The notes under the pieces: model-generated
The model's database searches: none
What the model saw: only the letters and a program-made list of their open reading frames with translations
What the model was told of the DNA's origin: nothing
Origin: a virus
DNA length: 33,791 nt
Strand: one strand, 5' to 3'
Virus record (IMG/VR): IMGVR_UViG_3300005613_000236
Location: 1 to 33,791 of that record
Translations under genes and position numbers: made by a program
In this document: positions 1 through 33,791 of the stretch, one piece after another
How positions within the stretch are numbered: position 1 is the first letter of the stretch
Layout of the letters: the number at the start of each line of letters is the position of its first letter

Positions 1-17
1 TAAATACACACAATAGA

Positions 18-46
18 TTGACAGAATCACTCTGAGATCTTACAAT
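18..46 (+). promoter_or_regulatory. Strong sigma-70-like promoter
   Basis: TTGACA at 18-23 and TACAAT at 41-46 are separated by exactly 17 bases. This is a perfect -35 box and a 5/6 -10 box. It lies 30 bases upstream of the 57-aa gene at 76 and fits an early phage promoter read by host RNA polymerase. Function is inferred from consensus only. Confidence 0.7.
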
Positions 47-75
47 AGGAACAGTTCACCATTCTTCGAGGATCT

Positions 76-249
76 ATGCCTGCTATCTATCATTCAGCAC
101 AGAAGAGTAAGTATCGTATCACTTTAGAGATTGATGCCCTGGATGACTTTAATCCTCATCAGATTAAGTGGGAAGAGTTATTCGAATTGCAAGGTAATGA
201 GAGTTGTGAAGCATACATTGAAGACCTGTCAAATCCTGTGAGATGGTAG
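76..249 (+). CDS. Small conserved cyanophage-type protein, 57 aa, function unknown
   Basis: The ORF begins with ATG at 76, preceded by GAGGA at 68-72, and ends with TAG. The protein contains FNPHQIKWEELFEL followed by ESCEAYIEDLS, a pattern I recall from small unknown proteins of T4-like cyanophages. It is acidic, soluble and has no membrane segment. It is the first gene after the promoter at 18-46 and is followed by the hairpin-bearing leader at 250-385. Likely an early accessory protein. The gene call is fairly secure, the function is not known. Confidence 0.75.
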   Translation: MPAIYHSAQKSKYRITLEIDALDDFNPHQIKWEELFELQGNESCEAYIEDLSNPVRW

Positions 250-252
250 ATA

Positions 253-280
253 ACTTGTGGAAAACTTTTATTCCACAAGT
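253..280 (+). repeat. Hairpin repeat, copy 1
   Basis: A perfect 10-bp inverted repeat, ACTTGTGGAA at 253-262 and TTCCACAAGT at 271-280, encloses the 8-base loop AACTTTTA. There is no U-tract, so a simple intrinsic terminator is unlikely. It begins four bases after the stop of the 57-aa gene. A second copy with the same loop lies at 308-331. Confidence 0.75.
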
Positions 281-307
281 AACACGAACTCTAAGAGGAG
301 AGATACA

Positions 308-331
308 CTGTGGAAAACTTTTATTCCACAG
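308..331 (+). repeat. Hairpin repeat, copy 2
   Basis: CTGTGGAA at 308-315 pairs with TTCCACAG at 324-331 around the loop AACTTTTA, identical to the loop of copy 1. Compared with copy 1, the pair T255-A278 has become C308-G331: both arms changed together and pairing is kept. This points to selection on an RNA or DNA hairpin in the leader of the next gene. Confidence 0.75.
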
Positions 332-338
332 GTAACTT

Positions 339-380
339 AACCGAAGCTTCGAAAGTGTTCTAGTAGTGTAAGGACACAGA
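339..380 (+). repeat. Duplicated 42-bp leader element, copy 1
   Basis: The segment begins AACCGAAGCTTC and ends AGTGTAAGGAC plus a short tail, and recurs at 594-635 with few differences. It contains the palindrome GAAGCTTC and the ribosome binding sequence AAGGA (370-374), 11 bases before the ATG at 386. It looks like a shared translational or transcriptional leader. Confidence 0.75.
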
Positions 381-385
381 TTCAC

Positions 386-589
386 ATGAATTCAATTCAA
401 CATCTGGAAGGTCTTGCAAATGATCTTCAACGAGCAGGATTGCAAGTTAAAGTAACAGTTTTACCTTCGACGACTAAGTATCAACGAAAGTCTGTTTTAG
501 GTGTTAAAATGAGAGCATCTCGTCGCAGATCAGGTAAAGCTCAAATGCAAGATTGCAACAAACTATATCACTCTTCTGGTCACAACTAA
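386..589 (+). CDS. Small hypothetical protein, 67 aa
   Basis: The ATG at 386 is preceded by AAGGA in the duplicated leader. The protein has a predicted helical start (SIQHLEGLANDLQRAG) and a strongly basic middle (KYQRKSVLGVKMRASRRRSG) that could bind nucleic acid, then a short polar tail. I do not recognise the family. There is no signal peptide or membrane segment. The matching leader on the next gene suggests the two are expressed in the same way. The gene is supported by its start signal and continuity rather than by homology. Confidence 0.65.
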   Translation: MNSIQHLEGLANDLQRAGLQVKVTVLPSTTKYQRKSVLGVKMRASRRRSGKAQMQDCNKLYHSSGHN

Positions 590-593
590 TAGT

Positions 594-635
594 AACCGAA
601 GCTTCTAAAGTGTCTCAATAGTGTAAGGACTCAGA
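594..635 (+). repeat. Duplicated 42-bp leader element, copy 2
   Basis: Second copy of the element at 339-380. The palindromic AAGCTTC core and GTGTAAGGAC are kept. AAGGA at 625-629 is the ribosome binding site for the ATG at 642. Both copies end 5-6 bases before an ATG. Confidence 0.75.
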
Positions 636-641
636 CCGATC

Positions 642-827
642 ATGACCTCAAACATTAAGGACGCAATCTCTCAGGCATTCTACAATCTTTCTCAGCACAA
701 TCAGATGATTTATGATTACTGGGTGAGTGAATTGTATAGTGATGAAGGTGAGATTCTTGAGGATCAATGGAATTCCTCTAATCTGAAATTGATGGAGGAT
801 GATGTTATGAATCTCCTCAACAATTGA
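642..827 (+). CDS. Small acidic hypothetical protein, 61 aa
   Basis: ATG at 642 lies 12 bases after AAGGA of the second leader repeat. The protein is acidic and probably all-helical: an amphipathic helix (SNIKDAISQAFYNLSQHNQ), an aromatic stretch (MIYDYWVSELY) and an acidic tail. I do not recognise the family. An antisense ORF overlaps it but lacks a start context. Together with the 67-aa gene it forms a pair with duplicated leaders but unrelated products. Confidence 0.65.
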   Translation: MTSNIKDAISQAFYNLSQHNQMIYDYWVSELYSDEGEILEDQWNSSNLKLMEDDVMNLLNN

Positions 828-866
828 TTTAATTCTTTACACTTTTCCACACTCTTTTTTCTCATC

Positions 867-1187
867 ATGCGTAAGATCGAAAAGCAAATGTACGCCGCCA
901 TTCGTGATAGCAAGTGCTGGAAGTCTGGCAACACTGAGGTTTCCACCGATAGTGATGGTGTCTCCCGTGTCTATCTTCACGGTAACAAGATTGCTGAGAT
1001 TGGTGATGACTACATGACTATCTTTGACGGTGGTTGGCAGTCCAACACTACAAAGTCTCGCCTGAATGCTATCATCAATGCCTTCTGTAATGCTGCCACC
1101 GATGGTGTCTATCAGCGTAATTTTAAGTGGTTTGTGAGTGATAACGAAGTCGAAAAAGATTTCGAGAATGGCTACACCTTTGCCTGA
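867..1187 (+). CDS. Conserved phage protein of unknown function, 106 aa
   Basis: The pattern IEKQMYAAIRDSKCWKSGNT, VYLHGNKIAEI, then DGGWQSNTTKSRLNAI and FKWFV recalls a small family common in cyanophages and other phages, with no known function. It reads as an alpha/beta protein without membrane segments. No Shine-Dalgarno sequence precedes the ATG; the leader is rich in pyrimidines (CTCTTTTTTCTCATC), which suggests SD-independent initiation. Codon use is clearly richer in GC (GCC, CGT, ATC, GGC) than in the late genes. Confidence 0.85.
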   Translation: MRKIEKQMYAAIRDSKCWKSGNTEVSTDSDGVSRVYLHGNKIAEIGDDYMTIFDGGWQSNTTKSRLNAIINAFCNAATDGVYQRNFKWFVSDNEVEKDFENGYTFA

Positions 1188-1252
1188 TGCACAATTGACC
1201 TGGTGATGTCATTAAACTCACCATCAGTTCACTTCACTTTTCTTCCTAAATC

Positions 1253-1387
1253 ATGTCTAAGTCGATTGCTCTTGGTATGCTCCGTCAAGGTAACACTGGT
1301 TCTGAAATTCTTGAGATTCTTGATGTTATCGTAGAGGATATTCAGTCCGAACAAACTATCAATGAGATTGCAGATATCCTCTTCTGA
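1253..1387 (+). CDS. Small conserved protein, 44 aa
   Basis: Short ORF with the sequence MSKSIALGMLRQGNTG followed by EILEILDVIVEDI, similar to a tiny helical family I recall in marine phages. It has no known function. The leader before the ATG is pyrimidine-rich without SD, as for the 106-aa gene upstream. Its stop is 15 bases before the stem of the terminator at 1403, so it is the last gene of this transcription unit. Confidence 0.75.
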   Translation: MSKSIALGMLRQGNTGSEILEILDVIVEDIQSEQTINEIADILF

Positions 1388-1402
1388 TTGATACTTACTC
1401 GT

Positions 1403-1432
1403 GGGGAGTTCTTGACAGTTCTCCCCGTTTTT
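1403..1432 (+). terminator. Rho-independent terminator
   Basis: GGGGAG (1403-1408) pairs with CTCCCC (1421-1426) around a 12-base loop, followed by G and five T (1428-1432). It closes the 867-1387 unit. Confidence 0.8.
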
Positions 1433-1560
1433 GTTAGTATGTTTATGCGTTATGCGGCAGTTATTTGTGTCGTTGATTGATGCGTTCGCGGCGGCGTAAC
1501 GTATATAAAAATAGCTAACTACCCTAACCTACAGAGGTGACAAATCGCTCGATCAATATC
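1433..1560. other. Intergenic stretch with GC-rich patch
   Basis: No convincing gene. It holds a patch rich in CG dinucleotides (about 1480-1501, TGCGTTCGCGGCGGCGTAAC) and TATAAAAA at 1504-1511, one mismatch from the T4 late promoter. GTG at 1537 could be an alternative start for the next gene. No RNA gene was recognised. Confidence 0.4.
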
Positions 1561-1725
1561 ATGTACATAAAAAAATCCCGGAAGGTGAAGGGGGCACCAT
1601 ATTGGAATTTTTGGAGAGTCATACTTGCAGGATGGATGATACGATATCCTGGTAAGGTATTTCGTATCATTGGATTTCCCCTTGGAATATTACTTGTAGT
1701 GATATATAATGCAGTAATGAAATAA
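1561..1725 (+). CDS. Putative small membrane protein, 54 aa
   Basis: The ORF is open from GTG 1537 (62 aa) and ATG 1561 (54 aa). I prefer ATG, though neither start has a well-placed SD. The N-terminus is basic (MYIKKSRKVKG), followed by an aromatic amphipathic stretch (YWNFWRVILAGWMIRYPG) and a clear hydrophobic helix (IIGFPLGILLVVIY) near the C-terminus. One, possibly two, membrane segments with the positive N-terminus inside is likely. It faintly recalls small membrane proteins of cyanophages. The -10 and -35 boxes for the next gene lie within its 3' end. Confidence 0.65.
   Translation: MYIKKSRKVKGAPYWNFWRVILAGWMIRYPGKVFRIIGFPLGILLVVIYNAVMK
1682..1710 (+). promoter_or_regulatory. Sigma-70-like promoter
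   Basis: TTGGAA (1682-1687), 17 bases, TATAAT (1705-1710, perfect -10). It lies inside the end of the small membrane protein gene and about 50 bases upstream of the ATG at 1761. Consensus-based prediction only. Confidence 0.5.
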
Positions 1726-1760
1726 CATTACGGGAAAAAAATCCGGAGAATTTTTTTTAT

Positions 1761-1961
1761 ATGGAAAAGATTTATCATATATACGCAAAGGATAAGTGTT
1801 TATTTCATTCACTTAAAGAGGAAGAATTTAAGCACACATGGAAACAACTCAAGAGTATGGTTGGTTTAATGAAAACTGATTATACGATTGAGGATTTGTC
1901 ATATGAGGAGACAATGTTATTATTAGAAAATAATACTTCATATGATTGTCCATCATATTGA
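1761..1961 (+). CDS. Small conserved cyanophage-type protein, 66 aa
   Basis: The sequence MEKIYHIYAKDKCLFHSL, then FKHTWKQLKSMVGLMKTDY and DLSYEE resembles a small family I recall in T4-like cyanophages, unknown in function. GGAG at 1745-1748 lies 12 bases upstream of the ATG, rather far. The protein is soluble and mixed alpha/beta. It sits between the small membrane protein and the glycosyltransferase-like gene. Confidence 0.75.
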   Translation: MEKIYHIYAKDKCLFHSLKEEEFKHTWKQLKSMVGLMKTDYTIEDLSYEETMLLLENNTSYDCPSY

Positions 1962-1986
1962 CAAAGGATATATAAACTGTTAAACT
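1958..1986 (+). promoter_or_regulatory. Possible promoter of the glycosyltransferase-like gene
   Basis: TTGACA (1958-1963) is a perfect -35 box. At 17 bases spacing lies TAAACT (1981-1986), a 4/6 match to TATAAT. The -10 is poor, so this is tentative. A palindrome follows at 1992-2004. Confidence 0.35.
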
Positions 1987-1991
1987 TGAAC

Positions 1992-2004
1992 TGAAGTTAC
2001 TTCA
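1992..2004. promoter_or_regulatory. 13-bp palindrome, operator-like
   Basis: TGAAGT-T-ACTTCA is a perfect inverted repeat with a single central base, five bases before the ATG at 2010 and just after the possible -10 box. The loop is too short for an RNA hairpin, so a protein-binding site is the likelier reading. It could also be chance. Confidence 0.3.
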
Positions 2005-2009
2005 ATCTT

Positions 2010-2777
2010 ATGGCAAAAGGATTTACTGTAAAAGCTGCTGCACCAAAACCAAAACAAGAAGAATGGGATATTAGTGCAATTAAAGAACGAATGCGAGGAA
2101 AGTCAATTGTATTTTGTCTTCCTGGACGAGGATGTTCTTTTACATTTTTAAAGAACTTTGTTCAACTTTGTTTTGACATGGTTCAGAATGGAATGAGTAT
2201 TCAAATTTCACAAGATTACTCATCAATGGTTAATTTTGCACGTTGTAAAGTATTAGGTGCAAATGTACTTCGAGGGCCAAATCAAATTCCTTGGGATGGT
2301 AAACTTGAATATGATTATCAATTATGGATTGATAGTGATATCGTATTTACCTCAGAAAAATTCTGGCAACTCTGCGATCTTGCACTGAATGAAGAAGGTG
2401 AAGAAAAAGAAGTTGTTGCAGGATGGTATGCAACAGAAGATGGACGCACAACCTCAGTAGCTCACTGGTTGGAAGAAGATGATTTCCGACGTAATGGTGG
2501 TGTGATGAATCACGAAACTGTGGAGAGTATCTCAAAACGTCGTAAACCTTTCACAGTGGATTACACAGGATTTGGTTGGGTACTTATTAAAAAAGGTGTC
2601 TTTGAAAATCTTGAATACCCTTGGTTTGCTCCAAAAATGCAAGTCTTTGAATCAGGTGCAGTTCAAGACATGTGTGGAGAAGATGTCTCATTCTGTCTTG
2701 ATGCAAAAGAAAAAGGTTTTGATATTTGGTGTGATCCAAGAATTCGTGTTGGACACGAAAAAACTCGCGTTATCTAA
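2010..2777 (+). CDS. GT-A-like glycosyltransferase (family 2-like), 255 aa
   Basis: Likely a nucleotide-sugar-dependent glycosyltransferase of the GT-A fold. The N-terminus has a beta strand SIVFCLPGRG (32-41). A DxD-type metal site is seen as WIDSD (DSD at 108-110). GED (223-225) precedes an amphipathic helix, fitting the acidic catalytic motif of family 2 enzymes. The C-terminus ends in RIRVGHEK, where H249 fits the metal-binding histidine of many such enzymes. There is no membrane anchor. Related genes occur in many T4-like cyanophages from memory. The substrate is unknown: it could modify virion proteins, DNA or host glycans. The first 20 residues are a polar, lysine-rich tail. Confidence 0.75.
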   Translation: MAKGFTVKAAAPKPKQEEWDISAIKERMRGKSIVFCLPGRGCSFTFLKNFVQLCFDMVQNGMSIQISQDYSSMVNFARCKVLGANVLRGPNQIPWDGKLEYDYQLWIDSDIVFTSEKFWQLCDLALNEEGEEKEVVAGWYATEDGRTTSVAHWLEEDDFRRNGGVMNHETVESISKRRKPFTVDYTGFGWVLIKKGVFENLEYPWFAPKMQVFESGAVQDMCGEDVSFCLDAKEKGFDIWCDPRIRVGHEKTRVI

Positions 2778-2788
2778 GCTTCTCTCAT

Positions 2789-2941
2789 ATGAGTTATAAT
2801 ATTCTTTATAAAGGACGTAAGATCTACCATAATCTCTCTCAAGATCAAGCAATGGATATTTTGGAAGATATGGCAAAGGAATATTATAATAATGAAGTTT
2901 ATGATCCATATGAAATTGAATTAGAGGAAATTCCAGAATGA
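2789..2941 (+). CDS. Small conserved cyanophage-type protein, 50 aa
   Basis: ATG at 2789 follows the glycosyltransferase-like gene by 11 bases. The sequence MSYNILYKGRKIYHNLS, then MDILEDMAKEYY and DPYEIELEEIPE resembles a short acidic family in cyanophages with a beta hairpin and a helix. Function unknown. Its TGA overlaps the ATG of the next gene (ATGA), so the two are translationally coupled. Confidence 0.75.
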   Translation: MSYNILYKGRKIYHNLSQDQAMDILEDMAKEYYNNEVYDPYEIELEEIPE

Positions 2942-3063
2942 AAATTTTAAATAAAATTGAATCAAAACCAAAGAATACACGACAAGGTTCTGGTAAACAT
3001 ACTAAGTATGCAGATAGTAGTCGTAATAAAGCTCGAAAACCATATCGAGGACAAGGTAAATAA
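2938..3063 (+). CDS. Tiny basic protein, 41 aa (NTRQGSGKHTKY family)
   Basis: Starts in an ATGA overlap with the previous gene. The protein is strongly basic and contains KNTRQGSGKHTKY and KPYRGQGK, a signature I recall from tiny proteins in many T4-like cyanophages. It is probably unstructured alone and could bind nucleic acid, but no function is known. The terminator at 3071 follows within eight bases. Confidence 0.8.
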   Translation: MKILNKIESKPKNTRQGSGKHTKYADSSRNKARKPYRGQGK

Positions 3064-3070
3064 TTTAAAA

Positions 3071-3097
3071 GAGATGCAGCAATGCATCTCTTTTTTT
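3071..3097 (+). terminator. Rho-independent terminator
   Basis: A perfect 8-bp stem, GAGATGCA (3071-3078) and TGCATCTC (3083-3090), closes on a GCAA tetraloop and is followed by seven T (3091-3097). It separates the small-gene cassette from the structural region. Confidence 0.93.
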
Positions 3098-3125
3098 ATA
3101 ACTATTAAGAGAGATAAAGTTTCCT

Positions 3126-3791
3126 ATGACTTGTTTAGTTTGCAATTTACCTTCACAAGAAGTATGGGTACGAAAAGAATATCTTACAGATCATCAAAGT
3201 GGATGGGGTGAATTTGTAAAGGGAGTATGGGTAACTGCAAAATCAATGCCAGGACGTGCATTTTATTTTGAAACTTATTTACCAGAGTATGCAGCAATGT
3301 ATGATAAATTGCCTATCAGTGCCTTCTGTAGTCGCCCGGAAACCCCTTCTCCCGATCTTGACTTACCTAACCTCCAATTCTGGAATTGTATGGACTATGG
3401 AGTCGTGGCTGTACAGAAACAATTCATCGGTTCAATGAGTTATGAATTATATACAAGGGATTTTGGTACTCAAAAAGGAACTTATGTATGTACTCTAGAT
3501 AATTATCATCAAGATCCTGATGTGATTGATTATGCTACAAGTGAAAATCCAACAGAACATAAGTCTCATAACCTTATTGAGTTGACAAATGGACAATTTG
3601 CACTGTATCCAAACAATAGAATAAGGATATATGACAATAGTTTAACACCAAAAGATCCAAAAAAACCTGATTTTAAGGTATCAACACGATATTATCAGGT
3701 TGAAAATGGGTTTGAACATGATGGATTGGGGAATGAGGATGAATATTTTTGGAAAACATCAAAAGAAAGAGAAGAAAAGTCAAATAAATAA
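3126..3791 (+). CDS. Conserved cyanophage protein of unknown function, 221 aa
   Basis: A family I recall upstream of gp25 in cyanophages. Visible features are CLVC at residues 3-6, EVWVRKEYLTDHQ, MPGRAFYFETYLPEYAAMYDKLP, a central beta-rich part (GTYVCTLDNYH) and DEYFWKT near the end. A lone CxxC is too little to claim a zinc site. There is no signal peptide or membrane helix. Its stop codon lies in the late promoter of gp25, so it is read ahead of the baseplate genes. Function is unknown; position suggests a morphogenesis role. Confidence 0.8.
   Translation: MTCLVCNLPSQEVWVRKEYLTDHQSGWGEFVKGVWVTAKSMPGRAFYFETYLPEYAAMYDKLPISAFCSRPETPSPDLDLPNLQFWNCMDYGVVAVQKQFIGSMSYELYTRDFGTQKGTYVCTLDNYHQDPDVIDYATSENPTEHKSHNLIELTNGQFALYPNNRIRIYDNSLTPKDPKKPDFKVSTRYYQVENGFEHDGLGNEDEYFWKTSKEREEKSNK
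3783..3790 (+). promoter_or_regulatory. T4-type late promoter before gp25
   Basis: AATAAATA matches the T4 late promoter core TATAAATA except at the first base. It overlaps the TAA stop (3789-3791) of the 221-aa gene and lies 21 bases before the gp25 ATG. Confidence 0.65.
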
Positions 3792-3811
3792 AACAAATTC
3801 ATCACTTTTTC

Positions 3812-4213
3812 ATGCCAACGGAAAGGATAAGTAAGGGATTTAAAGATATTAGTATGTCATTTCAGATAAATCCAGTGAATGACGATTTAATTGCAGTAAA
3901 AAATGAAACTGCAATTGCAAGATCTCTTAGAAATCTGATATTTACTCAACCTGGAGAGCGATTTTTCAATCAAAATCTTGGTTCAAAAGTCTCAAGAACA
4001 CTTTTTGAGAATATGGATGATCTTACTGCAGTGGTTTTGAAAGATGAAATTGAAAATACAATCAATAATTACGAACCAAGAGTTGATTTGATTGGTGTTG
4101 ATGTGAATCCCGACTATGATAATAATGAATTTAATGTCACAATTCGATATTATATCGTCGGTATCGATGTATTACCGCAACAATTAACATTTGCACTACA
4201 GCCGACACGATAA
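3812..4213 (+). CDS. 25: Baseplate wedge protein gp25
   Basis: Matches T4 gp25 (132 aa there, 133 here) with the family signature FTQPGERFFNQNLG, LFENMDDLTA and NNYEPRVDLIGVDV. GPW/gp25 family members form part of the wedge near the tube and help start sheath assembly at the baseplate. The ATG at 3812 gives the expected length; there is no SD. Its TAA is immediately followed by the ATG of gp6, so the pair is coupled. gp25 contacts gp6 and gp53 in T4. The first 15 residues (MPTERISKGFKDISM) are a short phage-specific extension. Confidence 0.95.
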   Translation: MPTERISKGFKDISMSFQINPVNDDLIAVKNETAIARSLRNLIFTQPGERFFNQNLGSKVSRTLFENMDDLTAVVLKDEIENTINNYEPRVDLIGVDVNPDYDNNEFNVTIRYYIVGIDVLPQQLTFALQPTR

Positions 4214-6124
4214 ATGGCACTAGTAAACTTCACAAATTTAGATTTTGATCAAATAAAGACTTCGATTAAGGATTATCTTAGATCGAATTCAAATTTTACT
4301 GACTATGATTTTGAGGGATCGAACTTATCTACGATTATCGATGTTCTCGCATATAACACTTACATTTCTTCATACAATGCTAACATGGTTAGCAATGAAG
4401 TTTTTATTGATAGTGCAACATTAAGGGAAAATGTTGTTTCTCTTGCAAGAAATATTGGATATGTCCCAAGATCAAAAACAGCTGCAAGGGCAAACATATC
4501 ATTTTTTATCGATACTACAGGTTATAGTTTTTCTCCAATCACATTAACCTTAAAAAAAGGAACTATTTGTGTTTCTAGTGAAAGATTTGGTGAAAATAGT
4601 TTTAGTTTTACAGTTCCTGCAGACATTACTGTACCAGTTACGGAAGGAATTGCAATATTTGATAATGTTGATGTTTATGAGGGTACATTTTTAGTTAAAA
4701 ATTTTACCGTAAACGCAAATGATCCGAATCAAAAATTTATTTTAGATAATTCTGGTATTGATACGAGTAGTATTTCAGTTTTGGTTAGAAATAGTCAGAC
4801 AAGTACGGTAACTAGAAAGTTCACATTAGCAAGTAGTTTACTAGATGTGACTTCAGACTCAAAAGTTTTCTTTATTCAGGAGATTGAAGATCAAAGATAT
4901 GAATTAATTTTTGGTGATGGTATATTTGGAGCAGCATTAGAAGATTCAAATTACATTGAAGTTTCTTATATTACGACAAGTGGAGAATTAGCAAATGGAG
5001 TTTCTAATTTTTCATTTAATGGAAGAATAGTAGATAATAATGATCGCGTAATTACTGGTGGAGTTTCAGTTTTAACTGCAAATACTATTGCAAGAGGTGG
5101 ATCTGATATTGAATCCGTTGAATCGATCAAAAAATATGCTACGAGAATCTATGCTTCTCAAAATAGAGCAGTTACAGCATCCGATTATGAATCAATTGTT
5201 CCTACAATTTATCCAGAAACAGAATCAATTTCAGTTTTTGGTGGAGAAGAATTGAATCCACCTCAATATGGAAGAGTTTTTATTTCAATTAAGCCTATTA
5301 ATGGCGCATTTGTTTCTAGTCAAATTAAAGAAAATCTTAAACGCGATTTAAGAAAATATTCCGTGGCAGGAATTGTTCCAGAAATCTTAGATCTTAAGTA
5401 TCTTTATATCGAATACAATACAACAGTATATTACAATACAAATCTTACACCTTCTGCAAATTATTTACAAACTATTATTTCAAACAATATTACAAATTAT
5501 TCAGAATCGAGTGAATTGAACAAATATGGAGCACGATTTAAATATAGTAAATTTTTAAAAATTATTGATGACAGCAATACTGCAATAACTTCAAATATTA
5601 CTACAATCAATATCAGAAGAAATTTAAGTGCTAGATTAAACACTTTTGCAAATTATGAAATTTGTTTTGGAAATGAATTTTATTTAAAATGTCAAAGTGG
5701 ATATAATGTAAAATCGACTGGATTTAAAATTGATGGGGTTTCGGATACACTTTATCTTTCTGATATGCCAAATGAAGATGGCAAGACTGGTAGAATCTTT
5801 TACTTTAGACTTTTATCCTCTTCAGAACCTCAAATTGTAAGAGATTCTGTCGGAACAATTGACTATGAACGTGGTGAGATTATATTGTATTCTACAAACT
5901 TTTTATCAACAGAAAAATCTAGTAGCGGCCAGCCAATTATTGAAATTTCAACAACACCAAAATCAAATGACATCATAGGACTTCAAGATTTATATCTTCA
6001 ATTAGACACTTCTAGTAGTGTGTTAAATATGGTAGCAGATAACATTTCATCTGGGTTTGATATATCTGGATCATCCTACATCTTGACATCGAGTTATTCA
6101 AACGAAGATTACATAAGACAATAA
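4214..6124 (+). CDS. 6: Baseplate wedge protein gp6
   Basis: 636 aa, close to the 660 aa of T4 gp6. The N-terminus has LDFDQIKTSIKDYLRSNSN and DVLAYNTYISSYNANM, typical of gp6 of cyanophages. The baseplate-J-like core shows FGDG at about residues 233-236, then a segment ASDYESIVPTIYPETESISV (about 322 onward) before YGRVFISIKP. In T4, gp6 dimers link wedges into the ring around the hub and bind gp25, gp7 and gp53. The start directly abuts the gp25 stop. One base separates its stop from gp7. Confidence 0.93.
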   Translation: MALVNFTNLDFDQIKTSIKDYLRSNSNFTDYDFEGSNLSTIIDVLAYNTYISSYNANMVSNEVFIDSATLRENVVSLARNIGYVPRSKTAARANISFFIDTTGYSFSPITLTLKKGTICVSSERFGENSFSFTVPADITVPVTEGIAIFDNVDVYEGTFLVKNFTVNANDPNQKFILDNSGIDTSSISVLVRNSQTSTVTRKFTLASSLLDVTSDSKVFFIQEIEDQRYELIFGDGIFGAALEDSNYIEVSYITTSGELANGVSNFSFNGRIVDNNDRVITGGVSVLTANTIARGGSDIESVESIKKYATRIYASQNRAVTASDYESIVPTIYPETESISVFGGEELNPPQYGRVFISIKPINGAFVSSQIKENLKRDLRKYSVAGIVPEILDLKYLYIEYNTTVYYNTNLTPSANYLQTIISNNITNYSESSELNKYGARFKYSKFLKIIDDSNTAITSNITTINIRRNLSARLNTFANYEICFGNEFYLKCQSGYNVKSTGFKIDGVSDTLYLSDMPNEDGKTGRIFYFRLLSSSEPQIVRDSVGTIDYERGEIILYSTNFLSTEKSSSGQPIIEISTTPKSNDIIGLQDLYLQLDTSSSVLNMVADNISSGFDISGSSYILTSSYSNEDYIRQ

Positions 6125-6125
6125 A

Positions 6126-9100
6126 ATGGCAGAAACGAGAATTAAAATCAGTTCAATTCTGGAAAATCAATTACCAGATTTTGTAAGAGAAGAGTTTCCA
6201 CTTGTAGTAGAATTTTTAAAGCAATATTATATTGCCTTAGAGGGACAAGGATCTACTCTTGATATTCTTCAAAATATCGATCAATATATTAAGGTTGATT
6301 CTTTAGCAAATTTAACTACATCAACAACCCTATCATCTGACGTATCATTTGTAGATGATGAGATTTTTGTCGATTCGACATATGGTTTTCCATCAACTTA
6401 TGGACTTATTTTAATTGACAATGAAATAATCACTTACACTGGAAAAACTAATACTTCATTCACTGGATGTATTCGTGGTTTTAGTGGAGTTACTTCTTTT
6501 GATAATCCCAATAATCCAGATCAATTAGTATTTTCGGAATCTGAAATTTTAGATCATTCTTCTGGTTCGCAAGTTGAAAATTTAAGTGTTTTATTTCTTC
6601 AAGAATTTTTTAAAAAAGTAAAGACTCAAATTACTCCAGGATTTGAAGAAAGAGAATTTTATTCTGGTATAAATGAATCTCTTTTTATAAAACAGTCTAA
6701 AGATTTTTATTCATCAAAAGGAACCGAACAATCTTTTGAAATTCTTTTTAGAGTTCTTTTTGGACAAGATGTAGAAGTAATTAGGCCTCAAGATTATCTT
6801 ATCAAACCATCAGATGCTGACTATAGAATTAATAATGATCTTGTAGTTGAATCTGTTAGTGGGGATCTTGATCAGATTGTAAATAGAACCATTTATCAAG
6901 ATCAAACAGATTTTCTTAATTCTGCTAGAGGAACTGTAACTAAAGTTGAAAGAATTCAAAGAGGAGAAAAGGAATATTTTATTTTAAGTCTTGATTATGG
7001 ATATGACAGAGATATTGATGTTGATGGGACAATTTTTGGATCTTTTTCAATTCATCCAAGCACCCGAATAATTACACCAATAACTGATATAACTTCAACT
7101 ACAATTGATGTAGATTCAACTATTGGATTTCCATCTTCTGGAGAATTAGTTGTTGATTTGGAAAATGGATCAACAATAATAATAACTTATACGGATAAAA
7201 CAAATAATCAGTTTTTAAATTGCTCGGGAATATCGGATCAAATACCATCTGAATCTGAAATAAGATTAAACGCATACGCATATGCTAATATCGATGGTAA
7301 CTTGATTACTTTTAGAGTTACTGGTGTTTTGTCTGATATTTATCATGATAAACCAATTCCTGGATTTAGCATTAATGATCCAGTAACAATCACTTCGTTA
7401 GGAAAATATATTAAAGATGTAAAGTATAATAATTGGTTTTTCAATATTCAGGTTGAATACAATGTAAGATCTATAGATCTTTTAGACTCATCAGATGGAC
7501 AAACTTACGCAATTAATGTATATGATGATCACTCTTTTGTTATTGGAGATACAGTCTTAATTAAAAGAAATGGTGGATCTGATATAACTGCGTTTGTCAT
7601 TGGATATCGAAATGAAAAATCATTTACTGTAAGATCCGAATCTTTATTACCAACAAATGATAACTTGAAAGTTATCAAAAAACTTTCAAAAACTAACTTT
7701 AGTGAATATCCAGAATTAAACATCTATACTTCAAATGTACAGAATGTTTATTGTGATAAAGATGGTTTAAATTTATATGTAACCTCGCCATCACTACCTA
7801 CCTATCTCGATACAATTCTAAGTGTTGATGATGGATCTATTACATTTTCTGGTACATTTAGTGGAACTGATATTAATATTGGAAATCATTCTTTTTATAC
7901 TGGAGATGCTGTTTATTATAGATCTGGAGGATCTGATAATAATCTAGGAATTTCTGATGGAACATATTTTGTAAAAAGAGTAAGTGAAACTATTATTAAG
8001 ATTGCAAGAAGTAGAACAAATTTAAATAATGGTAATTACGTTTCTGTAAATGGTTCTATAACAGATAATCAATTTAGTTATCAAAAATTTGTAGATTCGG
8101 ATGGAACTCTTTTAAAAATAGAACCTCAAAAATTAGTAAGAGAAATATCAGACATAGTATCTCCATCTAGTGATACAACTACTATTCCAGGGCCTATAGG
8201 AATTTTAGTTAATGGTGTTGAAGTTCTCAATTATAAATCAAAAGATAATGTTTATTATGGCCCAATCACAGAAATCAATCCAACTGCTGCTGGATCTGGA
8301 TATGATATTTTAAATCCACCTCTTTTGCAGATAACAGATTCTATTGGATATGGTGCGACAGCACACTGCTCAGTTTTGGGAAACTTAGAAAGAATTGACA
8401 TCCTTGATTCTGGGTTTGATTATGTAAGTGATCCCGTTATTAGAATTACCGGAGGAAATGGATCTGACGCCAAAGCCATAGCAAATTTAGTATCGTTTGA
8501 ACACTCTGTTAGATTTAATGCAACTTCTGGAGTTAGCACATCAAATAACACTATTCAATTTATTGATTATCATAAATTTAGAGATTATGAGAAAGTAATA
8601 TACAATTCTGAAGGGCAGTCTGTTATTGGTGGGTTAGTTTCCGAATCGATTTATTATGTTTCTGTTCAAGATTCTTATACGATAAAATTACATAAAAATC
8701 TTGACGATTCAATTTTGGGAATTAATGAAATATCATTAACATCTCTTAGTACTGGTGTTCATTTATTCAAGTCTTCATCTTTAAAGAAAAAAATAGGATC
8801 TATTACGATCACAAATTCTGGTGTTGGATATCAATCCAAAAAAACCACCACAAGTGTTGCTGGTATTAATACATACTCAAATAGTATTAATATAAAAAAT
8901 CATGGGTACTTGAATGGAGAAATCATAACATATAATTGTACAGAATCTCCCATAATTGGACTTTCTACATCATTGACTTATTTTGTTACAAAATTAGATG
9001 ATGATAATTTTAAATTATCTTTAGTTGGAGTGGGAACTCAAGAAAAAGATTTTTATTATAAAACTAGACAATATATTAATTTACAAAATCAGGGATCTGG

Positions 9101-12100
9101 TATTCACATTTTTAATTATGAGCAACCTTCAGTCACAATTGATGGAATTATTGGTGTAAGTACATTAAGTGGGCAAGATTTTAACGCACAAATTCAACCA
9201 ATATTCAGAGGAGAAATTCAATCCGTTCATGTTGAAAATGGTGGCCAAAATTATGGTTCTGCAGAAATTTTAAATTTAAATCGACAACCATTATTTACTC
9301 CAATAAATGGATCGGGAGCTCAAATTGCTCCTGTGATTGAGAACAATAAGATTGTTGATGTTGTAGTTTTAAGTTCTGGTTCAAATTATAATTCAATACC
9401 AAATTTAATACTTGACAGTAGTACTGGTTCTGGTGCTGTTTTGACACCTGTTATTCAAAATGGACAATTAACTTCTGTTACTGTTATTAATGGTGGAATA
9501 GGATATACTCAATCTAATACAAGTATTAGAGTTGAATCTGCAGGTAGTGGTGCTGGATTTGAAGCAAAGATTAATCCTTGGAATATAAACTTAGTTGAAA
9601 GATTTGTCGAAAGTGGAAGGATAACAGACGATGATGGTTTTGTTTCATCTAGCATTGGAAAATTTGGACTTCAATATTTACATGCATATGCTCCAAGAAA
9701 TTTAAGAAAATCTGTTCTCGGCAGTGGGTTTAAAAATGGTGCCGTTTCATACAAACCAGATCTTAATATTTTAAATGGTAGAGAAATTAATTCAACATAT
9801 CACTCACCAATCATCGGATGGGCATATGATGGAAACCCAATATATGGCCCTTATGGTTATTCTTCAATAACAGGTGGATCAGTAAGATCCATGGTTTCTG
9901 GATATGAATTAAGATCTTTACCAGGAAGGCCTAGCACAAGCTTATTCCCATTAGGATTATTTGTCGAAGATTATGAGTTTGTTGGTGGTGGAGATCTTGA
10001 CGAGCATAATGGAAGATATTGTGTAACTCCAGAATATCCAAATGGTGTTTATGCTTATTTTATGACAATCAACAATGGATCTGTGGATTCCGTTGGAGTT
10101 TTTGAAAACTATAAAAAACCAGTATTTCCATATGTAATTGGAGACTCTTATAAGTCACAACCAAATGAGTTTAATTTTTTACAATCATCTAATCAAACAC
10201 AAATCAATATAAACGAAAAACTTTGGTTCAGAAATACATATCCATATAATTTATCCAGTCCAAATAGTCAGTATAACTATATTTTACAACCAAATAAAAT
10301 AGTTAAACAAAATTCCAATTCAATTTATCAGAGTTCTATTGTAAGATCTGTAGTAGAGGGAAGAATAAGTTCTATTGGAATTTCTAGCGGCGGAAATAAC
10401 TATCAAGTAAATGATTATATTGAGTTTGAAGTAAATGAACTTGATGCGAAAAAACCAGCAGCAAAAGTATCATCAGTTTCTGGAAAGAATGTAATATCAG
10501 TTAGTGCAGCAACATCGAGTTTTACTGGCGTTGAGTTTTATCCTCGGGGAGAAAGTGATAAGTATGTTGCATTTACAACGTCTCCCCATAATTTTAATAA
10601 TCTTGATTTAGTTGATGTAAGTACAACTTATGAATATCAGCAAGAATCTTCGATAATTGTAAGAACTAATTCTCTTTCATTGTCTTCCGGCATTGGATCT
10701 GATGGTGACACCGGTGAAGTCGCATATCTTGAAGTTTATGGAATATTATCTCCAAATTTAATTAGAGAAAATGATATCTATCAGATTGGAGAAGAACAAG
10801 TAAAAATATTGAACGTAGACTCAGACTCTTCAAGAATTCGTGTTCTAAGATCACAAAATGGAACTTCTGGAGTTTCTACTTATCCTGCAGGAACAATTTT
10901 AAATGAATTATCAAGAAAATTTGTATTGAATTTTCAGTCCGAAAATGATTATAATCAAAGAATTAATAAAGAAATTTACTTTAACCCTGCAGAAACTCTA
11001 GGCATAGGAAGTGTTTCTGGAGTTGGAATAGGAACAACAATATTTTTCGCAAATCCTGGAGTTGGAATAACTCAAATCTTTATTCCAACTAAAACACTTT
11101 ATTTAAAAAATCATGAGTTAAGCACTGGTGATCAGCTAATTTATAACTCTAATGGTGGAACTCAAGTTTCAGTTTCTACTGATGGATCTTCATCATTCCA
11201 ACTTTCAAATAACTCTATTCTTTATGCTATTAAATTGTCAAGTGATTTAATTGGCATATCTACCGTAAAAGTTGGATTGGGATCAACTGGATCTATTGTT
11301 GGAGTCGGATCAACAGTAGCATCTAAAAACACACTTTATTTGACAAATGTTGGAACTGGCGATACTCATAGTTTTGTAACAGATTATTCTAATATTTTAG
11401 TTGGAGAAGTATTTAAAAATGAAGTTACTGTATCTACTGCCACAACTCATGGATTGCAAACTGGCGACTATGTAGACATCAATGTAATTTCTGGATTATC
11501 GACAACTATTGTTGTTGAATATGATGATTATAATCGAAGAATGATTATAAATCCAAGATCATTTGTATCTGGGGATGTTAATATTATTGACAACTCAATT
11601 ACTATTTTAAATCATGGATTAAAAACAGGACAAAAAGTAATCCACACTTCCACATCTCCATCAGGTGGACTTATAGATGAAAAAATTTATTATGTTGTGG
11701 CTGTAGACTCCAATACTATTAAATTATCAAATAGTAAATATTTTTCAACTAGAAGCGAAAGAGATCTTGTTGGTATCACATCCGCATCTTCTGGAAGAAT
11801 TTTACCAATAAATCCAAAAATTGAATTTACATATAGCGACTCAATAATTTTTGATTTGTCGAGTTCGACATTATCATTTGCAAATAATTCGGTTTTATAT
11901 TCAGCATTTGATCTTAATTTCTATACCGACTCCAATTTTAATAATAAATTCTTTTTCAGCGATTCTAATAATGTAGAAATTGTTAAGTCTGGAATAGTTG
12001 GTGTTGATACCACAGCATCTTTAACCTTTAGAATTGTCGAGTCAACCCCAAAAAATATTTTCTATCGCTTAGATCCAACAAATTTGGATATTATTCCAGA

Positions 12101-15100
12101 TGTTAAACTGGAGGTGTATGAAGATGAAGAGGTAGATTTCAATAATCAAATTGAAATTGTAGAAAGTGGATATAATGGATATTATTCTATAGTTGGACTT
12201 GGAACAACAACCTTTAAATATAATACACAAAAACTTCCACAAAATTCTGTTTACAATCAAAATAATGCAATTATATCATATTCTACAAATTCATTATCAG
12301 CTTTTGGCCCAATAAATCAAATTGATATTACTTCATTTGGAAAGAATTTATCTTCAGTTCCTGGAATTTCTTCCATCTACACAGAGTATGGAAAAAATGC
12401 AATTTTGATTCCAAATACTGAGGATATTGGATCTGTAATTAAAACTGAAATTGTAGATATTGGATTTGATTATTCCTCAGATTTGAGTTTGAGGCCAACA
12501 GCATCTTTACCTTTAATACTGGAAATTGAAACTCAATCCTCATTTGATACTATTGGAGTATCTTCTGTTGGTAGGGGTTACTATATCTCACCAGATTTAA
12601 TTGTTTTGGATGGACTTTCCCAAGACTTAATTACTGATGTTCAATTAAAATATGAAATTGGCAATTCCTTTGTAGAGATTGTTAAAAACACTAAGGGTTT
12701 GAATAATTTAAATCCAATTATAATTCCAGTTAACAATGTAAATGGTGTTGATATTGATTCAATCACATACAATGATTCTACGAAAGATGTTATAGTAACC
12801 CTAGGAAGTTCTTTTAGTAATGCAGCAGATTTTCCCTTTGAAATTGGTGATAGGGTATTAATAGAAAATGTAAGCGTTGGTGTAGGATCAACTGGAAAGG
12901 GTTACAATTCCGAAAATTATGGATATTCTTTATTTACAATTACAGGAACTGATCCCAATATTGGCGGAATTGGAGCTACTGTTTCTTATAGTCTTTCTGA
13001 AAAAATTGCGGATGGTGAAGTTCCAGGGACATTTGATCCGATTAATTCTGCCGGAAGAATTATTCCAGAAAAAGATTTTCCAATATTTGATATAACCCTA
13101 AGGAAAAATGAATTTTTTAAAGATGAAATTGTTACGAGTAATACTGGATATGGAAGAGTATCGGATTGGGATAATACTAATGAAATTTTAAAAGTATCTA
13201 CTAGAAATAATGGATTTTTAGTTGGTGAAATTGTTTTTGGCAATTCTTCTGCAACAACAGGAAAAATTCAAAAAGTTTTAGAAGACAATTTCATTTATAC
13301 CGTATCTTCATCTTCTGTTACGAACAAAGGTTGGCAAACTGAAACTGGATTTTTAAATAATAAGTTCCAAAGAATTCATGATAGTGATTACTATCAATAT
13401 TTTTCATATGCATTGAGATCACAAGTATCTTTAGAAAAATGGGATGATGCTGTAGGATCTCTCAATCATACTGTGGGATTTAAAAGATTTAGTGACTTGA
13501 TAATTGAGTCCAGTCCAACCATATCTGGTATAAGTACAGATCAAAATGATGGGGATTTTACTGGAATTGCAGATCTTTCAAGATTTATTGATTTGAATTG
13601 TGTGAATGATTTTGATCTTGCATTTGAAAACAATATTACTATTGACAATAAAATAAAATCCGATGAAATAATTTTTAACTCAAGAGTTTTGCAAGATTAT
13701 ATCGAATCGGTTGGTAATAGAGTTTTAATAATGGATGATATAAGTGACAAATTTAGCAGCAATCCTAGGCCAACAAGATTTAGTGTTGTTGATAGATTTA
13801 GTTTAGATTCAAGATCTTTAAAATATATAACTTTTGTAGAGGATTCTAGATTTACAAATCAAAGGCAAATTCTTCTTGTAACTCTCATTCATGATGGAAC
13901 AAATGGATATTTAAATCAATATGGAAGATCTGAGACTGTTTATGATATGGGATCTTTTGACTTCTCAATATCAGGAACTGAAGGACAATTATTATTCTAC
14001 CCAACAAGAAGTTTAATTAATGATTTTAATGTTGAATTAATTTCTTATAATATTGAAAATACTATCGCCTCTATAGGATCTACAAACCTTGGAGATTCTA
14101 TTTTTGTAGGATCGAGTACGACTAGTATACCTGCATCTACTTCTTCTGCAACCACTGTTGTTGGAATTGCATCTACATATAGATCATCGAAAGTTTTGGT
14201 TCAAATTGGTGCTACTGATGGATCATATTTTGAAATGGATGAATTAACAATTATACATGATGGTTCTGATATAATTGTTCAAGAGTATGGACAATTAAAT
14301 ACTGCAAATTTAGAATCATATTCGACTTCTGGATTTGGAACGTATTATGCATATTATTCAGGTTCTGATATAAACATTGACATAACTCCAGACTCAACTA
14401 CTGCAGTTCAATATGACATCAATACCATTAGAATTTCAATAGCAAGTACAGAATCAACTGGAATTGGAACTATTACCCTTAACAATAGTTCCTTAAAATC
14501 TTCACATACTTCTATTGCTGCTACAACTTCCCCAGGAATAACTACAATTTCTTCATACAGTTCTGCATATGAAGCAGCATATTACGTTGTTAGCGTTGAA
14601 GATACTACAAATGGGGATTATCAAGTTTCTGAAGTTATAGTTGTTAGTAATAGCGATGTTTATATTTCAGAATTTGGAATTATTAGAACCAACTCCTCTC
14701 TTGGATCTATTGGAGCAACTGTCAATGGATTGGGTGAAATAGATCTTCAATTTACCCCCATAGCTAATTCAGATATTGAAGTTAAGGTTTTCCAAAATTC
14801 AATTGGATTAACTTCTGAGGATGTGGAAAATGACATAATTGATTTTGATAATGCATTTATTAAAACTGGTTATGGATATTATGAAGGAGCTGAGATTGAT
14901 GTTGTTAGAAGTTTTAATTTAACTCATAAACAAAAACCAATATTTGAACGATATTTTGATGGAAGTTCTTCTACCATTGTCGATATAACTGAAGATACAA
15001 TTAAAATCCCAGAACATTTCTTTGTTACTGGTGAAGAAGTTAGATATACACACTCTGGTGCTGGATCAACATCAGCAATTGGAATTGCATCAACTTCTGT

Positions 15101-18100
15101 TCCTGGAATTGGAGTCACGGATAAACTTCCATCAACTCTTTACATTGTAAAAGAAAATGAATTGAATGTTAAAGTTGCAGTTTCAGCATCAGATGCATTA
15201 AGATCAACTCCAATTACGCTAGATTTAACTTCCGTTGGAATTGGAACTTCTCATAGATTTGTGTCAACTAATCAAAATTCAAAGGTTTTGGTTTCTATTG
15301 ATAATGTAATACAGTCACCTCTTGTCTCTACGGCTATCACAACCTTATTGGCAGATCCGATTGCAATAACAGATACGATAATTACTTTCTCTGGAATTAC
15401 GTCATTCTTTGGAGGTGATTTAATTAAGATTAATAATGAAATTATGAGAATTAATTCTGTTGGTTTTGGAACAACTAACGGTATTTTTGTTCAACGTGCT
15501 TGGGCTGGAACTGGATTTGCTACCCATGCCGACGCCTCTCTCGTTACAAAAATAAATGGAAACTATAATATCAACGATAATGTTATTACATTTATTACTG
15601 CTCCATACGGCCCAACTCCGGTAAGTTCTATAACCAATCCTCCAGATAGTCGTGATTGGGTTGGAATTGAAACACATTCAACATTTAGTGGAAGATCTTT
15701 CATTAGATCTGGAGTTGAAAATTCAAGCGAAGATCAATATGATTCAAATTACATATTTAATGATATCTCTTCTGGATTTGATGGATTAAACAACACATTT
15801 AGATTACTTTCAGACGGAAATAATGTTACTGGAATATCAACTGGAAATTCAATCATTTTAATTAATGATGTGTTCCAAGGCCCAGAAAGATCTGGAATTT
15901 CTGTAAATATTATTGGCGATTATGATCTATCAGAAAATTCTGGAATCACATCAATAACATTCACAGGAAATATATCTTCTACTTCATATGATGTTAACAC
16001 TTCAAGTATTCCTCGTGGTGGAATGATAGTTTCGGTAGGATCTTCTGAAGGTTTTGGATATCAACCTCTTGTTTCAGCAGGTGGAACAGCTATAGTTTCT
16101 GGACTAGGAACAATATCTTCAATTAGCATTGGAAACAGTGGATCTGGTTATAGATCGGGAATTCAAACAGTTGTAAATGTTGGAGTTGCAACTTCAAGTA
16201 CAGGAATTCCAAATGTTGAATTTATCGGAACTGCTGCAATTAGTGGGGGACATATTGTAAGTATTGCAATTACAAATCCAGGAACTGGTTACACATCAAC
16301 AAATCCACCAATAGTTATAATTGATGATCCACTTTCTTATTCTGATATTCCTTTAGTTTACAGTTCTTCTTCCGTTGGATTTGGAACAGCTGCTGTTGCA
16401 AATATTGTTGTAGGACAGGGATCAAGTGTAATTTCTTTTGAAATTACAAATTCTGGATATGGATATGGACAAGGTGATGTTCTTACTTTTGATATTGGTG
16501 GAATATCTGGTATCCCTACAGATCCTACAGCAGCATTTAGAGAGTTTCAAATTACAGTAGATAAAACAATAAGTGACAAATTCTCTGGATGGGTTATAGG
16601 AGATCTGCAAGTAATTGATCCAATTGATGATTTAGTGGATGGAAGTAGAGTTAAGTTTCCAATTAGAATCGATGGGCAACAGACAACAATTAGATCTAGA
16701 AAAGGATCAAATATCGAAGTTGTTGCAAATTTATTAGTATTTGTGAATGATATTCTTCAAGTTCCAAACCAATCATATACATTTGAAGGTGGAAGTATTA
16801 TTACATTCTCAGAACCACTGAAGGTAGGAGATACTACAAAAATTCTATTTTACAGAGGAACTGGATCTATTGATACTATTGATGTTGATGTTTTAGAGAC
16901 AGTTAAAATTGGTGATACTTTAAGACTTAATAGTGATGATCAATTCCTTAAGGAAGATCCTAGACTAGTTCTAAACATTCAATCTACTGATGTAGTAGAT
17001 ACAAACACATATAGTGGCCCTGGAATCACCCCAGATGCAAACTTATTAAGGCCTGTCATATGGTGTAGACAAACAGAAGATAAAATTATTAATGGACAAC
17101 AAGTTGGTAAAGATAGAGAAATATATGAACCTTTAATTTATCCAACTACAAATATTATTCAAAGCGTTGGGATTTCTTCATCTGAAATTTTTGTAGAAAG
17201 TGTAAAAACTTTCTTTGACAGTTTTAATGAAAATTCAACATCACAAAATCAAATTATTTTAGTTTCTCAAGATTCTTTAATTGGTGCATCTGCAACAGCA
17301 ATTGTTTCTACTGGAGGAACAATATCTTCAATTGTAATATCCGATGGTGGTGTTGGGTATTCTACTTCTCCAAGTGTAACTATTTCAAATCCTGTTGGAC
17401 TTGGGACAACATTGAGAGCAAGTGCAACATCTACAATTTCTATTGGAGGAACAGTTTCTTCTATAACTATTTCAAATCCTGGAAGTGGTTATACAACAAC
17501 AAATCCACCTCAAGTTTTAATTGAATCACCTGCAATAAACTATGAAATTATTGAAGAATCTGTCTATGAAGGTGATTTTGGATTTATATCTGGAATACAA
17601 ACAACTTCAGTCGGAGTTGCTTCGACGGGACTTGTATTTGACTTGGCAATTCCTCTCGATTCTTTCTTAAGAGATTCACAAATTAATCCGGTTGGAGTTG
17701 CTTCAACAGGAATAAGTGGAATTCAAACTGGTTATTATTTTGTAGTTTATAATTCTAACGTTGGAAATGGAGTTACTTCATTATATCAGAATGATTCTGT
17801 TTTAGGAATTGGATCAACCTTTATAGACAATGTTTATGAAGTCGCATCCGTTTCTGTTGGACAAACAGATGTTGCTGGTATTGGATTTACATATGTTGCT
17901 AAAGTAACGGTTAGTGTTTCTGATTATAATGGACTCTCTGGACTTGGATATAGTGATTTTTATGGCGAATATAGTTGGGGAAGAATTAGTTCTCTTTCTA
18001 GAACTTCTCCAAAAACATTTAATTATTACAATGAAGGAATTTCTGGAATAACTACTTCAGCAATTGTTAAAAGAATTAATCCACTTAAATTCATAAATTA

Positions 18101-18110
18101 CCTCACATAA
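6126..18110 (+). CDS. 7: Giant gp7-like baseplate wedge protein with YHYH domain and repeat modules, 3994 aa
   Basis: Position after gp6 and the motif DFYSSKGTEQSFEILFRVLF (193-212) match the C-terminal part of T4 gp7 (DFYSTKGIEAS...). The N-terminus (LPDFVREEFPLVVEFLKQYY) also resembles gp7 near its end. The N-terminal two thirds of T4 gp7 has no visible counterpart; instead about 3700 residues follow. These hold VDS-GFPS beta modules (about 75-125 and 325-380), at least six modules with H-x-TGD-x-V-x-Y and YYV (from about 580 on), GxGY repeats, a YHYH domain (T1224-F1312, GWAYDGNPIYGPYGY), three tandem HDG modules (about 2580-2890) and a C-terminal VFVNDILQVP module. The reading frame is uninterrupted. 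Predicted to extend from the wedge to the outer baseplate; the surface role is inferred. Confidence 0.88.
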   Translation: MAETRIKISSILENQLPDFVREEFPLVVEFLKQYYIALEGQGSTLDILQNIDQYIKVDSLANLTTSTTLSSDVSFVDDEIFVDSTYGFPSTYGLILIDNEIITYTGKTNTSFTGCIRGFSGVTSFDNPNNPDQLVFSESEILDHSSGSQVENLSVLFLQEFFKKVKTQITPGFEEREFYSGINESLFIKQSKDFYSSKGTEQSFEILFRVLFGQDVEVIRPQDYLIKPSDADYRINNDLVVESVSGDLDQIVNRTIYQDQTDFLNSARGTVTKVERIQRGEKEYFILSLDYGYDRDIDVDGTIFGSFSIHPSTRIITPITDITSTTIDVDSTIGFPSSGELVVDLENGSTIIITYTDKTNNQFLNCSGISDQIPSESEIRLNAYAYANIDGNLITFRVTGVLSDIYHDKPIPGFSINDPVTITSLGKYIKDVKYNNWFFNIQVEYNVRSIDLLDSSDGQTYAINVYDDHSFVIGDTVLIKRNGGSDITAFVIGYRNEKSFTVRSESLLPTNDNLKVIKKLSKTNFSEYPELNIYTSNVQNVYCDKDGLNLYVTSPSLPTYLDTILSVDDGSITFSGTFSGTDINIGNHSFYTGDAVYYRSGGSDNNLGISDGTYFVKRVSETIIKIARSRTNLNNGNYVSVNGSITDNQFSYQKFVDSDGTLLKIEPQKLVREISDIVSPSSDTTTIPGPIGILVNGVEVLNYKSKDNVYYGPITEINPTAAGSGYDILNPPLLQITDSIGYGATAHCSVLGNLERIDILDSGFDYVSDPVIRITGGNGSDAKAIANLVSFEHSVRFNATSGVSTSNNTIQFIDYHKFRDYEKVIYNSEGQSVIGGLVSESIYYVSVQDSYTIKLHKNLDDSILGINEISLTSLSTGVHLFKSSSLKKKIGSITITNSGVGYQSKKTTTSVAGINTYSNSINIKNHGYLNGEIITYNCTESPIIGLSTSLTYFVTKLDDDNFKLSLVGVGTQEKDFYYKTRQYINLQNQGSGIHIFNYEQPSVTIDGIIGVSTLSGQDFNAQIQPIFRGEIQSVHVENGGQNYGSAEILNLNRQPLFTPINGSGAQIAPVIENNKIVDVVVLSSGSNYNSIPNLILDSSTGSGAVLTPVIQNGQLTSVTVINGGIGYTQSNTSIRVESAGSGAGFEAKINPWNINLVERFVESGRITDDDGFVSSSIGKFGLQYLHAYAPRNLRKSVLGSGFKNGAVSYKPDLNILNGREINSTYHSPIIGWAYDGNPIYGPYGYSSITGGSVRSMVSGYELRSLPGRPSTSLFPLGLFVEDYEFVGGGDLDEHNGRYCVTPEYPNGVYAYFMTINNGSVDSVGVFENYKKPVFPYVIGDSYKSQPNEFNFLQSSNQTQININEKLWFRNTYPYNLSSPNSQYNYILQPNKIVKQNSNSIYQSSIVRSVVEGRISSIGISSGGNNYQVNDYIEFEVNELDAKKPAAKVSSVSGKNVISVSAATSSFTGVEFYPRGESDKYVAFTTSPHNFNNLDLVDVSTTYEYQQESSIIVRTNSLSLSSGIGSDGDTGEVAYLEVYGILSPNLIRENDIYQIGEEQVKILNVDSDSSRIRVLRSQNGTSGVSTYPAGTILNELSRKFVLNFQSENDYNQRINKEIYFNPAETLGIGSVSGVGIGTTIFFANPGVGITQIFIPTKTLYLKNHELSTGDQLIYNSNGGTQVSVSTDGSSSFQLSNNSILYAIKLSSDLIGISTVKVGLGSTGSIVGVGSTVASKNTLYLTNVGTGDTHSFVTDYSNILVGEVFKNEVTVSTATTHGLQTGDYVDINVISGLSTTIVVEYDDYNRRMIINPRSFVSGDVNIIDNSITILNHGLKTGQKVIHTSTSPSGGLIDEKIYYVVAVDSNTIKLSNSKYFSTRSERDLVGITSASSGRILPINPKIEFTYSDSIIFDLSSSTLSFANNSVLYSAFDLNFYTDSNFNNKFFFSDSNNVEIVKSGIVGVDTTASLTFRIVESTPKNIFYRLDPTNLDIIPDVKLEVYEDEEVDFNNQIEIVESGYNGYYSIVGLGTTTFKYNTQKLPQNSVYNQNNAIISYSTNSLSAFGPINQIDITSFGKNLSSVPGISSIYTEYGKNAILIPNTEDIGSVIKTEIVDIGFDYSSDLSLRPTASLPLILEIETQSSFDTIGVSSVGRGYYISPDLIVLDGLSQDLITDVQLKYEIGNSFVEIVKNTKGLNNLNPIIIPVNNVNGVDIDSITYNDSTKDVIVTLGSSFSNAADFPFEIGDRVLIENVSVGVGSTGKGYNSENYGYSLFTITGTDPNIGGIGATVSYSLSEKIADGEVPGTFDPINSAGRIIPEKDFPIFDITLRKNEFFKDEIVTSNTGYGRVSDWDNTNEILKVSTRNNGFLVGEIVFGNSSATTGKIQKVLEDNFIYTVSSSSVTNKGWQTETGFLNNKFQRIHDSDYYQYFSYALRSQVSLEKWDDAVGSLNHTVGFKRFSDLIIESSPTISGISTDQNDGDFTGIADLSRFIDLNCVNDFDLAFENNITIDNKIKSDEIIFNSRVLQDYIESVGNRVLIMDDISDKFSSNPRPTRFSVVDRFSLDSRSLKYITFVEDSRFTNQRQILLVTLIHDGTNGYLNQYGRSETVYDMGSFDFSISGTEGQLLFYPTRSLINDFNVELISYNIENTIASIGSTNLGDSIFVGSSTTSIPASTSSATTVVGIASTYRSSKVLVQIGATDGSYFEMDELTIIHDGSDIIVQEYGQLNTANLESYSTSGFGTYYAYYSGSDINIDITPDSTTAVQYDINTIRISIASTESTGIGTITLNNSSLKSSHTSIAATTSPGITTISSYSSAYEAAYYVVSVEDTTNGDYQVSEVIVVSNSDVYISEFGIIRTNSSLGSIGATVNGLGEIDLQFTPIANSDIEVKVFQNSIGLTSEDVENDIIDFDNAFIKTGYGYYEGAEIDVVRSFNLTHKQKPIFERYFDGSSSTIVDITEDTIKIPEHFFVTGEEVRYTHSGAGSTSAIGIASTSVPGIGVTDKLPSTLYIVKENELNVKVAVSASDALRSTPITLDLTSVGIGTSHRFVSTNQNSKVLVSIDNVIQSPLVSTAITTLLADPIAITDTIITFSGITSFFGGDLIKINNEIMRINSVGFGTTNGIFVQRAWAGTGFATHADASLVTKINGNYNINDNVITFITAPYGPTPVSSITNPPDSRDWVGIETHSTFSGRSFIRSGVENSSEDQYDSNYIFNDISSGFDGLNNTFRLLSDGNNVTGISTGNSIILINDVFQGPERSGISVNIIGDYDLSENSGITSITFTGNISSTSYDVNTSSIPRGGMIVSVGSSEGFGYQPLVSAGGTAIVSGLGTISSISIGNSGSGYRSGIQTVVNVGVATSSTGIPNVEFIGTAAISGGHIVSIAITNPGTGYTSTNPPIVIIDDPLSYSDIPLVYSSSSVGFGTAAVANIVVGQGSSVISFEITNSGYGYGQGDVLTFDIGGISGIPTDPTAAFREFQITVDKTISDKFSGWVIGDLQVIDPIDDLVDGSRVKFPIRIDGQQTTIRSRKGSNIEVVANLLVFVNDILQVPNQSYTFEGGSIITFSEPLKVGDTTKILFYRGTGSIDTIDVDVLETVKIGDTLRLNSDDQFLKEDPRLVLNIQSTDVVDTNTYSGPGITPDANLLRPVIWCRQTEDKIINGQQVGKDREIYEPLIYPTTNIIQSVGISSSEIFVESVKTFFDSFNENSTSQNQIILVSQDSLIGASATAIVSTGGTISSIVISDGGVGYSTSPSVTISNPVGLGTTLRASATSTISIGGTVSSITISNPGSGYTTTNPPQVLIESPAINYEIIEESVYEGDFGFISGIQTTSVGVASTGLVFDLAIPLDSFLRDSQINPVGVASTGISGIQTGYYFVVYNSNVGNGVTSLYQNDSVLGIGSTFIDNVYEVASVSVGQTDVAGIGFTYVAKVTVSVSDYNGLSGLGYSDFYGEYSWGRISSLSRTSPKTFNYYNEGISGITTSAIVKRINPLKFINYLT
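9795..10061 (+). other. YHYH domain inside the gp7-like protein
   Basis: Residues 1224-1312 read TYHSPIIGWAYDGNPIYGPY at the start and DEHNGRYCVTPEYPNGVYAY at the end, the hallmark of the YHYH family. The domain occurs in bacterial secreted proteins and in cyanophage structural proteins; its function is not known to me. The key Y, H, D, G and P positions are kept. Confidence 0.85.
16107..17530 (+). repeat. Nearly identical segments within the gp7-like gene
   Basis: GGAACAATATCTTCAATT occurs at 16107-16124 and 17316-17333. A second pair at 16287-16309 and 17487-17509 differs in two of 23 bases. The two pairs have similar internal spacing (180 and 171 bases), indicating a duplicated block of about 200 bases encoding GxGY repeats. 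Confidence 0.6.
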
Positions 18111-18117
18111 ATAAATA
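18107..18117 (+). promoter_or_regulatory. Tandem T4-type late promoter before gp8
   Basis: Two overlapping ATAAATA motifs (18107-18113 and 18111-18117). The first includes the TAA stop of the gp7-like gene (18108-18110). The gp8 ATG follows 13 bases after the second. Confidence 0.65.
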
Positions 18118-18130
18118 AAAAAATTATCAG

Positions 18131-19684
18131 ATGTCTGCAATAATTACTGATCAACTTCGTATATTAAATGCTGAAAATTTTGTTTCAGCAGCAACTTCCA
18201 GTGCAAATTCATATTATTCATTTGTCGGGCTTCCAAATGCAACCGACTATGATTCTGACTGGAATACAACTCCTCCTGCACCAAAAGATAATTTTAATCA
18301 AGAGAATGATTATTGGGATACAATGATTGCCCTCAAAAAAATTAATGACGGTGATGTTAAGCAAGTTGTAAGAAAAGTAACATGGATAACCGGAACTACT
18401 TATGACATGTATCGTCATGATATAAGTAGAACTAATTTATCAAAACCATCAGAATCTACTAGTTTATATTCTGCAAATTATTATGTTTTAAATAGTGACT
18501 ATAGGGTTTACATTTGTTTATATAATGGTTCAACTCCAGAAAATCCATCTGGGGTTCCTTCATTGGATGAACCAACTTTTACAGATTTGGAACCAAGAAC
18601 AGCTGGAACAAGTGGAGATGGATATATTTGGAAATATTTGTATACGATTAAACCAAGCGACATTGTAAAGTTTGATTCTGTAAATTATATGCCAGTCCCA
18701 AGAAATTGGGAAACAAACATTGACGTATCTGCAGTAAGAGATAATGCTGCAACATCTGGACAATTAAAAATTGTTACTATTACAAATAGAGGAGTTGGAC
18801 TTGGAACCGCTAATAGAACTTATTCTAGAGTTCCAATTAAAGGAGATGGTACTGGAGCAGAAGCAACAATTGTAATCAATAGCAACTCTGAAGTAGATAC
18901 TATTACGGTTTCAAAGGGAGGTTCTGGATATACTTATGGAAGTGTTGATTTAGAATCCGGAAATGTTCCAACTGGAACTACAAGGCCAACATTTGATGTA
19001 ATAATTCCCCCACAAGGAGGACATGGTGCGGATATTTATCGTGAACTTGGAGCATATAACGTATTAATTTACTCCAGAATTGAAAATGATACTGAAAATC
19101 CAGATTTTATTACTGGAAATCAAATTGCAAGAGTTGGAATAATTGAAAATCCTCAGACATATAATTCATCAAATCTTCTAATCGAAGATAAGGCAAGTGC
19201 AGTTTATGCATTGAAATTAATTGGTGCTGGTTATAGTTCTGCAGTTTTTGCTGGCGATAGTAGAGTAACACAAACGATTGGTATTGGATCTACAGCTGTT
19301 GGAAGAGTAGTATCTTATGATCAAACAACAGGAATATTAAAGTATTGGCAAGATCGTTCTCTTGTTGGATTTAATACTAATGGAACGCAAAATAACAATC
19401 CAACCTATGGATTTAATTTAAATAGATTTACTGCATCTCCAACAACTGGAGGTTCTGTGACAATTTCTGGTGGTAGTGTATCTTTAGGAATTGATACCTC
19501 ATTCACTGGTATAACTACCGTAATAAATAGTAGGACATACAACCTTGGACAATCGTTTATTAGCGGTTTAGCAAATCCAGAAGTTAAAAAATATTCTGGA
19601 AATATAATTTATGTTGACAATAGGCCTTCTATTACTAGATCGTCTAACCAAAAAGAAGATATTAAAGTCATTTTGCAATTTTAA
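18131..19684 (+). CDS. 8: Baseplate wedge protein gp8
   Basis: Follows gp7 as in T4. Conserved signatures are TDYDSDWNTTPPAPKDN near the start, GDGYIWKYLYTI in the middle and GNIIYVDNRPSITRSSNQKE at the C-terminus, which matches the C-terminus of T4 gp8 (GEMIYMENRPPI...). At 517 aa it is much longer than T4 gp8 (334 aa); the surplus is in the middle and contains GxGY modules (ITNRGVGLG, VSKGGSGYTYG). In T4, gp8 is a dimer bound to the gp6-gp7 wedge. Expressed from the tandem late promoter upstream; the next gene starts six bases after its stop. Confidence 0.93.
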   Translation: MSAIITDQLRILNAENFVSAATSSANSYYSFVGLPNATDYDSDWNTTPPAPKDNFNQENDYWDTMIALKKINDGDVKQVVRKVTWITGTTYDMYRHDISRTNLSKPSESTSLYSANYYVLNSDYRVYICLYNGSTPENPSGVPSLDEPTFTDLEPRTAGTSGDGYIWKYLYTIKPSDIVKFDSVNYMPVPRNWETNIDVSAVRDNAATSGQLKIVTITNRGVGLGTANRTYSRVPIKGDGTGAEATIVINSNSEVDTITVSKGGSGYTYGSVDLESGNVPTGTTRPTFDVIIPPQGGHGADIYRELGAYNVLIYSRIENDTENPDFITGNQIARVGIIENPQTYNSSNLLIEDKASAVYALKLIGAGYSSAVFAGDSRVTQTIGIGSTAVGRVVSYDQTTGILKYWQDRSLVGFNTNGTQNNNPTYGFNLNRFTASPTTGGSVTISGGSVSLGIDTSFTGITTVINSRTYNLGQSFISGLANPEVKKYSGNIIYVDNRPSITRSSNQKEDIKVILQF

Positions 19685-19690
19685 AGAACC

Positions 19691-22600
19691 ATGCCCAAAG
19701 GAATAAATCTCAACGTTTCTCCTTATTATGATGATTATAATCCCAAAAAGGGTTATTATCAGGTTCTTTTTAAACCAGGGTATCCTGTTCAGGCAAGAGA
19801 ATTGACAACATTGCAGTCAATGCTGCAAAATCAAGTTGAACAATTTGGTTCTCATGTATTTAAAGAAGGTGCAAAAGTCACTGGTGGAGAAGTAAGTTAT
19901 AATAATCAACTAGAAACAGTAATTCTTGAAAATGAATATTTTGGAGTAAGTCCAGAGTATTATCTACAGTTTATTTCAGGTAAAGTAATTCGAGGACAAA
20001 CTAGTAACATTAGAGCAAGAATTGAGTTTTATATAAATGGCAGTTTGTCAATTATTGGAAAGCCAACGATTTATGTTACATATTTAAGTTCAAGTTCTTC
20101 TGATGATACTAGAAGTTCATTTTTGAGTGGCGAAACACTTATAGTTGAAGAAACAGTTTCTTTAGAAGAAGAATTTGCAAACGTTGGATCACAGGCATTG
20201 CAATCTGGCGAAGGATTTGCGATTGTAAATTCAACGACTTTAGCATCAGCTGTTTACATGAACTCTGGTGTTTATTTTATTAGAGGTAGATTCGTAAGTG
20301 TTTTTAATGATATTCTGCTATTAGATCAATATTCCAACGTTCCTTCATACAAGGTTGGGTTAAGAATTTTTGAAGATATTGTAAACTCATATGAAGATCC
20401 CACATTGAATGATAATGCTCAGGGATTTTCCAACTATGCTGCTCCTGGTGCTGATAGACTGCAAATATTTGCAAAACTTGATAAAATTGACATTAACGAT
20501 ACAAATATTGACAATTTTATCCTCTTAAAAGAAATTAGAGATGGTGTAGATTTAACTCAAACTAGAACAACTGAATATAGCACATTATCTCAAGAATTTG
20601 CGAGAAGAACATTTGACGAATCTGGTGATTATTATGTAAAAATCCCAAACATTTCTGCGAAAGAAACTTTAAATAATCTTTTGGGAAATGATGGAATATT
20701 TAGAGAAAATCAAATTACTTATAATAATAATGTTCCCAGTGAAAGTTTAGGGACTTATGTCATCTCACCGATGAAAGCTTATGTGAGAGGATATGAAATT
20801 TCTACGAATGGAACAACATTTATAGACTTTCAAAAACCAAGAACCACAAAGTTTTTGCAAAATCAAGAAGTTAATTATTTAACTGGCCCAACATATACCT
20901 TAAATCGAGTATATGGAACTCCAATTCTTGGATTGAGCACTTCATATACTGTAAGTTTGAGAAATGAAAGGGTTGGAACTTCTCAAACTACTGCTCCAGG
21001 AGAAGAAATCGGATTAGCAAGAGTTTATGATTTTGCTTTAGAATCTGGATCATACGATACAGCAAATGCAAATTTAAATCAATGGGATATTGCACTATAT
21101 GATGTTCAAACATATACAAACATAGTACTTAATGAACCAATTACACTTTCTACTCCTACTCATATAAAAGGAAAATCTAGTGGGGCAGTAGGATTTTTAA
21201 GATATGATTCAACTAATTCTGGAATAATTACTGCATATAATACTTCCGGAAAATTTTCTGTTGGAGAAAAATTAATTTTTGATGGAATTGAAAATACTAG
21301 AGTTTCTACAGCAATAACAGAAAAGTCAACTAATGATATTAAATCAATATATGGTATTGTAGGATCCGCATATACTTTTACCGGTGACGTAAAGCAATCT
21401 ACATTAACAGATGTTGGAACTGTTAATATTTCAGCAGCTTCTGGAGGAATTAGTACAGTCACTTCTCCAAACACGATATTCACAGGAATTGCAACAGTTG
21501 GAAATCTGGTATCGTTTACAGAACCAGGATTGACTGTTAACACTTTTTCAAAAATTGAGTCTGTATCTCAAAATGCCATTACAATTTCTGGAGTTACAAC
21601 TGTAACTGGAGTTTGTGAAGGTGCTTTACCATCTTCAAGTATTAATCCAACAGATTTTAAAATTCTAACAAGTAGATTACAATCTTCTTCCGATAATACT
21701 TTATATACAGTTTTACCAAAAAGATTTATTTCATCTATAGATTTAACAGATTCAAATTTAGTCATTAGAAAGCAGTTTAATGTAACTATATCTTCAAATT
21801 CTACTGGAACTATTACTGCTGGGGATAATGAAACCTTTTTACCATTTGATGAAGAAAGATATGCTCTTATAAGAGAAGATGGAACTACCGAAGAACTTAC
21901 ACAAGATAAGTTTGTTTTTTCGCTGGGATCTAAAGAACTTACAATTAGTGGACTTGGTTCAAATGGAAATGCAAAATTAATTGCAACATTAAGAAAGATA
22001 AGTGTAAAATCGAAAATTAAAAATAGGAATAAGGTACAAACAATAGTAGTAGATAAATCTAAGTATGAAGGTTCTGGTATTGGAAATACAACTTTAAACG
22101 ATGGCTTGACATATGGAAATTATGCATATGGTACTAGGGTTCAAGATCAAGATATTTGTTTACTTTTCCCAGATGTAACAAAACTTTATGGTGTATTTGA
22201 GTCTAAAAATACATCAGATCCTGAATTACCAAATATCATTTTCACTTCTTTAGATGGGCCAACAAACAAGGTTGGAGATCTTTTAGTTGGAGATACTTTT
22301 ATTGGACAATCCAGCAATGCTGTTGGCATATATGTTGAGCGAGTAAATGATCTAAAAATTAATTATGTAAACTTAAATACTACTTCATTTGTGGAAGGTG
22401 AAACTGTAGTATTTAAAGAATCTGGTATATCTGCTGTTATTGGTGCGATTGACATTGGTGATAATAATATAACTTCCAATTATACTCTGACAGAAGGATT
22501 AAAAAATTCTATCTATGATTATTCCAAAGTAATTAGAAAAACAACATCTAAAGAACCGACTAAAAAACTCAAAATTGTATTTGAATATGCAAGTTTCTTG

Positions 22601-24937
22601 GAATCTGATACTGGAGATATTACCACAGTAAATTCATATGAGCAATATGATTATTGCGATATTGGATCTACTAATAATATTAGAAATAGTGATTTGATTG
22701 ATATTAGGCAAAGAGTTGCTCCATACACAGTATCTGAAAATTCACGTTCTCCATTTGAGTTTTTATCTAGAACTTTTACTACTACTGGAAATTCAGCTTC
22801 AAACATTCTTGCTTCCGATGAATCTTTTATAACTTCATATTCATTCTACTTACCAAGAGTTGATAGAATTTTCTTAACAAAAGATGGTATTTTCCAAAAC
22901 AGTATAGGGGAACCATCCGAAACTCCTCAAGTTCCATTAGCAATTCAAGATGCATTAGAAGTTGCAACAGCATATCTTCCACCATATCTTTGCAATATCA
23001 ATGATATTAATATATCTCTTGCTGAACACAAAAGATATCGAATGGTTGATATTCAAGGACTTGAAAGAAGAATTGAAAATTTAGAATATTATACTGCTCT
23101 TTCTTTACTTGAAGTTGACACCTCAAATTTGTTGATTCAAGATGCAAATGGACTTAATAGATTTAAGGCAGGATTTTTTGTTGATGATTTCTCATCAACA
23201 GTTTCTCAGAAAAAAGTAACTGGAGTAAAAAATTCAATTGATATTTCCAATTCGCAATTAAGGCCTACACACTATACAACACAAACGGATCTTATTATTG
23301 GAACAAATACATTAATTGGAATTGGGACAGAAGCAAATCCTCTAGCAGATAGTCGTTTTGATGGTAATTTAATTGGATCTGGTGTAAAGAGAACGGGACA
23401 AGTTCTTACTCTTGATTATCAGGAAGTATCTGAAATAAATCAACCATATTCAACTAGAGTTCAAAATGTAACTCCATATAGTGTTTCTTATTATGGTGGA
23501 ACAATAGAACTATTCCCCTCATCAGATGTATGGGTGGATCAAGTTAGACTTGGTGCTAAAACTATCAATGCGGAAGGAAATTATACTGAAACAGTTTTAC
23601 AATTGCAAAAAGATGGTTTTGATGCACAAACTGGATTCGGTTCTGTTGTTTGGGACTCATGGCAAACCGTTTGGACTGGAGAAGATACTTCAAAAACTAC
23701 AAGAACAACAACTCAAGGAAATACAACGACAACAGAAGTATTAGCAACAACAACAAGAACTGGCACATCAACAAGACAAGGTACTAGAAAGGTTGTAAAG
23801 GAACAATTTGATAGTTCATCTTTGGGAGATAGAGTTTTAAATTCTCAAGTAATTCCATTTGTTAGAAAAAGAAACATTGAGATTACTGCTAAGAGAATGA
23901 GGCCATTAACTAGATTATATACCTTCTTTGAAGGTGTGAGTATGGATAATTATATTATTCCAAAACTTATTGAAATATCGATGGTTTCTGGAACATTCCA
24001 GGTTGGAGAGACTGTAATTGGTTCCAATTCTGCTGGCAATACAATTAAATTTAGAGTAGCACAACAAAATCATAAGTATGGAGCATATAACAATCCAAGT
24101 GATGTCTTCGTAACTAGCCCATATGATATAAACTTTACGATACCATCATCATATTCATCAACATCTTCTATATTGAATGTAGATACATATAGTTTATCAA
24201 ATCAACCAGAAGGTAGTTATTATGGATATATTTTATCTGGACTTTCATTGAGAGGACAAACAAGCGGTGCTGAAGCAACAATTACAAATGTTAGATTAAT
24301 TTCTGATAATGTCGGAACTTTAATTGCATCTCTTTGGATACCAGATCCAAATATTGATTCAAATCCTAGATTTGAATCGGGATCAAAAACTATCAGATTG
24401 ACAAGTGACATAACTAATGCACAAATACCGGGAGCTGCATCTACATCTGCTGAAGAGACTTATTATGTCGAAGGAAATGTTAATACTGTACAGGAAAATA
24501 TTCTTGTACTTAGAAATTCTAGAGTTGAAACTGAAACTGTAAGTGAATCTAAATCAGTATCTGAAAGTGGCCCTTCGACAGTTATTTCAAGAAATTCAAG
24601 CACAAGAAATACTGATCCACCGGAAGAACCAAGTCCATCGACAAGAGAATATCAAGGTTTTGCACCACAGTTAGGCCCAACTGTAACGGGAGCAACTGGA
24701 ATAATAAATCAAAACGTTGGAGGTTCTCAATCTCTTGCATATAGCGGTGCTGCGGCGATTCCAGGGCCCGCACCTGCTGCTCCGGGAACTAGGGCAGTCC
24801 TTGGCGCAGCTGCTGTTGAAAGAGCTCTTGCAGATGGATATACTTTGGCAAGTATTCAGGCATGGGTATATAGGGAAAAAGCAGTTGTGGGCCCAGAAGC
24901 AATAAGAAGATGGGATTTGGATCGAGGAGATACATGA
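19691..24937 (+). CDS. Large baseplate/fibre-region structural protein, DUF4815-like, 1748 aa
   Basis: The N-terminus MPKGINLNVSPYYDDYNPKK and PGYPVQARELTTLQSMLQNQ is the hallmark of a large cyanophage virion protein I recall as DUF4815. Further conserved blocks are PFEFLSRTF, FYLPRVDRIFLTKDG and HKRYRMVDIQGLERRIENLE (a short coiled coil). It lies where T4 has genes 9-10, so a place at the outer baseplate or tail fibre base is inferred. The end is unusual: a Ser/Thr/Pro/Gly/Ala-rich linker (about 1615-1690), then a small helical unit (AAVERALADGYTLASIQAWV) and a stop. The expected DPLAQSF module is in a separate gene downstream. Confidence 0.85.
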   Translation: MPKGINLNVSPYYDDYNPKKGYYQVLFKPGYPVQARELTTLQSMLQNQVEQFGSHVFKEGAKVTGGEVSYNNQLETVILENEYFGVSPEYYLQFISGKVIRGQTSNIRARIEFYINGSLSIIGKPTIYVTYLSSSSSDDTRSSFLSGETLIVEETVSLEEEFANVGSQALQSGEGFAIVNSTTLASAVYMNSGVYFIRGRFVSVFNDILLLDQYSNVPSYKVGLRIFEDIVNSYEDPTLNDNAQGFSNYAAPGADRLQIFAKLDKIDINDTNIDNFILLKEIRDGVDLTQTRTTEYSTLSQEFARRTFDESGDYYVKIPNISAKETLNNLLGNDGIFRENQITYNNNVPSESLGTYVISPMKAYVRGYEISTNGTTFIDFQKPRTTKFLQNQEVNYLTGPTYTLNRVYGTPILGLSTSYTVSLRNERVGTSQTTAPGEEIGLARVYDFALESGSYDTANANLNQWDIALYDVQTYTNIVLNEPITLSTPTHIKGKSSGAVGFLRYDSTNSGIITAYNTSGKFSVGEKLIFDGIENTRVSTAITEKSTNDIKSIYGIVGSAYTFTGDVKQSTLTDVGTVNISAASGGISTVTSPNTIFTGIATVGNLVSFTEPGLTVNTFSKIESVSQNAITISGVTTVTGVCEGALPSSSINPTDFKILTSRLQSSSDNTLYTVLPKRFISSIDLTDSNLVIRKQFNVTISSNSTGTITAGDNETFLPFDEERYALIREDGTTEELTQDKFVFSLGSKELTISGLGSNGNAKLIATLRKISVKSKIKNRNKVQTIVVDKSKYEGSGIGNTTLNDGLTYGNYAYGTRVQDQDICLLFPDVTKLYGVFESKNTSDPELPNIIFTSLDGPTNKVGDLLVGDTFIGQSSNAVGIYVERVNDLKINYVNLNTTSFVEGETVVFKESGISAVIGAIDIGDNNITSNYTLTEGLKNSIYDYSKVIRKTTSKEPTKKLKIVFEYASFLESDTGDITTVNSYEQYDYCDIGSTNNIRNSDLIDIRQRVAPYTVSENSRSPFEFLSRTFTTTGNSASNILASDESFITSYSFYLPRVDRIFLTKDGIFQNSIGEPSETPQVPLAIQDALEVATAYLPPYLCNINDINISLAEHKRYRMVDIQGLERRIENLEYYTALSLLEVDTSNLLIQDANGLNRFKAGFFVDDFSSTVSQKKVTGVKNSIDISNSQLRPTHYTTQTDLIIGTNTLIGIGTEANPLADSRFDGNLIGSGVKRTGQVLTLDYQEVSEINQPYSTRVQNVTPYSVSYYGGTIELFPSSDVWVDQVRLGAKTINAEGNYTETVLQLQKDGFDAQTGFGSVVWDSWQTVWTGEDTSKTTRTTTQGNTTTTEVLATTTRTGTSTRQGTRKVVKEQFDSSSLGDRVLNSQVIPFVRKRNIEITAKRMRPLTRLYTFFEGVSMDNYIIPKLIEISMVSGTFQVGETVIGSNSAGNTIKFRVAQQNHKYGAYNNPSDVFVTSPYDINFTIPSSYSSTSSILNVDTYSLSNQPEGSYYGYILSGLSLRGQTSGAEATITNVRLISDNVGTLIASLWIPDPNIDSNPRFESGSKTIRLTSDITNAQIPGAASTSAEETYYVEGNVNTVQENILVLRNSRVETETVSESKSVSESGPSTVISRNSSTRNTDPPEEPSPSTREYQGFAPQLGPTVTGATGIINQNVGGSQSLAYSGAAAIPGPAPAAPGTRAVLGAAAVERALADGYTLASIQAWVYREKAVVGPEAIRRWDLDRGDT

Positions 24938-24943
24938 TAAATA
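24936..24943 (+). promoter_or_regulatory. T4-type late promoter before the 834-aa gene
   Basis: GATAAATA overlaps the TGA stop (24935-24937) of the 1748-aa gene and lies 34 bases before the ATG at 24978. Confidence 0.6.
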
Positions 24944-24977
24944 TAGTATCAAGGAAAAATAAAAGTTATACAGTACT

Positions 24978-27482
24978 ATGAATGTCTTAGATCCATTGGC
25001 ACAATCATTTTACGTAGAACCTCAAAGTGGTATTTACGTAACTTCGGTTGATTTATATTTTTATAGTAAGGATGATAATCTTCCCGTTACAGTTCAATTA
25101 AGAACTATGGAATTAGGACTTCCAACGGAAAATGTTTATCCTTTCAGTGAAGTTGTAATTGATCCAAAAGATGTAAATGTGTCTGATGATGCGACTATTC
25201 CCACAAGAGTAACGTTTCCATCGCCAGTATATCTTGTCGGAGAAAGATTTCACTGTATAGTTTTATTATCAAATTCAAATCAATTTAAAGTATGGATATC
25301 TAGACTGGGGGAAGTTGATATTACAACTGCTTCTGGAGTTGAATCTGATGATATTGTTGTTACAAAACAACCATTGTCTGGAGGATTGTTTAAATCCCAA
25401 AATGCATCAACTTGGAATGAAAGTCCATATGAAGATTTAAAATTTACTCTTTATAGGGCAAACTTCACAGAGACTACAGGAAATATTAATTTTTATAATC
25501 CAAAATTAGAATTAGGAAATGATCAGATTGCAACTTTGATCAGAGATCCATTTGAAATGAATTCAAAATTAATTAGAGTTGGACTTGGAACTACGGTTCA
25601 AGATACTGGATTGATCATTGGAAATACAATTTCTCAACAGAATTCAAATGCCACAGGAGATTATGTTGGATCTGCTGGATCTGCTAGTGGCACATTAAAT
25701 ATTATCAATGCTGGAGTTGGATACACTCCTGCATCGGGATATTATGTCTTCACCAACGTCTCTCTGGATGCTATAACTGGATCTGGTAGAGATGCTACAG
25801 CTAATATTGCAATCTCAAATGGAGTTGCCATTGGTGCAACAATTAATTCTGGCGGAAGTGGTTATGTAATTGGAGATGTTTTAACAGCAAATCAAATTGG
25901 ATCAGAAACTCTTGGAAGAAATCTTCAATTATCTTTGGTTAATACCTCTGGTGAGAATGAATTGATAATTGATAATGTTCAGGGAGATTTTAATGTTGGA
26001 ACTGGAAGTACTCTTCAATATACAAACAGTTTGGGAATTACTACAGTATTAAATTCTTCCATTGGTGGAAATGTAATAATACCTGCTGATGGAATTACTA
26101 CTATTAATGATGGATTGCATATTCAAGTAAATCATAAAAATCATGGAATGCACGCAGAAGAAAATTCTGTAGTGATATCAAATGCAATTTCAGACATTAA
26201 ACCAACAAAGTTAACGACTGCATATGATAAAACTTCAACATCGTCAATTCTTGTAGATAATGCATCAGATTTTGGAACATTTGAGAATGTTGGAATTAGT
26301 AGCACAAATCCTGGATATGTATTAATTGGAGATGAAATAATTGCTTATGAGGGGACGACGGGAACATCGTTACTTGGAATTACAAGAGAGATAGATCAAA
26401 CCAAATCATTTACGTATAATGCAGGAACTCCTGTTTACAAGTACGAGTTAAATGGAATATCTCTAAGAAGAATTAATTTAACCCATACTCTACAAGATGC
26501 GACGGTTTCGGATCCAATTGGATTGGATTATTATAATATAAAACTTGACACATCGCAAAATGGAAAAACAGATTCTCTTCCATTTGGACAAGTTGATAGA
26601 AGTGTAGGCACTTCATTTCCAAAACTTTATATTAATGATACTAAATCCACCGGTGGTGCTGGGGTAAATGCAACACAAAATATTCAGTATGAAATCATAA
26701 GGCCAAATGTTCAAACTTTAGTTCTTAAAGAAACATATATTACTTCAAGAATAAGAACCGTAAGTGGAACAAGTGTAGATGGAAGTGAAGACTCTTTTGT
26801 AGATAAAGGATTCCAAGAAATTAGTTTAAATACAAATAATTATTTCGACTCCCCAAGACTTGTTTGCTCAAACGTTAATGAAGATACTAAACTTACATCT
26901 TTACCTGGTGGAAAATCATTAACACTCAATTTAAATTTATCATCTTCAAATTCATATGTTTCTCCAGCAATTGATTTAGATCGTGTTGGTATGATTTATA
27001 TTTCAAATAGAGTGAATGATAGAATTGCGGATTACGCAACTGATGATAGAGTTTCCACTTTAGATGATGATCCATCTGCGTTTGTATATGCCACTAAGTC
27101 AATCGAACTAGAAGTTCCTTCTACATCAATCAAGGTTCTTGTTGCTGGATATGTTAATAATTTCAGTGATTTGAGAGCTCTTTATGCAATACAAAATGAT
27201 CCCGAAGAAACGGCAGTCTATTATCCATTCCCAGGATATAATAATTTGGATAGTATTGGTAGAGTCATTAATAATTCAAATAGTGATGGAACTTCAGACA
27301 TTTTGGTTCCAAAAACTGACATCGTTTCTTCTAATATTGAGGAACTGACTTTCCGAGATTATGAATTTACTATCGACGAATTGCCATCTTTTAGATATTT
27401 TAGTATTAAATTAATCGGTTCTTCTACAAATCAAGCATATCCTCCAATCTTAAGAGATTTGAGAGTCATCGCATTAGCATAA
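24978..27482 (+). CDS. Virion structural protein with DPLAQSF module, 834 aa
   Basis: Starts MNVLDPLAQSFYVEPQSGIY, followed by VDLYFYSKDDNLPVTVQLRT and KSQNASTWNESPYEDLKFTL, blocks that I recall as the C-terminal half of DUF4815-type cyanophage proteins. Here they are a free-standing gene. A GxGY module (NAGVGYTPASGYY, NSGGSGYVIGD) lies at about 235-310 and an IGDEIIAYEG beta module at about 420-470. The last 300 residues (SPAIDLDRVGMIYISNRVND; PFPGYNN; FRYFSIKLIG) look like a conserved C-terminal domain. Probably a partner of the 1748-aa protein at the outer baseplate. The in-frame TAA at 24960-24962 shows that it is not joined to the upstream gene by a simple frameshift. Confidence 0.85.
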   Translation: MNVLDPLAQSFYVEPQSGIYVTSVDLYFYSKDDNLPVTVQLRTMELGLPTENVYPFSEVVIDPKDVNVSDDATIPTRVTFPSPVYLVGERFHCIVLLSNSNQFKVWISRLGEVDITTASGVESDDIVVTKQPLSGGLFKSQNASTWNESPYEDLKFTLYRANFTETTGNINFYNPKLELGNDQIATLIRDPFEMNSKLIRVGLGTTVQDTGLIIGNTISQQNSNATGDYVGSAGSASGTLNIINAGVGYTPASGYYVFTNVSLDAITGSGRDATANIAISNGVAIGATINSGGSGYVIGDVLTANQIGSETLGRNLQLSLVNTSGENELIIDNVQGDFNVGTGSTLQYTNSLGITTVLNSSIGGNVIIPADGITTINDGLHIQVNHKNHGMHAEENSVVISNAISDIKPTKLTTAYDKTSTSSILVDNASDFGTFENVGISSTNPGYVLIGDEIIAYEGTTGTSLLGITREIDQTKSFTYNAGTPVYKYELNGISLRRINLTHTLQDATVSDPIGLDYYNIKLDTSQNGKTDSLPFGQVDRSVGTSFPKLYINDTKSTGGAGVNATQNIQYEIIRPNVQTLVLKETYITSRIRTVSGTSVDGSEDSFVDKGFQEISLNTNNYFDSPRLVCSNVNEDTKLTSLPGGKSLTLNLNLSSSNSYVSPAIDLDRVGMIYISNRVNDRIADYATDDRVSTLDDDPSAFVYATKSIELEVPSTSIKVLVAGYVNNFSDLRALYAIQNDPEETAVYYPFPGYNNLDSIGRVINNSNSDGTSDILVPKTDIVSSNIEELTFRDYEFTIDELPSFRYFSIKLIGSSTNQAYPPILRDLRVIALA

Positions 27483-27483
27483 G

Positions 27484-27708
27484 ATGATTTATTATAAAGT
27501 CGAAGGACATACAAATTTACTCAGAGATGGAAATACAAAAGCAATTATTAATACTAATATGACTGAGTATAAAAATTATATGTCATTAAAACAATCTAAA
27601 ATGAATGAATCTCAAAAGATTGAATCTTTACGAAATGAAATTGATTGTGTAAAAAACGATTTATCTGAAATTAAAGAACTTTTAAGGAGATTGTCTAATG
27701 GATCCTGA
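27484..27708 (+). CDS. Small coiled-coil protein, 74 aa
   Basis: Starts one base after the stop of the 834-aa gene. The N-terminal half includes YYKVEGHTNLLRDGNTKAII; the C-terminal half (KIESLRNEIDCVKNDLSEIK) has the heptad pattern of a coiled coil. I recall similar small ORFs before gp13 in cyanophages, without known function. It overlaps the next ORF by 11 bases. It could be a fibre assembly factor or a small virion component; this is inference. Confidence 0.75.
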   Translation: MIYYKVEGHTNLLRDGNTKAIINTNMTEYKNYMSLKQSKMNESQKIESLRNEIDCVKNDLSEIKELLRRLSNGS

Positions 27709-27865
27709 TAAAATTAAACTTGAAACTATGGATAAGTTATTTGAATATGAAAAATTATCCAGAGAAATAGATAATATTAATGATGTTGATTCTCTTAAAA
27801 ATCATGCAAAATCACATCTTAAGTTATATTTAAAGCAGCAAGAGGTAATATCAAAACTCATTTGA
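27698..27865 (+). CDS. Small helical protein, 55 aa
   Basis: ATG at 27698 lies inside the end of the 74-aa gene and is preceded by a strong SD AAGGAG (27684-27689, 8-base spacer), rare in this region. The protein MDPDKIKLETMDKLFEYEKL, then SLKNHAKSHLKLYLKQQEVI is charged and almost wholly helical. Its TGA is part of the late promoter of gp13. The overlap and SD support a real gene; the function is unknown. Confidence 0.7.
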   Translation: MDPDKIKLETMDKLFEYEKLSREIDNINDVDSLKNHAKSHLKLYLKQQEVISKLI

Positions 27866-27871
27866 TAAATA
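27864..27871 (+). promoter_or_regulatory. T4-type late promoter before gp13
   Basis: GATAAATA overlaps the TGA stop (27863-27865) of the 55-aa gene and lies 21 bases before the gp13 ATG at 27893. Confidence 0.65.
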
Positions 27872-27892
27872 CTTCAAAAGTTTAAAAAATAA

Positions 27893-28729
27893 ATGGCACA
27901 ACCTTCTTCAAGACAAGAATTAATAGATTATTGTAAAAGAAAACTCGGAGCACCAGTTTTGGAGATTAACGTTGCTGACGAGCAAATTGAAGATTTGGTT
28001 GATGACGCCATTCAATTTTTTCACGAAAGACATTTTGATGGTGTTATACAGACTTATCTAAAATATAGAGTTACTGAAGATGATATTAATAGAGGAAGGG
28101 CAACAATAGATGGTGTTGGAGTTACTACAACAACGGTAGATCATAATGTTGGACTGACAACACAATTTAATTATTATGAAACTGGTAATTATTTGCAGAT
28201 ACCACCATCTGTAATTGGAATTAATAAAATATTTCATTTTGATGGAACTAATACAATAACAAATAATATGTTTAGTGTAAAATATCAATTATTTTTAAAT
28301 GATATTTACTATTGGGGTTCAACGGAACTTTTAACTTATGCAATGACAAAAACATATTTGGAAGATATTAATTTTTTACTTACTACTGAAAAACAAATCA
28401 GATTTAATCAGAGGCAGGATAGATTATACTTAGATATTGATTGGGGAAGTATTTCGACAGAGACTTATTTGATAATAGATTGCTACAGAACACTAGATGC
28501 AAATGATTATACAAGAGTTTGGAATGATTCATTTTTAAAAATGTATTTAACATCTTTAATTAAACGTCAATGGGGACAAAATTTAATTAAGTTTCAAGGA
28601 GTTAAACTTCCTGGTGGTATTGAACTTAATGGAAGGCAAATATATGATGATGCACAAAAAGAAATTGATGTAATAATGGAAAAAATGTCAAATACTTACG
28701 AACTTCCTCCACTAGATATGATTGGTTAA
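27893..28729 (+). CDS. 13: Neck protein gp13
   Basis: 278 aa (T4 gp13 has 309). The start AQPSSRQELIDYCKRKLGAP and INVADEQIEDLVDDAIQFFH are characteristic of cyanophage gp13, as are FLKMYLTSLIKRQWGQNLIK and LPGGIELNGRQIYDDA near the end. gp13 and gp14 form the neck that closes the DNA-filled head and provides the site for tail attachment. No SD precedes the ATG. The stop is one base before the ATG of gp14, and the two genes share a late promoter. Confidence 0.94.
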   Translation: MAQPSSRQELIDYCKRKLGAPVLEINVADEQIEDLVDDAIQFFHERHFDGVIQTYLKYRVTEDDINRGRATIDGVGVTTTTVDHNVGLTTQFNYYETGNYLQIPPSVIGINKIFHFDGTNTITNNMFSVKYQLFLNDIYYWGSTELLTYAMTKTYLEDINFLLTTEKQIRFNQRQDRLYLDIDWGSISTETYLIIDCYRTLDANDYTRVWNDSFLKMYLTSLIKRQWGQNLIKFQGVKLPGGIELNGRQIYDDAQKEIDVIMEKMSNTYELPPLDMIG

Positions 28730-28730
28730 T

Positions 28731-30110
28731 ATGTTAAATCCATTTTTTCAACAAGGTTCAAAAACAGAGCAAAGTTTAGTTCAGGATTTAATTAATGAAC
28801 AGCTTCGCATGTATGGAGTTGAAGTATATTATTTACCTAGAAAATACATAACAAAAAATACGGTAATTAAAGAAGTTGTCGAATCTTTATTTAATTCTGC
28901 ATATCCAATAGAAGCATATGTAAATTCTTACGATGGATATGGTGGACAAGGGGAGATTTTATCAAAATTTGGTATTCAATCTCAAGATGATCTAACCATA
29001 ACAATATCGAAAGAAAGATTTGAAAATTATATTTCACCTCTTATAAAAAATCAACCAAATATAGAATTATCTACAAGGCCAAAAGAGGGGGATTTAGTTT
29101 ATTTTCCTTTGGGAGATAGATTATTTGAAATAAAATTTGTTGAGCACGAAAGTCCATTTTATCAACTTCAAAAAACCTATGTTTATGAACTGAAATGTGA
29201 ATTGTTTAGGTATGAAGATGAAATTGTTGATACAAATGTTGAAGAAATTGATGATAATTTAGTTGAAAAGGGATATATTCAAACTCTTCAATTAGTTGGA
29301 AGTGGGGTAACGGCTACTGCTATTACTGGAATTGTAAATGGTGGAGTAAGATTAATAACAGTTACAAATAGAGGTTCTGGATATACAACACTTCCAAATG
29401 TAGCAATTTCTTCTGCTCCTAGTGGTGGACTAACAGCGGTTGGAGTAGCTACTATGATAGGAGACTTGGTTGATTGTTTTGGTAATAAATCTTCATTGAA
29501 AGTTCAAGGAGTTGAAATAGTAAATCCTGGATATGGATATACTGTTGCACCTTCAGTAGCGTTTATAGGTGGTGGTGGTGTTGGGGCAGCTGCCACCACA
29601 ACTATTGAAAATGGAATTGTTGGCATCATAACAGTCACTAATGGCGGTTCTGGATATGCAGGAACACCTACAGTTACTATAAGTGGGCCTGGAGTTGGTA
29701 TAACAGCAACTGCAAACGCAAATATTAATAGTGCTGGAGTTGTTACTTCTATTTACATATCTAATGCTGGACTTGGATATACGATTGCACCATCAATTAC
29801 AATTTCATCACCTTATATGTCCGGTATTGGAACATTTATTTTTAATGAAACTGTAACCGGTGGAACAACAGGAACGACTGCAAGAGTTAAGACTTGGAAT
29901 GCGATTACAAATATTTTGGAAGTGTCAAATTTAGATGGAAGTTTTTCTTCAGATGAAACAATTACTGGATCAGACTCTGGAGCATCGTATAAAATTAGAA
30001 CAATCAATACCGACAATTTAGTAGATCCTTATGCAGATAATGATACAATTGAGGAGGAAGCAGATCAAATAATAGATTTTACAGAATCTAATCCATTTGG
30101 AATGCCCTAA
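28731..30110 (+). CDS. 14: Neck protein gp14 with inserted GxGY repeats, 459 aa
   Basis: MLNPFFQQGSKTEQSLVQDL, YGVEVYYLPRKYITKN, EGDLVYFPLGDRLFEI and SPFYQLQKTYVYEL match gp14. ATG 28731 is chosen over TTG 28722 because LNP is near the start of the conserved part. T4 gp14 has 256 aa; the surplus here is a block at about 190-366 of four or more repeats (VTNRGSGYTTLP, VNPGYGYTVAP, VTNGGSGYAGTP, ISNAGLGYTIAP), each about 30-40 residues. The acidic tail ends in DFTESNPFG. In T4, gp14 joins gp13 to complete the neck. The repeats may decorate the neck surface, which is inference. Confidence 0.93.
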   Translation: MLNPFFQQGSKTEQSLVQDLINEQLRMYGVEVYYLPRKYITKNTVIKEVVESLFNSAYPIEAYVNSYDGYGGQGEILSKFGIQSQDDLTITISKERFENYISPLIKNQPNIELSTRPKEGDLVYFPLGDRLFEIKFVEHESPFYQLQKTYVYELKCELFRYEDEIVDTNVEEIDDNLVEKGYIQTLQLVGSGVTATAITGIVNGGVRLITVTNRGSGYTTLPNVAISSAPSGGLTAVGVATMIGDLVDCFGNKSSLKVQGVEIVNPGYGYTVAPSVAFIGGGGVGAAATTTIENGIVGIITVTNGGSGYAGTPTVTISGPGVGITATANANINSAGVVTSIYISNAGLGYTIAPSITISSPYMSGIGTFIFNETVTGGTTGTTARVKTWNAITNILEVSNLDGSFSSDETITGSDSGASYKIRTINTDNLVDPYADNDTIEEEADQIIDFTESNPFGMP

Positions 30111-30126
30111 ATAGTGCATAATGGTG

Positions 30127-30134
30127 TATAAGTA
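30127..30134 (+). promoter_or_regulatory. Possible late promoter before gp15
   Basis: TATAAGTA has one mismatch from TATAAATA and lies 15 bases before the gp15 ATG. A weaker TAAATA (30108-30113) overlaps the gp14 stop. Confidence 0.45.
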
Positions 30135-30149
30135 TCACAGGTAACAATT

Positions 30150-31148
30150 ATGTTTGAGTATTTTTATCACGAAATATTCAGAAAAACAATTATAGCATTT
30201 GGATCGCTTTTTAATAATATTGATATCAAACATTTCGATGATTCTGGAAACGTAAAAAGTGTGGTAAAAGTTCCTCTTGCATATGGGCCCACTCAAAAGT
30301 TTTTAGCTAGATTGGAACAGACTCCAAATATAAACAATCCAATTCAAATGACATTGCCAAGAATGTCCTTTGAATTTGTTGGATTGAGTTATGATACCTC
30401 AAGAAAAGTTTCAAGCACTCAAACTTTTTTATCTGGATTATCTTCAGATAAAACAAACCCAAGAAGTGTTTTTATGCCTGTTCCTTATACGATGCAATTT
30501 GAACTTAATGTCATGACTAAGTTGAATGACGATATGCTTCAAATTATAGAGCAAATATTACCATATTTTCAACCTGGATATAATATAACTATTGATTTAG
30601 TAGAATCTATAGGAGAAAAAAGAGATATTCCAATTGTCTTAGAAGGCCTCTCCATGAATGATGACTATGAGGGAAATTTTGATACTAGGAGAGCACTAAT
30701 TTATACACTCAGATTTTCCGCTAAGACATATCTCTTTGGGCCAGTCAAAGATGTTTCCAAAGATATTGTGGAAAGAGTTTCTGTTGGATATATTGCAGGA
30801 GATAAAACTAATACACCAACAAGAGAAATTACATATTCTGTTACTCCAACGGCAACAAAAAGTTATACAAATAATGTTGTCACAAATCTTTCCGAAGACA
30901 TTACTTCAATTGCAACTTTATTCTCGGTAAATGATGCATCATCAATTACAAGTAATAGTGTTATTGTAATTGGCAATGAAAACTTTAGGGTTGCATCAAA
31001 ATCTGGCAATAAACTTACGGTAGAGCGTGGGTATCAAAATACAAACACTTCAAATCATGTTTCCGGATCTGAGGTTAAACTTATTACTTCTGTAGATGCA
31101 GACTTGATACAACTTGGAGATGATTTTGGTTTTGATGGAAACTTCTAA
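30150..31148 (+). CDS. 15: Tail sheath stabiliser and completion protein gp15, 332 aa
   Basis: MFEYFYHEIFRKTIIAFGSL mirrors the N-terminus of T4 gp15 (MFGYFYNSSFRR...), and QIIEQILPYFQPGYNITIDL is almost the T4 motif EDDMFQIVEQILPYFQP. gp15 forms a hexameric ring that caps tube and sheath and binds the neck. T4 gp15 has 272 aa; here an added beta module at about 255-310 (VNDASSITSNSVIVIGNE, VERGYQNTNTSNHVSGSEV) precedes a short tail (LGDDFGFDGNF). The same module type occurs in the gp7-like and 834-aa proteins. Confidence 0.94.
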   Translation: MFEYFYHEIFRKTIIAFGSLFNNIDIKHFDDSGNVKSVVKVPLAYGPTQKFLARLEQTPNINNPIQMTLPRMSFEFVGLSYDTSRKVSSTQTFLSGLSSDKTNPRSVFMPVPYTMQFELNVMTKLNDDMLQIIEQILPYFQPGYNITIDLVESIGEKRDIPIVLEGLSMNDDYEGNFDTRRALIYTLRFSAKTYLFGPVKDVSKDIVERVSVGYIAGDKTNTPTREITYSVTPTATKSYTNNVVTNLSEDITSIATLFSVNDASSITSNSVIVIGNENFRVASKSGNKLTVERGYQNTNTSNHVSGSEVKLITSVDADLIQLGDDFGFDGNF

Positions 31149-31163
31149 TTTGGAAGTAAAAAT

Positions 31164-31589
31164 ATGGATAAAAAATTTGACAATTTAAATGAAACTTTTA
31201 ATGTAACTGGAGAAGTTATTTCCAAAGAAATTGAAAAAACAAATGTCGAGGTTAAAAAAATATCATCGAGCATTGATGATATAAAAAAAGATTATGAATA
31301 TACTAGAAGTAACTTATATTCAATAATCGAAAAAGGACAAGAAGCTATTAATGGCATTTTAGAACTGGCACAAGAAAGTGAGATGCCAAGAGCATATGAA
31401 GTTGCAGGACAGTTGATTAAAAATGTTTCGGACGCAACAGATAAATTAATGGATCTTCAAAAGAAACTCAAAGATGTTGAAGAAGAAAGACAAAAAGGCC
31501 CAACTAATGTTACAAATGCACTTTTTGTTGGATCAACTGCAGAATTGTCAAAACTATTAAAGCAACAAAAAGGAGTAGATGGAGAATAA
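31164..31589 (+). CDS. 16: Terminase small subunit gp16, 141 aa
   Basis: DYEYTRSNLYSIIEKGQEAI, ESEMPRAYEVAGQLIKNV and NVTNALFVGSTAELSKLL align with T4 gp16 (DDYGVVRRNMHF; ADSPRHMEVFATLM; IQNATVFMGSPTEL). gp16 forms a ring that regulates the gp17 packaging motor. The central helices (TDKLMDLQKKLKDVEEE) are the oligomerising coiled coil. GGAAG (31152-31156) is a fair SD with a 7-base spacer. The gene is co-transcribed with gp15. gp17 does not follow directly: other genes are inserted. Confidence 0.94.
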   Translation: MDKKFDNLNETFNVTGEVISKEIEKTNVEVKKISSSIDDIKKDYEYTRSNLYSIIEKGQEAINGILELAQESEMPRAYEVAGQLIKNVSDATDKLMDLQKKLKDVEEERQKGPTNVTNALFVGSTAELSKLLKQQKGVDGE

Positions 31590-31599
31590 ATAATAAATA
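31585..31599 (+). promoter_or_regulatory. Double T4-type late promoter
   Basis: AATAAATA at 31585-31592 includes the TAA stop of gp16 (31587-31589); ATAAATA recurs at 31593-31599. The next ATG is at 31622. Confidence 0.6.
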
Positions 31600-31621
31600 T
31601 AAAAAGACAATACTATTTAAA

Positions 31622-32677
31622 ATGAACGAAGATCTTAGGAATTGGTTTTCAAAGTCTCATCCAGAGGGAAACTGGAAGAGATATAATACTAAAGGTGAAG
31701 CAATGGGCCCGTGTGCTCGTGAACCTGGAGAACCAAAACCTAAGTGTCTTTCAAATGAGAAAGCAGCAAAAATGTCTAAAAGTGAAATTGCTTCTGCTGT
31801 AAAAAGAAAGAGAAAAAAAGATCCAGTCGCAGATCGTCCGGGAAAAGGGGGAGCGCCAAAAATGGTATCTAATAAAATTAACGAAGTAAAAAATGATCCA
31901 TGCTGGATTGGATATAAGCAAGTTGGCATGAAGAAGAAAGGAAAAAAGATGGTTCCAAATTGCGTAAAAGAGCAATCACCATTAGTTAAAAAAATTCTAG
32001 AACAACTTGAAGGTGAAAGAGAACTTCAAAAACTTGAAGAGAAAAATGTTCCAACTAATCCTTCTTTATGGGCAAAAATGAAGTCCAGGGCAAAATCAAA
32101 GTTTGATGTTTATCCTTCTGCATATGCGAATGGTTGGGCTGCAAAAGAATATAAAAAAGCAGGTGGAGGATGGAAATCAGTAAGTGAAGAGATTGAACTC
32201 GAAGAAGCAGTAAGAATTCCATCAAAAACAGGAAATATTATTCTTGTAACTCTGACTTGGAGAGGTAAGTATTATGCAATGAAGATGTTCTTCCCTCAAG
32301 TTTCTGTGCCAAATAGAAGAGATGTCCAAGATCAAATTAATAAAGTATATCCTGGATCAAGAGTTTTAGCATATAACATTTCAGAAATCAAACCAGGTGA
32401 GCAGTTTTTGCAAACAGAAGATTGGCAGAAAGTCAATCGTAAAGATAAAACTGATGGATTAAGTCAAAAAGCAGTTAATGCATATCGTCGTGAAAATCCA
32501 GGTTCAAAACTTCAAACTGCCGTAACAGAAAAAAATCCGAAAGGAAAAAGAGCAGATCGCCGCAAATCATTTTGCAGTCGTATGAAAGGAATGAAAAAGA
32601 GATTAACTTCTGCAGAAACTGCAAGAGATCCAGATTCAAGAATTAACAAAGCACTTCGTCGTTGGAGGTGTAACTGA
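31622..32677 (+). CDS. Composite basic phage protein, 351 aa (DUF5872-like and DUF6321-like parts)
   Basis: A mosaic of short modules I recall from cyanophages. The N-terminus has a W-x-RYNTKGEAMGPCAR-type part and KCLSNEKAAKMSKSEIAS, then DPVADRPGKGGAP. A KNDPCWIGYKQVGMKKKGKK block follows (about 89-115). KFDVYPSAYANGWAAKEYKK resembles DUF5872 (about 157-180). A beta-rich part (ILVTLTWRGKYYAMKMFFPQ; VYPGSRV, about 205-260) is shared with the next gene. The C-terminus (RRKSFCSRMKGMKK, RINKALRRWRC) resembles DUF6321. The protein is very basic, so DNA binding in the head is possible but unproven. It stands where gp17 would be expected. Confidence 0.8.
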   Translation: MNEDLRNWFSKSHPEGNWKRYNTKGEAMGPCAREPGEPKPKCLSNEKAAKMSKSEIASAVKRKRKKDPVADRPGKGGAPKMVSNKINEVKNDPCWIGYKQVGMKKKGKKMVPNCVKEQSPLVKKILEQLEGERELQKLEEKNVPTNPSLWAKMKSRAKSKFDVYPSAYANGWAAKEYKKAGGGWKSVSEEIELEEAVRIPSKTGNIILVTLTWRGKYYAMKMFFPQVSVPNRRDVQDQINKVYPGSRVLAYNISEIKPGEQFLQTEDWQKVNRKDKTDGLSQKAVNAYRRENPGSKLQTAVTEKNPKGKRADRRKSFCSRMKGMKKRLTSAETARDPDSRINKALRRWRCN

Positions 32678-33024
32678 TGAAATCATTCAAACAGTTCATG
32701 TCCGAGAGTGTCACCATTCAAGGTGACTTTAACGGAACTCTCAATGTAGGTTACGATCCTGTTCAGCAAAAAGTTGAGGAGCAAAATCAATATATTGCTG
32801 ATGTAGTCTGGATGGGAAGTATCTACAGAATGCGACTAGAAAAAAAGGATTCTATGAGACTTCCAACAACTCAAGAACTTGCAGAACAACTTCAAGGAGA
32901 ATATCCTGGTGTAATTGTTCAAAGAATTTATCCAGTAGAACCAAAACCAGAAGTTAAAATCGCAGACATAAAGAGGTATCATCCAGGTAAATTGCAATGG
33001 GAAGATTATGGCTCAGTGGAATAA
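32677..33024 (+). CDS. Small protein sharing a domain with the upstream composite protein, 115 aa
   Basis: The ATG overlaps the TGA of the previous gene by one base and has the strongest SD in the late region, GGAGGTG (32664-32670, 6-base spacer). The N-terminus KSFKQFMSESVTIQGDFNGT is a leader seen on several cyanophage proteins. Residues about 40-88 (VVWMGSIYRMRLEKKDS, TQELAEQLQGEYPGVIVQRI) align with TLTWRGKYYAMKMFFPQ and DQINKVYPGSRVLAYNI of the composite protein. Function unknown. Its end overlaps the next gene by 17 bases. Confidence 0.8.
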   Translation: MKSFKQFMSESVTIQGDFNGTLNVGYDPVQQKVEEQNQYIADVVWMGSIYRMRLEKKDSMRLPTTQELAEQLQGEYPGVIVQRIYPVEPKPEVKIADIKRYHPGKLQWEDYGSVE

Positions 33025-33791
33025 AAATACACAAGATTATCTAAACCAAGAAAGAACTCTCCACGAAGTTTTCATGTGTGCCGATAGATACGGCAACATT
33101 GGAGATTGTGGAGTATCCACTGGTTCTGGCAGTGGTGGGTATGATGCTTTTGGGAGATCAAGAACATCAGAACCTTTTACACTTGCAGACTATTCACATC
33201 AATATGGACTTAATGAAGAAATTCTTACTAAAAAAATTGGTGTTGGTTCAACAGTAGAATACCTTAGAAATAAAGCAGCAGCATCTCTTGTAGTTGGTGT
33301 AGGTTCTACTGATTATGTGATACATCAATCCAGAATGTATCATCACTACATGCCTGGTAAATCTCAGTTTGCTCTTTCTAGTTTTAACTTTAATGATGTT
33401 AGGGAGAATACTGTTAAAAGAACTGGATACTTTGATGATAGAAATGGAGTATTTGTTCAGCAAGAGGGTGATGGAACAGTCTCCCTGGTAAGGAGAGATT
33501 ATGTTTCTGGCATTGCTTCAGATACTGTTGTCAATCAATCTAATTGGAGTTTAGATTCCATGAATGGTGTTGGTATTTCCAGCATCAGTCTTGACTTTAC
33601 AAAAACTCAGTTATTTGCAACTGATTTCCAGTGGTTAGGTGTCGGTAGAATTCGTTGTGGATTTGTGATTGGTGGAAGCCTTGTATATTGCCATGAATTC
33701 AATCATTCCAATATTGAAGAAAATGTTTATTGGAGCCAACCTTCACTTCCGATTCGTTGTGAAGTAAGAAATACTGATACTGCTGTTGGTG
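33008..33791 (+). CDS. Structural-type protein, partial (261+ aa)
   Basis: Open from ATG 33008 to the window edge with no stop. GGGAAG (32999-33004) is a close SD. The start MAQWNKNTQDYLNQERTLHE, then FMCADRYGN and repeated V-G-V-G-S-T stretches recall a cyanophage virion protein. SRMYHHYMPGKSQFALSSF and FQWLGVGRIRCGFVIGG fit a beta-sandwich structural protein. The rest of the protein is outside the window. A gp17 identity is excluded as no Walker motif or ATPase pattern is present in this part. Confidence 0.8.
   Translation, partial: MAQWNKNTQDYLNQERTLHEVFMCADRYGNIGDCGVSTGSGSGGYDAFGRSRTSEPFTLADYSHQYGLNEEILTKKIGVGSTVEYLRNKAAASLVVGVGSTDYVIHQSRMYHHYMPGKSQFALSSFNFNDVRENTVKRTGYFDDRNGVFVQQEGDGTVSLVRRDYVSGIASDTVVNQSNWSLDSMNGVGISSISLDFTKTQLFATDFQWLGVGRIRCGFVIGGSLVYCHEFNHSNIEENVYWSQPSLPIRCEVRNTDTAVG

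Follow-up and report, generated by a model that had tools for sequence, protein, structure and literature searches.

Paired DnaA-box palindromes and a candidate oriE-like origin upstream of the Gp96-gp25-gp6 genes of T4-like cyanophages

The window analysed here, meaning the whole 33,791-nt (33.8-kb) stretch of IMG/VR record IMGVR_UViG_3300005613_000236 (positions 1 to 33,791), belongs to a T4-like cyanophage and carries a Kyano_Gp96 gene, followed by the baseplate wedge gene gp25 and by gp6 at 4214. At its left end a small gene of unknown function, ORF1, is preceded by a sigma70-type promoter-like site, and two palindromes lie between ORF1 (76-249) and the small ORF that follows it at 386 (Table 1). 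At the position homologous to the promoter-like site, the relative L125 reads TTGACA-N17-TATACT.

Table 1. Features of the left part of the window; positions count from its first letter
Feature	Position	Strand	Remarks
Sigma70-type promoter-like site, TTGACA-N17-TACAAT	18..46	+	11/12 match; in front of ORF1
ORF1, 57 aa, phrog_12516, unknown function	76..249	+	In relatives, directly downstream of the DnaA-box/promoter region
Palindrome 1	253..280	.	Inverted DnaA-box 9-mers TTTTCCACA (minus, 256-264) and TATTCCACA (plus, 269-277), 4 bp apart
Palindrome 2	308..331	.	Inverted DnaA-box 9-mers TTTTCCACA (minus, 309-317) and TATTCCACA (plus, 322-330), 4 bp apart
Single exact DnaA box TTTTCCACA	843..851	+	15 bases 5' of the Gp96 gene
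Kyano_Gp96 gene (PF23790, phrog_554)	867..1187	+	Landmark; boxes cluster 0.5-2 kb upstream in relatives
gp25 baseplate wedge gene (PF04965)	3812..4213	+	Landmark; box pairs 1.6-7.6 kb upstream in named genomes

The 22-mer TGTGGAAAACTTTTATTCCACA occupies 256-277 and 309-330, with no further site in the window at up to three mismatches and no occurrence in 100 dinucleotide shuffles of the window, in agreement with an earlier reading of this DNA (the sequence-only reading) that had described two leader hairpins with the same loop and stem. Its account of a single differing base pair (T255-A278 versus C308-G331) and of a missing U-tract was also borne out: no T-run follows either palindrome, and a terminator scan of positions 1-1500 lists neither, on which grounds an intrinsic terminator was rejected. 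Hairpin 1 pairs over 253-280 (10 bp) and hairpin 2 over 309-330 plus C308-G331 (8 bp), the predicted RNA fold of 236-400 reaches -45 kcal/mol (z -3.2), and both palindromes lie within a 48-nt direct repeat whose copies are 81% identical and 53 bp apart.

What the sequence-only reading had missed was a DnaA-box 9-mer in each arm, together with the exact box in front of the Gp96 gene. In both palindromes the left arm is an exact TGTGGAAAA. Its reverse complement, TTTTCCACA, is named as the cyanobacterial DnaA box in the available portions of three papers (PMC4674748, PMC3480399, PMC6323995), and each right arm differs from that box by one mismatch. The window thereby contains two inverted pairs 53 bp apart and one single box, the left arms and the single box matching the box of the host group exactly. 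Over its full length there are four exact boxes against 0.83 expected, one of them (14822) far away, and the one-mismatch pattern TTWTNCACA is not enriched in the window (5 versus 6.7 expected). In the cyanobacterial oriC (Synechococcus elongatus, Anabaena, Cyanothece) the identical 9-mer is present as tandem copies 2-4 bp apart, often inverted further on, whereas here it is found in a lytic phage with few boxes, and the window's copies form 4-bp-spaced inverted pairs and no tandem array. The tandem pattern TGTGGAAAA-N2-4-TGTGGAAAA was detected in 183 of 291 genomes of the cyanobacterial class (the class of a Nostoc genome), the reversed-pattern control gave 0 in every row for these 291 genomes, and of the 30 host loci retrieved, 17 had a DnaN gene within 3 kb. 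A scan with TGTGGAANNNNNNNNTTCCACA yielded, among the matches listed, loci from mixed organisms, from which L209, L210 and L230 were taken; the matches listed by a genome-contig scan were also from mixed organisms, and three cyanobacterial genomes were used. We consider it very probable that the palindromes are DNA elements carrying paired DnaA boxes and not RNA hairpins.

In relatives of the window, the 9-mer was concentrated upstream of the Gp96 gene. Across 84 loci, the interval from -2000 to -500 (three 500-base bins, 94 kb) contained 88 copies (74 plus, 14 minus; about 0.94/kb), compared with 24 copies in the remaining 424 kb (0.06/kb), and for 51 less redundant loci the corresponding counts were 64 copies in 117 kb versus 10 in 232 kb. 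Only one of the 27 one-substitution variants of the 9-mer, TATTCCACA, which is the second arm of the palindrome, was clearly raised in the 51 loci, and an unbiased count of all 9-mers in 50 loci ranked the motif near the top for over-representation (60 copies, 1.7 expected). Many of the copies are direct repeats of the form TGTGGAAAA-NNN-TGTGGAAAA, in a 12-bp register with variable linkers, so this hairpin cannot form there. Tandem array and palindrome occur together in L209, with five boxes within about 66 bp. In another locus, a stretch of about 180 bp (L146:390-570) holds six exact DnaA boxes in both orientations.

A survey of 22 named T4-like cyanophage genomes (4,235,171 bases) recovered 82 exact boxes, at 0-8 per genome. 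Forty of the 82 were located within 8 kb upstream of gp25, where 3.4 were expected, and binomial P values for such counts overstate independence because some genomes are close relatives (Syn1/S-RIM44, Syn30/S-P4). Closely spaced boxes exceeded chance in these genomes as they did in the relatives: all 17 pairs of boxes no more than 50 bp apart fell within the 8 kb upstream of gp25, in 12 of the 22 genomes, and none elsewhere. Tandem boxes were found in Syn1, S-RIM44 and Sf-CH11 (three boxes each), S-SM2, and ACG-2014d, inverted pairs in Syn9, S-SM1, Syn19, Syn33, Syn30, and S-P4, and both arrangements in S-PM2. The 12-bp register is seen in Syn1, S-RIM44, Sf-CH11, S-PM2, and many contigs, and is absent from the window itself. 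S-CAM4 and S-SCSM1 had one exact box each in the 8-kb interval before gp25, and eight of the 22 genomes had none there (P-SSM2, P-SSM4, S-RSM4, P-HM1, S-SSM7, Bellamy, ACG-2014j, and ACG-2014h). The sample was biased in that S-CAM4, Syn1, S-RIM44, ACG-2014j, ACG-2014d, and Sf-CH11 had been chosen through matches to palindrome or array searches, and S-SCSM1 and S-SM2 for their resemblance to the window; pairs were present in 7 of the 14 genomes picked without regard to boxes. Six genomes were added later. Their 17 boxes included 7 in the 8-kb interval before gp25, where 0.74 were expected, and the same interval took in all three of their pairs, which were confined to two of the six, P-SSM7 and P-TIM68; P-RSM4 had one box, and P-HM2, P-SSM3, and P-RSM1 had none near gp25.

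Among 16 host genomes of at most 1.9 Mb, presumably Prochlorococcus, one showed the tandem pattern (table read by eye). An account by host matching, in which phages of Prochlorococcus would lack arrays, initially fitted P-SSM2, P-SSM4, and P-HM1 and was rejected on the pairs in P-SSM7 and P-TIM68 and the single box in P-RSM4. The array of S-PM2 (NC_006820) lies at 19,231-19,264. Read density in S-PM2 is raised 2-3-fold just downstream of the ORFanage deletion (5,799-15,339), which the accessible part of the source reads as terminal redundancy (PMC4503421); its proximity to the 19.2-kb array is a loose lead.

The arrays adjoin a conserved stretch of the type GTTGTCTTAGCACGCNNCCTATCGATTGTCAA, the opposite strand of which reads TTGACA-N17-TAAGAC or TTGACA-N17-TAGACT, a sigma70-type pattern pointing leftward, against the genes. 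When 22 regions of 10 kb were scanned, this leftward pattern (TTG-type-N17-TAAG/TAGA) turned up in 20, with 26 leftward versus 3 rightward matches, and each of the 12 array genomes has it at a distance of 51-84 bp from a box; judged by pattern, an early-mode (host sigma70) promoter accompanies the repeats. The first hexamer of the Syn9 promoter is TTGTGT. P-SSM7, which had been held out, has the pattern beside its inverted pair, and no promoter match was found in the fetched 3 kb of P-TIM68 or P-RSM4. Bellamy, S-RSM4, ACG-2014h, ACG-2014j, and P-SSM4 keep the promoter with no exact boxes nearby, so DnaA boxes are not universally needed; in S-CAM4, the promoter is about 1 kb from the palindrome. 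Other repeats were observed beside the core, namely TTCTCAAT/ATTGAGAA in S-RSM4 and ACG-2014h (L577, L587) and GGATACTACCCAAT in S-CAM4 and Bellamy (L569, L584). AT-richness beside the arrays is moderate: the least stable 60-mer near the array falls among the lowest 0-7% for its 10-kb region and is the overall minimum in one of the 12 array genomes. The GC skew of Syn9 (2.5-kb bins) did not switch at the array and was uninformative on the origin.

The window has no tandem-box core because the contig starts 75 bp before ORF1, and its own core, if present, would have been cut off, to judge from its closest relative, L125, whose ORF1 is 98% identical. In L125, TTTTCCACA-ATG-TTTTCCACA is found about 340 bp 5' of ORF1, followed in order by a leftward promoter (TTGACA-N17-TAGACT, 10/12), a rightward promoter (11/12), ORF1, and both palindromes, and a two-way terminator (L125:806-832) would limit the leftward RNA to roughly 270 nt. 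A similar core occupies this position in most of the ORF1 relatives examined; exact boxes accompany it in some and are absent in others.

Our best reading is that the palindromes belong to a larger DnaA-box cluster that appears to be conserved upstream of Gp96-gp25-gp6 in T4-like cyanophages. We lean, with considerable reserve, towards the palindromes being satellites, as DnaA-box pairs, of a neighbouring oriE-like origin, which would recruit host DnaA. The core of such an origin would comprise tandem boxes in the 12-bp register or closely spaced inverted boxes, AT-rich DNA, and the leftward promoter. Early in infection, host RNA polymerase would transcribe the AT-rich stretch and the boxes leftward into a short RNA, host DnaA on the boxes would bend and open the DNA, and the phage replisome could begin replication from either the RNA or an opened strand, in the manner of T4 oriE, with the palindromes about 500 bp away supplying extra DnaA-binding sites. 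What the sequences show directly is the boxes, their clustering and position, the promoter pattern, and the agreement with published DnaA boxes; DnaA binding, RNA synthesis, and origin activity are predictions from sequence. Several of the phages surveyed have their own annotated gp59-type helicase loader, and the DnaA domain PF08299 was found in 0 of 22 genomes with positive controls; given the phages' own loader and no PF08299, reliance on host DnaA is assumed. More tentatively, and with some doubt, we extend the proposal to the T4-like cyanophages (Kyanoviridae), in which a host-DnaA-recruiting oriE-like origin upstream of gp25 would combine 12-bp box iterons, AT-rich DNA, and an early promoter directed against the genes. 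The repeats would then be an exchangeable cartridge on a constant core, made up of DnaA boxes in some genera and of other repeats in the rest.

The oriE origin of T4 lies near genes 5 and 6; it shares with the cyanophage site, which is upstream of baseplate-wedge genes, the 12-nt repeat register and, judged by pattern, an early-type promoter. According to the available portion of a T4 review, oriE has evenly spaced 12-nt direct repeats and an early-mode promoter, and the role of its iterons is ill defined (PMC3016281). Unlike the cyanophage repeats, the oriE iterons are not described as DnaA boxes in that portion of the review, from which the word DnaA is absent. For the Pseudomonas phage PseuGes_254, an AT-rich stretch with DnaA boxes has been proposed as the origin by software, as given in the accessible part of the report (PMC11512268); that is a prediction for a single genome, whereas the cyanophage site has kept its position, arrangement, and promoter in many genomes. 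Origins with DnaA boxes and origins with iterons are both familiar, and their combination in T4-like cyanophages appears to be new, no mapped replication origin or DnaA-box cluster having been found for these phages in the literature covered (titles and the beginnings of abstracts, few subscription journals). If the proposal is correct, host DnaA serves as the borrowed initiator of a lytic phage that has a replisome of its own, and lytic-phage replication is tied to the host's cell-cycle initiator. The candidate is conserved and precisely located in the named laboratory phages Syn1 (array at 58700-58760), Syn9 (52.6 kb), and S-PM2 (19.2 kb), which makes the origin and iteron questions directly testable.

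The main rival to the origin reading, which we regard as unlikely, is that the boxes bind host DnaA either for titration, blocking initiation of the host chromosome, or for the repression or timing of flanking early promoters, with replication starting elsewhere. It would rest on the same DnaA-box evidence, and it is consistent with the location of the palindromes in leaders between small genes, beside promoters, and with the several phages that have the core promoter and no boxes. Titration, however, needs neither a fixed position nor the 12-bp register nor the fixed distance of the boxes from the leftward promoter, and the few boxes per genome would titrate little before the phage DNA replicates.

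Alternatively, though we think it improbable, the 9-mers might be sites for a different protein that happens to favour the DnaA-box sequence, such as an initiator or regulator encoded by the phage. The presence of the same core with other repeats makes the recognition site look exchangeable, and boxes in P-SSM7 and P-TIM68, both isolated on Prochlorococcus, point the same way; the 9-mer matches the host oriC box exactly, tandem arrangement included, which argues for DnaA, as does the clustering of the published consensus and not of neighbouring 9-mers.

A shade less probable still is the interpretation favoured by the sequence-only reading, of tandem RNA hairpins in small-gene mRNAs that would bind a protein or protect ends. 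Both copies fold well, and the exact 22-mer recurs in 12 IMG/VR stretches with two different leaders. In two of these (L004, L011) it follows a close ORF1 relative, as in the window, and in the other ten it lies between CAGCTGCC or CAGCCGCC and GG(A/T)CAAT, with a different small gene downstream; named carriers of the palindrome include S-CAM4, ACG-2014j, Syn1, and S-RIM44. The flanking pair varies among T-A, C-G, and T-G. The claim that pairing is conserved while the sequence changes found no support across 14 palindrome copies (10 distinct), in which 88.0% of cells were paired versus 88.4 ± 1.1% in shuffles, 401 of 500 shuffles being at least as high. The seven inner pairs are invariant in the 10 distinct homologues, which left no basis for a covariance model of the palindrome, and at the three outer positions pairing is lost in 12 of 30 cells. 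The outer stem therefore decays without paired changes, an outcome that the sequence-only reading had itself named as refuting its proposal. In L050 and L083 the C-G flank has been lost (C-A) and the right arm has turned into a perfect box, TTTTCCACA; in these two and in the second L125 copy, both arms are exact boxes. The core GGAAAACTTTTATTCC, consisting of the loop and the inner GGAA/TTCC, is common to 38 IMG/VR stretches, and where the TGTGGAA arm is missing, in 26 of them, 25 form stems of no more than 5 bp, which indicates that the whole arm sequence is held and not pairing alone. A known Rfam family or conserved RNA element was rejected, since the window has no Rfam match at the gathering score and covariation does not exceed shuffles, and the clustering of the arm sequence as direct repeats also weighs against hairpins. 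The proposal of an undescribed regulatory RNA element survives in part, as a real, conserved, and apparently undescribed cis element of cyanophage small-gene regions that is probably protein-binding; its action as RNA is not sustained, as the same 9-mer also occurs as direct repeats.

Very improbable is a PeSL-type recombination cassette (promoter plus stem-loop) shuffling small genes: PeSL cassettes of T4-type phages, reportedly the subject of work by Arbiol in 2010 and Comeau in 2014 that is cited in PMC4503421, resemble this region in having a stem-loop and promoters of the sigma70 type among the small genes of a plastic region, the surroundings are highly mosaic, and the 22-bp palindrome, present in some of the homologous leaders compared (L043, L115, L057, L173) and cleanly absent from others (L115, L057, L173), resembles a discrete insertion, but the cyanophage palindromes have no terminator features and have DnaA boxes as arms, and such a cassette leaves the tandem direct repeats and the DnaA-box identity unexplained.

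Several further observations concern the window. A 43-nt repeat around CTAAAGTGTCTCAATAGTGTAAGGAC occurs at 338-380 and 593-635 (86% identical), just 5' of two small ORFs, and close variants precede many different small genes in relatives; it resembles a promoter or start signal. The sequence CCCTAACCTACAGAGGTGACAA at 1522-1543 recurs in P-TIM68 just after the box pair (L643) and in L150 downstream of ORF1. The contig begins with TAAATA (1-6), which may be a cut T4-type late promoter; in relatives the sigma70-type promoter of ORF1 is preceded by ATAAATA. A 221-aa ORF at 3126-3791 matches phrog_3704, labelled ferredoxin, and two very long ORFs span 6126-18110 (3994 aa) and 19691-24937 (1748 aa).

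Follow-up and report, generated by a model that had tools for sequence, protein, structure and literature searches.

Gene content of the locus

The window, which is the whole stretch of 33,791 nucleotides that was analysed, is a 33.8-kb virus fragment that carries baseplate wedge genes in the order gp25-gp6-gp7-gp8, the same order as in cyanophages according to Pfam and PHROGs matches (Table 1). The gp7 frame occupies 35% of the window and has no internal stop, and at the base composition of the window a stop-free run of 3994 codons is expected by chance with a probability of about 10^-146. Differences between gp7 and its relative L008 are about 0.34, 0.22 and 0.49 at codon positions 1, 2 and 3, respectively, and third positions also take most of the differences from five relatives with 55-59% amino-acid identity. 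The open frame and the third-position bias therefore identify gp7 as a gene under purifying selection, and the preliminary description of this DNA, which had reported an intact 12-kb frame covering one third of the window and maintained by selection, was right on both points. No tRNA was found in the window, NCBIfam gave no match to gp7, and DNA-level searches of public phages returned only short similarities. The region upstream of the baseplate genes contains a member of the ferredoxin-annotated family phrog_3704 (3126-3791), which adjoins them and has 80% DNA identity to S-SKS1, and a member of phrog_1574 with weak glycosyltransferase matches (2010-2777).

Table 1. Segments of gp7 and neighbouring wedge genes in the window
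Feature	Positions	Strand	gp7 residues	Remarks
gp25 wedge protein	3812..4213	+		PF04965, phrog_261
gp6 wedge protein, gp7 partner	4214..6124	+		PF21379, phrog_219
gp7, baseplate wedge subunit	6126..18110	+		3994 aa, ATG to TAA, 433 kDa, pI 4.5; ORF call and phrog_2885
Core helices 1-2	6144..6305	+	7-60	Equivalent to T4 ~643-690 through intermediate phages; hhalign
Small beta-barrel insert 1, EIITY type	6312..6581	+	63-152	hhalign gap, repeat HMM, AF2 strands
Core helices 3-4 with DFYSSKGT motif, and T4 domain V	6582..7334	+	153-403	hhalign, model match
Insertion between domain V and closing block	7335..13325	+	404-2400	~2000 aa; HGL/FCCH-like, GSGY and barrel domains plus YHYH
YHYH-type domain region	9558..10160	+	1145-1345	Pfam match 1221-1316
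Closing block DSDYYQYFSYALRS...HTVGF	13326..13520	+	2401-2465	Equivalent to T4 848-888; hhalign, HMM
C-terminal module	13809..18107	+	2562-3994	~1430 aa; separate gene in four related contigs, fused in frame here
gp8 wedge protein	18131..19684	+		PF09215, phrog_438

The gp7 family in cyanophages

T4-like cyanophages are abundant marine viruses whose largest virion proteins are mostly unexplained. Residues 1-3360 of the window gp7 are covered by a match to phrog_2885, a baseplate wedge subunit family of 4179 positions (E=0, 3644 bits). The gene belongs to a T4-like cyanophage and is orthologous to T4 gp7, and its product falls within a known family, the giant gp7 of these phages, of which it is an ordinary member. 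The full-length relatives in the isolates Bellamy, S-SM2 and P-SSM2 carry the annotation gp7 or baseplate wedge initiator, while in phage B23 the gp7 sequence is divided between an ORF of 2845 aa and one of 1081 aa. Residues 1-458, used as a tblastn query, retrieved 540 phage records, mostly cyanophages, and at least 593 gp7-encoding stretches were found in viral contigs, with a single frame of more than 3600 residues in about 30 of the contigs examined. The contigs L007, L023 and L044 interrupt the frame, each at another position and with hardly any or no sequence missing, and these breaks are probably assembly errors.

The gene between gp6 and gp8 varies widely in size, encoding 503 aa in IME-SM1, 631 in OC, 767 in Cr30, 1007 in phiM12 and 1032 in T4, and, among cyanophages, 1937 aa in S-CREM2, 3048 in S-PM2, 4314 in S-CAM7 and 6619 in S-SZBM1, with 6376 codons in Syn33 and 6395 in S-RIM8. 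The 3994 aa of the window protein are thus mid-range for cyanophage gp7s (1937-6619 aa) and its size is unexceptional; a giant cyanophage gp7 is in itself unsurprising to specialists. It has been stated that T4 gp7 is absent from cyanophages and pelagimyophages, which would have VrlC in its stead (PMC7029224). The core and closing-block profiles described below contradict this statement, both in cyanophages and in the pelagiphage HTVC008M (L169; NC_020484, 33450-35885), which has core and closing block in a 1016-codon open frame. The gp7 of a published A-1(L) structure was considered as a counterpart and rejected, being a neck protein.

N-terminal core and domain V

Residues 1-403 contain a helical core and the equivalent of T4 domain V; the DFY-S-KG core together with domain V corresponds to T4 ~724-843. 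Sequence searches matched the gp7 chain of 9f4a (phmmer, E 0.006) and T4 gp7 in 5hx2/5iv5 (profile search, E 2e-5), and profile-profile comparison with hhalign aligned window residues 184-290 with T4 gp7 724-814 (E 1.2e-11), window residues 1-289 with residues 1-188 of phiM12, Cr30, OC and IME-SM1 (E 3e-23), and this group of phages with T4 643-930 (E 2e-13). The gp7 match proposed earlier for residues 1-260, late in T4 gp7, is thereby recovered. The N-terminal helical pair (T4 ~643-690, PF21428), for which no match was seen between window and T4 directly, is linked to window residues 1-62 via the phiM12 group, and the core HMM matches the gp7 of IME-SM1, OC, Cr30 and phiM12 at residues 1-65.

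The AlphaFold model of residues 1-1195 has a pLDDT of 82 overall and of 40-60 in the N-terminal helices, possibly reflecting a helical bundle that depends on its partners. Model residues 232-403 superpose on T4 gp7 (5iv5) 763-843 with a Z of 8.4 and an rmsd of 2.1 A over 80 residues, and on a Klebsiella phage gp7 with a Z of 8.6 (2.0 A, 76 residues). The first small barrel (residues 63-152) is missing from alphaproteobacterial-phage gp7 and from the small gp7s in hhalign comparisons. A second EIITY-type barrel, at residues 310-382, lies inside domain V and resembles a tail-tube chain of phage Mystique (Z 10.5, 1.7 A, 72 residues) and a tail-protein barrel of phage Chi (Z ~10).

T4 gp7 residues 1 to ~640 have no counterpart in the window by phmmer, profile search and hhalign, in agreement with the preliminary description, and are also missing from the other non-T4-type gp7s compared. 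The core stands at the N-terminus in all compared lineages but the T4 type, and the 640-residue part is therefore peculiar to T4-type phages; it looks as if the T4 lineage had gained it, and the cyanophage need not have lost it. It is no defining part of the wider gp7 family. The idea that a T4 wedge subunit became a giant presupposes a T4 ancestor, and it does not fit non-T4-type cores that start at the N-terminus.

Closing block

A second match to the small gp7s was found by BLAST at window residues 2403-2462, and hhalign relates this closing block to the C-terminal block of the small gp7s with E 2.4e-15. The block HMM places it at residues 379-441 of 503 in IME-SM1, 671-732 of 767 in Cr30, 930-990 of 1007 in phiM12, 220-281 of 631 in OC and 1863-1925 of 1937 in S-CREM2. 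An HMM built without T4-type sequences matched all six T4-type gp7s tested, each with an E between 3e-4 and 1e-3 and always at the position of T4 848-888, and matched no reversed sequence. Two profiles independently align the block to this place in hhalign (E 9e-4 and 8e-4), its sole match in the whole T4 genome is in gene 7 (85640-85741, E 0.003), and one of 2000 shuffles of T4 gp7 reached the T4 score. The T4 match, weak by itself (E ~1e-3), is consistent in position and order.

About 5 residues separate domain V from the block in T4, and residues 404-2400 do so in the window. The preliminary description had held that a single region resembles T4 and that about 3700 residues were added after it. 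That account does not hold, since likeness to T4 extends to residues 1-62 (through intermediates), up to residue 403 (by structure) and to residues 2401-2465, and since about 2000 of the added residues are inserted inside gp7 and some of the remainder belongs to a separate module that is fused on.

Domains of the insertion and the tail

The insertion measures 1687-2155 aa in all 47 contigs that have core and block in one ORF. The insertion and the tail are each built from strings of small beta domains; the insertion also contains a partial YHYH domain. The HGL repeat has about 80 aa and occurs in six copies; its fold, in the model of residues 791-886, is similar to the FCCH domain of the ubiquitin E1 enzyme Uba1 (Z 9.1, 2.5 A, 77 residues), and the E1 FCCH-like family PF16190 scores 22.4 bits, below its curated cut-off of 29.5. 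The GSGY repeat, of about 37 aa, is found at residues 712-785, 889-924, 1029-1147, 3328-3465 and 3731-3813, with a few weak copies elsewhere. EIITY barrels were located by repeat HMM at 72-125, 320-371 and 3078-3132, and by fold at 1512-1597, where the fold resembles a baseplate chain of phage JBD30 (Z 9.3).

HMMER searches of insertion and tail against PDB sequences gave no meaningful match, and short-chain dehydrogenases that appeared at E 0.01-0.08 were judged to be chance. Foldseek with two 1190-aa models returned no match at E < 0.001; this result is expected for multi-domain arrays, and the single-domain matches were therefore taken from VIA-align. Modules of the same types occur in other proteins of the window, namely the GSGY module in the neck protein gp14 (28722-30110, residues 207-373) and the EIITY module in the sheath terminator gp15 (30150-31148, residues 250-301) and in ORF834 (24978-27482). 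Virion proteins of the window phage thus draw on a common kit of small domains.

The YHYH family PF14240 matches gp7 with E 1.2e-25 and 91 bits (cut-off 25) at model positions 87-183 of 193 only, and was found in the gp7 of all 11 cyanophages searched and of none of five other T4-like phages. The GGH...YHYH histidine motif is absent from gp7 residues 1145-1316. Because the match covers the second half only and this motif is missing, enzyme activity of the gp7 copy is not to be assumed. No PDB structure match fell in the YHYH region, in a search made weak by the long (~1190-aa) models. In S-SZBM1, the YHYH domain of a 536-codon neighbour of gp7 (L153, 148164-148748) is complete and includes the GGH...YHYH motif. 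This complete domain contains both YHYH and YAYF, and the reading of 'YAYF' at residue 1309 of the window gp7 as a degraded YHYH motif was dropped.

C-terminal module

The window protein continues for 1529 residues past the closing block. In four related contigs (L120, L124, L136 and L145) gp7 ends with a clean TAA at the equivalent of residues ~2550-2556, about 92-95 residues past the block, and a new ATG follows 7-11 bases on, opening a gene equivalent to residues 2562-3994. The tail, being a separate gene in these contigs, is therefore a separable module. B23 is split further downstream, at residues ~2898/2909, and block and tail are fused in 72 other ORFs. Short gp7s that end soon past the block favour fusion over fission as the earlier event. 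No description of the second block, of the separable tail or of the insertion site within gp7 was found in the open-access papers searched.

Proposed role of the giant gp7

The most probable reading, to which a probability of about 0.7 is given, is that gp7 keeps a conserved two-part scaffold in the wedge, and that its arrays and fused tail lie in the outer baseplate and aid host contact. The retained scaffold consists of core and domain V (residues 1-403, with two interrupting barrels) and the closing block (2401-2465), and would bind gp6 and gp8 and keep the wedge assembled. Beta domains totalling about 2000 residues are inserted between domain V and the block and would form a loop, a position that implies that both ends of the array are tethered to the wedge, and the module of ~1430 residues, a separate gene in some relatives, is fused at the C-terminus. 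The arrays most likely build the outer baseplate and would help host contact or hold receptor-binding proteins, at the place where T4 has gp9-gp12 and the N-terminal extension of gp7. No gp9-gp12 were detected between gp8 and gp13 in the window, and this interval instead has two ORFs of phrog_358, from which we infer that the gp7 arrays and the phrog_358 protein together form the outer baseplate. The anchoring of gp7 in the wedge is well supported, and an external position of its giant part is plausible; a copy number of six, an outward location and a host-contact role of the arrays are what we infer further.

The two phrog_358 ORFs (19691-24937 and 24978-27482) encode one VrlC-like protein, covering family positions 1-1423 and 1421-2055. 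In relatives the junction holds unrelated sequence, which is Pro-rich, endosialidase-chaperone-like or, in S-SM2, only 78 bp long, and it directly precedes a conserved 'DPLAQSF'. The junction resembles a place at which receptor-binding parts are exchanged.

Homologues of gp7 are virion proteins in two cyanophages: S-SZBM1_208 (6619 aa) was detected by mass spectrometry of purified virions with 71 peptides (PMC9146016), and S-CREM2 ORF122 (1937 aa) with 91 unique peptides (PMC10665884). During coexistence with the host, a non-synonymous mutation, one of many, arose in the S-PM2 homologue S-PM2d081 (3048 aa; PMC9910659). Mutation and virion presence fit a host-contact role and do not prove host contact; a literature search found no structure or binding assay of a giant cyanophage gp7.

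Alternatively, the added domains might have no contact with the host and serve only to brace the wedge or to bind tail fibres, an explanation with an appreciable, though lesser, chance of being correct. The three repeat types occur in neck and tail proteins as well, with GSGY in gp14 and EIITY in gp15 and ORF834, which suggests general virion building blocks, and some of the matched folds are generic barrels. The presence of YHYH in the gp7 of all 11 cyanophages tested and of none of the five other phages, and the mutation of the S-PM2 homologue under host pressure, argue in the other direction. It is improbable that gp7 is a polyprotein from which the tail (2562-3994) is cleaved to act on its own: the separate tail ORF of the four contigs and the B23 split near residue 2900 indicate that covalent linkage is dispensable in some phages, but neither a protease site nor other evidence of a protease was found, and the single frame for block and tail in the 72 ORFs speaks for one chain.

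YHYH is a predicted metal-dependent hydrolase, with a Zn site of three His and one Asp predicted in jumbo phages (PMC7824862). An active enzyme in gp7 that opens the cell wall would agree with that prediction and with residues H1226 and D1235, invariant in 63 relatives, and H1186, nearly so; it is nevertheless quite doubtful, given the partial span of the gp7 copy and its lack of the histidine motif. An assembly artefact joining separate genes, to which the broken frames of L007, L023 and L044 could have pointed, is refuted by the same single ORF in the isolates Bellamy, S-SM2 and P-SSM2 and in tens of independent contigs.

For a scaffold anchored in the wedge with externally placed arrays, a further step may be put forward tentatively. 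The site between domain V and closing block could be a fixed insertion site for host-facing structures of ~30 to ~2700 residues, and in cyanophages a looped, doubly tethered array might replace the gp9-gp12 outer baseplate and help to sense the host and trigger contraction. Since both T4 anchors are kept and the additional mass is placed between them and behind the second, the segment borders are testable in constructs and in the fitting of cryo-EM maps.

Comparison with known gp7 proteins

T4 gp7 is a monomer with six copies per tail, located in the outer wedge, where it touches gp6, gp8, gp9 and gp10 and shifts as the baseplate changes shape (PMC3004832). T4 gp7 (1032 aa; 5IV5) and the window protein have in common the helical core, domain V and the closing block (T4 ~643-888), whereas neither the insert of ~2000 aa nor the two barrels, the YHYH domain or the long tail occurs in T4. 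T4 domain VI (PF21456) has no Pfam match in the window gp7.

The small gp7s of Stenotrophomonas phage IME-SM1, Caulobacter phage Cr30, Ochrobactrum phage OC and Sinorhizobium phage phiM12 have an N-terminal core followed by the closing block, as in the window. They differ in a core-to-block insert of only ~30-740 aa, in the absence of YHYH and in the lack of a long tail, except for OC, which has ~350 aa.

The closest known systems are the Kyanoviridae phages Bellamy, whose gp7 of 4067 aa has 46% identity over 3992 aa, and S-SM2, whose gp7 of 4156 aa has 43% identity. Both are collinear with the window protein throughout and equal it in gene order, YHYH domain and place of the closing block, sequence divergence and small changes in length being the sole differences. 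The P-SSM2 gp7 (5195 aa) has 29% and 34% identity in two stretches. The giant gp7s of Syn33, S-RIM8 and S-SZBM1 have the same two-part scaffold and YHYH, but carry about 500 extra aa at the site of the first barrel, which splits the core HMM match at ~110/612, and their tails are longer than that of the window gp7.
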